Positions 1 through 55,470 of a stretch of 55,470 nt of DNA are shown here, in pieces; within the stretch, counting starts at the first letter, position 1, and each line of letters starts with the position of its first letter. A program made the position numbers and the translations under genes. The notes under the pieces are model-generated. The model was not told the origin of the DNA. It was given only the letters and a program-made list of their open reading frames with translations, and searched no databases. The stretch lies in contig CADBYH010000008.1 in the NCBI GenBank assembly GCA_902798815.1, forward strand, positions 1 to 55,470, written 5' to 3'. The DNA comes from an uncultured Erysipelotrichaceae bacterium. Lineage in GTDB: Bacteria; Bacillota_I; Bacilli_A; RF39; UBA660.

Positions 1-97
1 CTATATTAGCAATAGTTGCATAACCTATACCTAGAGTTATTACAGCAATAAGTACATATATTACAATTTTTATTTGTTTTCTATTACCTAATCTCAT
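1..97 (-). CDS. Partial exported protein, N-terminal 32 residues
   Basis: Only the start of this gene lies in the window; it continues beyond base 1. An ATG at 97..95 follows the Shine-Dalgarno sequence AGGGAG. The readable product begins MRLGNRKQ and continues into a hydrophobic stretch (IVIYVLIAVITLGIGYA), so it has a basic N-terminus followed by a signal-anchor or signal peptide. The ending resembles signal sequences of small exported proteins in this lineage, but the mature part is missing, so no function is given. It has its own promoter-like sequence downstream of the terminator of the preceding gene. Confidence 0.6.
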   Translation of the reverse strand, partial: MRLGNRKQIKIVIYVLIAVITLGIGYATIANI

Positions 98-119
98 AAT
101 AATTCTCCCTATTATATGT

Positions 120-128
120 ATTATATCA
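120..128 (-). promoter_or_regulatory. Extended -10 promoter element for the partial exported protein
   Basis: Read on the minus strand the sequence is TGATATAAT, a consensus -10 with an upstream TG, about 23 bases before the ATG at 97. A second TATAAT lies at 111..116. No good -35 was identified. Confidence 0.45.
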
Positions 129-147
129 TATTTAGATTATTGCTATT

Positions 148-173
148 AAAAAAAGCAAGTGTTTTACACTTGC
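148..173 (-). terminator. Intrinsic terminator of the five-gene operon
   Basis: Eight-base stem (155-162 with 166-173), three-base loop and a U-run in the minus transcript (148-154). It sits just after the stop of the PLP-enzyme gene. A similar GCAAGT-type stem recurs after the VanY-type gene near 30450. Confidence 0.85.
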
Positions 174-182
174 CTTTGTAAA

Positions 183-1427
183 TTATATTATTCTTTCTAG
201 TGCTTTCATCAAACCTAGTTTTCCATAATCATATGTTAGTGAACCTTGGAAGTATGCAATATATGGTTCTCTTAATGGTCCGTCACATGATAATTCAATT
301 GAAGAACCTTGGGTAAATGATCCACTTGCCATTATTACTTGATCATCATATCCTGGCATATCTGATGGCTCTACTACAGCATTTGAATCTATTGCAGACC
401 CTTGTTGGACACCTCTTGTAAATTCTATTAGTTTATTTCTATCTCTAAAGATTATATTTTGAACAATATCTACTCTTTCTTCATTATATTTTGGTTCTAC
501 ATCATAGCCTAATTCTTCTAATACTTTTGATACTAATATAGCAGTTTTTACTGCAGATGATATTACTGATGGAGCTAGATAAATTCCTTGTAGTAATTGT
601 TTGTTTATTCCTAGAGATGGACCTACTTCTCTTCCTTCTCCTGGTAGTGTTAATCTTTCTGCACATAGTTCAATCAATTCTTTTTTACCAGCAATATAGG
701 CACCATTTGGAGCTATTCCTCCACCTAGATTCTTTATTAATGAACCTACCATTATATCTGCTCCTACTTCTGTAGGTTCTTTTAAAGACACTAATTCGCA
801 ATAACAATTATCTACCATTATAATTATATCTTTATTAATCTCTTTAATTAATTTAATGACTTTTTCTATTTTATCAATACTTATACTTTTTCTTGTAGAA
901 TAACCTTTACTTCTTTGAATTTCTATTACTTTTACTTTATTAGTATTTAGATATTCTTTTATTCTTTCATAATCAAAATCATTATTTACTAAATCAATTT
1001 CATCATATTTAATCCCATAACTTTTTAGGGAACTGTTATTTTCTTTTATTCCTATTACTTCATGTAATGTATCATAGGGAGTTCCTGAAATACTTAGTAA
1101 TAAATCGTTCGGTCTTAATAATGCGAAGAAACATACATTTAAAGCGTGAGATCCTGATATAAATTGATTTCTTACTAATGCATCTTCACTACCTAAAATA
1201 TCACTAAATACTTTTTCTATTGTATCTCTTCCTAAATCATTGTATCCATAACCGGTTGTTTCATTAAAACAAGATTCTGATACATTATTCTTATGGAAAG
1301 CATTTAATACTTTTATACTATTTAGTTCAGTTATTTTATCAATTTTTTTAAATTCTTCTGTAAGTTCATCTTCACATTTATTAACTAAATTTGAGACTTC
1401 TTCACTTATTCCTAATTCTTTATACAT
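183..1427 (-). CDS. Methionine gamma-lyase family PLP enzyme (YnbB / aluminium-resistance type)
   Basis: The 414-residue protein looks like a fold-type I PLP-dependent enzyme of the YnbB family, often labelled cystathionine beta-lyase-like or aluminium resistance protein. Recognisable parts are NQFISGSHALN near residue 86, a Ser/Lys segment GSLIKNLGGG near residue 230 that should hold the PLP-binding lysine, and the family-typical LPGEGREVGPSLG near 266. Length is normal for the family. The true substrate is not known; C-S lyase activity is a family-based inference. It is the last gene of an operon with a short-chain dehydrogenase 14 bases upstream and is followed by a strong terminator. Confidence 0.82.
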   Translation of the reverse strand: MYKELGISEEVSNLVNKCEDELTEEFKKIDKITELNSIKVLNAFHKNNVSESCFNETTGYGYNDLGRDTIEKVFSDILGSEDALVRNQFISGSHALNVCFFALLRPNDLLLSISGTPYDTLHEVIGIKENNSSLKSYGIKYDEIDLVNNDFDYERIKEYLNTNKVKVIEIQRSKGYSTRKSISIDKIEKVIKLIKEINKDIIIMVDNCYCELVSLKEPTEVGADIMVGSLIKNLGGGIAPNGAYIAGKKELIELCAERLTLPGEGREVGPSLGINKQLLQGIYLAPSVISSAVKTAILVSKVLEELGYDVEPKYNEERVDIVQNIIFRDRNKLIEFTRGVQQGSAIDSNAVVEPSDMPGYDDQVIMASGSFTQGSSIELSCDGPLREPYIAYFQGSLTYDYGKLGLMKALERII

Positions 1428-1441
1428 TATTTCACTACTTT

Positions 1442-2182
1442 CTAATTGTATTTTCCACCATCTATTCTAATTATAGAATCATTAATATAATTTGCTTTTG
1501 AAGATGACAAAAATATTACTAAATTAGCTATCTCTTTTGGTTCTGCAAATCTATTCAATAATATTTTTTTCTTTTCTTTAGCAATTTGTTCTATACTTAA
1601 TTCTTTGTTCATTGGAGTTTTAACCCAGCCTGGACAGATACAATTTACATTTATAAACGGAGCAAATTCTCTGGCAAAGTTATGTGTTAAAGAAATAACT
1701 CCTGCTTTTGAAGCATCATAGTCACAGCTTTCTGGATAATATGTATCAATAGCATTTGTTGATGAAATATTAATTATTTTTCCACGTTTTTTTTCTAACA
1801 TTACTTTTCCTACATATTTACTACATAGATATGTACCTATTAAATTTACATCTAGTACTCTTTTAAATTCTTTAATATTTTTATCAAGTAATAAAGAATC
1901 TCTTGATACACTAGCATTATTAACAAGAATATCTATTCCACCAAATGTATCTGTTATCTCATTAATCATATTCTCTACTTCTTCTTCTTTAGAAATATCA
2001 CATTTTATAGTAAGAACATCTACATCATATTCTTCTTTAATATGTTTTTCTAAGTCTTTTGCCTCTTTTTCATGGTGACAGTAGTTTATTATAACATTTA
2101 CATCTTTTTTTGCAAACTCTTCTACTATTGCTGCACCTATTCCTCTATTACTTCCTGTTACTAAAGCAACTAATTTTCCCAT
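1442..2182 (-). CDS. Short-chain dehydrogenase/reductase (FabG-like)
   Basis: A 246-residue classical SDR. The Rossmann motif TGSNRGIGAAI lies near residue 9, the NNAS motif near 88, the catalytic Ser in NISST near 140, and the YxxxK pair in YDASKAG near 155-160. The C-terminus has the PG...TPMN pattern and ends DGG. Such proteins reduce a keto group with NAD(P)H; FabG (3-oxoacyl-ACP reductase) is the closest label, but no other fatty-acid gene is near, so the substrate is open. It follows GGAGG and is in an operon with the thioredoxin-like gene upstream and the PLP enzyme downstream. Confidence 0.85.
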   Translation of the reverse strand: MGKLVALVTGSNRGIGAAIVEEFAKKDVNVIINYCHHEKEAKDLEKHIKEEYDVDVLTIKCDISKEEEVENMINEITDTFGGIDILVNNASVSRDSLLLDKNIKEFKRVLDVNLIGTYLCSKYVGKVMLEKKRGKIINISSTNAIDTYYPESCDYDASKAGVISLTHNFAREFAPFINVNCICPGWVKTPMNKELSIEQIAKEKKKILLNRFAEPKEIANLVIFLSSSKANYINDSIIRIDGGKYN

Positions 2183-2192
2183 ACTTCCTCCA

Positions 2193-2636
2193 TTATTCTA
2201 CTATTGTTTCATTTGTTTCTATAAAATTATTTATTTGTTCTTCTGTTTTAACTTTTACAATTGAAGATACCATTTTACCATCTTTGATATACATTATAGT
2301 TGGTTTTTCCACATCATGTTCAGATGATGATATTTTCTTTAAAAAAACTTTATATTGAGTTTCTTTATCAGTGTTTAATTCCATATAATATATATTATTT
2401 TCTTTAAAGATTTCTTTTATTCTTTTACACTCTTTACAACTATTATCATCTATTAATACATACAATGTTTCATTATTATTAATTGCTTTAATAACTTTAG
2501 AATCTTTTACTGAAAATTTATTTACTAAAATTATTAAAAATAGACCTCCAAATAATAATATAACTAGTATACCTATTTTTAATCTATTAAATAAGCTTTT
2601 TAAATCTTCATCATCATCAGAAATCAATTTACTCAC
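2193..2636 (-). CDS. Membrane-anchored thioredoxin-like protein with a CKEC motif
   Basis: A 147-residue protein with a short acidic cytoplasmic N-terminus (SDDDEDLKSLF), one membrane segment at about 20-41, and a thioredoxin-like domain carrying CKEC in DDNSCKECKRIKEIF. This resembles the CxxC site of thioredoxins, with the unusual dipeptide KE between the cysteines. The domain probably faces outside and could reduce or oxidise disulfides. Start choice is uncertain: GTG at 2636 lies almost on top of the GGGAA ribosome site, while a TTG at 2627 has better spacing. It is in an operon behind the 757-residue repeat protein, six bases downstream. Confidence 0.65.
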   Translation of the reverse strand: MSKLISDDDEDLKSLFNRLKIGILVILLFGGLFLIILVNKFSVKDSKVIKAINNNETLYVLIDDNSCKECKRIKEIFKENNIYYMELNTDKETQYKVFLKKISSSEHDVEKPTIMYIKDGKMVSSIVKVKTEEQINNFIETNETIVE

Positions 2637-2641
2637 TTCCC

Positions 2642-4915
2642 TTATTTAGTATTATTCTTTTTCTCTAATTCTTTTTTTCTTTCTTCAAAATATTTTCTCG
2701 ACCAACCAAATACAGAATTAAACCTATTATCTTCTGTTATTAATTTTTCATTAATTCTTGATATATATATTTCTCTTTCAATAATTTCATATAAAGTTAA
2801 TTTTAAAATACCTGGACTATTAATAACTATATCTAAACAGCCTTTTCCTTTTAAGTATTCTAATATACCTTGAAGATGTTTTTTTGAATATATAACTATT
2901 TGTGGTAATAGGAATTTATCTCCATAATATCTTTTTATAAATTCCATTGTTTCTTCAAGTTCTTTTGCACTTTTTCTAAATACCGTACCTGTTATTGGAA
3001 CTTTATAATATAAACATGTTTCTAAAATATCATGTACTTCTTCTGGTTTTTTATTAAAGAAATTATTTGTTGGAGGTGTATTTAGTAACTCCATACTAAT
3101 ATTATAAATAGCTTCAATCTCTTTTCCTGTTCTTTTAAATACTGTACCTGTTGGAGCAATATTTAATCGTTCACAAGTATTTACTACATCAAGAAAATCA
3201 TCTTTATTTTTTCTAAATACATTACCTTTTACAGGAATATTTTTTTCAAGACAAATATCTATTATTTCTCTTACTTCAATTGGTTTTCTTTTAAACATTC
3301 CATCTATATAATTTATTTTATATTCATCACATATTTCGAGTATTTCTTCTATCTCTTCTTTTGTTCTAAATAGCATTGTATTATTTAATGGAATATTCTT
3401 TTCTTTACATAGAAAAAGTATTTTTTCTAGATTTTCAGGGGTTCTTTGAAAAATAGATCCTGTTATTTCTATATTATTGTTTTGACATATTTTTATAATT
3501 TTTTCTACTTCTTCTGGAGTTCTTATAAATATATTTAAAAATACTTCTATTTTATTTTTTTTACATATATCTACTATTTGTCTTAATTCTAATGTTGTCC
3601 TTGATAAGGCTGTTGGTGTAAAAGGAATATTTAATCTATTCAATGTTGTGCATGTTTTTTTTAAGTCCTCTGAACTTTTTTTAAATAGGCCTCCTGTAAT
3701 TTTAATATTATGTTGTTTGGCAATTTTTATTATTTTTCTTACTTCTTCTGGTTGTTTATGAAACATTGAAGTATTTAATATAATTCCTTCTTCTTTACAA
3801 ATATTAACTATTTCTATTATTTCTTTTGAATTTCTATAAAAAATTGATCCTTCTTTTTCAATATTTAATAATTCACAAAGTTTTAATATTTCTTCTAATT
3901 CTTCACTATTTCTTTTAAATAGACTTCCTGTTATTTTCTTTACTTTATATTTTTTTGATATGTTTATTATTTTTTCTACTTCTGTTGCGGATTTAGAAAA
4001 CATTGATTCATTAATTTCTACTTTTAATCTATTACAAACTTCTATTATTCTTTCAATTTCTTCTGGTGTAGTTCTAAACATACTTAAACTTACTTGTATA
4101 TCATTTGCTTCACATATATTAATTATTTCTTCTATTTTTTTAGGATCTTGTCTAAATACTACTCCAACTATATCAAAATTATTTTCTCTACATGTATTTA
4201 CTATATTTTCAAAATCTTCTAAAGGGCAACCATACATACTATTAGTTATTTTAATATTATTTGTTTGACAATAATCAACTAGTTTTTTTAAATCCTTTAA
4301 ATTTTTATGAAATACACTTCCTGTTATTTCAATATTATTAGCAAGACAGTATTCAATTATTCCAAGTACCTCTTCTTTAGGTTGTTTAAATATTGTACTT
4401 GTTATAGTTACTTTATATTTTTTACATAAATTTATTATTGATTCAATTTCTGATATACCTCTATTTGTTATTGAAACGCCAAGTATAGTTTTAGAATCTA
4501 AATCTTTTGAAAATAAATTATTAATTGTTTCTATTCTCTTTTTAGGGATTCTAAGAATAGTTGTATTTTTATCTATTAATTCTTTTCCAAAGTTACTATA
4601 TACATATTCATATGTTTCTTTTAAATCATTTTCATCTGTTGCGAGAATATGAAGGCATGTTTCTATATTATAGTTATAAATATTTTTTTCTTTTAGAAAA
4701 GAATAATTGTTTTTTACTGATTTTACTTTTCTGTATAAGATACTGGGACACTTTTCTATATTTTTTGGACTTATATTTAATTCATTTATTAAATAATCTA
4801 GGATATATTCAACTTCTTCTAATCTTGCTTTTTCAAGAATTTGTTCTCTTCTTGATTTAGTAAATTTTATATCATATTTTGATAATATTTTTAAAAGTTC
4901 TGTACTATTATTCAT
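2642..4915 (-). CDS. 26-residue repeat array protein with mTERF-like caps
   Basis: A 757-residue soluble protein I cannot assign to a named bacterial family. Residues 1-151 form an N-terminal helical part containing ISPKNIEKCPSIL, which reads like an mTERF motif (helix, conserved Pro, Leu). Residues 152-676 are about twenty units of 26 residues (two have 27, the last 29) with the pattern R/K-x-P-E-E-L/V-E-x-I-I-x-I-C-K-x-x-N-I-x-I-x-G-S-x-F-K; Cys at unit position 13 is nearly constant and positions 19-22 vary. The C-terminal part includes INSPGILKLTLYEI, again mTERF-like, and a basic tail. The array should fold as a helical superhelix; nucleic-acid binding is inferred only. It overlaps the upstream small mTERF-like gene by 8 bases. 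Confidence 0.75.
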   Translation of the reverse strand: MNNSTELLKILSKYDIKFTKSRREQILEKARLEEVEYILDYLINELNISPKNIEKCPSILYRKVKSVKNNYSFLKEKNIYNYNIETCLHILATDENDLKETYEYVYSNFGKELIDKNTTILRIPKKRIETINNLFSKDLDSKTILGVSITNRGISEIESIINLCKKYKVTITSTIFKQPKEEVLGIIEYCLANNIEITGSVFHKNLKDLKKLVDYCQTNNIKITNSMYGCPLEDFENIVNTCRENNFDIVGVVFRQDPKKIEEIINICEANDIQVSLSMFRTTPEEIERIIEVCNRLKVEINESMFSKSATEVEKIINISKKYKVKKITGSLFKRNSEELEEILKLCELLNIEKEGSIFYRNSKEIIEIVNICKEEGIILNTSMFHKQPEEVRKIIKIAKQHNIKITGGLFKKSSEDLKKTCTTLNRLNIPFTPTALSRTTLELRQIVDICKKNKIEVFLNIFIRTPEEVEKIIKICQNNNIEITGSIFQRTPENLEKILFLCKEKNIPLNNTMLFRTKEEIEEILEICDEYKINYIDGMFKRKPIEVREIIDICLEKNIPVKGNVFRKNKDDFLDVVNTCERLNIAPTGTVFKRTGKEIEAIYNISMELLNTPPTNNFFNKKPEEVHDILETCLYYKVPITGTVFRKSAKELEETMEFIKRYYGDKFLLPQIVIYSKKHLQGILEYLKGKGCLDIVINSPGILKLTLYEIIEREIYISRINEKLITEDNRFNSVFGWSRKYFEERKKELEKKNNTK
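2888..4462 (-). repeat. About twenty tandem 78-bp coding units
   Basis: These encode the 26-residue repeats of the 757-residue protein. DNA identity between units is low but the protein pattern and length are well kept, with only units 7, 18 and 20 departing from 26 residues. This argues for old duplication with selection on the fold, not recent slippage. Confidence 0.85.
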
Positions 4916-5183
4916 TTACTATCTCCCAAAGATTTGTATCTTGTTCTAACTTTTCTATAAATTCTACTCCTAGTTTATTTATTAAATAGTCTATTTTTTC
5001 TTTAAATTCATTTTCTTCAATAATAAAAAGATATGGATAAAGAGCAACTATATCATAAACATCTGAAAATCCTATTTTACTAAGATAATTTATATTATTT
5101 GTTAGGTTTTCGACGTTGTCTTTAAATTCATAAATAGAACTTTCTCCATAAATAAATGATATTTTTTCTAAGTCCAGTTTCAT
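4908..5183 (-). CDS. Small mTERF-like helical protein
   Basis: A 91-residue protein starting MKLDLEKISF. The segment INYLSKIGFSDVYDIVALYP followed by YLFIIEENEFKEKIDYLINKLG matches the layout of mTERF repeats: L-x-x-L-G-F, a helix, a Pro and a second helix. It may be a stand-alone piece of the larger repeat protein downstream, with which it overlaps by 8 bases, so the two are probably translationally coupled. I chose the second ATG because GGATGGTG lies at proper distance from it; an upstream ATG at 5195 lies inside that ribosome site. Function unknown. Confidence 0.65.
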   Translation of the reverse strand: MKLDLEKISFIYGESSIYEFKDNVENLTNNINYLSKIGFSDVYDIVALYPYLFIIEENEFKEKIDYLINKLGVEFIEKLEQDTNLWEIVNE

Positions 5184-5239
5184 ATAAAACACCATCCTAT
5201 GATAATTTTACTATAAATAGATTAAAAAATAAAGTGTTC

Positions 5240-5266
5240 AAAAAAAGCCAGTACTAATTGTACTGG
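5240..5266 (-). terminator. Intrinsic terminator after the proline-rich protein gene
   Basis: Seven-base stem CCAGTAC/GTACTGG with a five-base loop and a run of seven U in the minus transcript, just after the stop at 5273. It separates the proline-rich pair from the repeat-protein operon. Confidence 0.9.
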
Positions 5267-5272
5267 TAATAA

Positions 5273-6214
5273 TTAAAATTCTGGTTCTACAAAATCTTGT
5301 TCTTCATAATTTGGTTCTTCTGGGATTTGTTCTTCAGAATCATCTTGATAATCATCTTCATCATCTTTTTTCAATCTTTTTGTGACAACATAAGTTCCTG
5401 CTCCTGCTGCGGCAGCTAATCCTGCTCCTGCAACATAAAGACCTGCATTACCTCCACTCTTTTGTGTTGAACCACTACCCGGTTGTGTTGGCGTTGGTGT
5501 TGGTGGTGAGATTGGTCTAATTGGTTTTGTAGGTGTTGGTGTGATTATAGGTGTTGGAATTGACGGTGTTGGTGATGCTGTTGGTTGTGGTGGAGTTGGT
5601 TCTGCTGGAGGTGTTGGTTCTGGTTGTTGTGGTTGTGCTGGTTCCTGTCGTTGTGGTTGTTGCTGAGGTTGAGGTTCTGGTTGAGGTTCTGGTTGTGGTG
5701 GAGTTGGTTCTGCTGGAGGTGTTGGTTCTGGTTGTTGTGGTTCTTCTGTTGGAGTTGGTTCTGGTTGAGTTGATTTTAGTTCCTCATATAATTTTTTAAA
5801 TTTTTCTTCATCCTCATCAGATAATTGTCCATATAAAACTTGTATTAGTCCATCCTCGTCTGCTTCTGTTGTTGATAAAAGTCCTCCTAATACAATGCTT
5901 TCAAACATTGCTTTCAAATCCTCTGGCTCATATTCATTTGCTTCAATTATGTCCTTTAAATAGTCAATTCTTTTTAATATATCTTTTTCATCTTCATAGC
6001 TTTGATCCATTAATTTTTCTGGCATAGACATATCTATTAACTTATCTTCTTGTAGTACATAATCAAATCCTGTTGCATGATATGTTTTCATTACACCGCT
6101 ATATAATTTTTTATCTACTTCTGTAAGATCTGTTTCAATATCTTGTAAAAGTGTTATTGCATCTTTTACTTTTTCTTTGTCATATATTAATTCTGCATGT
6201 TCTGTATTTTCCAT
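5273..6214 (-). CDS. Proline-rich wall-spanning-type protein with C-terminal membrane anchor
   Basis: A 313-residue protein in three parts. Residues 1-147 are helical and acidic with no signal peptide. Residues about 148-250 are a Pro/Gln/Glu-rich spacer in which QQPEPTPPAEPTPPQP occurs twice. Residues about 257-279 form one membrane helix (Ala/Gly-rich), followed by the basic KRLKKDD and an acidic tail. By the positive-inside rule the tail is cytoplasmic and the N-terminal domain outside, which would need an export route other than an N-terminal Sec signal. There is no LPxTG sorting motif. It follows the 128-residue helical protein by 16 bases. Function unknown; a secreted or surface role linked to a type VII-like system is a guess. 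Confidence 0.6.
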   Translation of the reverse strand: MENTEHAELIYDKEKVKDAITLLQDIETDLTEVDKKLYSGVMKTYHATGFDYVLQEDKLIDMSMPEKLMDQSYEDEKDILKRIDYLKDIIEANEYEPEDLKAMFESIVLGGLLSTTEADEDGLIQVLYGQLSDEDEEKFKKLYEELKSTQPEPTPTEEPQQPEPTPPAEPTPPQPEPQPEPQPQQQPQRQEPAQPQQPEPTPPAEPTPPQPTASPTPSIPTPIITPTPTKPIRPISPPTPTPTQPGSGSTQKSGGNAGLYVAGAGLAAAAGAGTYVVTKRLKKDDEDDYQDDSEEQIPEEPNYEEQDFVEPEF

Positions 6215-6230
6215 AATTATCCCTCCTTAC

Positions 6231-6617
6231 CTATTCTTCATCTTGTTTTATATTATCTCTCTTTTTTTGTTCTTTTGATTCAGCATTTTTTGCTCTTTCA
6301 TTGTATATACCTTGTTGTTTATTTAATACTTTTTGGGCAGTTGTTTCAATAGTTTCTGCTAAATCTTTTAGATAATTAGAAAAGAATAATATTTCTACTT
6401 TATATGCTTCTACAGTTTCTTCCATACTTAATCCATCAAATGATAAAGTCTCTTTATTACATATTTCTTCTAATTGAGTTATTTTTTTTGTTATTTTTTT
6501 TAATTGTTCTGATGCTTCTTTGATTGTCTTACAACCTTCTTTGATTGTGGCAATATCAATTAAATTTGTAGCGTCATCTGCTGATACATATTTTCCTTTA
6601 TATATATTAGTAACCAT
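6231..6617 (-). CDS. Small helical protein, possible type VII (WXG/LXG-like) partner
   Basis: A 128-residue, almost entirely helical protein without signal peptide or membrane segment. Two long helices are separated by the turn SFDGLSMEE near residue 58-66, the arrangement of ESX/LXG small partner proteins although the exact WxG is absent. The C-terminus is charged (ERAKNAESKEQKKRD). It starts at an ATG behind AGGAGA and is followed 13 bases after its stop by the proline-rich membrane protein, so the two probably act together. Two WXG-like genes near 32 kb support some kind of type VII-like export in this organism, but no EccC/YukB ATPase is in the window. Confidence 0.45.
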   Translation of the reverse strand: MVTNIYKGKYVSADDATNLIDIATIKEGCKTIKEASEQLKKITKKITQLEEICNKETLSFDGLSMEETVEAYKVEILFFSNYLKDLAETIETTAQKVLNKQQGIYNERAKNAESKEQKKRDNIKQDEE

Positions 6618-6668
6618 TTTTTATCTCCTATCTTTATATAATTATATCATAATAATTGAATACAGATA

Positions 6669-6694
6669 AAAAAAAAGCATTTTAAAATGCTTTT
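6669..6694 (-). terminator. Intrinsic terminator of the ileS operon
   Basis: A perfect 14-base palindrome GCATTTTAAAATGC (6677-6690) with A- and T-runs on both sides, directly after the ileS stop. It can act in both directions. Confidence 0.9.
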
Positions 6695-9600
6695 TTATTT
6701 TATTCTTTCAACATCTATATATGTTTCTTCATCATTTAGATTATATTTAGTTTTTAAAGAAATATCTTTTATTAATTCATCACCTAATACTTCTCCCATA
6801 ATATAATCTTTATATAGTTTAAACATTTCATCTATTTTGTCTGTTCCATTATAGTATACTTTAATGTGATCTGTAATAACAAAATCTTTTTCTTTACGAA
6901 GTGCTTGAACTGTTCTTACAAATTCTCTTGCTAGTCCTTCTAAGATTAATTCTTCTGTTAATTCAGTATCTAAGACAACAATTGTTTTATTATTAGAAGT
7001 TGAAGCATATCCTTCTTTTTGTTTTATTGAAACTATAGTATTTTCACTATTTAATTCAAAATCTTCTCCGTCTAATTTAATACTTAGACCATTTTCTGCT
7101 ATTTTAGATATTTCTGCTGATGTTAATTTAGATAGAACTTGTTGTAGTTCTTTTATTTTTGGACCTAGTGTTTTTCCTAATACTTGGAAGTTTGGTTTTA
7201 CTATATACTCTAGATATTCTGTCATATCTTCTTTAAACAATACTTCTTTTACATTTAATTCTTCTTTAATTACTGGTAATAAATCTCCAATTATTATTTC
7301 ATCACTTTTTGGAAGAATTAAATTACTGATTGGTTGTCTTACTTTTATATTTGCTTCTTCTCTAGCAAATCTTCCCAATGAACAAACATCTCTTACTAAA
7401 TCCATTCTTTCTTCTACTGCTTCATCTATTAAAGTTTCTTCTTCATTTGGATAATCTGCAAGATGTACTGATTTTTCATTTGTCAATTTGTTGTATATTT
7501 CTTCTGTCAAGAACGGTGTAAACGGAGCGCATAATTTACACAATGTAACTAATGCTTCATACATAGTTAAATATACTGCCTTCTTTGATTCAGTTAGTTC
7601 AGAGTCCCAGAATCTTCTTCTATTACTTCTGATATACCAATTTGATAAATCATCGTTTAAGAATGGTACTACTAGTTTAACTGCTTTATTTAAATCATAT
7701 TCTGCAAACGCTTCATTTACTCCTTTGATTAATTTATTTAACTTAGATATTAACCATCTATCTATTAGTTCTCTTTTTTCTACAGGAATATCATATTCTC
7801 TTGGATCTATATGATCTGCATTTGCATACATTTCAAAGAATGAATAAGCATTCTTAAATGTTGAAATATATTTTGAATAAATTTCTTTTAATCCATCCAC
7901 ATCAAATTTTAATGGTGTCCATACTGGAGATGTGTGTAACATATAAAATCGTACTGTATCTGCGCCATATTCTTCCATAATTTCAAATGGTGAAATTGCA
8001 TTTCCTCTTGATTTATGCATCTTTTGACCATATTTGTCTAGTAATAAATCATTTACTAATACGTTTTTATATGATGATTTTCCCATTACAAACATTGATA
8101 CTACAAGTAATGTATAGAACCATCCTCTTGTTTGATCTATTCCTTCAGCAATGAAATCTGCTGGAAATTGTTCCTCAAATAATTTTTTATTTTCAAATGG
8201 ATAATGGTATTGGGCAAATGGCATAGATCCTGAATCGAACCAGCAATCCATTACATCTTTTACTCTTGTCATTTTCTTTCCACATTTTGGACATTTGATA
8301 TGAACATCATCAACATATGGTCTATGTAATTCAATTGTTTCATCTATTTCTTCTATTGCTCTTTTTACTAGTTCTTTTCTTGAACCAATCATTTCATCAT
8401 GACCACATGAACATCTCCATAATGGAATTGGAGTTCCCCAATATCTATTTCTTGATATTGCCCAATCATTCATATTTTCTAACCAGTTACCAAATCTTTT
8501 TTCTCCAACATAATCTGGATACCAGTTAATCTTTTTGTTTTCTTTGATTATTTCATCTTTTTTAGCTGTTGTTTTTATATAAAGTGATGGTTTTGAATAA
8601 TACACTAATGGTGTATTACATCTCCAACAATGTGGATAATCATGGTTCATTTTTTGTTTTTTGAACAACTTATCTTCACTTGCTAGATATTTAACTATTT
8701 CAACTTCCAATTCTGAATCTACTACAAGTCTACCTTTCCAAGGTCCTTCTGTATAACATCCATCTTCTCCTACAGGATTTAGAATTGCTAAGTCATATTT
8801 TAAACCAACTTCATAGTCATCTTGTCCGAAAGCAGGTGCTATATGTACTATTCCAGTACCATCTTCCATAGTTACATATTCATCACAAGTAACAATAAAT
8901 GCCTTTTTATTTTCTGGTACTGATAGAATTGGCATTAATTGTTCATATTCTCTATTTTCAAGATCTTTTCCTAGATACTCTTCAACTATTTCATAATCAT
9001 CACCAAGAATTTTATCTGCCAATGCCTTTGCTACTATAAAGTTATAACCTTTTGATAAACATTTTACATATTTTTCTTTTGGATTTACACATAGTGCTAC
9101 ATTTGACATTAATGTCCATGGAGTTGTTGTCCATACTAAATAATAGGTATTATCTTCATCTTTTGCTTTAAATGGAACAAATACTGTATTTACTGATATT
9201 TCTTTATAGCCTTGAGCAACTTCATGAGATGCAAGTCCTGTTCCACATCTTGGACACCATGGAACTATTTTTAATCCATCATAAATATATCCATCATCAA
9301 ATATCTTTTTAAGTATCCACCATTCTGTTTCAATATAGTTATTATCATATGTTACATATGGATGTTCTAAATCAATAAACTGACCCATCTCTTTAGTAAA
9401 TTTTGTAAAATACTTTTCATTTTGAAAGACGCTATCGCGGCATTTTTCATTGAATTCTTTTATTCCATATTTTTCAATATCACCTTTACCAGTAAACTTT
9501 AATTCTTTTTCTACTTGTAATTCAACTGGTAATCCATGTGTATCCCAACCTACTTTTCTTACTACTCTATATCCTTGCATAGCTTTGTATTTACAAATGG

Positions 9601-9793
9601 TATCTTTTATTAGTTTTGCCATCATATGATGTATTCCTGGCATACCATTTGCTGTTGCTGGACCATCATAAAATACAAAGTTTTCTTTTCTTTGTTTGAT
9701 ACTTTTTTCAAAGATTTTATTTTTATCCCAATAATTTACATATTTTGATTCTATTTCATTTACTTTTCCTTTTTCTAGTTCTTTAAATTTCAT
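6695..9793 (-). CDS. ileS: Isoleucyl-tRNA synthetase, type 2 with GIHH motif
   Basis: IleRS charges tRNA-Ile. The 1032-residue length and N-terminal wording (FYDGPATANG, GWDTHGLPVE) fit the type 2 (eukaryote-like) class, not the usual shorter bacterial type 1. The class I signature that is normally HxGH reads GIHH (residues 53-56). The KMSKS site reads KMHKSRGN. A zinc-type CPKC pair lies near residue 485, and the anticodon-binding region begins ERMDLVRDVCSLGRFAREEA. I start at the ATG at 9793: AAGGAG lies 8 bases before it, while a GTG at 9802 lies within the ribosome site. The antiporter gene and an Ile T-box precede it, so starvation for isoleucine should raise expression. Confidence 0.95.
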   Translation of the reverse strand: MKFKELEKGKVNEIESKYVNYWDKNKIFEKSIKQRKENFVFYDGPATANGMPGIHHMMAKLIKDTICKYKAMQGYRVVRKVGWDTHGLPVELQVEKELKFTGKGDIEKYGIKEFNEKCRDSVFQNEKYFTKFTKEMGQFIDLEHPYVTYDNNYIETEWWILKKIFDDGYIYDGLKIVPWCPRCGTGLASHEVAQGYKEISVNTVFVPFKAKDEDNTYYLVWTTTPWTLMSNVALCVNPKEKYVKCLSKGYNFIVAKALADKILGDDYEIVEEYLGKDLENREYEQLMPILSVPENKKAFIVTCDEYVTMEDGTGIVHIAPAFGQDDYEVGLKYDLAILNPVGEDGCYTEGPWKGRLVVDSELEVEIVKYLASEDKLFKKQKMNHDYPHCWRCNTPLVYYSKPSLYIKTTAKKDEIIKENKKINWYPDYVGEKRFGNWLENMNDWAISRNRYWGTPIPLWRCSCGHDEMIGSRKELVKRAIEEIDETIELHRPYVDDVHIKCPKCGKKMTRVKDVMDCWFDSGSMPFAQYHYPFENKKLFEEQFPADFIAEGIDQTRGWFYTLLVVSMFVMGKSSYKNVLVNDLLLDKYGQKMHKSRGNAISPFEIMEEYGADTVRFYMLHTSPVWTPLKFDVDGLKEIYSKYISTFKNAYSFFEMYANADHIDPREYDIPVEKRELIDRWLISKLNKLIKGVNEAFAEYDLNKAVKLVVPFLNDDLSNWYIRSNRRRFWDSELTESKKAVYLTMYEALVTLCKLCAPFTPFLTEEIYNKLTNEKSVHLADYPNEEETLIDEAVEERMDLVRDVCSLGRFAREEANIKVRQPISNLILPKSDEIIIGDLLPVIKEELNVKEVLFKEDMTEYLEYIVKPNFQVLGKTLGPKIKELQQVLSKLTSAEISKIAENGLSIKLDGEDFELNSENTIVSIKQKEGYASTSNNKTIVVLDTELTEELILEGLAREFVRTVQALRKEKDFVITDHIKVYYNGTDKIDEMFKLYKDYIMGEVLGDELIKDISLKTKYNLNDEETYIDVERIK

Positions 9794-9810
9794 ATTTATC
9801 ACTCCTTTTA

Positions 9811-10761
9811 TTATGCAAATACTACGTAACTATAATATGCTAAAAATAATATTAAAAATATAATTCCTTCTGTTCTTGTAATTTTATAATCATTAAACGA
9901 AAACATAAATAATAATACTGATGCTACTAACATTACTATTAAATCTATGTAACTAAATGTTATTACTGGTATTCCTCCAAATATAGCAGTTGGTATACCT
10001 ATTACCATACCTATATTGAATATATTACTTCCAACAACATTACCAATAGCAATATCATACTCACCTTTTTTAGTTGCAGTTACACTTGTTGCAAGTTCTG
10101 GAAGGGATGTTCCTAATGCGATTATTGTTAAGGCAATCATTCTTTCACTTACTCCTAATATTCCTGCAATGTGTGTTGCAGAATCAACAACAAAGTTACT
10201 TCCTAAAACTATTCCTGCTATTCCACATATTGTATAAATAATTGCTTTCCATATAGGTAGTACATTTGATTCATCCTCTACTTCAACCTTTTTTCTAGAT
10301 ATACTTATTAAGTAATATATAAATACCATAAAGAAAAGTACTAATATTACTCCATCACTTCTTGAAAACGAATTAACTGCTCCTTTATCAAACAAGTTAT
10401 CTGATAAAAGGACTGCAAAAAGTGTTGATATTAATAATGTAATTGGTAATTCTTTTTTAACAGTCGCACTTTTTACATTCAATGAATGAATTAAAGAAGA
10501 TATTCCAAGTATTAATAAAATATTTAAAATATTACTACCAATAACATTTCCTAATACTATATCACCAGAATTTGATAATAATGATTTAATCGATACAGCA
10601 AATTCTGGAGCACTTGTTCCAAAAGCTACAATAGTTAATCCAATTAATATTTTTGGTACTTTAAGGTTTTCTGCTATTCCACTAGCACCCTCTACAAATA
10701 TATCAGCACCTTTTATTAAAATAACAAATCCTATCGTTAATAAAATAATATTTATGATCAT
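9811..10761 (-). CDS. Calcium/sodium antiporter (CaCA family)
   Basis: A 316-residue membrane protein with two homologous halves. Each half carries an alpha-repeat: GTSAPEFAVSI near residue 47 with GNVIGSNILN, and GTSLPELATSVTA near 217 with GNVVGSNIFN. These acidic Pro-Glu motifs are the ion-binding signature of YrbG/NCX-type exchangers. About ten membrane segments are visible. It would exchange Ca2+ for Na+ or H+ across the cytoplasmic membrane. It lies directly between the Ile T-box and ileS, with a 17-base gap to the chosen ileS start, so it is the first gene of the T-box operon, an unusual place for an ion antiporter. Confidence 0.9.
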   Translation of the reverse strand: MIINIILLTIGFVILIKGADIFVEGASGIAENLKVPKILIGLTIVAFGTSAPEFAVSIKSLLSNSGDIVLGNVIGSNILNILLILGISSLIHSLNVKSATVKKELPITLLISTLFAVLLSDNLFDKGAVNSFSRSDGVILVLFFMVFIYYLISISRKKVEVEDESNVLPIWKAIIYTICGIAGIVLGSNFVVDSATHIAGILGVSERMIALTIIALGTSLPELATSVTATKKGEYDIAIGNVVGSNIFNIGMVIGIPTAIFGGIPVITFSYIDLIVMLVASVLLFMFSFNDYKITRTEGIIFLILFLAYYSYVVFA

Positions 10762-10795
10762 AACTCCTCCTTATTCATTTTATGAACTTATAAAT

Positions 10796-11011
10796 AAAAA
10801 AGAACTATTCATCCTAAGGACGAATAGTTCGTGGTACCACCTTATTTTATAAGTAAATAACTTATCTTAAAAAACTATAACGCGTCACCGTATTTATCTT
10901 ATCCATAAATCGCAACTTGAAAGTGATCTGAATATTTCTTTGTAATCTATTTTCACCTCACATAGACTCTCTACATACTCCAAAATATTCCGTCTTTCGC
11001 ACCTGCTTTCG
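10796..11011 (-). promoter_or_regulatory. T-box riboswitch, isoleucine (AUC specifier)
   Basis: On the minus strand the T-box core AAGGTGGTACCACG (10843..10830) is followed by a terminator (stem 10802-10810 with 10822-10830, then U-run). Stem I pairs GAAAG (10998..10994) with CTTTC (10923..10919) and GAATATTT (10990..10983) with AAATATTC (10937..10930). The 3' bulge between them is AGATCA, placing AUC, an isoleucine codon, followed by A in the specifier position (10927..10925). AGAGAG and GGTGAAA of the upper stem are also present. It should turn on the antiporter-ileS operon when tRNA-Ile is uncharged. Confidence 0.93.
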
Positions 11012-11017
11012 AGGATT

Positions 11018-11046
11018 AATATATCATATCTTTCCATTTTTTTCAA
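11018..11046 (-). promoter_or_regulatory. Promoter of the T-box leader
   Basis: On the minus strand TTGAAA (11046..11041), a 17-base spacer and TATATT (11023..11018) preceded by TGA. The -35 sits just past the stop of the upstream gene. Confidence 0.65.
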
Positions 11047-11049
11047 GAA

Positions 11050-12120
11050 TTATCCAGAATATTTAAAATCAAAAATATCACCATCTGATAATTCGTCATT
11101 ATTTAGCGCCATCAAATATATTGTTTCATCTGTACAGGTAACAACTATACATTCTTTTGGATGACCAGCAGTTGATGAGTCTTGAGCAAAATCATGAGTT
11201 GTTTTTGACCAGGAACATCCTTTTCCATCTAATACTGCAGTTTTATCTCTATTAATTATCAAATTATCATAAACAATCTTTTCTACTGCTGTATATTTTC
11301 CATATTTTAATGTTTTTCCTTCTACTGTAAATGTATTATTAGTTTGTTCTTGCTTCTTTTTTTCTTCTTCTTGTTTTTTCTCTTCCTCTTCTTTTTTCTT
11401 TTCTTCCTCTTGTTTTTCTTTTCTTTCTTTTTGATATTTTTCAGCAGATTCTTTTACTTCTTTTTGTGTTATACCATTATCTTTTAATAATTCTTTATTA
11501 GTAAAACTTGCTTCATTTAATTCATTGGCAGATACTTCTTTCTCTTTTAGATAATAAAATGTTGCATTTTCAAAAAATACTCCCTCATTATACTCATTTG
11601 TAATTACATAATAATCATTATCAAAGTTCTCTGATGTAACTAAAGTATCTTTATCAGAAATAATTGTTCTATCATCACCATATTCTATTGACCAATAGTT
11701 TTCATCATCTTTTATTGAATATACGTATTTTAAACTATCAAAAGAATTTGCAGGATATGTTTCTTGATAGTCAATAGATTTATCTTTCATATCTACATCT
11801 AATTGAATAAATATCTTGTTTTTTTCATCTTCTGCATATACAACTAATTCTTTGTCATTATCTGAATCTATATCTATTCCCATTAGTTTTACATATTCAG
11901 GTTCTATTTCGTATTTTAATAATCCAGTTTCAATTCTTTTATTTAAAGATCCATCTTTGGCTCTTTTTGAAACAATATCTCCAAATGTATCTTTTTCCTT
12001 TGGTTTCTTTTTATCTTTTTTAAATATAATTAAAATACTTGTTATTAATATTGCGATTACTAATACAACAATTATTGAAATAATTACTATTTTCTTTTTT
12101 GATAATTTTTTCTTTTCCAT
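11050..12120 (-). CDS. Membrane-anchored protein with Lys/Glu coiled coil, unknown
   Basis: A 356-residue protein of unknown function. A Lys-rich cytoplasmic N-terminus (MEKKKLSKKK) leads into one membrane helix at about 10-32. The outside part has a domain up to about residue 215, a Lys/Glu/Gln-rich coiled segment at about 220-260, and a compact C-terminal domain of roughly 95 residues beginning FTVEGKTLKYGKY that contains two cysteines (DGKGCSW and KECIVVTC). It has its own RBS AAAGGAG and follows the divIVA-domain gene. Position near division genes is suggestive only. Confidence 0.7.
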   Translation of the reverse strand: MEKKKLSKKKIVIISIIVVLVIAILITSILIIFKKDKKKPKEKDTFGDIVSKRAKDGSLNKRIETGLLKYEIEPEYVKLMGIDIDSDNDKELVVYAEDEKNKIFIQLDVDMKDKSIDYQETYPANSFDSLKYVYSIKDDENYWSIEYGDDRTIISDKDTLVTSENFDNDYYVITNEYNEGVFFENATFYYLKEKEVSANELNEASFTNKELLKDNGITQKEVKESAEKYQKERKEKQEEEKKKEEEEKKQEEEKKKQEQTNNTFTVEGKTLKYGKYTAVEKIVYDNLIINRDKTAVLDGKGCSWSKTTHDFAQDSSTAGHPKECIVVTCTDETIYLMALNNDELSDGDIFDFKYSG

Positions 12121-12140
12121 AGATACTCCTTTAAATTAAA

Positions 12141-12158
12141 AGTAGACTATTGTCTACT
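12141..12158 (-). terminator. Hairpin at the end of the sepF-divIVA operon
   Basis: Seven-base stem AGTAGAC/GTCTACT with a four-base loop overlapping the stop of the DivIVA-domain gene. The U-rich tract is interrupted, so termination may be partial. Confidence 0.6.
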
Positions 12159-12588
12159 CTTCTAATTCTAATATTTCTATTTCTTCTACAACAGCCATTT
12201 GTTGTTCCATTATAAGTTTTAGTTTTCTCTTAAATATTTTCATATTTTTTTCTAGCAGGTCTCTTTGTTGGTTTATTTTTTCAGCTTTTAGTAATGCTTC
12301 ATTAACTATTCTTGATGCATTGTGTCTTGCATTGTCTATTATTATGTCACTTTCTTCTCTGGCAATTCTTCTTATCTCTTCACCAGTTGAAGTTGATTTA
12401 ATAATCGCATCATCTATAGTGCTTTTCATATTTTTATAATGATTCAATTCTTTTTTTAATTCTTGAATTTGAATATTTTGCGTTTTAACTCTTGATAAAA
12501 TTACTTCTGTTTCTTTTATGACATCACTAATAAACTGATTTACTTCACTACGATTATATCCATTAGTCTCATAACTAAATTTTTCCAT
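12154..12588 (-). CDS. DivIVA-domain protein
   Basis: A 144-residue coiled-coil protein. The start MEKFSYETNGYNRSEVNQFI is the DivIVA N-terminal membrane-curvature domain pattern (F...GYxxxEVxxFI), normally preceded by a few more residues. The rest is a long coiled coil ending in acidic residues. DivIVA-family proteins mark negatively curved membrane at poles and septa and organise division or wall growth. It follows sepF by 25 bases, the arrangement seen in many Gram-positive division clusters, although the ylm genes normally between them are absent here. It could be GpsB-like, but the length and coil favour DivIVA. Confidence 0.85.
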   Translation of the reverse strand: MEKFSYETNGYNRSEVNQFISDVIKETEVILSRVKTQNIQIQELKKELNHYKNMKSTIDDAIIKSTSTGEEIRRIAREESDIIIDNARHNASRIVNEALLKAEKINQQRDLLEKNMKIFKRKLKLIMEQQMAVVEEIEILELEE

Positions 12589-12613
12589 ATAATCACCTGC
12601 TTAAGGTTATATT

Positions 12614-13051
12614 TTAGAAAAAGTCTTCATCATCTTTTTCTTTATTATCTTTTTTGTTTCTTGCTTGTTTTTCTTGAGATTGGTTTCCTTGTTCTTCGCT
12701 TATTTTTCCATCTACTTTAACATTATTAGGAGTACATAGGAATATTCCTCCACCTAGTTTTTGAATATCTCCACTTATTGCATAAATTGTACCATATAAA
12801 AAGTCTACAATTCTTTTTGCTTGATCAGGGGTTACTCTTTTTAAATTAACAACTACTGCACTTCTATTTTTTAAATAGTCTGCTATTTGTTGACTTTCTG
12901 AATATGCACGTGGCTCTAGTAAAACCATTTTTGATCCAGCTATACCATTTTGTTCATGATAATCTTCTTTTGAAGTTGTGTAGTATTCATCCTCTTGTTG
13001 TGTTTGTTCACTTGTGTCTCCTCCAAAAAAACCTCTTAACTTATCTTTCAT
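12614..13051 (-). CDS. sepF: Cell division protein SepF
   Basis: A 145-residue protein. SepF assembles into rings, tethers FtsZ to the membrane and helps septum formation. The N-terminal [11 protein letters not shown] is the amphipathic membrane-binding helix. The core at about 38-120 reads [45 protein letters not shown] and [13 protein letters not shown], all typical of SepF. A Lys/Gln-rich tail follows. It heads an operon with the DivIVA-domain gene and has RBS AAGGAG. Confidence 0.95.
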
Positions 13052-13165
13052 AACAATTCTCCTTTTTATCTATATTAACATTAAAAATCTAAATAATTCA
13101 TATATATGCTATTTCAAATAATATTCTATCATATATTCAATAAAAGAAAAAGAGTAAATTAGGAA

Positions 13166-13208
13166 AAACAAAAAAACCATTATTTTTTTTTACATAAAAC
13201 AATGGTTT
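13166..13208 (-). terminator. Intrinsic terminator in the AT-rich gap
   Basis: Stem AAACCATT/AATGGTTT (13174-13181 with 13201-13208) with a long loop, followed by a U-run in the minus transcript. Second of two terminators placed about 350-440 bases after the stop of the HerA-type gene. Confidence 0.65.
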
Positions 13209-13214
13209 CTTTAC

Positions 13215-13251
13215 AAAAAAAAATAGATTAAGATTCATGATCTCTTAATCT
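13215..13251 (-). terminator. Intrinsic terminator in the AT-rich gap
   Basis: Nine-base stem AGATTAAGA/TCTTAATCT (13225-13233 with 13243-13251) followed by nine U in the minus transcript. It implies that minus-strand RNA reaches this point, through the AT-rich stretch 13252-13608. Confidence 0.75.
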
Positions 13252-13608
13252 AGGTTTTTAAAATAATTTATTAATTGGCCTATTAATTAATTATTTTTTA
13301 AGTTTTCCTTCTTATTTTACAATATTGTATAGTTTCAATAATAATATTTTTCTTTTATATATATTTTTAATATCGTTAAATATTAATTGTATTTCCTTTT
13401 ATATATAATTATATTTCAATCATTAATATTATTAATATAAATAAATTTATATTTATGGTATTAATCAATATATTTATATATATTTGGTTATACTTTTATA
13501 TATAAAATATTTTTCTTACTATTGATATGTTAATTTTATATTATGAATTATATTTTGTCAACACAAGTCAAATAAATATGTTTACTAAATGTAAAGTTTT
13601 ACATCTTT
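13252..13608. other. Extremely AT-rich non-coding stretch
   Basis: I see no credible gene in these roughly 350 bases. The composition is far more AT-rich than the surroundings. It contains an inverted repeat (14-base arms at 13262-13275 and 13282-13295, one mismatch, loop TGGCCT). It may be a long 3' untranslated region of the HerA-type gene, a small RNA locus or a protein-binding AT-rich island. Confidence 0.5.
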
Positions 13609-15573
13609 TTACAGCGGAAGTACATAATCAGGTAATGGAGTTGATGGTGCAACTTGTTGTGGTTGAGTGTAAGTCGCATTATTCACTTCTTTACTTAAAA
13701 GAACATTAACATCAACGTGATCAGAATCTGTAAGTATTTCTTGTTGTTCTTGACTTGTTCCTTGTTCCATTGGTTGTTGAATATTTTGATTTACTTCTGG
13801 ATTTTCTGTTGCATACCATACTGTATCTAAATCAACGTTATTTGATAATGGTCTTGGATTTGGTATATCAATATACATTGATGTTGGAACTTTAAATGCA
13901 CTTCCGAAAGCAATACAATTTCCTGGTTTTAGGTTTTTCAATTGAAGTACTATTTCTGATGAAATATTTGGAACCATTTCTTTTATATATTTTAAATCCA
14001 CTGGATGCATAGTTCTCAAAATTATAAAGTTTGCACATTGGGATACACATGTATCTGATAATTCACTAGGTCTTTGAGTTATCAATCCTAAGAACATACC
14101 ATATTTACGTCCCTCTTTAGCGATTCTTTCAAAAATGTTATATCCAATTATATCAATATCTTTATCATGTTGAACATATCTGTGTGCCTCTTCAATAATA
14201 ATATGATATGCTTGACTACCTCTTGCTTTTTCAGTACTAGTTTTTAAGAATAGCATTCTTGATATTATTTTTGTTATTATTTTAGCAATTCGATCATCAA
14301 CATAATTTATATTAAAATTAATAATTTGGGCTTTTTGATTTGTTTCCTTTATGGTTACTAATCTATTGATATATTCATCTCTAGTAATCTTTTCAGGATA
14401 AGAGAAATAATATCTATTTTCTCCTTGAGCTAATGAATGAAGTCTAACGCTCATTACATTTGCAATGTCAAAGACTTTATTACTTTTAAGAATTCCTTCA
14501 CTTATTAAGGCAAAATCCATAGCCTGCTCTAAGTCATTTAAAGTATAGTATGGATTTGCATTTAACTCTTCTTCTGTAATTTCATCATCTATTAAATAAC
14601 TTCTAATAAATTCTACTACAAGTTCCATTTCTTGCATTTTCCCTGTTTTATCAACAAATAAACATTGTTTTAACGTTCTTGTATAACCTGGTTGAACTAT
14701 TTGAGTTTCAAGATTTAGTGTTTGAGTATTAAACTTAGTTAATACACCCATTACTTGGTCTCTTATTTTTGTAGATTCATCTCCACTTAGCATTATATCT
14801 TGAACAGCTCTAGCGATAATATCATTTTTTCTTCTTAATACTTGTTCACTTGTTCCTGACAATATTCGAACTAATTTAAGTGTTTTTTCTAAGATTGGTA
14901 ATTGAGAAGGAGTTGTTGCTTCTAATAATAATGCCAAATCATCTATATCTAATAACCAAACTGGTATTCTTAATAATTCTGTTTTTTCATCATAAATATT
15001 TGTAGTATATACTTTATAATTTAATGAATTGTTTTTTTCATGAAACGTTGAGAAAGCATTTGTATATTCTCCATATGCATCAAAGAAAAACATAGATGAT
15101 TTTACTGGTGGATATGGTCCTAAATATAATTTTTGTAAAATAGAAGCTACTGTACAACTTTTTCCAGCTCCTGTATTTCCAAGAATTGCAAAATGACTGT
15201 TAAAGAATTCATTTATTGCAACATTTATTTTATAACCTGTATATATATTACTTGATCCAAAGTTTGTATAACCTTTTCTAGACTCTTGACTTCCATATAA
15301 TAACTCAAGTTCTTGCATGTTAATTACTTTTATTTTGGATTTAAAAGATGGTTTAACACTACATCCAGGGATAAAAGCATCATTGTTTATTTCTCCAACT
15401 ATATTCGCATACATTGTATTTTTATTTACATTTGCGATCTCTGCTACAACTTTTCTATCAGTATCATCATCAAATATAACATGAAGATTTACCAAATTTG
15501 GTTGTTGGGTAATATCTATTTCTAAATTAATTTTAACAGTATTATCAACTATTTCTTCGATTTTTCCAATCAT
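13609..15573 (-). CDS. HerA-type ATP-binding protein
   Basis: A 654-residue ATPase of the HerA/FtsK superfamily (DUF87 type). Residues 1-110 look like the beta-rich HAS-barrel. Walker A is LGNTGAGKSCT near residue 132. Walker B is AYHIIIEEAHR near 455, and an arginine/sensor region follows (GLITQRPSELSDTCVSQCANFIILR). A Gln/Pro-rich tail ends the protein. HerA proteins are hexameric DNA translocases, usually paired with the NurA nuclease for end resection; no NurA-like gene is adjacent. The RBS GGGAG precedes the ATG. The role in this organism is inferred only from fold. Confidence 0.85.
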   Translation of the reverse strand: MIGKIEEIVDNTVKINLEIDITQQPNLVNLHVIFDDDTDRKVVAEIANVNKNTMYANIVGEINNDAFIPGCSVKPSFKSKIKVINMQELELLYGSQESRKGYTNFGSSNIYTGYKINVAINEFFNSHFAILGNTGAGKSCTVASILQKLYLGPYPPVKSSMFFFDAYGEYTNAFSTFHEKNNSLNYKVYTTNIYDEKTELLRIPVWLLDIDDLALLLEATTPSQLPILEKTLKLVRILSGTSEQVLRRKNDIIARAVQDIMLSGDESTKIRDQVMGVLTKFNTQTLNLETQIVQPGYTRTLKQCLFVDKTGKMQEMELVVEFIRSYLIDDEITEEELNANPYYTLNDLEQAMDFALISEGILKSNKVFDIANVMSVRLHSLAQGENRYYFSYPEKITRDEYINRLVTIKETNQKAQIINFNINYVDDRIAKIITKIISRMLFLKTSTEKARGSQAYHIIIEEAHRYVQHDKDIDIIGYNIFERIAKEGRKYGMFLGLITQRPSELSDTCVSQCANFIILRTMHPVDLKYIKEMVPNISSEIVLQLKNLKPGNCIAFGSAFKVPTSMYIDIPNPRPLSNNVDLDTVWYATENPEVNQNIQQPMEQGTSQEQQEILTDSDHVDVNVLLSKEVNNATYTQPQQVAPSTPLPDYVLPL

Positions 15574-15672
15574 ACTAGTATCTCCCTTTCATTCTGTTAT
15601 TACACATGCTTTCCCTATTATGAGATAAGTATATCAAAAAAACAAAAAAATTTAAAGCAACTTATTAAAAAT

Positions 15673-15704
15673 AAAAACAAAACTAATCATAGTAGACAGT
15701 TTTG
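15673..15704 (-). terminator. Terminator of the small lipoprotein gene
   Basis: Stem CAAAACT/AGTTTTG (15678-15684 with 15698-15704), then a U-rich tract in the minus transcript, right at the gene's stop. Confidence 0.6.
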
Positions 15705-16208
15705 CTAATATAAACCATGAATTTTTTGAAGATCATAATTATCTATTTCATCTAATTCCCATACACCATCATATTGTGTCAAATTAAAAGTAATATCATA
15801 TTTTATTTTATCTTTTACTTGTTCTAATTGTTTTAATTTATAGTCATTATAGTTTTCTATTTCATCTTTATGGGATTCATAGTATTTTTTTGAATTCATT
15901 ATTGAGTAACTATAATTTAATACCTCTATTTCTACTTTTACTGTTGCGGTTTGATCTACAATATCTTCATCATTAATTTTATAAGATAGATTTTGATATT
16001 GATGCTCCATTATTGATTCGTACTTTTTCTTTTGGTTTTTACTCATTTTTTCCTTATCCACATTACTTTTTAAGTTCTCTATTACTGTTGGATCTAGATT
16101 TTGATATCTACTTAAAAACTCTTCTACTTTTGATGTTGGTGTATTAATATTTTTTGAACAACCTGTAATAATTATTAAAGAGATAAATAATATAACAATT
16201 TTTTTCAT
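15705..16208 (-). CDS. Lipoprotein of unknown function
   Basis: A 167-residue exported protein. The signal MKKIVILFISLIIITGCSKN has a clear lipobox ending in Cys17, so it is a lipid-anchored surface protein. The mature part is mostly helical and charged, then beta-rich with ATVKVEIEVLNYSY and KYDITFNLTQYDGVWELDEID, which resembles small NTF2-like lipoprotein domains. It follows the PPM phosphatase gene by 36 bases; its ribosome site GGAGG is part of a hairpin that ends in a U-run just before the ATG. No function can be given. Confidence 0.75.
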   Translation of the reverse strand: MKKIVILFISLIIITGCSKNINTPTSKVEEFLSRYQNLDPTVIENLKSNVDKEKMSKNQKKKYESIMEHQYQNLSYKINDEDIVDQTATVKVEIEVLNYSYSIMNSKKYYESHKDEIENYNDYKLKQLEQVKDKIKYDITFNLTQYDGVWELDEIDNYDLQKIHGLY

Positions 16209-16244
16209 AAAAAAACCTCCTACAATTATAATGGGAAGTTTTTT

Positions 16245-17039
16245 TTATTTTATACATATTACTCCACTTGCATTATCTCTTCCTTTAAACGGAAGGATGT
16301 ATTTGCAGAATTTCTTTCTTTTTAATCTTAATGGTATTCTTAAGTTTTGATCAACATTTACTGCCTCATTAATAATATTTGATAAAATATTTTGAGGATA
16401 ACTAGTTTTTATTAATTTATTGATTTTTTTATCTGTAATAATATCTGTTACTCCATCAGTAAATAATAAAACCATATCATAATCATTATCAATAACGTTT
16501 GTGGATACTTTACATAATTCATCAGTTATACCAATACAAGCAGTTATTATATTATTATTAAAGAAAAATCTTAGATCATCTTTTTGACATGCTCCATATT
16601 TATAGTAAAACCAAACGTCTGAATCATCTTCTGTTATTTGTATTAATTTGTTATTTTTATAAATATATCCTCTTGAATCTCCTACATTAATAAATATAGT
16701 TTGATTTTCATTTATTATTGCTAAAGATAAAGTCGTACCTGTTGTATTTTCTCCATATTTTTTTATTATATCTTTATTTAATTTATAAATTAGTTTTTCT
16801 AAAAGCTCTAATACTTTCTCCGCATTATTAAGCGTTTTAATTTCTTTTTTGATAAACCATTTTTCTATTGAATTTACAACAAAATTAGATGCAATTTCAC
16901 CATATGATTTTCCACCCATTCCATCTGCTACAATAAGCAAAGCAATATTATTGTTTTTAGGGTGTTTTATAGCTGCACAAGCGTCTTCATTATTTTGTCT
17001 TATCAATCCTATATTTGTTTCTTTTTGAATTATTTTCAT
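16245..17039 (-). CDS. PPM-family (PP2C-type) protein phosphatase
   Basis: A 264-residue metal-dependent Ser/Thr phosphatase. Motifs in order: IGLIRQNNEDACA near residue 12 (metal Asp region), LLIVADGMGGKSYGE near 34-48, TGTTLSLAI near 101, INVGDSRGYIY near 116, LLFTDGVTDII near 192 and RDNASGVICIK at the C-terminus (final metal Asp-Asn). The set is complete, so it should be active. PrpC-type enzymes dephosphorylate targets of PknB-type kinases; no kinase lies in this window. The lipoprotein gene downstream may share its transcript. Confidence 0.9.
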   Translation of the reverse strand: MKIIQKETNIGLIRQNNEDACAAIKHPKNNNIALLIVADGMGGKSYGEIASNFVVNSIEKWFIKKEIKTLNNAEKVLELLEKLIYKLNKDIIKKYGENTTGTTLSLAIINENQTIFINVGDSRGYIYKNNKLIQITEDDSDVWFYYKYGACQKDDLRFFFNNNIITACIGITDELCKVSTNVIDNDYDMVLLFTDGVTDIITDKKINKLIKTSYPQNILSNIINEAVNVDQNLRIPLRLKRKKFCKYILPFKGRDNASGVICIK

Positions 17040-17090
17040 ATTTCCACGACCTATTTTGTATTATAGCAGATGTTTTTTTTAAATAAAAGA

Positions 17091-17134
17091 AAGTAGACAC
17101 TTTTAAATGTAAATTAACATTTGTTTGTCTACTT
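17091..17134 (-). terminator. Terminator after the thioesterase gene
   Basis: Outer stem AAGTAGAC/GTCTACTT (17091-17098 with 17127-17134) and inner stem AAATGT/ACATTT, followed by a U-rich tract in the minus transcript. Confidence 0.75.
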
Positions 17135-17524
17135 TTAAATATAATGATATACACCAGACATATTAGCAACTAATTCATCTTTATCATTGAATATATCTGC
17201 TTTCAAGTTACATGTTTTTTTTCCTGATTTAATCATTTCTGCTTTTGCGATTAAATATTTTCCTTTGGCAGGATGTAAATAATTTATTGTTGATGATATT
17301 GTTACTGCATTTTTTCCTGTTGATCCTACAACTACTCCCATTGCTGTATCTCCAAGGGAAAAAATATATCCCCCGTGAGCAATACCATACATATTCATTG
17401 ATCCGGGAGTTAGTTTACCTTTTAAGGACATGTTTTTTCCTTCTTCTATTTCTACAACAGAGAAATTGTAATATTTCATAAAATCATTTTCTTCTAATTC
17501 CTTTATTCTTTCTTCTTTTGTCAT
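17135..17524 (-). CDS. PaaI-type hotdog thioesterase
   Basis: A 129-residue single hotdog domain. The family signature GIAHGGYIFSLGDTAMG holds the catalytic and CoA-binding loop; the C-terminal strands end KKTCNLKADIFNDKDELVANMSGVYH. Such enzymes hydrolyse acyl-CoA thioesters in the cytoplasm; the acyl group is unknown. I start at 17524 because AAAGGAGG lies 4 bases before this ATG; a start at 17551 would lie inside the upstream gene. It overlaps nothing but follows the NagZ-type gene by 10 bases. Confidence 0.87.
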   Translation of the reverse strand: MTKEERIKELEENDFMKYYNFSVVEIEEGKNMSLKGKLTPGSMNMYGIAHGGYIFSLGDTAMGVVVGSTGKNAVTISSTINYLHPAKGKYLIAKAEMIKSGKKTCNLKADIFNDKDELVANMSGVYHYI

Positions 17525-17534
17525 TTGTCCTCCT

Positions 17535-18674
17535 TTAATCAAATAATCCACTATAGTATTTCCAAGCTATTACTCTTATTACTGCTTTATTTATAGTATC
17601 TTCTGTTATTTTATCATCTTTGATTGATGATAACAATTCATTTTTCATTGATATAAAGTCACTTGTAATTATCATATCATTTCCTGCATTAATTGCCATT
17701 GTTGCTGCTTTATTATCCTCAACATATTCTTTTACTGCATCCATTGCTAAATCATCAGTCATAATTATTCCTGTAAATTTTAATTTTTCTCTTAATTCCT
17801 TAATAACATTTTCACTTAATGATGATGGCAATTTATCATCTAAACATTTTACAATATTATGTGATACTAAAATACTTGGAACTTGTGCCTTTATACCTGC
17901 CTCAAATGGTTTATAATCACTTTCAATAAATGTATCATAACTTCTTTCATCAATAGCAATTCCTGTATGAGTATCAACGTTATTTCCATATCCTGGAAAA
18001 TGTTTTAATGTAGAGTTTATTTTATTATTATTAGCATAAGTAACCATTTTAGTTATATATTCTGATGTTTTTTCTGCATCTTGTCCAAATGATCTTATGT
18101 TGATAAAATCTTCTTCACTAGTAGAAACATCAGCAACTGGAGCAAGATTTAGATTAATTCCCAAACTCTTTAATAATTCTGCTTTTTCTTTTTCTGTTTC
18201 TTCTACTAATTTATATCCTCCTTGCTCATAATAAGTTCTCGGAGAATCAAATTTATTTTCTCTGAATGCTTTGAATCTACTTACTCTTGTGACATATCCG
18301 CCCTCTTCATCTACTCCAATTATTAGGGGATATTTATTTAATTCTTGATCTTTTTTTATCTCTTCTGTTATTGTTTCTTTATTATGATTTTCAAAGTCTT
18401 TTGCAAACATAATATATCCACCAGGATAAAAATTACTTAAATATTCAATATCATTCTTTGCATATCTAACTAAGAATAACTGTCCAACTTTTTCTTCTAT
18501 TGTCATTTCACTAACAACTTTTGATGCCTTTTTATAATAGTTTTTAAAAATACCATTATCAATTTTATAATTTATCGATTCTTTATTAGTCTTATTTTCT
18601 TCTTTCTTAGTAAAATAAAAGTATGATATTCCTACAAGTAATATTATTAATAAAAATACTATTATTTTTTTCAT
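17535..18674 (-). CDS. Glycoside hydrolase family 3 (NagZ-type beta-N-acetylhexosaminidase)
   Basis: A 379-residue GH3 enzyme anchored by an N-terminal membrane helix (residues 3-21, no lipobox Cys). The barrel carries VGQLFLVRY, GVDEEGGYVTRV, LNLAPVADVS, STLKHFPGYGNNVDTHTG (His/Asp dyad) and GIIMTDDLAMDAV with the nucleophile Asp. It probably removes N-acetylglucosamine from muropeptides outside the cell, as in wall recycling. A single barrel without the C-terminal second domain fits NagZ. It is followed by the thioesterase gene and preceded by an RluA-type gene. Confidence 0.88.
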   Translation of the reverse strand: MKKIIVFLLIILLVGISYFYFTKKEENKTNKESINYKIDNGIFKNYYKKASKVVSEMTIEEKVGQLFLVRYAKNDIEYLSNFYPGGYIMFAKDFENHNKETITEEIKKDQELNKYPLIIGVDEEGGYVTRVSRFKAFRENKFDSPRTYYEQGGYKLVEETEKEKAELLKSLGINLNLAPVADVSTSEEDFINIRSFGQDAEKTSEYITKMVTYANNNKINSTLKHFPGYGNNVDTHTGIAIDERSYDTFIESDYKPFEAGIKAQVPSILVSHNIVKCLDDKLPSSLSENVIKELREKLKFTGIIMTDDLAMDAVKEYVEDNKAATMAINAGNDMIITSDFISMKNELLSSIKDDKITEDTINKAVIRVIAWKYYSGLFD

Positions 18675-18689
18675 AATTATCTATTCCTT

Positions 18690-19538
18690 TTATTTCATTA
18701 TTTTTTTAAATTCAGATGGTATTTGGGTTTCAAACAAAATATCTTTCTTTAATTCTGGATAGTACATTTTTAATCTATTAGCATGAAGATATAATCTTGG
18801 TTCTTTATCATTTGAGAAACCATATTTTTTATCTCCAACTATTGGATGTTTTATTGTTTGGAAAGCAACTCTTATTTGATTTTTTCTTCCAGTTTCTATA
18901 TTTATTGAAACAAGAGAATAATTATCATTGTTTTTTATAAGATTATAATTAGTGATTGCCTCTTTTCCATCTTTATCTTTTGATACATATACTAAATTAG
19001 TTTTAGTTTCTTTTAAGTTTTGGACTATTCTATCTGATTCCTTATTTAAAATACCATGAACTACTGCGACATATTCTCTTAGTGATACATAATTATTCCA
19101 ATTCTCTTGAAGTTTATTTTTAGTTTTTTCATCTTTAGCTAGAACTACTATTCCACTTGTATCTTTATCTAATCTATGAACAATAAATATTCTAGCATTT
19201 CTATTTTTACTTATTAAATACTCTCTAACTATATGGTATAGAGTTTTTTCTTTCTCTTTTTGAGTTGCGATAGTTAATAATCCACTTGGTTTATTAACTA
19301 CAATTATATGTTCATCTTCAAATAGAATATCAAATGGCAAAGTCTTTGTGTTTTTATTATCTGTTGAGATAGCAATAGTCATTCCTGGTACTACTTTATA
19401 ATTATATTTTGTTGTTTTATTATTATTTACATAAATAGAACCATGAGTTAGATATTGTTTTATACGTTTTTTAGGCATATCTAAATTATTATATAGATAA
19501 TCTAATAATTCTCCTTCTTTTTCAACTATTAATTTCAT
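18690..19538 (-). CDS. RluA-family RNA pseudouridine synthase
   Basis: A 282-residue enzyme that isomerises uridine in RNA. An S4-like N-terminal part (LLDYLYNNLDMPKKRIKQYL) precedes the catalytic domain with the family signature VHRLDKDTSGIVVLAK, where the Asp is the catalytic residue. Later motifs (TGRKNQIRVAFQTIKHPIVGDKKYG and LYLHANRLKMYYP) also fit RluA/YlyB-type enzymes. I start at the ATG at 19538, 9 bases after GGGAG; an upstream in-frame ATG at 19592 lacks a ribosome site. The exact RNA site cannot be told from the sequence. Confidence 0.9.
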   Translation of the reverse strand: MKLIVEKEGELLDYLYNNLDMPKKRIKQYLTHGSIYVNNNKTTKYNYKVVPGMTIAISTDNKNTKTLPFDILFEDEHIIVVNKPSGLLTIATQKEKEKTLYHIVREYLISKNRNARIFIVHRLDKDTSGIVVLAKDEKTKNKLQENWNNYVSLREYVAVVHGILNKESDRIVQNLKETKTNLVYVSKDKDGKEAITNYNLIKNNDNYSLVSINIETGRKNQIRVAFQTIKHPIVGDKKYGFSNDKEPRLYLHANRLKMYYPELKKDILFETQIPSEFKKIMK

Positions 19539-19614
19539 AGCATCAACTCCCAATACATAAATCATTATAATATAAATAGTTTTTTTTAACAATTAAAAAT
19601 AAGGTTATTAAACC

Positions 19615-20292
19615 TTATTTATTATATTTTATAAGTACTTGTTCTACACCTTTTAAATTATTTGATTTAGTTTTATAATTTGAAATACTTTTTAGTTCTT
19701 TATTAGCATTTGAAACTACATAAGTCTTATCAATATTATTTATAATTTCCTTTTCTGATAAATTACCAATTATAGATATAACATCATTGGTAGTAATTTT
19801 TAGTTTTTTCAACAAATACTTTATTCCTTCATAAGTATTTAATGAGGTAATTTCTATACATAAGTTATTATTATATTTAAAGATTGAACTAGATACTTCT
19901 AGATTACTTATTTCATTTATAATACTTATTTCTTTCTTTTTTATTGGTATTTCTATTTTATATATTTCATTTTCTTCTTTATAATATTTTAATTCATAAT
20001 TCTGAAATATTTTTTTAATCTTTTTTATAGTACTTTTCTTTAATGCTTTTTTATAAATACTTGTATTTTTTTTTACATCATAGATATAATTTCCATTCAT
20101 AGAAATTATATAATCTATAAAAGGATAATCTTTATTGTAATAAAGTACTTCATCTTTATCTCTATTTGTACATATTGTGAATAAAGTATTATTTTTTCTT
20201 AGCTTATCTATTTCCAACATCGTACTCATAGAAATGGCATCTTCATTATCAATTAATGTATTATAGAAACTAGTTATTACCATCCTTAACAT
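19615..20292 (-). CDS. Degenerate HAD-like (Cof-type) protein
   Basis: A 225-residue protein with the Cof-type HAD layout but without its catalytic residues. Where active enzymes have DxDGTL, this one reads TSFYNTLID, so both acidic residues are replaced (Ser and Tyr). The motif II region FTICTNRD is kept, while the motif IV region is IIGNLSEKEII instead of the usual GDxxND. It may be a binding or regulatory pseudoenzyme. Start at 20292 fits GGGGG at 8 bases. It overlaps the PAP2 gene by 23 bases in an operon pgi - PAP2 - this gene. Confidence 0.6.
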   Translation of the reverse strand: MLRMVITSFYNTLIDNEDAISMSTMLEIDKLRKNNTLFTICTNRDKDEVLYYNKDYPFIDYIISMNGNYIYDVKKNTSIYKKALKKSTIKKIKKIFQNYELKYYKEENEIYKIEIPIKKKEISIINEISNLEVSSSIFKYNNNLCIEITSLNTYEGIKYLLKKLKITTNDVISIIGNLSEKEIINNIDKTYVVSNANKELKSISNYKTKSNNLKGVEQVLIKYNK

Positions 20293-20914
20293 TTTTATTC
20301 CCCCTAAAATAATTATTTATTAATGTGATATTTATAACTAATATGGATATTGTGATCAAGAATCCAGCAGCAACATCACTTGGATAATGTACTCTTACAT
20401 ATATTCTACTTAGACCAATCAATAATATTATTAATGATAGGATTGATACTAAAAATATCTTCTTTTTCTTATCTTTAACCTTTGTCATTACAAAATAAAT
20501 TAATACACCATATAGACATAAAGCCATCATAGAGTGCCCACTTGGAAATGAATAACCATTTTGTGTGATTAATCTCTCCTCTACTGGTGGTCTTGGTCTT
20601 TTAATAAGATGTTTTATTATTTGATTAATACATAAAGTAACTATCATACTACTTCCTAATATAATCCTGTCATGTTTATCTAAATATATTAATAATGCTA
20701 TTGTTATTACTACAACAGGAATTGTATTTCCAAGATATGTTATTATCTTAAAAAATGTATCACAAAAACTACACCTTATACATTTAATTATTTCATATAT
20801 TGTGTTATCAAAGGCATCTAGTCTATTTGTAAATAATAGATATGAAATAATAATAAATCCTATTAAAGTAATTACGCCTATTATGTATCTTTTTTTTAAT
20901 AATTTATCTTTCAA
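20270..20914 (-). CDS. PAP2-family membrane phosphatase
   Basis: A 214-residue membrane protein with about five or six transmembrane segments. The three-part phosphatase signature is complete: KHLIKRPRPP, SFPSGHSMMA and SRIYVRVHYPSDVAAG. These enzymes dephosphorylate lipid phosphates such as undecaprenyl pyrophosphate or phosphatidate on the outer face of the membrane. A two-cysteine CIRCSFCDTFF lies early in the first loop. It overlaps pgi by 11 bases and the HAD-like gene by 23 bases. Confidence 0.9.
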   Translation of the reverse strand: MKDKLLKKRYIIGVITLIGFIIISYLLFTNRLDAFDNTIYEIIKCIRCSFCDTFFKIITYLGNTIPVVVITIALLIYLDKHDRIILGSSMIVTLCINQIIKHLIKRPRPPVEERLITQNGYSFPSGHSMMALCLYGVLIYFVMTKVKDKKKKIFLVSILSLIILLIGLSRIYVRVHYPSDVAAGFLITISILVINITLINNYFRGNKNVKDGNN

Positions 20915-22097
20915 GAGATTGTTTTACCTCCTTTTTATAAATATCTACTCCTGGTTGATCAAAAGGATTTACATCAAATAAGTATGCAGAAAATGCTGCG
21001 GATAGTTGGAAAAAGTACATAAGTGTTGCAATATTATATGGTGTCAATGATTCTATTTTTATTTCAAGACATGGATTATGACCAATAAAATGTGCTTTTA
21101 TTACAGAGTCTTCTACAATATTATTTATCTCATGAATACTTCTATTATTATAATTGATATAATTACTTGATTTTTCTACTTTTATAAAAGTTTCAAATAT
21201 TATTTCATTTCCATCTTGAATAAATTGACCTAGAGAATGTAAATCTCTTGTATTAGTTGTTGCCATAGGTAATATACCTGTACCATTCTTTCCTTCACTT
21301 TCTCCAAATAATTGTTTTATCCATTCTGTAAATGCTGAAAGTGAATCTTCATAAATACAGATGTTTTCAACATATCTTTTTTTATCAAAAAGTGTTCTTC
21401 TTGTTACTGCATATTGATATGCATAGTCAATTAATCTTTTTCCGTGATAATAACCTGCTATTATTTCATCTATATCATAATTTACTGCAAGAGGTAGTAA
21501 ATGAGATGGAGTAATAAATGAATATCTACCTCCTATATCATCTGGTACAATAAATGATTTATATCCATATGTATTTGCTTCTTCTCTTAATATACCTTTT
21601 TCTTTATCTGTTGTTATAATAATACGTTTTTTTAGTTCTTCTTGAGAATATTTTCTTTTTAATAAATCTTTAATTAACTTATAAGCAATCATTGTTTCTA
21701 ATGTTGTCCCGCTTTTACTAACTACATTGATACAAAAATTTTTATTATTTAAATATATCAATAATTCATCTAGATATCTGCTTGATAGACTTGTTCCTGC
21801 GTAAATAACTTCAAATTTGTCATCGTTAAAATACTTTGTAAATATTTTATTGAATGAATAACTACTTAAAAATGATCCCCCTGTTCCAATAACAACTAAG
21901 GTTTCATAATTCTTTTTAATATATTCTGCTGTATTTTTAATTTCATTAATTACTTCTGGATTTGGTTTTTCAATCCAACCAGTCATGTCACTATAATTTA
22001 GTTTTTCAATAATCATTTCTTTTTTTGACATGTAATCATCATATTTCTTTTTATCTAAAAAAACATCTACATAAGTACTAAAATCAAATTTTATCAT
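20904..22097 (-). CDS. pgi: Glucose-6-phosphate isomerase
   Basis: A 397-residue sugar isomerase that interconverts glucose-6-phosphate and fructose-6-phosphate. Motifs: VVIGTGGSFLSSYSF near residue 70 (usual GIGGS), SKSGTTLETMIAY near 128, GGRYSFITPSHLLPLA near 190, and LFGESEGKNGTGILP near 265. The C-terminal catalytic lysine region is in DQPGVDIYKKEV. It is about 50 residues shorter than common Firmicutes Pgi, mostly in the N-terminal part. The ATG follows GGAGATGATACA. It heads an operon with PAP2 and HAD-like genes. Confidence 0.92.
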   Translation of the reverse strand: MIKFDFSTYVDVFLDKKKYDDYMSKKEMIIEKLNYSDMTGWIEKPNPEVINEIKNTAEYIKKNYETLVVIGTGGSFLSSYSFNKIFTKYFNDDKFEVIYAGTSLSSRYLDELLIYLNNKNFCINVVSKSGTTLETMIAYKLIKDLLKRKYSQEELKKRIIITTDKEKGILREEANTYGYKSFIVPDDIGGRYSFITPSHLLPLAVNYDIDEIIAGYYHGKRLIDYAYQYAVTRRTLFDKKRYVENICIYEDSLSAFTEWIKQLFGESEGKNGTGILPMATTNTRDLHSLGQFIQDGNEIIFETFIKVEKSSNYINYNNRSIHEINNIVEDSVIKAHFIGHNPCLEIKIESLTPYNIATLMYFFQLSAAFSAYLFDVNPFDQPGVDIYKKEVKQSLER

Positions 22098-22170
22098 TGT
22101 ATCATCTCCATTATTAATAATATTATAACATTAAACAAAAAAAAGAAAAAGAATTACAAAACAATTATTG

Positions 22171-22653
22171 TTATGCTGCTTCTTTTTCTTTTTTATTATT
22201 ACCTTCATATATTATTGCTTCATATATTAAATCTACTAAGTGATTTGATGGTTCCAAGTTATATTTTTGAATTATTTTGTCAAAGATACTTATTTCATAA
22301 TCAAATCCAAGATATGGATATGCTAGTTCCATTTCATTATCTAATTCTTCTAGATATTTCTTTGTATATTCCTCTTCTATTAATAATAAATTATAACCTT
22401 TTGACCATTGCTTAAATTTTTCAATTATAAAATATATATTATTAACATAATTAAACATTGTTTTATCATAACTTATCATTCTTCTTAAATCTTCATTTTC
22501 GATAAATTTATCTTCTACTCTATAATCAAATCTATCTAATAGTTTTACTCCATCTAGTTTTAAAGCACTTATTTGAGCAATAATACCTTTTTCAGGATCA
22601 CTATTTGTTGGGATAACTTCTACTATAATATATTTATCTTTTTGTAAATCCAT
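22171..22653 (-). CDS. Degenerate DEDDh-exonuclease-like protein
   Basis: A 160-residue cytoplasmic protein. The N-terminal pattern YIIVEVIPTNSDPEKGIIAQI followed by SALKLDGVKLLDRFDYRV resembles the first strands of DEDDh 3'-5' exonucleases (VDxETTG...IIEIGAVKL), but the catalytic D-x-E is V-E-V-I here. A later NHLVDLIYEAI could match the H-x(4)-D motif. I take it as an exonuclease-fold protein that may have lost activity; the match is by eye and moderate. Start at 22653 is set by GGAG 9 bases upstream. It sits between pgi and the glucan synthase gene. Confidence 0.4.
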   Translation of the reverse strand: MDLQKDKYIIVEVIPTNSDPEKGIIAQISALKLDGVKLLDRFDYRVEDKFIENEDLRRMISYDKTMFNYVNNIYFIIEKFKQWSKGYNLLLIEEEYTKKYLEELDNEMELAYPYLGFDYEISIFDKIIQKYNLEPSNHLVDLIYEAIIYEGNNKKEKEAA

Positions 22654-22696
22654 GTTACTCATCTCCACTTAGAAAGTATATCATAATTATTTATAT

Positions 22697-22732
22697 TAAA
22701 AAAGAAGGTTTATAAATTATTTATAAACCTTC
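22697..22732 (-). terminator. Terminator of the cyclic glucan synthase gene
   Basis: A perfect 13-base stem (22704-22716 with 22720-22732) with a three-base loop, then a U-run in the minus transcript. It overlaps the stop codon. Confidence 0.92.
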
Positions 22733-25700
22733 TATTTAATAGTTAAAAGTATTTTATGATTTTTCTTATCATTTGCTAACTGAATTGTCTTAGATTGTTG
22801 TGTTTTTCCATCTAGTTTTAATCCTTCAGTTTGCGACTTTTTAACTTCAATAGAATATTTTGTATCCATGTATGTATATTCTAATTCAAATCCATCCCAT
22901 GATATTGGAATTTTTGGATCAAGAGTCAGTTTATCACCATTTTTATGAATACCTAAAATATCCTCAACTCCTACTTTATAGAACCAACCTGATGAACCAG
23001 TATACCAAGTCCATCCTCCTCTTCCTTTAAATGATTCAGAAGAATAAATATCTGCTGCTATTACGTATGGTTCAACTCTATATTTATTTGTTGTCTCTAT
23101 ATTTTTTGCTCTATTAATTGGATTGATTTTTTTGTAATAACGATATGCTCTATCATGATATCCTGCCTTTATAAGTGCCATTAAGTACCAAGATACTGAA
23201 TGTGTATATTGACCACCATTTTCTCTTATTCCTTTTGGATAATTCATAATATAACCAGGATTATTTAGTGTCTTTTCGAAGGCAGGTGTTAATAATTTAA
23301 TAATGTTAATTTTTCTATCTATTAATCTTTCCTCAACTGATGTAATAATTTTTTGAATTCTATCTTTTGGAGCAACTCCACTTAATATTGAAAAACTTTG
23401 TGATATTAAATCGATTTTACATTCGCTATTTTCATTACTTCCAAGTTTATCTCCGTTATCAAAGAACGCTCTTAAGTAATATTCACCATCCCAAGTCTTA
23501 CTATTTAGATTTTCTTTTAGTTTCTCATTAAATTTTTGAAGTTCTTCTAAATCAACTCTTAACTTTGTGTTTTTAATCATATCTATAAAGTCAGCAATTA
23601 TTTTATATAAGAAGAATCCTAACCAAACGCTTTCTCCTTTACCTTTAATTCCGACTCTATTCATTCCATCGTTCCAGTCTCCTCCACCCATTAGTGGAAT
23701 ATTATGAGGTCCTAATGAACTCATAGAAAGTTTTAATGATTTAATACAATGCTCAAGAAGTGATTCTGTTTTTTCTGTATAAGCAAATACAATACCTTTT
23801 TCATTATCATAGTTACCTAATTCTTCTCCAGAAACATAAGGTACCTGTTCTTCTAAAATATTATAATCACCTGTGATATTAATATAGTAATTAGTAGCAT
23901 AAACAAGCCATAAGAAGTCGTCTTTATATCTACTTCTTAATCCAAAATGGTTTTTCTCATGCCACCAGTGAAGAACATCTCCTGCTTCAAATTGATGAGC
24001 AGCATTATTAAGAATTTGTTTTTTAGTATACGCTGGATTTACTAAAGCTATATTCATAGCATCTTGTAATTGATCCCTGTATCCAAAGGCACCACTTACT
24101 TGATAGAATCCTGCTTTTGCCATAATTCTTGCGGATAGTGTTTGATATAAATACCAACCATTTATAACATAATCAAAACTCTTATCTGGAGTATTAACTT
24201 TAATAACACTTAATGTTTGATCCCAATAACTCTTAACATTTTTAAGTTCTTTTTTAACATTTTGAATATTAGTATATTTGTGAATCAACTCTAAGTTTTG
24301 TGAATCACTTAAACTACATCCAAGAACAAAGACAATCTCTTTTGTTTCACCTTTAGCTAAATCTACATTAATATTAATATTTTTTATTAACATTTTGTCA
24401 CATACTGCGGATTCAATTTTTTCAGATGATGACATAAATACATTAATATCACCATAGTTAATACTATAGACATTTCTCATTTTTAGGTAATTATCATCAC
24501 CAAGGAATTCTGTTAATATGTGACGAGATGTTTTTTCTTCGAAATTTCCAAAATTTGGATTAATCCAAAATTCAACATTTGTTTTATGATTTTTTTCTGT
24601 ATTATTTGTTAGTTTCATTAAATAAACTTTTATATTATCATTTACAGGAACAAACTCTGTTACTGAATGAGATAATTCTTTAGTTGAACTTTCTAATATA
24701 GAATAACCAAAACCATGAGTACATACTTCTGGATTAAATACTTTTCCATTGAATTTAAATCCTTCAGATTGATCATTTATTACCATTTCATTTGTCCATG
24801 AAGTTATTTTAAATTCACCAGAATTATATGCATATGTAAATCCACAACCGTTGTTTGTTACTATAGTTCCGAAATTTTTATTAGCAATTACATTTGACCA
24901 TGGAGCTGGAGTATTCTTATTATAAATAACATACTCTTTTCCATTCTTTTTGAATCCACCATAACCATTATCATACTTAAGTTTTTCAGTGTTTTCATAT
25001 TTAATATTTTTTTCTTGTTGGTATTTAGGATAATCACTAATCATATTGTTCTTTTGTAGAGCTTCAACAGCATCTTTTAGATTACTATGTTCATCCGTAC
25101 TGAATTTAATTCTTGGAACTATATCTAATAAACTCTTATCTTCTCTTGTGATATTTTCTTTATCTATTACTGTTACCATTCCAGGTGTGTGATAAAAATT
25201 ATTAAGAGTATAAATTCTATATAATTCATCGTCTATTTGTTTTTTTATTATCTTTTGTGATTGACCTTCTTCATTGTTAATGATAATAACATCTGTAAAT
25301 ATTGATTTTGATTTGAAATATTCAAATAGTTTTAATATTTCATGGACAAAACTCATATCACTTATATCATTAATTTCCAAACTAATTATTGGTCTATCTC
25401 CACTTACGCCAAACTTCCATAATCCGGTTTGTCCAAGGGCTGTTTTTCTTAAAAGATTCATTCTTTCTTCATTAACTGATACTCTTGTTGTTTGATAGAT
25501 ATAATTTAACATAATATTATATGTTCTCATATCTTCACCAGTAATATTAAGATTCTTAGTATCAATTACATTCATTAGCGTTGATATTTTAAATTCACGA
25601 TCCATTACAGATTTTGTTGAATATTTATTTATGATATCGTTAATTTGTTCTCTACTACGTCCAAATCCAACTAACAAATATACTGTTACTGAGTCATTTG

Positions 25701-28700
25701 CTGGTACAATTATTTTATTTCTAATACTTAATACAGGATCTAGATTATCTCCTGAATAATTAGTTAGTTTTTCATTAATAGCTTTTGCAGTAGAAATTGT
25801 ATTTCCTCTACCAATAAAATTCGATCTTTCTGTTTCATATGAATAATCATCTTGCGGATCACTAATAATTAATCTAGTAACCATATAACTATTAATATTT
25901 GCTTCTGATCTAGATTTTCTTTTGGCAATTAAACTATTAGTTTCTTTATCATATTCTGTTTTTATAAACATACTATTAAATACTTTATGACTAATATCAT
26001 CCATATTTTCTGAAAGAATTGGTTCAGTATAACTTGTTAGTTCTAGTTCTTTATCTTCAAGTGATTCATTTTTAAATGATATTTTTCTTATTTCTGCATG
26101 ATGTGATTTTGATACTACTATTTCTGTTTTTGTAGAAATTGAGGCATCTCTTCTTATAAATTTAATTTTATCTGCTGCAAAAATAACTTCATATTTATCC
26201 GGTTTAAAATTCATTGGAGCATATGTATTACTCCATACATAGTTTGTTTTAGTGTCTTTTGCAAACATAAATATTCCATAGTCTTGTTCAGTTACTTTTC
26301 TATATCTATTTAATTGTAATGTTCTATATCTAGAGAAACTATTACCTCTATCATTCATTATTAATGAATACTTCTTATTTGATAATACTGACATTTCTGG
26401 TAAGTATGAAATATAATTAAACGCTCTAATATCATTTTCAATTTTCTCTTTTTGATAATCATATTTCTTATATCCTGCCATCTTAAGATCAATACTAGAT
26501 CTAATTTGTACTTTTTCTTTTAATAGCATTTCAAATGTCTTTATATAGATATTTGAATGGAATAAATCTCTTATAACTCCATGCTTTAAGTAATTAGTAA
26601 TTCCAAGTAGTCCCATTCCTTGATGATGAGCAAAATATGATTTAACTACACCTTTGTTATCATAATCATATGCTTCATATAATCCATACTCAGAATACAT
26701 ATTAAGTGATTTAAATTTATTAATATTATCATATACATCTTTAGGATATAAATCTAATACCATAAGTGATGAATATGGTGAAACTACTATTCTATTTTCT
26801 TTTTCCTCTTTTGCTTTTAGATATGGAGTTGCAAATGCTTTGTATTTATAATTTAGAGAATTATCTAATTCATTATATGCAGATTCTGAAATACCCCATG
26901 GTAATTTTCTTGATACATGCTGAATGTAATCTTTTTGACACATATGAGCAAAATTATATGATTCATCTAATAATGTATTAGGATAATTTTTCATAAATAA
27001 CAATGGCATATAGTATTCAAAAGCTGTTCCACTCCAAGATATCAATCCTTTGTGCCCTTTATATGTTGTTAGGGATTTATCTAATGCAAACCAATGCTTA
27101 TAAGATACTTCTCCTAAGCATATTGCTAGATATGAAGTAAGACGTGATTCTGATGCAAATTTATTATAATTATAGTCAGAAAGTTTTCCTTCATTTTCAT
27201 CATATCCAATACTAAATACATGTTTTTTAGTATATAATTTTTTGAAATTAGTTCCTGTTATTAATTTATCACATAAACTTACTAATTCAGGTTCTTCTAA
27301 TTTTTCTAAAAATTCTCTTACAACTATATAACTAGCAACTAAATTTCCAGAATCTACTGTTGAAACAAAATATGGATTCAAAACTTTTTTTGTTTTAATA
27401 TCGTACCAGTTATATAAATGACCATGCCATTTATCAAGTGTTGCTATCGATTTTAATATTTTTTTCAATAAATCAATAGCTTGATCTTTTTCAATAAATC
27501 CTAGTTCATAAGCACTTACAACAGCAGTCAAAGAATATCCTAATGCTGTTGGAGAAGTTCTACTATCTAGTTTTTGTTCCCTATTTTCTTGATAATTATC
27601 TGGTATTAAATAGTTATTATCCTCAGTTAGATTATCTTCAAAATACTTCCATGTTCTATATGCTAGTGATTTTAATTCTTTTATTTCTTTTTCTTTTAAA
27701 TCTAATTGATTATGTTTAATATCTTTACTTATATACCATAAAATAAATGGAGCTGTTAAAAATATTATAGCAATAACATATGCTGCATAGTTACTTGATA
27801 ATATTCCTATTAATACAAATATTACTGCAAATATATAGTTTATTATAAAATCTTTTATATAATGGGATAGTTTATTCTTATCTGATTTTGAGACATCTTC
27901 TGCAGTTGTCCAATTAAGTAGATTTTTATGTGAATAAAACAATCTATATAATGTTCTAAAGAATGCATCCATATATAATTTTGAATAATATGGAAGTGTT
28001 GCGAAGGAAATATATGATCTCGTCAAAATACTTTTTCCTCCGAATAATAGATTCTTATTATATATGTTTTTAATATATTTTTTTCTTAACGTCATTTTAC
28101 TTCTTAGATAAAAAATAATTGACAACGTTATTTCTAATACTACTAATCCAATTAATATATATGAGTTATATCCTTTACATGCAAATGCAAGCATAAGAAT
28201 TATTAATAACATTGGATTTAAAAACATTCTTATTATATTATCTAGTATTTTATACTTTTCGAATGTATTTATTGGATTTTTTACTTTTGGTTTAGTTTTA
28301 CTTTTTACATGTGGAAGCAACCAACCAATAATTTGAGTATCTCCTCTTGCCCAACGATGATGTCTTGATACATCTACAGAAAATTTAGATGGGAAATCAT
28401 CTATTAATTCTATATCTGATACGTATCCACATCTTAGATAACTACCTTCTAATAAATCGTGAGATAATATTAAATTATCAGGTAATGTGTCAGCAAGAAT
28501 TTTATTAAATATTTCTAGATCATAAATACCTTTTCCAACAAAACTACCTTCTTTAAACATATCTTGATATATATTAGGAACTATTGCTGAATATGTATCA
28601 AATCCACCTATTCCTGCATAAATCTGACTATATAAACTTTTATTTGTTGACTCAATATCTACACCTATTCTTGGTTGCATTAAACCATAACCTTTAATAA

Positions 28701-30357
28701 CCTTTGTTCCTTCTTTATTAAGAATTGGTTTATTTAAAGGATGTGACATTGCTCCTACTAAATTCAAGGCAGAGTTTAAAACTAGTTTTGTATCTGAGTC
28801 TAAAGTAATAACATATTTAATTCCTAGTTTTTTGCCATGTAAAGTATTAACATTAAAGTATTTATCCTCATCTACATATTCACCATATAAGATTTTACTA
28901 AAATGAACTAATGCTCCTCTTTTTCTTTCATATCCTATATATGAATTTTCATTTTTATTCCAAAGTCTTTTACGATACATGAAATAAAAGATTTCATTTT
29001 TATACTTTTTATTTAGTCTTTCTGCATATTCTTTTCCATATTTAGATAATTCACTATCAATTTCTAAAATTTTTTCTGATGCTTGTTTTGTATCTCCAAG
29101 TAATGTGAAATATAAATTATCAGTCTTATTAATTAAATAGAATGATTCTAATACATCAAACATTTCTTTTATTTTCTCAGTTGTTGAAACTATTGTTGGA
29201 ATTACTACCATTGTTTTAGCATCATCTGGAATTCCTTTTGAATAATCAATTTTATGAATAATATTTGTCGGAACAATATGTGTAAGTAATTGATTTATTA
29301 TTTGAATTACTAATTGACTAACTGGTATTAATAGAATTAAAAAACCTAGTATTCTAAATCTACCAAAGATCGTTGATATTAAAAAGCACAATATTAAAGT
29401 TATTGATAATTTTAATAATTCATATAAGAAAAACCTAGTTTTATTTTTCGTTTCTTTAAATAGTTTAAAACCAATATGTGATTCTTCATCAAATATTTTT
29501 TCTAAATAATCATATTCATTGCAATGTGCCTTTTTTGCAAGTTTTAATAATTGTTTTCTATATGATCTTTTAGATTCAATTGTCATATTTTTATAGACAT
29601 CATCTGTTAATAGTTTTTTCTCAGTTTTAGAAATCTTTTCATATAATTCTTCTACAGATAATTCTAAAAAATCTGATAAATCAGTAAATATATTTGATAC
29701 AAGTTCATTACTTTCTACTTTACTTTTATATTCTTCATTAATAATATCCTTTAAAATCATTTGTTTTTCTTTTAAATAATCATTTAAATCTTTAAAAATA
29801 ATAGAGTTATTTTCTGCCTTATATAATTGATTATTTATTTCAAATATATAATTCATATTATCTTTTGGATTAAATTTTGGTCCAATAAATGATTCAAGAG
29901 ATAATTCTTTTTTTGACCTAATAATATTATCTATTTCCTCATTATTAACAAGTTTTATATATTCATCTCTACAAAGAGTATTTAATCTTTCTGTATATAT
30001 AAAAGTCAATGTTGGAATAATATATTTTATTTCTTTATATGTCAAATTATGTTTTGTTTCTTTTTGATATAGTTTTAATTCATCTACCAAATATTTAAAA
30101 GAAATATTATAATTCTTTTTTGCAACAATATTTTTTAAGATATTATAATTACTGACAATAGTTTTTATATTTTTCTTAATTAATTTAATGTTGTTTTTTA
30201 TACCATCATTATGTTCTGCAAGAATATAATAATTGTCTATTAACCATTCATTTGTTATACCTACATACTTATGATTTTTTGTTTTTTCAACCAAAAAATT
30301 ATAATATTTTGTAATATCGTCAAAATCATTTTTAAAGTTCTTTATAATATTTGTCAT
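22732..30357 (-). CDS. Cyclic beta-1,2-glucan synthase (NdvB/Cgs type, GT84-GH94)
   Basis: A 2541-residue membrane enzyme. Residues 1-300 are a helical N-terminal part; membrane helices follow at about 309-362. The GT84 domain starts near 382 (TMVVIPTIVS), has YVITLDSDTKL near 514 and the RW motif in SRHHRWARGDTQ near 664; more membrane helices lie at about 700-745 and 830-875. The glycoamylase-like middle ends with YFAHHQGMGLLGI near 1240. The C-terminal GH94 phosphorylase part has NTPAPWSNVI near 1812, SGAFGYRDQLQDAMN near 2082, HWWHEKNHFGLRSRYKDDF near 2128, GGGDWNDGMNRVG near 2224 and GGWTWYTGSSGWFY near 2445. It builds linear and then cyclic beta-1,2-glucan from UDP-glucose. It forms its own transcript. 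Confidence 0.92.
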   Translation of the reverse strand: MTNIIKNFKNDFDDITKYYNFLVEKTKNHKYVGITNEWLIDNYYILAEHNDGIKNNIKLIKKNIKTIVSNYNILKNIVAKKNYNISFKYLVDELKLYQKETKHNLTYKEIKYIIPTLTFIYTERLNTLCRDEYIKLVNNEEIDNIIRSKKELSLESFIGPKFNPKDNMNYIFEINNQLYKAENNSIIFKDLNDYLKEKQMILKDIINEEYKSKVESNELVSNIFTDLSDFLELSVEELYEKISKTEKKLLTDDVYKNMTIESKRSYRKQLLKLAKKAHCNEYDYLEKIFDEESHIGFKLFKETKNKTRFFLYELLKLSITLILCFLISTIFGRFRILGFLILLIPVSQLVIQIINQLLTHIVPTNIIHKIDYSKGIPDDAKTMVVIPTIVSTTEKIKEMFDVLESFYLINKTDNLYFTLLGDTKQASEKILEIDSELSKYGKEYAERLNKKYKNEIFYFMYRKRLWNKNENSYIGYERKRGALVHFSKILYGEYVDEDKYFNVNTLHGKKLGIKYVITLDSDTKLVLNSALNLVGAMSHPLNKPILNKEGTKVIKGYGLMQPRIGVDIESTNKSLYSQIYAGIGGFDTYSAIVPNIYQDMFKEGSFVGKGIYDLEIFNKILADTLPDNLILSHDLLEGSYLRCGYVSDIELIDDFPSKFSVDVSRHHRWARGDTQIIGWLLPHVKSKTKPKVKNPINTFEKYKILDNIIRMFLNPMLLIILMLAFACKGYNSYILIGLVVLEITLSIIFYLRSKMTLRKKYIKNIYNKNLLFGGKSILTRSYISFATLPYYSKLYMDAFFRTLYRLFYSHKNLLNWTTAEDVSKSDKNKLSHYIKDFIINYIFAVIFVLIGILSSNYAAYVIAIIFLTAPFILWYISKDIKHNQLDLKEKEIKELKSLAYRTWKYFEDNLTEDNNYLIPDNYQENREQKLDSRTSPTALGYSLTAVVSAYELGFIEKDQAIDLLKKILKSIATLDKWHGHLYNWYDIKTKKVLNPYFVSTVDSGNLVASYIVVREFLEKLEEPELVSLCDKLITGTNFKKLYTKKHVFSIGYDENEGKLSDYNYNKFASESRLTSYLAICLGEVSYKHWFALDKSLTTYKGHKGLISWSGTAFEYYMPLLFMKNYPNTLLDESYNFAHMCQKDYIQHVSRKLPWGISESAYNELDNSLNYKYKAFATPYLKAKEEKENRIVVSPYSSLMVLDLYPKDVYDNINKFKSLNMYSEYGLYEAYDYDNKGVVKSYFAHHQGMGLLGITNYLKHGVIRDLFHSNIYIKTFEMLLKEKVQIRSSIDLKMAGYKKYDYQKEKIENDIRAFNYISYLPEMSVLSNKKYSLIMNDRGNSFSRYRTLQLNRYRKVTEQDYGIFMFAKDTKTNYVWSNTYAPMNFKPDKYEVIFAADKIKFIRRDASISTKTEIVVSKSHHAEIRKISFKNESLEDKELELTSYTEPILSENMDDISHKVFNSMFIKTEYDKETNSLIAKRKSRSEANINSYMVTRLIISDPQDDYSYETERSNFIGRGNTISTAKAINEKLTNYSGDNLDPVLSIRNKIIVPANDSVTVYLLVGFGRSREQINDIINKYSTKSVMDREFKISTLMNVIDTKNLNITGEDMRTYNIMLNYIYQTTRVSVNEERMNLLRKTALGQTGLWKFGVSGDRPIISLEINDISDMSFVHEILKLFEYFKSKSIFTDVIIINNEEGQSQKIIKKQIDDELYRIYTLNNFYHTPGMVTVIDKENITREDKSLLDIVPRIKFSTDEHSNLKDAVEALQKNNMISDYPKYQQEKNIKYENTEKLKYDNGYGGFKKNGKEYVIYNKNTPAPWSNVIANKNFGTIVTNNGCGFTYAYNSGEFKITSWTNEMVINDQSEGFKFNGKVFNPEVCTHGFGYSILESSTKELSHSVTEFVPVNDNIKVYLMKLTNNTEKNHKTNVEFWINPNFGNFEEKTSRHILTEFLGDDNYLKMRNVYSINYGDINVFMSSSEKIESAVCDKMLIKNININVDLAKGETKEIVFVLGCSLSDSQNLELIHKYTNIQNVKKELKNVKSYWDQTLSVIKVNTPDKSFDYVINGWYLYQTLSARIMAKAGFYQVSGAFGYRDQLQDAMNIALVNPAYTKKQILNNAAHQFEAGDVLHWWHEKNHFGLRSRYKDDFLWLVYATNYYINITGDYNILEEQVPYVSGEELGNYDNEKGIVFAYTEKTESLLEHCIKSLKLSMSSLGPHNIPLMGGGDWNDGMNRVGIKGKGESVWLGFFLYKIIADFIDMIKNTKLRVDLEELQKFNEKLKENLNSKTWDGEYYLRAFFDNGDKLGSNENSECKIDLISQSFSILSGVAPKDRIQKIITSVEERLIDRKINIIKLLTPAFEKTLNNPGYIMNYPKGIRENGGQYTHSVSWYLMALIKAGYHDRAYRYYKKINPINRAKNIETTNKYRVEPYVIAADIYSSESFKGRGGWTWYTGSSGWFYKVGVEDILGIHKNGDKLTLDPKIPISWDGFELEYTYMDTKYSIEVKKSQTEGLKLDGKTQQSKTIQLANDKKNHKILLTIK

Positions 30358-30440
30358 AACTATACACTCCCAGATTAATTATATCATACATTTGATACTC
30401 ATACTATAATTAAATATACTAAAATATTAAAAAATAATTA

Positions 30441-30475
30441 TAAAAAAAAGCAAGTTTTTAACACTTGCTTTTTAT
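30441..30475 (-). terminator. Terminator of the VanY-type gene
   Basis: Stem GCAAGT/ACTTGC (30450-30455 with 30463-30468) flanked by A- and T-runs; it can act in both directions. Similar to the terminator at 155-173. Confidence 0.85.
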
Positions 30476-31506
30476 TACCATCCAGTTCCAAAATTTTCTA
30501 ATTTTAATGATCCGTTTTTTGGATTTTGTCTTAACACTCCGACTCTATGGATACCTTTAATCCAACCTAATTCTTCATCATATTCTCCATCAGGGATTGT
30601 CAAATCAATAATATTTGCACCTTCCTTTGGTTGTATTTGATATATAACATCAAATGCTATATCATGTTTTCCTAATTTTAAAGATTTTATTGTTGAATCA
30701 TCTTTTGCATCCTTATATGTGTATATTTTCTTTACATTAAATCTTGAGTTAGTTATTTCATCTTTATATATTTTTTTATCAAATTCTTTTTGTAATTTCT
30801 TTTCTATTTGATATTTTGCTGCCTCAGGATTATTTACAAGATCTTTTTCTTGTCCCAAATATTCTTCAAAAGTAATATTTTTATCCATTATTTCTTTGGC
30901 AATTTTTTTATCTCCAACGTATCTTAAGTGCCATGGTTCATATGCATATCCTGTCACATTATCTCTTCCTTTAAGGTATCTTAAGATAAATCCATAATCT
31001 GCTAACTTTTTATGAATTTTAGAAAAAGTCTTTTTGTCTGCTATCATATCATCATTTTCATATACTAACTTTTTACCTTTTCTTAAACAGATATCTATTG
31101 CTAAACCTGTATGATGTTCAGAGTAACCAGGAACAGCAACATATTTTTTAACATATTCAAGTCCTTTTTCAGGATCAGCAGACCATTCATCCCATAATTT
31201 TTGTTGTTCTTTTACTGAACGATATACACTATCAAGTTCTATAGTAATACCTTCACTTTTTAAATCTTTTGCTAATTTTTTATATTGTTCATATGCTTCT
31301 TTCTCTACTTTTATATCTTCATCCCAAGCATTTTTTGCATTAACTAATTTAACATTTTTTTCCCAATCATCTGGTAATTGAGAATACTTATTTACTAAAA
31401 CTAAATAATCATAACCATTTCTGTTTGTTTTACTTTTAGTACATGCTGTTGCAAAAACTGAAACCAATAATAATATAATTGTAATTAATAAATATCTTTT
31501 TTTCAT
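30475..31506 (-). CDS. Lipoprotein D-alanyl-D-alanine carboxypeptidase (VanY, M15 family)
   Basis: A 343-residue lipoprotein; the signal ends LVSVFATACTKS with the lipobox Cys at about 22. The M15B domain has DSVYRSVKEQQKLW near 118, the zinc motif GYSEHHTGLAIDICL near 150 (SxHxxGxAxD), and YEPWHLRYVG near 215 (ExxH). It trims the terminal D-Ala of peptidoglycan outside the cell. A further C-terminal domain of about 120 residues follows (from EKKLQKEF), beta-rich, of unknown role. It follows a small lipoprotein gene by 15 bases. Confidence 0.9.
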   Translation of the reverse strand: MKKRYLLITIILLLVSVFATACTKSKTNRNGYDYLVLVNKYSQLPDDWEKNVKLVNAKNAWDEDIKVEKEAYEQYKKLAKDLKSEGITIELDSVYRSVKEQQKLWDEWSADPEKGLEYVKKYVAVPGYSEHHTGLAIDICLRKGKKLVYENDDMIADKKTFSKIHKKLADYGFILRYLKGRDNVTGYAYEPWHLRYVGDKKIAKEIMDKNITFEEYLGQEKDLVNNPEAAKYQIEKKLQKEFDKKIYKDEITNSRFNVKKIYTYKDAKDDSTIKSLKLGKHDIAFDVIYQIQPKEGANIIDLTIPDGEYDEELGWIKGIHRVGVLRQNPKNGSLKLENFGTGW

Positions 31507-31521
31507 ATTATCACTCCTTTT

Positions 31522-31908
31522 TTATTGTTTCTTGTATAATAATTCCTCTCCAAATGAATCATATATAATTATTCCTTCGTCCTTTATAGTGTATTTCATT
31601 TCAAAAGTATCTGGATCTTTATTATAATTTATATATAATTTACCTTTCTTTGTGTAATAATCTACATCTTTCTCCACAACATTATCTTCTACAGTCATTG
31701 TATAAGAACCTGTGCCATCTTTTTTAAATACGTATATACCACTTATTCCTTCATCTTCATATTTCCAAGTGCCAACAACTTTTGAGTCAATAGTTTTTTT
31801 AGATTCATTTGTTGTTTTATTTGACTTTTCATTTTTACATCCTGTTAGACTGATGATACAAATAACAATAATAATAGCAGTTAATAGAGTCTTTATACTT
31901 TTTCTCAC
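31522..31908 (-). CDS. Small lipoprotein with lipocalin-like domain
   Basis: A 128-residue lipoprotein. I choose the GTG at 31908 because AAAGGAG lies at proper spacing; an earlier ATG at 31935 lies upstream of that site. The signal RKSIKTLLTAIIIVICIISLTGC ends in a lipobox Cys. The mature part reads VVGTWKYEDEGISGIYVFKKDG and GSYTM, typical of small beta-barrel proteins that begin with GTW. It is upstream of the VanY-type gene in the same operon. Function unknown. Confidence 0.75.
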   Translation of the reverse strand: MRKSIKTLLTAIIIVICIISLTGCKNEKSNKTTNESKKTIDSKVVGTWKYEDEGISGIYVFKKDGTGSYTMTVEDNVVEKDVDYYTKKGKLYINYNKDPDTFEMKYTIKDEGIIIYDSFGEELLYKKQ

Positions 31909-31969
31909 AACGATTCTCCTTTCTACAATCATCATATCACATTGATTTTATTTTTAATATATTTTTTAA

Positions 31970-31998
31970 CAAAAAAAAACTCATGAAAATCATGAGTT
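31970..31998 (-). terminator. Terminator of tRNA-Ser
   Basis: Eight-base stem AACTCATG/CATGAGTT (31978-31985 with 31991-31998) followed by nine U in the minus transcript. Confidence 0.92.
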
Positions 31999-32008
31999 AT
32001 TTTTATAA

Positions 32009-32099
32009 TGGCGGAGTAGGAGAGATTTGAACTCTCGCGCCAGTTGCCCGACCTACACCCTTAGCAGGGGCGCCTCTTCAGCCTCTTGAGTACTACTCC
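32009..32099 (-). tRNA. tRNA-Ser (anticodon GCU)
   Basis: A 91-base class II tRNA with encoded CCA. The acceptor stem pairs GGAGTAG with CTACTCC, the discriminator is G, the anticodon loop is CTGCTAA giving GCU, and a long variable arm is present. It reads codons AGC and AGU. It lies downstream of the two WXG-like genes but has its own promoter and terminator. Confidence 0.95.
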
Positions 32100-32118
32100 A
32101 ATTTGCGTCCGCACATAT

Positions 32119-32147
32119 ATTATCACATTATACAATAAAAATGTCAA
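32119..32147 (-). promoter_or_regulatory. Promoter of tRNA-Ser
   Basis: On the minus strand TTGACA (32147..32142), a 17-base spacer and GATAAT (32124..32119), about 20 bases before the tRNA. Confidence 0.75.
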
Positions 32148-32155
32148 CTATTTAA

Positions 32156-32431
32156 TTAGTTATCTTCCTTTTTAAAAGATGATATAAATAGTTCTAAATT
32201 ATCTACTTGATTTTGAAAAGTCATAATTGATGTAGGAATATCTTCTTTTAAATAATCCCATTTTTTCTTGAATAACTCTCCACTATTTCCATCAAGTATT
32301 CCTACTCCACTATTAATATTCTCATCTATTATCGAATCTATACATAACAAATTACTTTTCACTTTTTCTGATAGTTCTTTTATCTTTATTAATGATTTTT
32401 CTAATTCTGCATAATCAATTTTTTCTTGCAT
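32156..32431 (-). CDS. WXG100-like small protein (second of a pair)
   Basis: A 91-residue helical protein without signal peptide. The turn between helices reads GVGILDGNSGELFKKKWDYL, the place where ESX proteins have WxG, here without the Trp. Size and two-helix layout fit the WXG100 group. I start at MQEKID (32431), 6 bases after AGAGGG; the upstream ATG at 32449 would overlap the previous gene. It follows the other small helical gene by 10 bases, so the two likely form a heterodimer, possibly a type VII secretion substrate or partner pair. Confidence 0.5.
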   Translation of the reverse strand: MQEKIDYAELEKSLIKIKELSEKVKSNLLCIDSIIDENINSGVGILDGNSGELFKKKWDYLKEDIPTSIMTFQNQVDNLELFISSFKKEDN

Positions 32432-32441
32432 TATTATCCCT

Positions 32442-32741
32442 CTATTCAAAATTATTTTTTATTATTTCTGTTTTTTCTTCAAGTTCATTATTTTTTATAG
32501 TAATATTTGTTATTAATTGCTTTATCATTTCTGATAATTCTTTTAGTCTTGGTGATTTTTCGTTATATTTATCTTTAAAATCATTAAATATTGATCTATC
32601 TGTTGTTCCCCATATCAATTCTAAATGATTAATTTCTGCTTCTAGTTCATTTATAGAATTATTATAATTCTCATAATGTTTATTCAAATTATCAATGATT
32701 TCATTTAATTTTGTATTGTCAAACGCTAACTCATCTTTCAT
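32442..32741 (-). CDS. WXG100-like small protein (first of a pair)
   Basis: A 99-residue helical protein. The helix-turn-helix centre reads LELIWGTTDRSIFNDFKDKY with a Trp-Gly pair in the WXG position and an F/Y pattern after it; the rest is coiled coil ending ELEEKTEIIKNNFE. No signal peptide. Together with the next gene it resembles a WXG100 pair. No EccC-type ATPase or other type VII secretion component is nearby, so a role in secretion is inferred from family resemblance only. Confidence 0.55.
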   Translation of the reverse strand: MKDELAFDNTKLNEIIDNLNKHYENYNNSINELEAEINHLELIWGTTDRSIFNDFKDKYNEKSPRLKELSEMIKQLITNITIKNNELEEKTEIIKNNFE

Positions 32742-32785
32742 ATTATCACTCCATATTAATTATATCAGATAATTTCTTATTGCAA

Positions 32786-32813
32786 AATAAAAACCTCTAC
32801 ATTATGTAGAAGT
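32786..32813 (-). terminator. Terminator of the tRNA Ile-Asn-Glu cluster
   Basis: Stem CCTCTACAT/ATGTAGAAG-type pairing around 32794-32812 and a U-rich tract in the minus transcript. Confidence 0.82.
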
Positions 32814-32829
32814 TCATTTAAGTACATAT

Positions 32830-32906
32830 TGGTGACGAGTACGGAATTCGAATCCGTGAATGCTGCCGTGAAAGGGCAGTGTGTTAAGCCGCTTCACCAA
32901 CTCGCC
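32830..32906 (-). tRNA. tRNA-Glu (anticodon UUC)
   Basis: 77 bases with encoded CCA. Acceptor GGCGAGT pairs with ACTCGTC; the anticodon stem CTGCC/GGCAG closes the loop CTTTCAC, giving UUC. Last gene of a three-tRNA transcript. Confidence 0.95.
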
Positions 32907-32909
32907 ATA

Positions 32910-32986
32910 TGGCGCCCCAACTAGGACTTGAACCTAGGACCCCTTGATTAACAGTCAAGTGCTCTAACCAACTGAGCTATTGAGGC
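32910..32986 (-). tRNA. tRNA-Asn (anticodon GUU)
   Basis: 77 bases with encoded CCA. Acceptor GCCTCAA pairs with TTGGGGC; the anticodon stem CTTGA/TCAAG closes CTGTTAA, giving GUU. Three bases separate it from tRNA-Glu and from tRNA-Ile. Confidence 0.95.
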
Positions 32987-32989
32987 ATA

Positions 32990-33066
<77 letters not shown>

Positions 33067-33171
33067 GTGATGCACATGTACTTAATAAGTTTACAACAAA
33101 TTTGATAAATTTGCAACTAAAAAATGATTTTTTTAACTAGATTTTTAGTAATAATCTCAAATTGCAAATAT

Positions 33172-33201
33172 AGAATACTATAATTATTTATGTAAAGTCA
33201 A
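33172..33201 (-). promoter_or_regulatory. Promoter of the tRNA Ile-Asn-Glu cluster
   Basis: On the minus strand TTGACT (33201..33196), an 18-base spacer and TATTCT (33177..33172), followed by a leader of about 100 bases before tRNA-Ile. Confidence 0.55.
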
Positions 33202-33262
33202 GTTTTTTTGTATATTATATGAATAATATTTGCTGTTTAATACATATTTTTTCGAAAAACTC

Positions 33263-33291
33263 TTGTAAATATTAGTTTTTTGAGATAAAAT
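33263..33291 (+). promoter_or_regulatory. Promoter of tRNA-Lys
   Basis: TTGTAA (33263-33268), a 17-base spacer and TAAAAT (33286-33291), about 20 bases before the tRNA. It is divergent from the tRNA-Ile cluster promoter. Confidence 0.7.
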
Positions 33292-33311
33292 AGTTATGCA
33301 GTTTGAGAAGC

Positions 33312-33387
33312 GGGGCGTTAGCTCAGTTGGTAGAGCAACTGACTCTTAATCAGTGGGTCTAGGGTTCGAATCCCTAACGCCCCACCA
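33312..33387 (+). tRNA. tRNA-Lys (anticodon CUU)
   Basis: 76 bases with encoded CCA. Acceptor GGGGCGT pairs with ACGCCCC; the anticodon arm CTGACTCTTAATCAG gives CUU, which reads AAG, a rare lysine codon in such AT-rich DNA. Confidence 0.95.
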
Positions 33388-33400
33388 TTGGTAATTAAAA

Positions 33401-33424
33401 AGATAGTTTATACTATCTTTTTTT
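33401..33424 (+). terminator. Terminator of tRNA-Lys
   Basis: Seven-base stem AGATAGT/ACTATCT (33401-33407 with 33412-33418), loop TTAT, then seven T. Confidence 0.92.
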
Positions 33425-33425
33425 A

Positions 33426-33455
33426 TAAAAAAACATATAACTTTTTGTTATATGT
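33426..33455 (-). terminator. Terminator of the 90-residue membrane protein gene
   Basis: Nine-base stem ACATATAAC/GTTATATGT (33433-33441 with 33447-33455) with loop of five and seven U in the minus transcript. Confidence 0.92.
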
Positions 33456-33456
33456 T

Positions 33457-33729
33457 TTATTTTTCATCTTTTCCAAAACTTATACTACATAATAGTACGT
33501 ATAAAATAGTAAATACACTAAATACTGCAAAGATTATTGGAACCATTAAACTTCCTAAATCAAACGGAGTTAACTCCCCTCTTCCAAATCCTGCAATAAT
33601 AAATATTTTCGCTGTTGAATATGAATACAAAATTGAAAATATCAAACTTAGTAATAATCCTATTATAATTGTTTTTTTAACAGGTATTTCTAGTACTGCT
33701 TCTTTTTTTGTTGACACATTCTTACTCAC
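33457..33729 (-). CDS. Small membrane protein, unknown
   Basis: A 90-residue protein with a short cytoplasmic N-terminus (SKNVSTKKEAVLE) and two membrane helices (about 18-38 and 58-82). It starts with GTG at 33729, preceded by AAAGGATGG at proper spacing. Convergent with the tRNA-Lys gene and followed by a strong terminator. I do not recognise a family. Confidence 0.6.
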   Translation of the reverse strand: MSKNVSTKKEAVLEIPVKKTIIIGLLLSLIFSILYSYSTAKIFIIAGFGRGELTPFDLGSLMVPIIFAVFSVFTILYVLLCSISFGKDEK

Positions 33730-33786
33730 AAAAGCACCATCCTTTCTATTTTATTATAACATTTTTTTGTTGAATGTCATTATTTT

Positions 33787-34212
33787 TTAGATATCTTTTT
33801 CTGTTATTATTGTTATATTATTCTTTTTTAATAGTTGAACTGTTATACCATCTCCATCAATTATTTTTCCAGAAAATGTTCCATCATAAATTTTATTCAA
33901 ACCACATGAAGGAGATTTTGCTTTTAAAAGTGCTGTTTTTACATTTAGTAATTTAGCTATTTTCAAAACTTCTTGAGCGCCTTTATTAAAATAGTCTGTT
34001 ACATCTTCTCCTGATTTATTATAAACTTTGTTTTCTTTTATTTCTGCTGGTAATCTAGGTGTACAAAGACCTCCATATACTTCTGGACATATTGGTATTA
34101 CTTCTTTATCTTTTAAATAATCAATAACGTTTTTATTTAGATTGTTACCGCCATCATATTTACAGTTAATTCCTAGTAAACAGGCACTTACTAATATTTT
34201 TTCTTTTGACAT
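33787..34212 (-). CDS. DUF523 family protein
   Basis: A 141-residue protein. The N-terminal VSACLLGINCKYDGGNN and the central KSPSCGLNKIYDGTFSGKII are the two conserved Cys-containing motifs of the DUF523 family, whose function is unknown; related domains bind or handle tRNA-type sulfur modification, but that is not established here. The ATG at 34212 has no clear ribosome site and lies just after the U-run of the ddl hairpin. Confidence 0.85.
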   Translation of the reverse strand: MSKEKILVSACLLGINCKYDGGNNLNKNVIDYLKDKEVIPICPEVYGGLCTPRLPAEIKENKVYNKSGEDVTDYFNKGAQEVLKIAKLLNVKTALLKAKSPSCGLNKIYDGTFSGKIIDGDGITVQLLKKNNITIITEKDI

Positions 34213-34231
34213 ATTATAAAAAAGAAAAGTT

Positions 34232-35461
34232 TTATTTCAACTTTCCTTTTGCTCCTTTCATACCTTTTGTACCTAGTGATGATGCAAATCCTGCAAGAAT
34301 ATTTGTTTCAAAAGAATGAGTCTTACTTGTTCTCTTTTTATAATCTTTTATTCCAATTTGAATCATTTCATCTAGTACTTTAGTAAATTCAATATTTTTT
34401 GCTTCCCATAAATAGAATGCTAGACTTCCTGGAATTGAATTGATTTCATTGATATATACTTTGTTTTTCTTTGTATCTATTAAGAAGTCTATTCTTGAAT
34501 TTCCTGAACTACCTAATGCTTTAAATGCTTCTTTTGCAATTGTTTCAATTTCTTCTCTCATATCTTTGCTTATATCTGCTGGTAATTTTCTATTAGCAGA
34601 TGCCATACCTTTTGATGAAGCTTTTGTTGGGATTTTTACTCCACCTTTTAGTTTTCCTTTTCCACCACCGATATATTTATCTGAATATGTTAAGAATTTA
34701 TTAGTTGATAAAACTTCTTCAATTTCACTTACTTTTTGATGATCATAGTTACCCATAACTGCAATATTAACTTCTTTTAAATCATTTACTACTTCTTCAA
34801 CAATTATTTTTGAATCATACTGCATTGCTTCTTCAATTCCATCTTTTAATGCTTCTTCATCTTCACAAACACTTATTCCAACACTTGATCCTGTTGTTGC
34901 TGGTTTAACAATTAATGGATACTTTATCTTTTCTGCTTTTTTAATAACAGTTTCTGGATCTTCTCTATAATCGACGTCATAGAACCAAATGTATTTTGTC
35001 ATTGGAAGAGATGCTCCCTTCCAGATATCTTTCATAATTGCTTTATCTTGTCCTGCTACTGATGCATAGACATTTGAACCTACATATGGAATTCCAATAG
35101 TTTGTAAATATCCTTGTAATACACCATCTTCAACATTAGTTCCATGAACAATTGGAAATGCTATATCTATTTCATTTACTACACTTTTGAATAATCCTTT
35201 TTTCTTTTGTAATACATAACTTCCATTTCTATAATATAAAACTACATTATTACTATAATTTTTTATTAAATTAAAATCTTGGTATACATCAATATCTCTT
35301 AGCATTTCTCCTGTATACCATTCTCTTTCTTTAGTAATATAGATTGGAATTATTTCATATTTTTCCTCATCCATTTTATTCATTGCTTGGATTGCAGTAA
35401 TAATACTAATTTCGTGTTCTACTGATTCCCCACCAAATATTACACCTACTCTAATTTTCAT
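34232..35461 (-). CDS. ddl: D-alanine--D-alanine ligase with Gly/Lys-rich insert
   Basis: A 409-residue ATP-grasp ligase that joins two D-Ala for peptidoglycan. Motifs: GGESVEHEISI near residue 10, PIVHGTNVEDG near 97 (catalytic Glu-x-x-Glu type), KPATTGSSVGIS near 184, and the C-terminal RIDFLID / INEINSIPGSLAFYLW near 325-352. It is longer than usual because of a Gly/Lys-rich insertion (GGGKGKLKGGVKIPTKASSK) near residue 265-285 and a C-terminal tail ending GAKGKLK. It follows a MurF-type gene by 12 bases, so both act in UDP-MurNAc-pentapeptide synthesis. Confidence 0.92.
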   Translation of the reverse strand: MKIRVGVIFGGESVEHEISIITAIQAMNKMDEEKYEIIPIYITKEREWYTGEMLRDIDVYQDFNLIKNYSNNVVLYYRNGSYVLQKKKGLFKSVVNEIDIAFPIVHGTNVEDGVLQGYLQTIGIPYVGSNVYASVAGQDKAIMKDIWKGASLPMTKYIWFYDVDYREDPETVIKKAEKIKYPLIVKPATTGSSVGISVCEDEEALKDGIEEAMQYDSKIIVEEVVNDLKEVNIAVMGNYDHQKVSEIEEVLSTNKFLTYSDKYIGGGKGKLKGGVKIPTKASSKGMASANRKLPADISKDMREEIETIAKEAFKALGSSGNSRIDFLIDTKKNKVYINEINSIPGSLAFYLWEAKNIEFTKVLDEMIQIGIKDYKKRTSKTHSFETNILAGFASSLGTKGMKGAKGKLK

Positions 35462-35473
35462 TATTAATCCCTC

Positions 35474-37093
35474 CTATTTTTCATTAAATGTGTCTGGTAA
35501 ATCATTTTCAAATAATGCATATACTTCTTTATTTGTTGCTTTTTTTCTAATATATGGATATGCATCTCTAACATCATTAAATACAATTATTTTATCTTTG
35601 TCAAATCCCTTAGTCATTAATCCTTCTCTTATTGGCTTTGTTCTTTTCTCACCAATTAATATTACTTCATCAGCAACTTCACTAATTTGCTCTCCAAATT
35701 TCATATTGTATTCATATTCTTTTTCACCTAGTTCTATCATTCCTGGTGTGACTACTATTTTCATACCTGGCATTTTACCTAGTATTTCACATGCATTCTT
35801 AGCACCTATTGGGTTTGAATTATATGCATCATCTATTTGATAGAAATTTCCTAGTTTTTTTAATTCTAATCTATGTTCAACTGGTTTTACTTTTTTTACT
35901 GCTTGAATTAATTCATCAATTTCAATATCAAATTCTTTTCCACAAGCAATTGCGGATAAAATATTATATACATTATGTTTTCCAAGTAATTTTGTTTCAA
36001 AATGATATTTTTTCTTTTTAGCTTTAAAAACTACATCGAATTCTGTTCCTTTACTTGAACATTTTATATTCGTTGCTCTTACATCTACATCTTTATTATC
36101 TATTCCAATCCAAATTATTTTAACTTTATTTTTCAATTTATAATTTTTTTGTAATGGATCATCTCCATTTAGAATTCCAAAACCATCACTTGGTAAAGAT
36201 TCAATAAGTTCAAATTTTCCTTTTTGAATATTTTCTTGACTACCAAAACTTTCTAAATGAGCAGTTCCTATACTTGTTAAAATACCATATTTGGGTTTTA
36301 TTAATCTACATAATGCAGCTATTTCTCCTCTTACATATGCTCCCATTTCTGCGATAAATATTTCAGTAAATTTATCCATATGATTATTTACTGTCATTAA
36401 TAAACCATTAAATGTATTTAAGTTTCTTGGTGTAGGCAAAGCATTATATCTAACATTTAAAACTTCACTCAAAATATTTTTACTACTTGTTTTTCCATAA
36501 CTACCAGTTATTCCTATTATTTTTAAATTAGTCATACTTTTTAATTTACTCTGAGCTTTATTCTTATAGTGAAGATATATCATTCTTTCTAAAGGCATAT
36601 TTATAAACATTGCTATTAAGAAAACAAATCTATTTAAATATAATAAAACACTTTCAATTAAAATCATTATCCAACAAAATGGCATATTACCAGTATTTAG
36701 TCCCCAAAATACTAATGGTATCAAATATATGATAGATCCTGTAAAAATCAATCTTTTTATTCTTGCTGTAATAACTAGCTTCTTTTTATTTTGATCATTT
36801 ATAATATTTCTATTTGCAATAAATCCATCAATTAGTAATAGAACTATCATAATACCCATAGATATTAACGATACATTTAATAAATCATATATTACAAATA
36901 CTCCTACTATAGATATTCCAATTACTATAATATTAAGATTAATAAATTCTAATATATTTTTAAATATCCATTTTACATAACGATTATTCTCATTATATAG
37001 ATTTTGTTGTAACATATGTAATGATCTATGTGACTTATAATAATTTGCATAAAATAATGCAAATACTAACAATAAATATACTATTATTATCAT
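35474..37093 (-). CDS. murF: MurF-type Mur ligase with N-terminal membrane segments
   Basis: A 539-residue Mur ligase. Residues 1-180 hold about four to five membrane helices, then the ligase: GITGSYGKTSSKNIL near 195 (P-loop), NTFNGLLMTVNNHM near 224, EMGAYVRGEI near 245, TSIGTAHLESFG near 270, and the C-terminal DDAYNSNPIGAKNA near 418. MurF adds D-Ala-D-Ala to UDP-MurNAc-tripeptide; adjacency to ddl supports that. The membrane N-terminus is not part of classical MurF but is found in related Firmicutes ligases. It follows the alpha/beta hydrolase gene by 11 bases. Confidence 0.85.
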   Translation of the reverse strand: MIIIVYLLLVFALFYANYYKSHRSLHMLQQNLYNENNRYVKWIFKNILEFINLNIIVIGISIVGVFVIYDLLNVSLISMGIMIVLLLIDGFIANRNIINDQNKKKLVITARIKRLIFTGSIIYLIPLVFWGLNTGNMPFCWIMILIESVLLYLNRFVFLIAMFINMPLERMIYLHYKNKAQSKLKSMTNLKIIGITGSYGKTSSKNILSEVLNVRYNALPTPRNLNTFNGLLMTVNNHMDKFTEIFIAEMGAYVRGEIAALCRLIKPKYGILTSIGTAHLESFGSQENIQKGKFELIESLPSDGFGILNGDDPLQKNYKLKNKVKIIWIGIDNKDVDVRATNIKCSSKGTEFDVVFKAKKKKYHFETKLLGKHNVYNILSAIACGKEFDIEIDELIQAVKKVKPVEHRLELKKLGNFYQIDDAYNSNPIGAKNACEILGKMPGMKIVVTPGMIELGEKEYEYNMKFGEQISEVADEVILIGEKRTKPIREGLMTKGFDKDKIIVFNDVRDAYPYIRKKATNKEVYALFENDLPDTFNEK

Positions 37094-37104
37094 CTTTTAT
37101 CCTC

Positions 37105-37824
37105 CTAAAAAAAGTTATTTAATATACTAACAACTCTTGGTAGATTTTCTAAGTATGCATAATGTGTTCCAGGTAAGATAATTAAAGCTGCATCTACCAT
37201 AATTTTTTCTAATTCTTTTGCCTCTTGAACAGGAGATTCAGTATCATTTTCTCCCCATATTAATAATGTTGGTTCTTCTATTTCTCTAGCATATTTTGAT
37301 AAATCTTCATTAACAACTTCAACTAATGTTTGTCTCATTATTGGACTTGCTGCTTTATAATCTCTTGAACCAATATACTTTTTCATAAATTCACCAAAAT
37401 TATTCATACCAGGTAATTTTTTTAATCCTTTAAGTACTCTTACAGTCAAAGAAAGAGATTCTTGAATTCTTATACATGGACTACCAAATAATACCATTTT
37501 TTCTATTGAATTTCTTGCACAATATCTGATTGCTAATCTCCCACCAAATGAATGTCCTATTACAATTGGTTTTTTTATTTTTAGTCTTTCAATAAATTCT
37601 TCTAAAAACAATTCATAATCATCTATTGTCCAAGGTAATGGTGGTTCAGAGCTCTCTCCAAAACCTGGTAAATCTAATATTGTTATTCTATGAGATTCAC
37701 TAAAACAATCTCCTAATGGTTTCATCATTTCAATATTTTGTCCCCATCCATGTAGGAGAATGATATCTTTTCCTTTACCATATTGTATGTAATTTATATC
37801 TAAGTCTTTAACATTTATTTTCAT
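37105..37824 (-). CDS. Alpha/beta hydrolase
   Basis: A 239-residue hydrolase of the alpha/beta fold. The oxyanion region LLHGWGQN is near residue 24, the nucleophile elbow GHSFGGR near 94-100, the acid in WGENDTESP near 189, and the catalytic His in GTHYAYLENLP near 220. Substrate unknown. It is the first gene of an operon with the MurF-type ligase, ddl and the DUF523 gene, so a wall-related role is possible but not shown. An extended -10 (TGATATAAT at 37842..37850) precedes it. Confidence 0.87.
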   Translation of the reverse strand: MKINVKDLDINYIQYGKGKDIILLHGWGQNIEMMKPLGDCFSESHRITILDLPGFGESSEPPLPWTIDDYELFLEEFIERLKIKKPIVIGHSFGGRLAIRYCARNSIEKMVLFGSPCIRIQESLSLTVRVLKGLKKLPGMNNFGEFMKKYIGSRDYKAASPIMRQTLVEVVNEDLSKYAREIEEPTLLIWGENDTESPVQEAKELEKIMVDAALIILPGTHYAYLENLPRVVSILNNFF

Positions 37825-37841
37825 AGAATCACTCCAATACC

Positions 37842-37850
37842 ATTATATCA
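37842..37850 (-). promoter_or_regulatory. Extended -10 promoter of the hydrolase-murF-ddl operon
   Basis: On the minus strand TGATATAAT, about 18 bases before the ATG, giving a very short leader. An inverted repeat TTTACATTT/AAATGTAAA lies further upstream at 37894-37923. Confidence 0.5.
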
Positions 37851-37931
37851 TAATTAAAATATATGTTAAATAAATTGCTTTTGATAAAAAATATTTACAT
37901 TTATATATGTGTCCAAATGTAAAGAAAGTGT

Positions 37932-37954
37932 AAAAAAAAGAAGTGTTGCACTTC
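37932..37954 (-). terminator. Terminator of the 298-residue protein gene
   Basis: Six-base stem GAAGTG/CACTTC (37940-37954) with a three-base loop and eight U in the minus transcript, just after the stop at 37960. Confidence 0.88.
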
Positions 37955-37959
37955 TCTTT

Positions 37960-38856
37960 TTATTTTATTTTTTCTATTGAATAAAAGATGTATTCACTTG
38001 TTGTTCTTGCTTTAAATGTATATTTAAATGTTGATAGTCTAGAACCATATTTTCCAACAATTTCATCTACATTCAAAACACCATTTTTAAGATTTACAGT
38101 TGCTACTAATTTCTTTTTATCTTTTGATGTATAAATATTTGCTTTTCCAGTTGGTTCTTCAGCAACTCTTTGTTCAACTTCTTCTGGAATATTTTCATCT
38201 GCTTCAGGAGCATCTTCTTCTGTATTTGTTTCAGTAGTATTACTTTCTGGTTCTTTTGTTGTCTCTGTTGGTTGTTCACTAACGTATTCAACAAATAATA
38301 CTTTTTTCTTAACAACAATATCTTCTTTTTCAATATTTGTTGAAACATCCTTTGTTATATAACCGGCATGTTTGTTATTTATTAATTCTTTTACATTATA
38401 TGAATATGTATCTGATTTTTTATCATAATTTAAATTATAGTTTGTTCCAACATCTATTGTTTTAGGTTTATATTTTAAATAGTTTCCAAATATTTGTGAA
38501 AAATTATTTTTTATTATACTTCCGCTTATTGTACCCGAATTTGTATTTGTTATTTCTTTATATATAGATACATATAGGGCAGCACTTGGATCAAATTCAT
38601 CTGCATATAATTCTTTTTCTGCATATAAATATCCATAATAATTTGATGTTGGATCATTAAATGCATCATTGAACAAATTCATAGTATTGTTTATTTCATA
38701 AAAAGCATTTAAATCAATATCTTTTCCACTAATTTGTGTAGTAACTGGTTCTTCTTTTTCTACTAAAACAAACTTATCTACTACAATATAACCTGCTAAT
38801 AAAAGTATGATTATTATTAATACTAATATAAATTTTATTGATTTATTATTTGACAT
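37960..38856 (-). CDS. Membrane-anchored protein with Glu/Thr-rich segment, unknown
   Basis: A 298-residue protein with one N-terminal membrane helix (about 8-28) and an outside part. Residues about 35-175 form a domain of mixed structure (DLNAFYEINNTMNLFNDAF...), 190-240 are rich in Glu and Thr (linker), and the end reads KANIYTSKDKKKLVATVNLKNG with a beta-rich finish. I do not recognise a family. It follows its own RBS and stands alone between two terminators. Confidence 0.65.
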   Translation of the reverse strand: MSNNKSIKFILVLIIIILLLAGYIVVDKFVLVEKEEPVTTQISGKDIDLNAFYEINNTMNLFNDAFNDPTSNYYGYLYAEKELYADEFDPSAALYVSIYKEITNTNSGTISGSIIKNNFSQIFGNYLKYKPKTIDVGTNYNLNYDKKSDTYSYNVKELINNKHAGYITKDVSTNIEKEDIVVKKKVLFVEYVSEQPTETTKEPESNTTETNTEEDAPEADENIPEEVEQRVAEEPTGKANIYTSKDKKKLVATVNLKNGVLNVDEIVGKYGSRLSTFKYTFKARTTSEYIFYSIEKIK

Positions 38857-38931
38857 ATCACACTCTCCTTATCTTCTTTTATTATAGATAATTTATAATA
38901 ATATTTCAATAATAAACCCTATTTTACTTTA

Positions 38932-39810
38932 TTATGATTGTAAAGTTCGTCTATTAATTTCGTCAACTAATGACAATCTTTTTATTTTTATGTTATTTCT
39001 TCCAGTACCTACATATATATCTGGTTTTGCTTTTGGTCCATGATAATCACTTCCTCCGCTTATAAGAAGATTATTATCATGAGCAACTTTTTCATAAAAG
39101 TCCATTTCTTCTTTAGTATGAGAAGAATGATATACCTCTATTCCTTGTAATCCACATTTAATCATATCTTTTAAAAGAATTAAAAACTCCTTTTCTGATA
39201 GTTCAAGTGATTTAGGATGAGCAAGAACTGGAATACCTCCACTTTGTTTAATTAAATCTAAACATTCATAATATTTTAAACCTTTATTTCTACCTCTTAC
39301 TTTTTCATGGGCATCTTCTAGGTATTTATCAAATGCTTCTTGAATTGTTTTTACATATCCATTTTTTAATAGCATTCTAGCAACATCCGGTCTACCTAGA
39401 TTATGAGGTTCATTTATTAATTTTTTTAAATCTTCATATGTAAATGATATATTATAATCTTTTTTTATTTGTTCTATTACTGATAATACAGAATTAGTAC
39501 TATTATCTTTTAATTTACTCATCTTTTCATTTAGGATAGGACTATTTATATCATAATCGTATCCTAAAATATGCATTCTTCCTTTTGGTACTTTAGCAGA
39601 TAATTCAATTCCATTTATAATTTGGATTTTATTATCTTTTATATTTTTATTATCTCTATTAATATTCTTTATTCCATTTATTGTGTTATGATCAGTTATT
39701 GACATAACAGATATATTATTTTCTACTGCTAGTTCTATTAATTCATCTGGAGTTAATTCTCCATCTGAATATGTTGTATGCATATGCATATCTATTAACT
39801 TCTTTTCCAT
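38932..39810 (-). CDS. PHP-domain phosphoesterase
   Basis: A 292-residue PHP protein. Metal-binding motifs: DMHMHTTYSDGE near residue 7, SITDHNTI near 37, a His in LAHPKSLEL near 196, and GGSDYHGPK near 252. The whole layout matches YciV/RNase AM-type 3',5'-nucleoside bisphosphate phosphatases; the exact substrate is inferred from family. It follows the MBL-fold gene by only 2 bases, at the end of the coaE-coaD operon. Confidence 0.9.
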   Translation of the reverse strand: MEKKLIDMHMHTTYSDGELTPDELIELAVENNISVMSITDHNTINGIKNINRDNKNIKDNKIQIINGIELSAKVPKGRMHILGYDYDINSPILNEKMSKLKDNSTNSVLSVIEQIKKDYNISFTYEDLKKLINEPHNLGRPDVARMLLKNGYVKTIQEAFDKYLEDAHEKVRGRNKGLKYYECLDLIKQSGGIPVLAHPKSLELSEKEFLILLKDMIKCGLQGIEVYHSSHTKEEMDFYEKVAHDNNLLISGGSDYHGPKAKPDIYVGTGRNNIKIKRLSLVDEINRRTLQS

Positions 39811-39812
39811 AG

Positions 39813-40574
39813 TTACCTCCTTAATATTAATTTTTTTCCTTCTTCAGCAACTTCTACATTTTCAAAGTTTTGCTTTGCTTCTTCTAAATATAATCTTTTT
39901 TCTTCTTCAGGCCAAAAATGTGTTAATAATAATTTTTTGGCATTAGATTTACTTGCTAAAATACCAGCATCATAAGCAGTCATATGAGTTTTAATATTAG
40001 CATTATGTTTTTGTAAGAAAGAACTCTCACAAATTATTAAATCGGCATCTTTGCAAAAATCTACTAATTTACTAAAATTTGTTGTACCTACATCAGAAGT
40101 ATAAACAATTTTAAAATCTTTGTTTTGTATTTTAACCATGTATGATTCAATAGTATGTGAATTATTATCTTCAAAAGATATATTCAAATCATCTACTGTA
40201 AATGAATACAAATCATTTATATCGTAATAATCTGAGTAACTATCGTTATTTGAAATAATCGATGTTTTATTAGATGAAAAGTCATTTTGAGGTAAATAAA
40301 TCTTTACTTTCTTATCAAGTAATCCTAAATTATGATAAACATGAGAAGCATATTGTAAAGCACCTAAATCGCTAAAATGATCTTTATGGTAATGAGTAAT
40401 GATTACACTTAAATCTTTTAAATCTTTTGGAAAATTTAATAATCTTGTTATACCATTACCGCAATCTAATATTATTTTTTTACTATTATATTCAAATAAA
40501 AATCCTGGACAATTCATATTTCCTTTTGGATAAGGTGATATCGTTCCAAGTGGTGTAATTGCTATTTTACTCAT
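39813..40574 (-). CDS. MBL-fold metallo-hydrolase (RNase Z-like)
   Basis: A 253-residue metallo-beta-lactamase-fold enzyme. The core motif VIITHYHKDHFSDLGAL is the HxHxDH zinc site; later Asp in YTSDVGTTNFS, His in IKTHMTAYDAG and LLTHFWPEE complete the metal ligands. Length and motifs suit single-domain RNase Z-like or phosphodiesterase members, so the substrate is uncertain. Its ATG overlaps the coaD stop (ATGA) and the PHP gene follows. Confidence 0.88.
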   Translation of the reverse strand: MSKIAITPLGTISPYPKGNMNCPGFLFEYNSKKIILDCGNGITRLLNFPKDLKDLSVIITHYHKDHFSDLGALQYASHVYHNLGLLDKKVKIYLPQNDFSSNKTSIISNNDSYSDYYDINDLYSFTVDDLNISFEDNNSHTIESYMVKIQNKDFKIVYTSDVGTTNFSKLVDFCKDADLIICESSFLQKHNANIKTHMTAYDAGILASKSNAKKLLLTHFWPEEEKRLYLEEAKQNFENVEVAEEGKKLILRR

Positions 40575-41065
40575 CTTATTAACCTCCTTTTCTTTACTAC
40601 CATTCTATCCATAACAATTGGATCTACATATTTTGAAATATCTTTATCAAGATTAAAAACTTCTTTAACCATGCTTGATGATACAAATTGATAATCTTTA
40701 TCTGCAAATAAACAAATTGTATTTACTTTATTATTAGATATTTCTTTATTCATTTGTTGTAATTGAACTTCATAATCATAATCACTTAAACTTCTAAGTC
40801 CTCTAATAATTGCCTTACACTCATTAAGTAGAGCAACATCAACTGCAGCACCACTAGCAGAAATAACTCTTACATTATTCATTCTTTGATATAGTTCTTT
40901 AATTATTTCCAATCTTTCTTCTAGAGTAAATAATCCGGATTTTTTTGAAGGATTTTGCATAACTGCAATTATTACTTCATCAAACAAGGCACTTGCCTGT
41001 TCAACAATATTCATATGTCCTTTTGTCATTGGATCAAAACTTCCTGGATATAAAACTTTTGTCAT
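40571..41065 (-). CDS. coaD: Phosphopantetheine adenylyltransferase
   Basis: A 164-residue nucleotidyltransferase: it joins 4'-phosphopantetheine to ATP, giving dephospho-CoA. The HxGH-type motif is TKGHMNIV in PGSFDPMTKGHMN near residue 7-20; the RGLRSLSDYDYE motif is near 90 and FVSSSMVKEV near 127. It follows coaE with a 32-base overlap and is followed by the MBL gene. Together CoaE and CoaD complete the last two steps of CoA synthesis. Confidence 0.97.
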   Translation of the reverse strand: MTKVLYPGSFDPMTKGHMNIVEQASALFDEVIIAVMQNPSKKSGLFTLEERLEIIKELYQRMNNVRVISASGAAVDVALLNECKAIIRGLRSLSDYDYEVQLQQMNKEISNNKVNTICLFADKDYQFVSSSMVKEVFNLDKDISKYVDPIVMDRMVVKKRRLIR

Positions 41066-41618
41066 TTATTTTCACCATCCTTTTTAAGGTTTCTGTTGTT
41101 GTATCTTTTAAAATAATATCGAAATCTTCTTTCTTATAATTTGGAGCGTTATTATCTCGTTCTAAAAAATTTTCTTCAGCTATCTTATCTCTTTTTAGTA
41201 CTCTTTCTTTTCTAATTTCAAAAGGAATATCAAGAAGTATCTTTAAATCACACATATTATAATAATCTGTATATGGTAATAACAACCAATCAAGTACAAT
41301 TATTTTTTGGTTATTATCATCAATTATTTGATCTATTTCCTTCTTCATATATCCCCAGGTTATTTCCTCTAATATATGCATATTATCTTTCGAGTTAAAA
41401 ACAATTGGTGCAAGTTTTTTTCTATCGACTTCATTATTTGTTAATACTTTGTCAGAAAATTGATCAATTATTTTTTTTCGTACTTCTTCATTAGAATATG
41501 ATTTATGACCAATTTTATCGATATCAACTACTACAACAGCTTCTTGATAGATTTCTTTTAAATAATTTGAAATTGTTGTTTTTCCTGAACCTGATTTTCC
41601 ACAAATGCCAATAATCAT
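41034..41618 (-). CDS. coaE: Dephospho-CoA kinase
   Basis: A 194-residue P-loop kinase that phosphorylates dephospho-CoA. Walker A is GICGKSGSGKTTI near residue 3-15; VVVVDIDKIGHKSY near 28 corresponds to the usual D-x-D-x-hydrophobic motif, and a lid with RKERVLKRDKI follows. I start at 41618, where AAAGGAG lies 7 bases before the ATG; an in-frame ATG at 41675 has no ribosome site. It overlaps coaD by 32 bases, so the pair is probably co-regulated. Confidence 0.88.
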   Translation of the reverse strand: MIIGICGKSGSGKTTISNYLKEIYQEAVVVVDIDKIGHKSYSNEEVRKKIIDQFSDKVLTNNEVDRKKLAPIVFNSKDNMHILEEITWGYMKKEIDQIIDDNNQKIIVLDWLLLPYTDYYNMCDLKILLDIPFEIRKERVLKRDKIAEENFLERDNNAPNYKKEDFDIILKDTTTETLKRMVKINDKSFISRKF

Positions 41619-41727
41619 ATTTTTTCTCCTTTCTAATTGAATTATATTACCATTTTTGTTATAATTAAAATACATATTTATTATGATTATTATAACTTGT
41701 AGTTATTGTTGTATTAGGGGGATTTTT

Positions 41728-42621
41728 ATGAATATTGATTTTGAATTATATAGAGTGTTTTATGTTGTTGCAAATAATGGAAATATAACAAAAGCAAGTG
41801 AAGAATTAAATATTAGTCAACCTGCTATATCTAAATCTATTAAAAATTTAGAGAGTCAATTAGGAGGTCAATTATTTGTAAGAACAAAACGAGGAGTAAT
41901 TTTAACTGAAGAAGGAAAAGAGTTTTATAAATATATAAAACATGCTATTGAATATATAAATAATGCGGAGAATAAGTTTAGTGAGTTAATTAATCTTGAA
42001 GTTGGTTCAATAAGAATAGGAGTTAGTACAACTATAACAAGAGAGTTTTTACTTCCATATTTGGAGGAATTCCATAAATTATACCCAAGAATTGATATCC
42101 AAATTGTCACAAACTATACTACAGATTTATTTCCAATGTTACGTAATGGATTACTTGATTTAATTCTTCTTAATTTAAGTGGAAAAAGTTATGGTAAAGA
42201 TATTGAAATTACTAAATGTAGAAAGTTACACGATATATTTGTTGTTAATGAAAATTATAAAGAATTAACTAATAAAAAAGTTTCATTAAAGACATTATGT
42301 AAATATCCTTTAATATTACAAGCAAAAGGATCAAATACAAGGGAATTTTTAGATAGTTTCACTAAAAAATATGATATTACATTAAAACCAAACATTGATA
42401 TTGCAAGTTATTCATTAGTATATGAATTTACTAAAATTGGTCTAGGTGTTGGTTATGTAACAAAAGAATATGTTACTAAAGATTTAGAGAACGGAACTCT
42501 TTATGAAATAGATTTAGAAGAAAGAATTCCAAGTAGATTTATTGGTATTGCATTATGTAAAAATAGTGTTCCAAATTTTAGTACCAAGAAACTTATTGAA
42601 ATTATAAACAAAAAAAAATAA
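41728..42621 (+). CDS. LysR-family transcriptional regulator
   Basis: A 297-residue LysR regulator. The N-terminal helix-turn-helix reads LYRVFYVVANNGNITKASEE and then ISQPAISKSIKNLE near residue 8-43; the rest is the effector-binding domain starting near residue 90 (GSIRIGVSTTITREFLL). I chose the ATG at 41728, 6 bases after AGGGGG. It is divergent from coaE, with a 109-base gap, and convergent with the Fic operon, separated by a shared terminator. Its ligand and targets are unknown. Confidence 0.92.
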   Translation: MNIDFELYRVFYVVANNGNITKASEELNISQPAISKSIKNLESQLGGQLFVRTKRGVILTEEGKEFYKYIKHAIEYINNAENKFSELINLEVGSIRIGVSTTITREFLLPYLEEFHKLYPRIDIQIVTNYTTDLFPMLRNGLLDLILLNLSGKSYGKDIEITKCRKLHDIFVVNENYKELTNKKVSLKTLCKYPLILQAKGSNTREFLDSFTKKYDITLKPNIDIASYSLVYEFTKIGLGVGYVTKEYVTKDLENGTLYEIDLEERIPSRFIGIALCKNSVPNFSTKKLIEIINKKK

Positions 42622-42641
42622 ACATTTAGTTTATTTTTTTT
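42612..42641. terminator. Bidirectional terminator between the LysR gene and the Fic operon
   Basis: Stem AATAAAC/GTTTATT (42617-42623 with 42629-42635) with A- and T-runs on both sides, between two convergent stops. Confidence 0.82.
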
Positions 42642-43302
42642 TAGGTTCTTCTTTTGTTTGACATTTTGAAATAGCTTTTTCGAATACTCTTGCCAAAGGT
42701 TTAATTTCTGGATAGTATTCATCTGGAAGTGAAGCTAATACAAACATATCTCTAATATTTATTTTAGCTATCTTTCCATTTTCTCTATATGTTCTATTTA
42801 ATTCATTAATAAAATCTTGTATATCAAACTGAAAACCATGTTCTTTGGCATAAATAAATGCAAAAGATAATATAGTTCTTGTATTACCATCTCTAAACGG
42901 ATGCACTTTCCAAAGTAAAGCAAGTTTTCTTGAGAAAAGGTATGATATCTCCTCTACACTTTTATCTTGCCAAGCAATTTTATTTAAGTCATTTAATCTC
43001 TTTTTTAAATCTTTACTAATACTTTTTGGTTCAGAATACGGAACAGTATATCTTGGTAAAACCGCTTCATACTTTATCAATGGGACAGTTCTATATTCTC
43101 CTGCCCAATCAAATATATCTTCAAAAATATGTTTATGAACTCTTTTTATTAAATCTTCATCAAAATATGTTACTTCTACAGAATCAATGTCCATTAATTT
43201 TGCAAATCCAATATCTGCCTCTGCTTGATTTAATTTTTCATAATCATCTATATCGAATTTATTTCTTAATACTCCATTTGAATATATATAAGGATCTGTC
43301 AT
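42631..43302 (-). CDS. Fic-domain toxin (VbhT-like)
   Basis: A 223-residue Fic protein; Fic enzymes transfer AMP or related groups to target proteins. The FIC motif HPFRDGNTRTILSFAF is complete (HxFxxGNxR) near residue 137. The upstream N-terminus YSNGVLRNKFDIDDYEKLNQ and RVHKHIFEDIFDWAGEYRTV match the common fic-doc layout. I start at 43302, two bases after the stop of the antitoxin-like gene. The activity should be held by the small VbhA-like protein. The gene is third in an operon of three. Confidence 0.88.
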   Translation of the reverse strand: MTDPYIYSNGVLRNKFDIDDYEKLNQAEADIGFAKLMDIDSVEVTYFDEDLIKRVHKHIFEDIFDWAGEYRTVPLIKYEAVLPRYTVPYSEPKSISKDLKKRLNDLNKIAWQDKSVEEISYLFSRKLALLWKVHPFRDGNTRTILSFAFIYAKEHGFQFDIQDFINELNRTYRENGKIAKINIRDMFVLASLPDEYYPEIKPLARVFEKAISKCQTKEEPKKK

Positions 43303-43303
43303 A

Positions 43304-43504
43304 TTATTCAACACCCTTCTTTTTATACATATCAATTATTTTTTGTTGAACATCTTTTAATTCTGTTTTTCCATTTATATATTCATTAACATATTTCATA
43401 GCTTCTTTTGAAGGTGCACTGGCATCACTCATCGAAATACCTAATGCTTTATATACTATTTTTGTTCTTTCTTCTTTTGTAGTTTCACTTATTAAATATT
43501 TCAT
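43304..43504 (-). CDS. VbhA-like antitoxin of the Fic protein
   Basis: A 66-residue helical protein. The sequence AAlign-by-eye to VbhA is good: KALGISMSDASAPSKEAM and then YINGKTELKDVQQKIIDMY match the VbhA pattern around the inhibitory motif and the GEL/GEI segment. The inhibitory Glu of S-x-x-x-E-G is Asp here in ISMSDA, a conservative change. It would block the ATP site of the Fic protein encoded next. The RBS GGAGG precedes the ATG. Confidence 0.75.
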   Translation of the reverse strand: MKYLISETTKEERTKIVYKALGISMSDASAPSKEAMKYVNEYINGKTELKDVQQKIIDMYKKKGVE

Positions 43505-43530
43505 ATTTCCTCCATAAAAAGATATTATGA

Positions 43531-43956
43531 CTATTTCAATGATTTATTTAGTTGTATATCTCTTTCTTTTAATCTTCGTTCTAATAATTCACTTGGATAG
43601 AAAACTTCTTGTTTTTCAGATTGCTCTGAAATACATACTGACTTCCATGCATTAATAGTTGGATTTCCTTTTTTTAATAATTTACTTGCTCCAACACCAA
43701 AATCAATACTTCTAGTATTAAATGAAGATGCAGATTTTCTAAATTTTGCATTTATATATTCTTCTTTTAATTCAACTAGGAACATTGTTAATGCTCTACT
43801 ACTGAATAAATTATTTTCTTCCAAGAATTTTCCATATAATTCTATAAATTCTTTTAAAGAATATAGATCATTTAAATCTCTTGTTTCTAAAAAAACTTTA
43901 TTTTCTGCAAAAAACTTAGACAATAATCTTTTTTCATTTTTACTTAATTCAACCAT
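43531..43956 (-). CDS. First gene of the Fic operon, unknown
   Basis: A 141-residue protein, mostly helical and charged (MVELSKNEKRLLSKFF...), not recognised. It is co-directional with the VbhA-like and Fic genes, with a 26-base gap, so it belongs to the same transcript. It may be the operon regulator, given the palindromic operator upstream. Start at 43956, 7 bases after GGGGG; the upstream ATG at 43995 lies before the operator palindrome. Confidence 0.6.
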   Translation of the reverse strand: MVELSKNEKRLLSKFFAENKVFLETRDLNDLYSLKEFIELYGKFLEENNLFSSRALTMFLVELKEEYINAKFRKSASSFNTRSIDFGVGASKLLKKGNPTINAWKSVCISEQSEKQEVFYPSELLERRLKERDIQLNKSLK

Positions 43957-43978
43957 TTTTATTCCCCCTACTTCTTTA

Positions 43979-43992
43979 TTGGTATATACCAA
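43979..43992. promoter_or_regulatory. Palindromic operator of the Fic operon
   Basis: TTGGTATATACCAA, a perfect 14-base palindrome. It sits between the promoter (-10 at 44011..44006) and the ribosome site, so a repressor bound here would block transcription early. The binding protein is not known. Confidence 0.7.
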
Positions 43993-44005
43993 CAAAACCT
44001 CGTAA

Positions 44006-44034
44006 ATTATACCACATTTTTAGAAAAAAGTAAA
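44006..44034 (-). promoter_or_regulatory. Promoter of the Fic operon
   Basis: On the minus strand TTTACT (44034..44029), a 17-base spacer and TATAAT (44011..44006) preceded by TGG, an extended -10. The -35 touches the stop of mtnN. Confidence 0.75.
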
Positions 44035-44037
44035 GTT

Positions 44038-44730
44038 TTAGTCTATTTTTTCAATTAGTTTATTTACAAATTTAGCAACTGTATTTGAACTTTTTTCAAG
44101 AAATTCATCAAAAGTAATGTTATTATTTGCTGATTTATTTGGAGAATCAGAGATTGATCTTATTACTAAGAATGGTACATTTGATAAATAACATACTTGA
44201 GCTATTGAAGCCCCTTCCATTTCTACACATAAAGCACCAAACTTAGAATTAATCTTTTCTCCCATATTTAATTCTGTTACAAATATATCTCCTGATGCAA
44301 TTGTTCCAACATGAGTATTAGTATCTATCTTTATTTTTTCTGCTGTTCTTATTAAATACTCATCACAATTTACATATAATCCAACATTTGGAATATACCC
44401 TCTTTCATGATTAAATGCTCTTAGATCAAAATCATGTTGTACTAATTTATCTCCAATAACAACATCACAAATATTTACTTTTTTACTTACACCTCCAGCA
44501 ACTCCAATATTTAAAATACAATCAACTTCTAAATTATCTATTAATATCTGAGTACACCTTGCAGCATTTACTTTACCTATTCCACATTCAACTAGAATAC
44601 ATTCTTTATCTTTTTTTTCACATTCGTAAAATGTTAAATCAAATATTTTATATTCATTTTTTAATGTTAATTTTTTTAGAGTTGCTTCTAACTCTTCTTT
44701 CAATGCAAAAATAATACCAATTTTTTTCAT
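44038..44730 (-). CDS. mtnN: 5'-methylthioadenosine/S-adenosylhomocysteine nucleosidase
   Basis: A 230-residue nucleosidase that cleaves adenine from methylthioadenosine and S-adenosylhomocysteine. Motifs: GIIFALKEEL at the N-terminus (catalytic Glu), CGIGKVNAA near 51, NIGVAGG near 74, CVEMEGASIAQVCY near 171 and RSISDSPNK near 192 with the catalytic Asp. It recycles by-products of SAM use. It is divergent from the HD-domain gene. Confidence 0.95.
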   Translation of the reverse strand: MKKIGIIFALKEELEATLKKLTLKNEYKIFDLTFYECEKKDKECILVECGIGKVNAARCTQILIDNLEVDCILNIGVAGGVSKKVNICDVVIGDKLVQHDFDLRAFNHERGYIPNVGLYVNCDEYLIRTAEKIKIDTNTHVGTIASGDIFVTELNMGEKINSKFGALCVEMEGASIAQVCYLSNVPFLVIRSISDSPNKSANNNITFDEFLEKSSNTVAKFVNKLIEKID

Positions 44731-44834
44731 TTACAATCCATCTCCTTAATATAATTTAGACTAAACTATTTTATAAAAAATTGCAATTGATTTTAATATT
44801 TTTGTATTATAATTATTTATAGCGAGGTGATTAT

Positions 44835-45467
44835 ATGTCAAAAGAAGAAAATGTTATTAAATATTATGTTACTTGTAATAAACTTAAAGATGTTATTAGA
44901 TCCGGATGGAAAGATTGGAATGTAAAAAGAGAACGTGTAGAAAGTGTAGCAGAACATGTTTTTGGTGTTCAAATGATAGCAATTGCAATGAAGTCTGAAT
45001 TTAATTATGATATTGATATTATGAAAGTTATTTATATGCTTTCTATCCATGAAATCGGAGAAAGTATTATTGGTGATTTAACTTTATTTGATATTTCTAA
45101 AGAAGAAAAAGATAAAATAGAAACTGAGGCAGTAAGTAATATTCTTAAAGATTTAGTAGACGGAGAAAAAATAAAAGAATTATTCTTAGAATTTAATGAT
45201 AAAAAAACAAAGGAAGCAAAATTTGCTAATATGTGTGACAAATTAGAATGTGATATTCAATCTAAATTATATGATCTAGATGGATGTGTTGATTTAAATA
45301 ATCAACCTAATAACAAATCTTTAGAATCAGATGTTGTAAAAGATTTAATCAAAGATGGTAATTCTTGGTCTAGTATGTGGCTTAAGTTTGGACAGAAAAT
45401 TCATAATTATGACGAGAACTTTATGAAAGTTTCTAATTACGTTTTAAGTAACAATATAAAAGAGTAA
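44835..45467 (+). CDS. HD-domain hydrolase (YfbR-like) with HE variant
   Basis: A 210-residue HD-superfamily protein. The first metal His is in SVAEHVFGVQMIAIAM near residue 35; the usual HD doublet is HE in LSIHEIGESIIGDL near 75, and the last Asp is in NMCDKLECDIQ near 135. The order and spacing match YfbR-type 5'-deoxynucleotidases. If the HE pair still binds metal it is active; otherwise it is altered. It starts 8 bases after GAGGTG and ends in a bidirectional terminator. Confidence 0.8.
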   Translation: MSKEENVIKYYVTCNKLKDVIRSGWKDWNVKRERVESVAEHVFGVQMIAIAMKSEFNYDIDIMKVIYMLSIHEIGESIIGDLTLFDISKEEKDKIETEAVSNILKDLVDGEKIKELFLEFNDKKTKEAKFANMCDKLECDIQSKLYDLDGCVDLNNQPNNKSLESDVVKDLIKDGNSWSSMWLKFGQKIHNYDENFMKVSNYVLSNNIKE

Positions 45468-45484
45468 ATAATTACTCTTTTTTT
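45461..45484. terminator. Bidirectional terminator between convergent genes
   Basis: Stem AGAGTAA/TTACTCT (45461-45467 with 45472-45478) then T-run on plus; A-run on the other side lets it serve the minus gene too. Confidence 0.85.
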
Positions 45485-46181
45485 ATGAATTGATAATCCA
45501 TTTTATTATCATTTCTTTTATACTGTAGTATTCTTCTTTCTCGAATTGCATATTAGCAATACAATACTTTTTAGAAGCAATATGAGAGCAAAACATACAT
45601 TCATATAAATCAGAACAATCTTGAATAAAAAATGAATTTATTATTTTATTTGAACATATTACATTATAACTATTTGAACAGTCTATTGAATCATCAACTC
45701 TTATAGAAAAAGTTGAATTTGCTGTTCTTTTTGATGCTAATAAAAACTCACATTCTCCACAAGAATCACAATAAATAATATTTTTAGAATCTCTACAATC
45801 AGTAGATCTATAAACGTTTTCACATCTATAAATTGTATCACTTTTAATTACATTAATTGAGTCATAAACTCGTTCTGTTGTTGTGTAATTAATACTATTC
45901 CATATATCTATTAATTCCTGAAGATTATTTATGTCTTTTTTCGGTAATAACCATCCTGTTTCTAATTCCTTTTTTTCCATATTATTATTGGTTATAAATT
46001 TATTACTATTTATAGAATCTGCCCAGGTAATTTCATTTGTAATTGAATCATTTACTTGTTTAGGTAGTTTAATATCAAAAGCATATTTTTCTAAGATTTC
46101 ATCCATTGATAATGTATTACTACAATTAAAAATACTTTTATAAATTTTATTTATTATTTCAACCGCTTTATTATCATTCAT
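45483..46181 (-). CDS. Cys-rich, beta-helix-like protein coupled to an ATPase
   Basis: A 232-residue protein of unknown function. Residues 105-200 carry a run of short Ser/Cys/Asn units (YDSINVIKSDTIYRCENVYR, STDCRDSKNIIYCDSCGECE, SIDCSNSYNVICSNKI), which suggests stacked turns of a beta-helix, and end with ECMFCSHIASKKYCIANMQF then KEEYYSIKEM. I recall the NKxYCIxNxQxxKEEY-type ending from Patescibacteria proteins of the same build, but cannot verify it. It overlaps the ATPase gene by 8 bases, so the two are probably translated together. Confidence 0.55.
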   Translation of the reverse strand: MNDNKAVEIINKIYKSIFNCSNTLSMDEILEKYAFDIKLPKQVNDSITNEITWADSINSNKFITNNNMEKKELETGWLLPKKDINNLQELIDIWNSINYTTTERVYDSINVIKSDTIYRCENVYRSTDCRDSKNIIYCDSCGECEFLLASKRTANSTFSIRVDDSIDCSNSYNVICSNKIINSFFIQDCSDLYECMFCSHIASKKYCIANMQFEKEEYYSIKEMIIKWIINS

Positions 46182-48024
46182 TTTCTAATTCTCCTTTTTT
46201 AGTTGATGTTGATTTCATAACATCTTTTAAATTAATTTCACTTAAAACAAAATTAATCTTTTTGTTTTCTTTTAAAGATGTGTTTTTATAAATATGATTT
46301 TTTTCTTCTTTTCTAGGGATACTTTTAAAATCTATTGTTCTCCCTTTAAATGCAGGTAATAAAATACCATTCGATTCTATTCTTGCAATACATTCTCTAT
46401 TATTTAATTCCGTTAACAGTTTTATTTTAGTTTCTCTTGTATCATTCATTGGAATTTTCATATTAATATTATCAACTAATTCATTTGCATCTTCTTGTGA
46501 TATTCTAAAAATAAAATAATTTATCGCATTAGCAAAAATAGATTTTTTTAGATTATCAGATATTTGATTGAAATATTGACCTATTAATATTAAAGATAAG
46601 TTATATTTTCTTGATTCTGATAAATATCTTGATAGAATAGAATTTTCAATTAATGGTACTTCATCTATTATAAAAATTATATGTTCATTTATTTTTCTTT
46701 TTTGAATAATTGTTAATAACTGTTGCATAATTAAACCAGAGATTGTTTTTGTTGCCTTTTCACCTATTTTAGTTCTATCCAATGAAAATATAGTTAGAAA
46801 ATTTTCTTTAATAATATCATTTAAATCTTTCTTATCATTATCTTCATTAAATACTGGTATTAATTCCATTTCATCTATAAAACTAATAATTGGTGAAATA
46901 GATTCTCCATATGATTTGGTTTTTAATTCATTAAAATCTGATAAAAAAAATTCTATAATACAAGTAGATATTTTATTTTTTAATTTATTAATGAGATTAT
47001 TTCTAAATTCAGTATCTAATAATAATTTTTTTAAATTTTGGAATCTAAATAATGAATCACTTAATAAAATATTTATTGAATATCTTAATACTCTTTCTAG
47101 TTTAGAATTATATTGATTATTTATTAAGGATTTAAATAATTCTAATAATATTTCTGTAGATACTACTACATCTGTTGTGTCATTTGTAAAAAGATTAATA
47201 CTATTTTCTATACTATTAAAATCTATTACTTTCCCTATTCCACCAATATCTTTTTCTAGTGATGCATGAGGATCTATTAGAACAACTTTATAGTTGTTTT
47301 TATAATAACTATTTTTATAAAGATTATATATTATTGTACTAATAAATTTTGATTTACCTGAACCAGATGATCCTAAAATAATTGAATGTTTATCAAAACT
47401 ATAACTATTTTGATTAATATAAAAAGAGTCTTTAAAATATGGAAAAGTATCTACTGATAAAATGGAAGATAATTTATCACTACTTAGTAAATGTAGTATT
47501 TTTTTTATTTCTAAATATGATGGTATTTTTTTATAAAAATATCTTTTATTTCCTTCAAAATCAATTGATAATATGTCTTGAGGAATTGAATATGGAATAA
47601 AATATTTTTTTAAAATTTTTCCCTTTCTGATAAATATACTAGTACTATTTATAATTCTATTCTTACTTATCTTTATAAAGTTCATCTCTACAGACTTTAA
47701 TTTATTTTTGTTATGTATTTCACAATAATTAATTATATCTATTATATTTTTCCCTATTAATGGAAAGAAAATGGATTTTAAATAATATTTAGGTTGCTTT
47801 ATTCCATTTATGGGTTTTAATAAAAATGAATTTAGATTATTAATTGTTGGGGGTAATTCATAATTAGATTCTATAAAATATCTTATCTGATTTTTACTAT
47901 TTATAACTATTATTTTCCATTTCCTAAATAATCCATTATAGTTTGATATTATTTTTATTAAATTTAACCATTCATCTTTTGAAATATATTTTTTTGTCAA
48001 ATAAATTTCTCTTGTTGATGGCAT
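46174..48024 (-). CDS. Type IV secretion/HerA-like ATPase
   Basis: A 616-residue ATPase. An N-terminal region of about 180 residues precedes Walker A in IILGSSGSGKSKF near residue 214; Walker B is HIIFIIDEVPLIEN near 488, followed by LSLILIGQYFNQISDNLKKS near 518 and IFRISQEDANELV. The layout suits TraG/VirD4 or HerA-type DNA translocases with the motor in the C-terminal half. No membrane helix is visible. The start at 48024 follows AGAGGTG; an in-frame ATG at 48060 is also possible. It is coupled to the Cys-rich protein. Confidence 0.8.
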   Translation of the reverse strand: MPSTREIYLTKKYISKDEWLNLIKIISNYNGLFRKWKIIVINSKNQIRYFIESNYELPPTINNLNSFLLKPINGIKQPKYYLKSIFFPLIGKNIIDIINYCEIHNKNKLKSVEMNFIKISKNRIINSTSIFIRKGKILKKYFIPYSIPQDILSIDFEGNKRYFYKKIPSYLEIKKILHLLSSDKLSSILSVDTFPYFKDSFYINQNSYSFDKHSIILGSSGSGKSKFISTIIYNLYKNSYYKNNYKVVLIDPHASLEKDIGGIGKVIDFNSIENSINLFTNDTTDVVVSTEILLELFKSLINNQYNSKLERVLRYSINILLSDSLFRFQNLKKLLLDTEFRNNLINKLKNKISTCIIEFFLSDFNELKTKSYGESISPIISFIDEMELIPVFNEDNDKKDLNDIIKENFLTIFSLDRTKIGEKATKTISGLIMQQLLTIIQKRKINEHIIFIIDEVPLIENSILSRYLSESRKYNLSLILIGQYFNQISDNLKKSIFANAINYFIFRISQEDANELVDNINMKIPMNDTRETKIKLLTELNNRECIARIESNGILLPAFKGRTIDFKSIPRKEEKNHIYKNTSLKENKKINFVLSEINLKDVMKSTSTKKGELENE

Positions 48025-48065
48025 TTTGTTCACCTCTTTGAAAAGTATAACAATTTTCACAAAAT

Positions 48066-48095
48066 AAAAACTGACTTTTTTATGATCAGTTTTAT
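48066..48095 (-). terminator. Terminator of the AraC-type gene
   Basis: Stem AAACTGA/TCAGTTT (48068-48074 with 48086-48092) and a U-rich tract in the minus transcript. Confidence 0.8.
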
Positions 48096-48099
48096 CAGT

Positions 48100-48894
48100 T
48101 TAATCTATAGCAATTAAAAAATCTGTTATATCATCATGATAGTATTCTAATTCTGGAAGATACTTCAAATTATATTTACATGATGGAAGAAATTCTTTAT
48201 AAAATTTATGAGATATTTCTTGAATATCTTTTTCATTTTGAGAATTAATTCTAAATCTTAACCATTTACTTGCGGGAATTGTTATTTTCTCAAATTCTTT
48301 AATTTCTTTTTCATATAGACAATAGTATTTTTGACTTTCTTCTCTTTCTATATCATAAGTAATCATTCCATAGTTTATTTCTCCGTATTTTTCTTTATAT
48401 TTATTTGAAATACTTTTGAAAAATTTAGGGGCAGTTTGTCCTATGTCATTATTATTTGTTCCTATTGATAAACCATATAATGTTTTTTCTTCTAATGTAA
48501 TTATCTCATAATCTAATTCTTTTATTTCTTCTACATTTTCATTAAAGATTATTCTTGGATAGTTTTTTAACTTTGTTTCTTTTGTAACTTGACTTGGTTT
48601 AATACCATGAAATTTATAAAATGCTCTTGAAAATGATGTAGCGCTTTCATATTGATATTTTATCGCGATATCAATTATCTTTAATTTTCCTTCATATAAA
48701 TCAAAACCTGCTTGAGATAATCTTCTCTTTCTTATATATTCTGAAATAGAAATACCTGCAAGCATTGAAAAGATTCTTTGCATAGTATAGGTGTTTACAT
48801 ATAATAATTTTGATAAATCGTTATAATCAATATTTTCTTCAAGATTATCTTCTATATATTTTGTAATATTATTTAAGCATTTATAGACATTCAT
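48100..48894 (-). CDS. AraC-family regulator with GyrI-like domain
   Basis: A 264-residue regulator. The AraC helix-turn-helix pair is N-terminal: DYNDLSKLLYVNTYTMQRIF near 23-42 and IDIAIKYQYESATSFSRAFY near 73-92, followed by HGIKPSQVTK. The C-terminal half (from about 105) looks like a GyrI/SbmC small-molecule binding domain, as in Rob-type or BmrR-type regulators. I start at 48894, with AAAGGA upstream; two earlier in-frame ATGs lie closer to or within that ribosome site. It follows the ASCH gene, whose stop it adjoins. Confidence 0.88.
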   Translation of the reverse strand: MNVYKCLNNITKYIEDNLEENIDYNDLSKLLYVNTYTMQRIFSMLAGISISEYIRKRRLSQAGFDLYEGKLKIIDIAIKYQYESATSFSRAFYKFHGIKPSQVTKETKLKNYPRIIFNENVEEIKELDYEIITLEEKTLYGLSIGTNNNDIGQTAPKFFKSISNKYKEKYGEINYGMITYDIEREESQKYYCLYEKEIKEFEKITIPASKWLRFRINSQNEKDIQEISHKFYKEFLPSCKYNLKYLPELEYYHDDITDFLIAID

Positions 48895-48907
48895 TTTAAT
48901 CATCCTT

Positions 48908-49297
48908 TTAATCAATATTTATATCATCAACATTCCAAAGACCTAGTTTACCATTTATTTCTTTTGAATTATTTATTTTTTTTATATTTTTTAATTTCCA
49001 AGCATATCCAGTTCTTTTTTTATTTCCATAAGCAATGTTTTTTTCTTTGATTATTTTATCATTTAATTCATCTGTTAGTTCTAAGCAATCTTCTATTTCA
49101 GCAACAGCAACTATTCTTTTTTTTGGAAATTCTAAATTCAATTTTTTGAATTCTTTTAGTTTTTCTTTATCAATTCCTGCTCCTGCATGAATTAATATTT
49201 TACCTCTATAATTTGTTTTCCATGATCTAAATTCATATTTCTTTATTCCTTCAGATATTAGTGTTGCCCATGGTTGTTTTACTGTTAATGCTTTCAT
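48908..49297 (-). CDS. ASCH-domain protein
   Basis: A 129-residue protein beginning MKALTVKQPWATLISEGIKK and continuing YEFRSWKTNYRGKILIHAG, the ASCH-domain signature (RNA-binding PUA-like fold with the Gxx..R pattern). ASCH proteins are linked to RNA or nucleotide metabolism; this one ends GKLGLWNVDDINID. I choose the ATG at 49297. It lies just upstream of the AraC-type gene, probably in one transcript. Confidence 0.88.
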   Translation of the reverse strand: MKALTVKQPWATLISEGIKKYEFRSWKTNYRGKILIHAGAGIDKEKLKEFKKLNLEFPKKRIVAVAEIEDCLELTDELNDKIIKEKNIAYGNKKRTGYAWKLKNIKKINNSKEINGKLGLWNVDDINID

Positions 49298-49410
49298 ATA
49301 AATCACCATATTTATTATACCAAATTATCTTATTTATTATATATTTAATTGTAGTTATTGATATTAATGAGTATTTTTGTTAATATATATAGTCAATAAA
49401 AGGAGAAGGT

Positions 49411-49995
49411 ATGGGAAAAGAAGTATTGATTGATGAGGAAACTATATCAAAAAGAATAATTCAACTAGCTGATCAGATTAATAATGACTATAAAGGTGAA
49501 AAATTAACTCTAGTATGTATTTTAAAAGGATCTTTATATTTTTATGCAGATTTATCAAGAAAAATAAATTTAGATACAGAATTAGAGTTTATAAGAGTAT
49601 CTAGTTATGAGGGAGAAAATTCTACTGGTAAAATTGATTTTAAATTAGATTTAGATGAAGAAGTTACTAATAAAAATGTTATTGTTGTGGAAGATATTGT
49701 TGATACAGGCAATACATTAGATAGTCTTTTAAAACATTTAAAAAAACAAAAACCTAAATCTTTAAAATTATGTACTTTGTTAGATAAAAAAGATAGACGA
49801 GAAACTGAAGTACCTATCGATTATGTAGGGTTTAAAATACCAAATCATTTCGTAATTGGATATGGACTTGATTTAGATCAAAAATATCGTAATATACCTG
49901 AAATTTATTGTTTTATTGAAGATGAGGAAAGAGAACAATTAAATGAAGATAGAGAAAGGATTGTATTACAATTAAAATATGGAAATAGACGTTGA
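49411..49995 (+). CDS. hpt: Hypoxanthine phosphoribosyltransferase
   Basis: A 194-residue type I phosphoribosyltransferase for purine salvage. The PRPP loop reads VIVVEDIVDTGNTL near residue 91-103; CILKGSLYFYADL near 40 and the C-terminal VGFKIPNHFVIGYGLD near 143-158 are the other typical parts. It starts after AAAGGAGAAGGT. A 62-residue gene overlaps its 3' end by 17 bases. Confidence 0.95.
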   Translation: MGKEVLIDEETISKRIIQLADQINNDYKGEKLTLVCILKGSLYFYADLSRKINLDTELEFIRVSSYEGENSTGKIDFKLDLDEEVTNKNVIVVEDIVDTGNTLDSLLKHLKKQKPKSLKLCTLLDKKDRRETEVPIDYVGFKIPNHFVIGYGLDLDQKYRNIPEIYCFIEDEEREQLNEDRERIVLQLKYGNRR

Positions 49996-50167
49996 AAGAC
50001 TTAGATATGATTTATTAGAATATTTTGGCACTGCTATGAATATCTTTCCACAAGCTGTTATAGATCTTTCTATAATCGAAAATGCATCTGTAGAACAATT
50101 AATAAATATTGCAAGAAGTAATAATATAGATTTATCTAATTATGAAATTAAAAGGAAAAACAGATAA
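49979..50167 (+). CDS. Small protein overlapping hpt, unknown
   Basis: A 62-residue helical protein (MEIDVERLRYDLLEYFGTAM...), overlapping hpt by 17 bases in another frame. The protein looks folded: two helices and no low-complexity sequence. Strict overlap with hpt suggests coupling. No family recognised. Confidence 0.5.
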   Translation: MEIDVERLRYDLLEYFGTAMNIFPQAVIDLSIIENASVEQLINIARSNNIDLSNYEIKRKNR

Positions 50168-50261
50168 AAATATTTTACATAATAATACATAAAGCTTAAT
50201 TATTTTTATTCTTTCTTTTTTAATATATGTTAGTGTTATAATAAGGAGAAATAAAAATTAA

Positions 50262-50296
50262 AAAGATGATTGAAGTTCAAAATCATCTTTTTTTGT
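50262..50296 (+). terminator. Terminator of hpt and the small gene
   Basis: Ten-base stem AAAGATGATT/AATCATCTTT (50262-50271 with 50281-50290) and T-run. A near-identical hairpin follows the 334-residue protein gene at 54183. Confidence 0.85.
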
Positions 50297-50383
50297 CATA
50301 ATTATTTTCCCATTTGACATTTCTCTTTATTATAACTTTTAACATAATTATTAACCATCCTTTCTTTTTAGGATAGTCTATAA

Positions 50384-50414
50384 ACAAAAAAACTAATCTA
50401 TTTCTAGATTAGTT
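50384..50414 (-). terminator. Terminator in the gap downstream of trxB
   Basis: Ten-base stem AACTAATCTA/TAGATTAGTT (50391-50400 with 50405-50414) and a U-run in the minus transcript. It is the second of two terminators for the redox operon. Confidence 0.8.
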
Positions 50415-50566
50415 ATTTTATCAAAACTCGAAAAATCTGAGTAGATTTCACTATGGAGCGACATTTTGTCATATATACGCAAAATATCACGTTATATAAG
50501 GCAATCGATAAACTCAATTGCTAAATAAAATATACTATACATTTTGACAAAAAGAGAAGTCCTTAA

Positions 50567-50595
50567 AAATTAAAAGCGGGAATATGTACTCCCAC
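50567..50595 (-). terminator. Terminator of the gpx-ohrR-trxA-trxB operon
   Basis: Stem GTGGGA/TCCCGC read on minus (50576-50595), one G-U pair, then a U-rich tract. It is close to the trxB stop. Confidence 0.7.
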
Positions 50596-50628
50596 TAAAT
50601 TTGGAATATAAAAATAGCACTAGTTTTT

Positions 50629-51540
50629 TTACAATGAACCATTTATATATTTTATTGCTTCAACAGCTGCAATAGCACCATCTGATGTTGCTGTTACTAG
50701 TTGTCTTAATTCTTTTACTCGGTTATCTCCTGCTACAAATATACCTTCTACATTAGTATGACAATATTCATTTGAAATTATATATCCTGCATTATCTAAA
50801 TTTATTAATTTAGCAAAGTTTTGGTTTTCAGGAATTCTTCCTATGGCAATAAATAATGCATCTACATCGATAGTTCTTGTTTCGCCATCATTGCTAGTCA
50901 CTTCAATGCTCTCTAGTCTATCTTTTGTATTTAATTTTGTAACATTACTATTATAAAGAAATTCAATATTATCTTTTTCTTTTAAAAGATTAATTGTAGA
51001 TTCTTCTCCTCTAAATTCATCTCTTCTATGTATTAAATATACTTTAGAAGCAAGATCAGCCAAATACAATGCATCTTCTAATGCAGTGTTACCTCCTCCT
51101 ACTACAGCGACTGTTTTTTCTTTATAAAAAGCCCCATCACATGTTGCGCAGTATGATATCCCTTTACTAGCGAATTCATCTTCATTAGGTAATCCTAGTT
51201 TTCTGTTTTCAGAACCTGTTGCAATTATTATTGTTTTTGTTTTATATGTATTCTTTGTTGTTATTACTTCTTTTTCTTTTCCTAAATTGTTAATATCAAC
51301 AACTTTTTCATATTTAATTTCGGCGCCAAGATTTTTTACTTGATTATATAAATTAGTTGCAAAATCAAATCCTGAAATATGCTCATTTGCTGGATAGTTT
51401 TCTATATCAAGTGTATTAATTATTTGGCCACCATAATTTTTTGCTTCTAGAACTAAAACACTTTTATTGGCTCTTTTAGCATATATTGCTGAAGTTAATC
51501 CTGCAGGTCCTGCTCCAATTATTATTATATCGTACAACAT
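50629..51540 (-). CDS. trxB: Thioredoxin reductase
   Basis: A 303-residue flavoprotein that reduces thioredoxin with NADPH. FAD motif GAGPAGLTSAIYAKR near residue 9, redox pair CATCDG near 134-139, NADP motif VVGGGNTALEDAL near 147, and the C-terminal FAD motif GIFVAGDNRVKELRQL near 265. Last gene of the redox operon; its ATG is directly after the trxA stop. Confidence 0.97.
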   Translation of the reverse strand: MLYDIIIIGAGPAGLTSAIYAKRANKSVLVLEAKNYGGQIINTLDIENYPANEHISGFDFATNLYNQVKNLGAEIKYEKVVDINNLGKEKEVITTKNTYKTKTIIIATGSENRKLGLPNEDEFASKGISYCATCDGAFYKEKTVAVVGGGNTALEDALYLADLASKVYLIHRRDEFRGEESTINLLKEKDNIEFLYNSNVTKLNTKDRLESIEVTSNDGETRTIDVDALFIAIGRIPENQNFAKLINLDNAGYIISNEYCHTNVEGIFVAGDNRVKELRQLVTATSDGAIAAVEAIKYINGSL

Positions 51541-51852
51541 TTAATCTCCTATTAAAGTATCAATATCATCTCTAGATATTAATCCAACATTTCTTTTTGT
51601 TTCTTTTCCTTTATCAAATACTACTAAGCAAGGAATTGATGATACATTGTATTCTTCTGACAATTCATCCTCATCATCTATATTAATAGATACAACTTTA
51701 ATCTCATCATTATCTTTTGCAAATCCTTCAACGATTGGTTTTAACATTTTACAAGGTCCACACCAGTCAGCATTAAAATCTGCAAGAACCTTTTTATCAC
51801 TTTTTAATACTTCTTTTTCAAAATTATCTTTATTTACTACTATAACGTCCAT
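51541..51852 (-). CDS. trxA: Thioredoxin
   Basis: A 103-residue thioredoxin with the redox site ADFNADWCGPCKMLKP near residue 25-38 and cis-Pro in VSSIPCLVVFDKGKE near 75. It is reduced by the product of the next gene and probably supplies electrons to the Gpx-type peroxidase encoded upstream. Its start overlaps the ohrR stop by one base. Confidence 0.97.
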   Translation of the reverse strand: MDVIVVNKDNFEKEVLKSDKKVLADFNADWCGPCKMLKPIVEGFAKDNDEIKVVSINIDDEDELSEEYNVSSIPCLVVFDKGKETKRNVGLISRDDIDTLIGD

Positions 51853-52298
51853 TATATTTCATTCCTTTCAACATTCATTAATATTTTGTACATCAAAGAG
51901 TAAAGCGTAGTTGCTTCTTCTTCAGATAAAGCAATACATTTCCCAATTTTTTCTGGTATCAATTTGGCTTTATCTTTAAGCTCTCTACCCTTTTTTGTAA
52001 TTTGTATTTCTAAGTTTCTTTCATCTATTGTAGATCTAACGCGAGTAATAAAACCCTTGCTTTCCAACTTTTTAAGTAAAGGTGTTAATGTACTTGAATC
52101 TAATAAAAGAGTTTTTCCTACTTCTTTAACATTACTCTTTTCTTTTTCCCAAAAATACATCATAACAATATATTGTGTATATGTTAAATCTATTTCTTCA
52201 AGCCATGGTGTATATTTTCGAATTATTTCTTTAGAACATAAATAAATAGGAAAACATAATTGATTTTTTAATTTTAATGAATCATAATCTTTTTCCAT
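51852..52298 (-). CDS. ohrR: OhrR-type MarR regulator
   Basis: A 148-residue MarR-family repressor. The N-terminal peroxide-sensing Cys is in NQLCFPIYLCSKEI at residue 15, exactly as in OhrR; the winged helix reads LLLDSSTLTPLLKKLESKGF near 64-83 with the wing RSTIDERNLEIQIT. OhrR senses organic hydroperoxides and leaves its operator when oxidised. A second Cys (residue 21) and a third near the C-terminus may affect the oxidation path. It is between gpx and trxA. Confidence 0.9.
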   Translation of the reverse strand: MEKDYDSLKLKNQLCFPIYLCSKEIIRKYTPWLEEIDLTYTQYIVMMYFWEKEKSNVKEVGKTLLLDSSTLTPLLKKLESKGFITRVRSTIDERNLEIQITKKGRELKDKAKLIPEKIGKCIALSEEEATTLYSLMYKILMNVERNEI

Positions 52299-52308
52299 TT
52301 TAGTCCTC

Positions 52309-52848
52309 CTATAATAATTCTTTTAAATCATTTTCTATATCTTTTGGATCAAAAGTTGGATTGTATCTTTTTACAGCATTTCCGTCTTTATCAACTAAAA
52401 ACTTTGTAAAATTCCAAACAATATCTCCATCTTTTTTACAAGTTGAGCTTATTTTTGAAATAGCTTTCATTGCCATTTTATTCTTAAGTCCTTTTACTTC
52501 TTCTTTTGGTTGTTGTTTTTTTAGAATTGTGAATATTTCACTTTCGTTTTCTCCATTTACTTCTATTTTAGCGAATTGATCAAATTGTGTTTTATATTTA
52601 GCAGTACAGAATTCGTGTATTTCATCATTACTACCTGGAGCTTGATGTCCAAATTGATCACATGGAAAATCTAATACTTCGAATCCTTGATCATGATATT
52701 TTTCATATAGGTTTTCTATTCCCTCGTATTGAGGTGTAAATCCACAACCAGTTGCTGTATTTACAACCAATGAAACTTTTCCCTTTAATTCTGATAAATC
52801 AAAATCCTCACCATTTCTTTTCTTTGCAATTAAATCATAAATACTCAT
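52309..52848 (-). CDS. Glutathione peroxidase family (thioredoxin-dependent) peroxidase
   Basis: A 179-residue Gpx-family peroxidase that uses Cys, not selenocysteine. The active Cys is in NTATGCGFTPQYEG near residue 35; the Gln/Trp/Asn partners are in FPCDQFGHQAPG near 63 and IVWNFTKFLVDKDG near 143. Bacterial members usually take electrons from thioredoxin, in line with trxA and trxB in the same operon. First gene, behind an OhrR-like operator. Confidence 0.92.
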   Translation of the reverse strand: MSIYDLIAKKRNGEDFDLSELKGKVSLVVNTATGCGFTPQYEGIENLYEKYHDQGFEVLDFPCDQFGHQAPGSNDEIHEFCTAKYKTQFDQFAKIEVNGENESEIFTILKKQQPKEEVKGLKNKMAMKAISKISSTCKKDGDIVWNFTKFLVDKDGNAVKRYNPTFDPKDIENDLKELL

Positions 52849-52872
52849 ACAATATCATCTCCTTTAAATTAG

Positions 52873-52893
52873 TTTGTATACAAATTAATTGTA
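52873..52893. promoter_or_regulatory. OhrR-like operator overlapping the -10
   Basis: TACAAATTAATTGTA (52879-52893, plus strand) resembles the OhrR box TACAATT-AATTGTA, with arms TACAA/TTGTA; it adjoins the perfect palindrome TTTGTATACAAA (52873-52884). It covers the -10, so binding should repress the operon until OhrR is oxidised. Confidence 0.75.
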
Positions 52894-52916
52894 TCAAAAT
52901 TATTTTGAAATTTCAA
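52888..52916 (-). promoter_or_regulatory. Promoter of the gpx redox operon
   Basis: On the minus strand TTGAAA (52916..52911), a 17-base spacer and TACAAT (52893..52888). Its -10 is part of the operator. Confidence 0.8.
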
Positions 52917-52958
52917 TACTGAAAAATTTAAAAAGTTGTTTATTTTCTTTTTAAGTAC

Positions 52959-53061
52959 AAAAAAAAACAGTCTTCCGACTAGTCATTTACAAATGGAGCC
53001 GTAGTTGAGTGAGTACACAACTTTTTCTCACATGAGGATGATATATAAATCATCCATTTCT
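52959..53061 (-). ncRNA. Candidate pseudoknotted small RNA
   Basis: A roughly 103-base minus-strand transcript is predicted from an extended -10 (TGGTATAAT, 53076..53068) to a small hairpin (AGTC-GGAA-GACT, 52980..52969) and a run of nine U. Between them lie a stem GGATGAT/ATCATCC (53055..53049 and 53042..53036), and an H-type pseudoknot: GTGAG (53031..53027) with CTCAC (53013..53009), and AGTTG (53022..53018) with CAACT (53007..53003). AAATGG (53059..53054) can also pair with CCATTT (52996..52991). I do not recognise a named RNA class. It could be an independent small RNA or a riboswitch ahead of gpx. Confidence 0.55.
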
Positions 53062-53067
53062 ATAAAC

Positions 53068-53076
53068 ATTATACCA
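53068..53076 (-). promoter_or_regulatory. Extended -10 of the candidate small RNA
   Basis: TGGTATAAT on the minus strand; the -35 region is weak. The same TATGGTATAAT on the plus strand near 53121-53131 would serve the downstream membrane-protein gene. Confidence 0.5.
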
Positions 53077-53171
53077 TAAATTTAAGAATATGAAAGTATA
53101 ATACTCTTTTTTATGATACTTATGGTATAATTATTAATAGATAATATTCTTTGTTATTGTGAGGTGAAGTT

Positions 53172-54176
53172 ATGATAAAGGAAAATAATAAGGAAGATAA
53201 TATTTTTAAATCAAAGTTTTTTCTAAAACTATTCGGTATTCCAGCCGGTATTTGGATTATTCTATCATTAATTTCTATGACAGACCAATCTGATCCAGAA
53301 CCTATGACTTGGGGAGAATCTATTGTTTCAGATTTAATAATTTTAGGTATTTGGTTTGGTATATCATTTTTAATAGCAAAACATCATAAAAAGAAAGAAG
53401 AAAAAGAAGAAGTAAAAAAAGGAAGAACGCCTGAAAAGAAATGGGAAGAAAAAACTACTTTTAAGAAAATTAGATTTCCTTTGATAATGAGCATAATAAC
53501 ATTTTTAATTGGAATATTTTTATCATACGATTCAATTGGTTTTCCAATCAAAGCACAATTAATAATATTTTTGGCTGCATTTATTCCATGTATTTTATTT
53601 TTAATATTCTTATTTGTAATTTATAAAAACAAAGAAAAACAAAAAGTTTATTCTGTATTTAAAACAATTTCAATAGTTATAACTTGTTTATTGCTATTTT
53701 ATTACTTTATAACATTGTTTGTTATTGCGATTACTGAAGCAACTAATCCTATGACAAATTCTAAATATTATAGTTACCATATATTTATTACACCAGGATT
53801 AAAAGATACATTCCCAAATAAAATACCTAAAAATGTCGAAAATGTTTCATTTTATTATGCACCAGGAGTATTGCAAGGTGGAACAAGATATACTTTATAT
53901 TATGTTGATAAAAAAATGACACTTGATGAATTTGATAAAAAATATAAGAAAAAAGCAGAATGGATAGGACACAAAAATGATTATAAAGATAAACCAGGTT
54001 TATTAAGTGGGGCATTTTATACTACACCTTCTGAATATAAGAATGAAAATGATTATACTATATATTTAATATATGGTAGATGTTATAAACCAGATTCTTG
54101 TAATCATGGGGATTTTAAAATAGCTGCTTTTAATGATAAAACACATGAAGTTATTTATAGTGCAGAAAGTTGGTAA
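53172..54176 (+). CDS. Membrane protein with C-terminal outside domain, unknown
   Basis: A 334-residue protein. Four or so membrane helices (about 18-36, 49-64, 96-115, 122-145 and 165-190) are interrupted by a Lys/Glu-rich cytoplasmic loop (AKHHKKKEEKEEVKKG). The C-terminal 140 residues are beta-rich (SKYYSYHIFITPGL, VENVSFYYAPGVLQGGTRYT) and should be outside; two cysteines lie close (GRCYKPDSCNHGDF). No family recognised. The ATG follows GAGGTG. Confidence 0.65.
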   Translation: MIKENNKEDNIFKSKFFLKLFGIPAGIWIILSLISMTDQSDPEPMTWGESIVSDLIILGIWFGISFLIAKHHKKKEEKEEVKKGRTPEKKWEEKTTFKKIRFPLIMSIITFLIGIFLSYDSIGFPIKAQLIIFLAAFIPCILFLIFLFVIYKNKEKQKVYSVFKTISIVITCLLLFYYFITLFVIAITEATNPMTNSKYYSYHIFITPGLKDTFPNKIPKNVENVSFYYAPGVLQGGTRYTLYYVDKKMTLDEFDKKYKKKAEWIGHKNDYKDKPGLLSGAFYTTPSEYKNENDYTIYLIYGRCYKPDSCNHGDFKIAAFNDKTHEVIYSAESW

Positions 54177-54182
54177 TGTAAA

Positions 54183-54213
54183 AAAGATGATTATAGTTCA
54201 AAATCATCTTTTT
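54183..54213 (+). terminator. Terminator of the 334-residue protein gene
   Basis: Stem AAAGATGATT/AATCATCTTT (54183-54192 with 54202-54211) and T-run. It overlaps the 3' end of the relaxase region on the other strand and is nearly identical to the hairpin at 50262. Confidence 0.8.
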
Positions 54214-55469
54214 GTTTGTCTTTTTCATTGTCCCAACCTGTAATTTTATCGAATGTTTTTTCACTAATAATTTTATTATCATACATATCACTAATAACTT
54301 CTGAATATACATCTTCTTTATCTTTTCTATTAAACATCCTCTTTAAGAAGTTGATTAATTTCTCAAATAATTGTTGTAGTTCTTGAATTTGATATTTTAA
54401 ATTAAAGTTGTCTTTTCTATATTCATTTATTTGATTTTCCTGTGTTTCTACTTTTTCACTTAAACTATCTACTCTTAATTGTAATGCATCATTACTTTCT
54501 TTTAAGTTTTTAATTCTTCTAGAATCCTGTCTAGCTTGTTTAGTAATGATGTTTAAGTTTGCTGATAATTCTTTAACATCTCTATACTCATCAGTTGTTT
54601 TATCTACTTTATCAATATAATCTTCTAATTTATTCTTTTGTTCTTTAGAAATAATAAACAAATCATCTCTTAAAGGTACTTTTTTAAGTTTGTCTATTTC
54701 TTCTTTTATATTATTAGAATCAGTTTTTAACTCTAATGAATTATTACTTATTGAATCTATTTCTTTTTGATGATTTTCAATTAGTTCTTTTGTTTCTTGG
54801 TAGTTAGTCATATCAGCTACATTGATATCTCTATTTCTACCTTTCATTTTTTGCTTTAAAGTTGCATCTAAATTATATTCTTTATTATATTCTTCAATAC
54901 ATAGAGTTCTCATTTTATCTTGTAATTGCATTAAAGAAGTTCTAGTAAATACATCAGTTTTACCAACTTGTTTACTCATACCAGTTTTACAATTATATTT
55001 TATTTTTACAATTATATTTTATTGGAACACCTACAATATGCATATGAGGACTTGTTTCATCATAATGAATAATAGCACTACATACTTTAAAGTTTGGCAT
55101 TAACAATTCTAAATCATCAACTTGTTTTGAATAAACATTGGTCATTTTATGTTTATAATTTAAATCTTTTGTATCCCAAAATTTCTTATCTCCAAGTTCA
55201 ATAATAATCTCACAAGCTAAATCGCTTTTAGAATTATCACTTACTTTTTTGAAGTAGTCATCGATTTTTCTATCTTCTCTTGTTTGTTTATTATTGTATT
55301 CTAATCTTGCTTCATCAAATTCAGTTTTATAAAAATCTTCTACATCTTTGTAAAGGGAAGTAGTACCTTTAACAATTACAATTTGTTCTTGTTCGTTGTC
55401 ATATTTTCTATAATTATGCTTATCACATTTTGATAATGTTTTAGCATTTTGTATTCCGTTATTAGTCAT
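54191..55469 (-). pseudogene. MobV/Pre-type relaxase split by a 19-bp duplication
   Basis: Two pieces: residues coded at 55469..54993 (158 codons) and 54979..54191 (262 codons). The first has the relaxase motif HYDETSPHMHIVGVPI (HxDExxPHxH, metal and DNA site) and the N-terminal MobV wording (DARLEYN-like NNKQTREDRKIDDYF). The second begins MSKQVGKTDVFTRTSLMQLQ and is the long coiled-coil C-terminal part. A duplicated 19-base unit between them shifts the frame; one copy would join VPIKYNCK to TGMSKQVGK. MobV relaxases nick plasmid DNA for mobilisation. The start ATG is at the window edge, so the true 5' end may lie beyond. Confidence 0.85.
54985..55022 (-). repeat. 19-bp exact tandem duplication in the relaxase gene
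   Basis: TTTTACAATTATATTTTAT is present twice in a row on the plus strand (54985-55003 and 55004-55022). Since 19 is not a multiple of 3 it shifts the frame and makes a stop in the relaxase. Confidence 0.95.
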
Positions 55470-55470
55470 T

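What the first reader, a model, noticed from the sequence alone, without database searches (positions are those of the whole stretch)
2642..4915. A bacterial protein made of about twenty 26-residue repeats with mTERF-like ends
Seen: residues 152-676 divide cleanly into 20 units (17 of 26 residues, the others 27, 27 and 29), with fixed E-E-L/V, I-I, Cys at position 13, N-I, and F-K/R, and variable positions 19-22. The N-terminal KNIEKCPSIL and C-terminal INSPGILKL resemble mTERF motifs. Known: mTERF proteins are organelle nucleic-acid-binding superhelices of repeated helices, described mainly from eukaryotes. Inference: this may be a bacterial repeat protein of the mTERF/TALE/PPR style with a varying residue that reads a base or RNA.
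Basis: partly seen in the sequence, partly recalled or inferred. Interest (0 to 1): 0.75.

Follow-up and report, generated by a model that had tools for sequence, protein, structure and literature searches.

The report
Bacterial mTERF/TALE-like repeat protein and partner
A gut bacterium encodes a long coil-shaped protein built from about twenty near-identical 26-residue units, in each of which one short helix seems to be tuned to a different letter of DNA or RNA, much as in TAL effectors, and it always travels with a small acidic partner protein; if it binds as predicted it would be a new, very compact natural scaffold for reading nucleic-acid sequence.

Summary
The repeat is real. The gene lies on the MINUS strand at 2642-4915 (757 aa): 19 clean 26/27-aa units between an N-cap and a C-cap. 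The solenoid inference is supported. AlphaFold2 (mean pLDDT 90.6) gives one 13-residue helix plus one 5-residue helix per unit; the closest solved folds are the TALE-like BurrH, TAL effectors and MTERF1. The caps and a co-transcribed 95-aa acidic gene (4908-5195, minus) show distant sequence similarity to mTERF.

The two genes form a cassette: they occur in the same 14 of 39 genus genomes, between ileS and an unrelated operon, and are missing together elsewhere. Ortholog comparison shows that unit residues 21 and 25-26 differ between units but stay fixed at each unit across species. Residue 25 is the most variable, 26 is K/R in about 3/4, and acids are almost excluded at both: what a base-reading solenoid predicts. 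Binding was not tested here.

Prior art: "pTERF" (NAR 2024), mTERF-like repeat proteins of ruminant-gut Bacillota, binds dsDNA sequence-specifically, but with three-helix units, 3-11 of them. This is a new variant of that kind: shorter units, longer arrays, tandem paralogs, a defined recognition site and an obligate small partner.

The parts
2642..4915 (-). Large repeat protein, 757 aa (N-cap, 19 clean units, C-cap)
   Evidence: ORF; period 26; relatives in 14 of 39 genus genomes; AlphaFold2 pLDDT 90.6
4460..4915 (-). N-cap, residues 1-152: mTERF-like long helix + two short helices, 'IEKCPSILY' motif
   Evidence: DSSP pattern H64-76/H81-86/H88-91, H95-109/H111-116/H118-122; profile A5 hits MTERF3/MTERF4 as best PDB sequences
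2972..4459 (-). 19 clean units of 26-27 aa, residues 153-648: 13-aa helix (positions 2-14) + 5-aa recognition-like helix (21-25); unit-specific positions 21 and 25-26, K/R at 26
2642..2971 (-). C-cap, residues 649-757, 'SPGILKL...FNSVFGWSRK'
   Evidence: conserved across the family; hhalign to bacterial mTERF C-terminus E 6e-4
4908..5195 (-). Small acidic mTERF-like partner, 95 aa, pI 4.3, overlaps the start of the large gene by 8 bases
   Evidence: mTERF PF02536 22.4 bits against cut-off 23.1; profile's eight best PDB hits are all MTERF1, E 7.5e-4 to 3e-3; model pLDDT 86.6; MTERF1 Z 7.7, rmsd 2.8 over 91 aa; same 14 genomes as the large gene
5203..5215 (-). TATAGTAAAATTA, -10-like block conserved before the small gene in eight species: probable promoter of the cassette
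   Evidence: intergenic alignment; only exact match in the window, one-mismatch count not above chance
5248..5266 (-). Intrinsic terminator-like hairpin separating the cassette from the upstream genes
   Evidence: 1 found, 0.9 expected in shuffles, so weak on its own

Best explanation
A two-gene cassette in uncultured gut Bacilli. The large protein is an alpha-solenoid derived from the mTERF fold, with shortened 26-aa units. Shown by computation: every unit is a long helix plus a five-residue helix; residues 21 and 25 of the unit (one turn apart on the short helix) and residue 26 (mostly Lys/Arg) are the surface most strongly held constant unit by unit between species while differing between units. 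Inferred: the solenoid winds along a nucleic acid, most likely duplex DNA as for MTERF1, TALEs and pTERF; residue 26 contacts phosphates and residues 21/25 read roughly one base per unit, giving a target of about 20 nt; the small acidic mTERF-like protein, translated in tandem, caps or masks the solenoid and so controls loading. The likely cellular role is a site-specific roadblock or regulator of transcription at a target conserved within the genus.
For: Period 26. Model pLDDT 90.6 with two helices per unit. Foldseek best hit is the TALE-like BurrH, E 5.4e-7, followed by MTERF1/MTERF4; the 50 best VIA rows are all TAL-effector-type (natural TALEs, BurrH, TALE-based editors) or mTERF chains, dHax3 Z 13.0 over 392 aa, MTERF1 Z 10.5. 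Eight orthologs: identity at the same unit versus other units is 0.58/0.08 at position 25, 0.70/0.26 at 26, 0.58/0.19 at 21, but 0.18/0.16 at 16 (bootstrap intervals of 21, 25 and 26 do not overlap those of 3, 6, 10, 13-16). Replicated in four paralog groups of three species each. Position 25 (27 in 28-aa units) has the highest entropy, 3.64 bits, in both 333 26-aa and 113 28-aa units, and also inside the homogenised array L067 (2.8 bits) and in L059 (2.7 bits). In L060, 29-aa units differ essentially at one residue, E/T/Q/G, which aligns by eye with position 21. Acidic residues are about 1% at 25 and 26 against 38% on the helix back; net charge +0.34 and +0.74. Sequence links to mTERF. Identical presence of the two genes in 14 of 39 genomes. 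Published pTERFs bind dsDNA sequence-specifically (PMC11417379).
Against: No binding experiment. The large protein itself does not reach the Pfam mTERF cut-off and its overall pI ranges from 5 to 9. The pTM is 0.51, so the superhelix as a whole is uncertain. Unit-specific conservation of one face is also expected for a protein- or peptide-binding solenoid. VIA Z values near 13 can reflect a common helical-repeat arrangement. Nothing at the locus shows what is regulated, and the role of the small partner is a guess.
Confidence: 0.6

Rival explanations
1. RNA-binding version: the solenoid reads single-stranded RNA (mRNA or rRNA) as PPR or MTERF4 proteins do, acting on stability, processing, translation or ribosome assembly.
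For: MTERF4 (a mitoribosome assembly factor) is among the best sequence and fold matches of the caps; the classic mTERF pair in the same genome lies beside RNase HIII, which hints at RNA-DNA biology.
Against: Absent from about two thirds of the genus, so not a general rRNA factor; the best fold matches are duplex-DNA binders; the nearest tested relatives bind dsDNA (PMC11417379).
Confidence: 0.22
2. Protein- or peptide-binding scaffold of the TPR/HEAT kind: the variable face recognises protein partners, perhaps the small acidic protein itself or a family of them.
For: Unit-specific conservation of one face is ligand-neutral; one small acidic partner is always present; no nuclease, methylase or other effector domain is fused.
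Against: Fold and sequence neighbours are nucleic-acid binders; acids are nearly absent at positions 25 and 26 and K/R dominates 26; no Pfam TPR, HEAT, ARM or ankyrin match to the window protein at E up to 1.
Confidence: 0.12
3. Phage- or plasmid-targeting defence protein whose arrays evolve against invaders (a variant of the nucleic-acid-binding reading with a different role).
For: Patchy presence with about seven gains or losses on a genus tree, tandem paralogs with different arrays, much faster evolution than most neighbours.
Against: The proposed reading residues are the most conserved surface across species, opposite to an arms race; fixed chromosomal site; no PADLOC match with an independent stretch, none in phages, plasmids or PHROGs; no nuclease.
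Confidence: 0.08

Closest known systems
pTERF family (prokaryotic mTERF-like tandem repeat proteins, PMC11417379, NAR 2024)
   Same: mTERF-related tandem-repeat solenoid in Bacillota genomes from ruminant gut metagenomes; proposed reprogrammable binding by repeat arrangement; demonstrated specific dsDNA binding (ACTNNNAGTC, Kd 1.87 nM).
   Different: pTERF units have three helices and number 3-11; here the unit is 26 aa with two helices and arrays reach about 19-30 units, in tandem paralogs. The paper's main text describes no conserved partner gene and maps no recognition residues for pTERF. The pTERF1 sequence is not in the text I could read, so it cannot be excluded that it belongs to a short-array branch of this same family.
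TAL effectors and Burkholderia/Mycetohabitans BurrH (BAT) proteins
   Same: Solenoid of short helix, inter-helix corner, long helix; a hypervariable residue at that corner in otherwise constant units; best Foldseek hit.
   Different: 33-35 aa units (own knowledge); secreted or host-acting; no sequence match; here caps are mTERF-like and an acidic partner is present.
mTERF family PF02536 (MTERF1, MTERF3, MTERF4; bacterial mTERF in the same genome)
   Same: N-cap module layout, distant cap and partner homology, nucleic-acid-binding superhelix; the classic member in the same genome also has a small acidic mTERF-like partner.
   Different: mTERF unit is three helices, period about 35 aa in the bacterial members; the large protein fails the curated cut-off.
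PPR / OPR proteins
   Same: Works-like analogy: modular reading by two residues per unit.
   Different: 35 and 38 aa units (own knowledge); no Pfam PPR match; not among the fold hits shown.

Membership tests
mTERF (PF02536) | Score over the curated cut-off, large protein | tested here: not met
   No mTERF match at E up to 1 for the window protein; one paralog of 1115 aa sums to 26.5 bits with no independent stretch
mTERF (PF02536) | Score over the curated cut-off, small partner | tested here: not met
   22.4 bits against 23.1; 5 of 16 relatives match at E up to 0.1. The small partner at the other mTERF locus does pass, 25.4 and 34.6 bits
mTERF (PF02536) | Three-helix repeat of about 30-35 aa in the tandem array | tested here: not met
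   Two helices per 26-aa unit; three-helix modules only in the N-cap
mTERF (PF02536) | Fold similarity to solved mTERF structures | tested here: met
   Large: MTERF1 Z 10.5, MTERF4 Z 9.6 over 162 aa at rmsd 4.9; small: MTERF1 Z 7.7, rmsd 2.8 over 91
pTERF (PMC11417379) | Tandem mTERF-like units in Bacillota gut genomes | tested here: met
   Relatives are gut MAGs of uncultured Bacilli/Erysipelotrichaceae/Clostridia
pTERF (PMC11417379) | Three-helix units, 3-11 of them | tested here: not met
   Two helices, 19 clean units
pTERF (PMC11417379) | Sequence homology to pTERF1/pTERF2 | not testable with these tools
   Sequences are only in figures and supplement
pTERF (PMC11417379) | Sequence-specific dsDNA binding | not testable with these tools
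   Needs experiment
TAL effector / BAT | 33-35 aa units with Pfam TAL repeat match | tested here: not met
   26 aa; no such Pfam match
TAL effector / BAT | Hypervariable residue at the corner between short and long helix of an otherwise constant unit | tested here: met
   Position 25 at the end of the 21-25 helix, just before the 2-14 helix of the next unit
PPR, TPR, HEAT, ARM, PUF | Pfam match of the window protein | tested here: not met
   None at E up to 1
PPR, TPR, HEAT, ARM, PUF | Fold match | tested here: inconclusive
   None among the VIA rows shown, which does not exclude them

The most novel reading that the evidence does not exclude
A previously undescribed natural one-unit-per-base nucleic-acid-reading scaffold with a very short unit (26 aa, recognition by residues 21 and 25 of a five-residue helix plus a Lys/Arg ladder), used by gut bacteria on their own chromosomes in arrays of up to about 30 units and governed by a dedicated acidic mTERF-like partner; in principle programmable like TALEs.
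Probability: 0.4. Interest if true: 0.9.

Novelty: new variant of a known kind. Interest (0 to 1): 0.7.

Why it matters
Modular sequence-reading scaffolds are few (TALE, PPR/OPR, PUF, zinc fingers, recently STAR and pTERF). A family with shorter units, clean unit-to-unit variation and many natural arrays would help to crack a code and link the mitochondrial mTERF family to bacterial relatives. It also raises a plain biological question: why small gut bacteria keep, lose and multiply such proteins at one chromosomal site.

Tried and rejected
(1) Pfam whole-protein hits to FAD_binding_4, SAP_new25, PPS_PS and others, and PADLOC hits SduA, Cas2 and AbiEii: nearly all have no stretch passing on its own; treated as sums of weak repeat matches. 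(2) Mobile origin: no relatives found in viral contigs, phages, plasmids, PHROGs. (3) Functional link to the neighbours ileS, thioredoxin-like gene, FabG/SDR and methionine gamma-lyase-like gene: rejected as necessary, since most genus genomes that lack the cassette keep ileS followed directly by those genes. (4) Wide distribution: N-cap profile found in only 4 of 395 class genomes and, apart from the window's own genome, none of 392 phylum genomes sampled, although genome contigs also gave two loci titled Clostridia/Clostridiaceae. (5) A single-sequence scan of genome contigs found nothing; an alignment query worked. (6) A structured RNA near the locus: no Rfam match in bases 1-14000. (7) The conserved TATAGTAAAAT block as an operator: it looks like an ordinary promoter; undecided.

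Full report
OBSERVATION. The open frame at 2642-4915 is on the minus strand, 757 aa. Self-comparison of residues 152-676 peaks only at offsets 26 and 52. In my numbering T1 P2 E3 E4 V5 ... C12 ... I17 ...

FAMILY. Relatives occur in 14 of 39 genomes of the genus and 16 of 291 sampled from the family. An N-cap profile rings in 4 of 395 class genomes and only in the window's own genome among 392 phylum genomes. Named relatives are gut MAGs of uncultured Bacilli, Erysipelotrichaceae and a few Clostridia. N-cap and C-cap are shared, the array is not: 26-aa units (most), 28-aa 'YKDGG' units, other 28-aa units and 29-aa units, with proteins of about 220 to 1115 aa. One genome carries five copies in tandem, 451, 759, 809, 1115 and 947 aa, and two related genomes have the same arrangement in part.

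PARTNER. Directly upstream, overlapping by 8 bases, lies a 95-aa gene (4908-5195, minus). It is found next to the large gene in nearly all loci, upstream in the genus and downstream in some other genera, and is always acidic, pI 4.1-4.8. In the genus it is present in exactly the same 14 genomes as the large gene (strong hits). Most genomes without the cassette have ileS followed directly by the thioredoxin-like/FabG/methionine-lyase genes, so the pair is a cassette and not a fixed part of that operon. On a tree of the neighbouring genes the pattern needs about seven changes. Comparing the window with eight loci of the genus, IleRS is mostly 86-92% and FabG 76-87% identical where the large protein is 35-56%. 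A -10-like block conserved in eight species and a terminator-like hairpin suggest its own promoter.

STRUCTURE. The large model has mean pLDDT 90.6, pTM 0.51: per unit a helix at positions 2-14 and a short helix at 21-25; the N-cap has mTERF-type modules of one long and two short helices. Foldseek ranks the TALE-like BurrH first (E 5.4e-7), then MTERF1/MTERF4. The 50 best VIA rows are all TALE-type or mTERF chains (dHax3 Z 13.0, MTERF1 Z 10.5). For helical repeats such Z values can mean only a common arrangement, so this is support, not proof. The small protein (pLDDT 86.6) fits MTERF1 with Z 7.7, rmsd 2.8 over 91 residues.

HOMOLOGY TO mTERF. The window's large protein has no mTERF match in Pfam. 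By profile, the N-cap's best PDB sequences are MTERF3 and MTERF4, E 0.003-0.008; the small protein's eight best are MTERF1 entries, E 7.5e-4 to 3e-3. The same genome holds a classic mTERF protein (379 aa, 153 bits) with its own small acidic mTERF partner (120 aa) beside an RNase HIII-like gene (identified from its sequence by eye); a relative of the classic protein is in 32 of 39 genus genomes. hhalign links the small partner (E 2e-5), C-cap (6e-4) and N-cap (7e-4) to it. mTERF matches over the cut-off occur in 41 of 385 genomes of the order and in none of 14 controls.

RECOGNITION-SITE TEST. If units read a ligand, the reading residues should differ between units yet stay fixed at the same unit between species. 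In eight orthologs, same-unit versus other-unit identity is 0.58/0.08 at position 25, 0.70/0.26 at 26, 0.58/0.19 at 21, while back-of-helix positions 3, 6, 10 and 16 are 0.22/0.16, 0.29/0.21, 0.21/0.10 and 0.18/0.16. Bootstrapping over units keeps 21, 25 and 26 apart from these. Four paralog groups from three species each repeat it. Position 25 (27 in 28-aa units) has the highest entropy of any position in both unit classes, 3.64 bits, and leads inside the homogenised L067 array and L059. In L060 the 29-aa units differ almost only at one residue, E/T/Q/G, which aligns by eye to position 21. Residues 21 and 25 are one turn apart on the short helix. Asp/Glu make up about 1% at 25 and 26 of the 26-aa units against 38% on the helix back, and 26 is Lys/Arg in about three quarters. 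This marks a ligand-reading, positively charged face; it does not by itself separate DNA, RNA and protein.

KNOWN AND NEW. pTERF (PMC11417379) is the nearest published kind: mTERF-like tandem repeats from ruminant-gut Bacillota that bind dsDNA specifically, with two members having different motifs. Its units are three-helix and number 3-11. I could not compare sequences, so a common family is possible. Not found in the library searched: the 26-aa two-helix unit, arrays of about 19-30 units, tandem paralogs, the recognition residues, and the acidic partner cassette. Verdict: new variant of a known kind; the mechanism (about one base per unit, DNA first choice) is inference at about 0.6.

Noticed in passing
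L141:7568-9999 (G000:C1, own genome): Classic bacterial mTERF protein (379 aa, 153 bits) + small acidic mTERF-like protein (120 aa, pI 4.4) + RNase HIII-like gene on the same strand; relatives of the mTERF gene in 32 of 39 genus genomes. A second large/small mTERF pair, possibly linked to R-loop or replication-transcription conflict.
   Followed up: partly
L060:5760-7838 (-): Relative with nearly identical 29-aa units in which essentially one residue varies (E, T, Q or G); an assembly gap of N lies inside the array. Four states at one position look code-like.
   Followed up: partly
L057 and L058 (G281:C3), L054/L055, L090: Tandem arrays of three to five large paralogs with different unit types; in L054 and L090 an exported-looking 600-aa protein lies between them.
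   Followed up: partly
L071:11035-12291 and L072:3593-4861: Two genus members share a large protein without the N-cap; in L072 the homologous stretch of the large gene and the small gene contain stop codons, so the cassette looks to be decaying there.
   Followed up: no
window:5273-6617 (-): Two genes (Pro-rich protein with a C-terminal membrane segment, 313 aa; coiled-coil-like 128 aa) sit between ileS and the cassette; no relatives in the other loci compared.
   Followed up: no
window:2193-2636 (-): Small membrane-anchored thioredoxin/glutaredoxin-like protein with CxxC after the cassette; evolves very fast (28-47% identity) yet is present in most genomes with or without the cassette.
   Followed up: partly
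window:22732-30357 (-): 2541-aa protein with Glycoamylase, GH94 supersandwich and GH94 catalytic domains, like cyclic beta-1,2-glucan synthases; large for a genome of about 1.5 Mb.
   Followed up: no
G000:C1:24817-25017 (-): Another short frame (104 aa) in the own genome that matches the small-partner profile at E 6.6e-6.
   Followed up: no
window:13609-15573 and 46174-48060 (-): Two HerA-type (DUF87) ATPase genes in one window.
   Followed up: no
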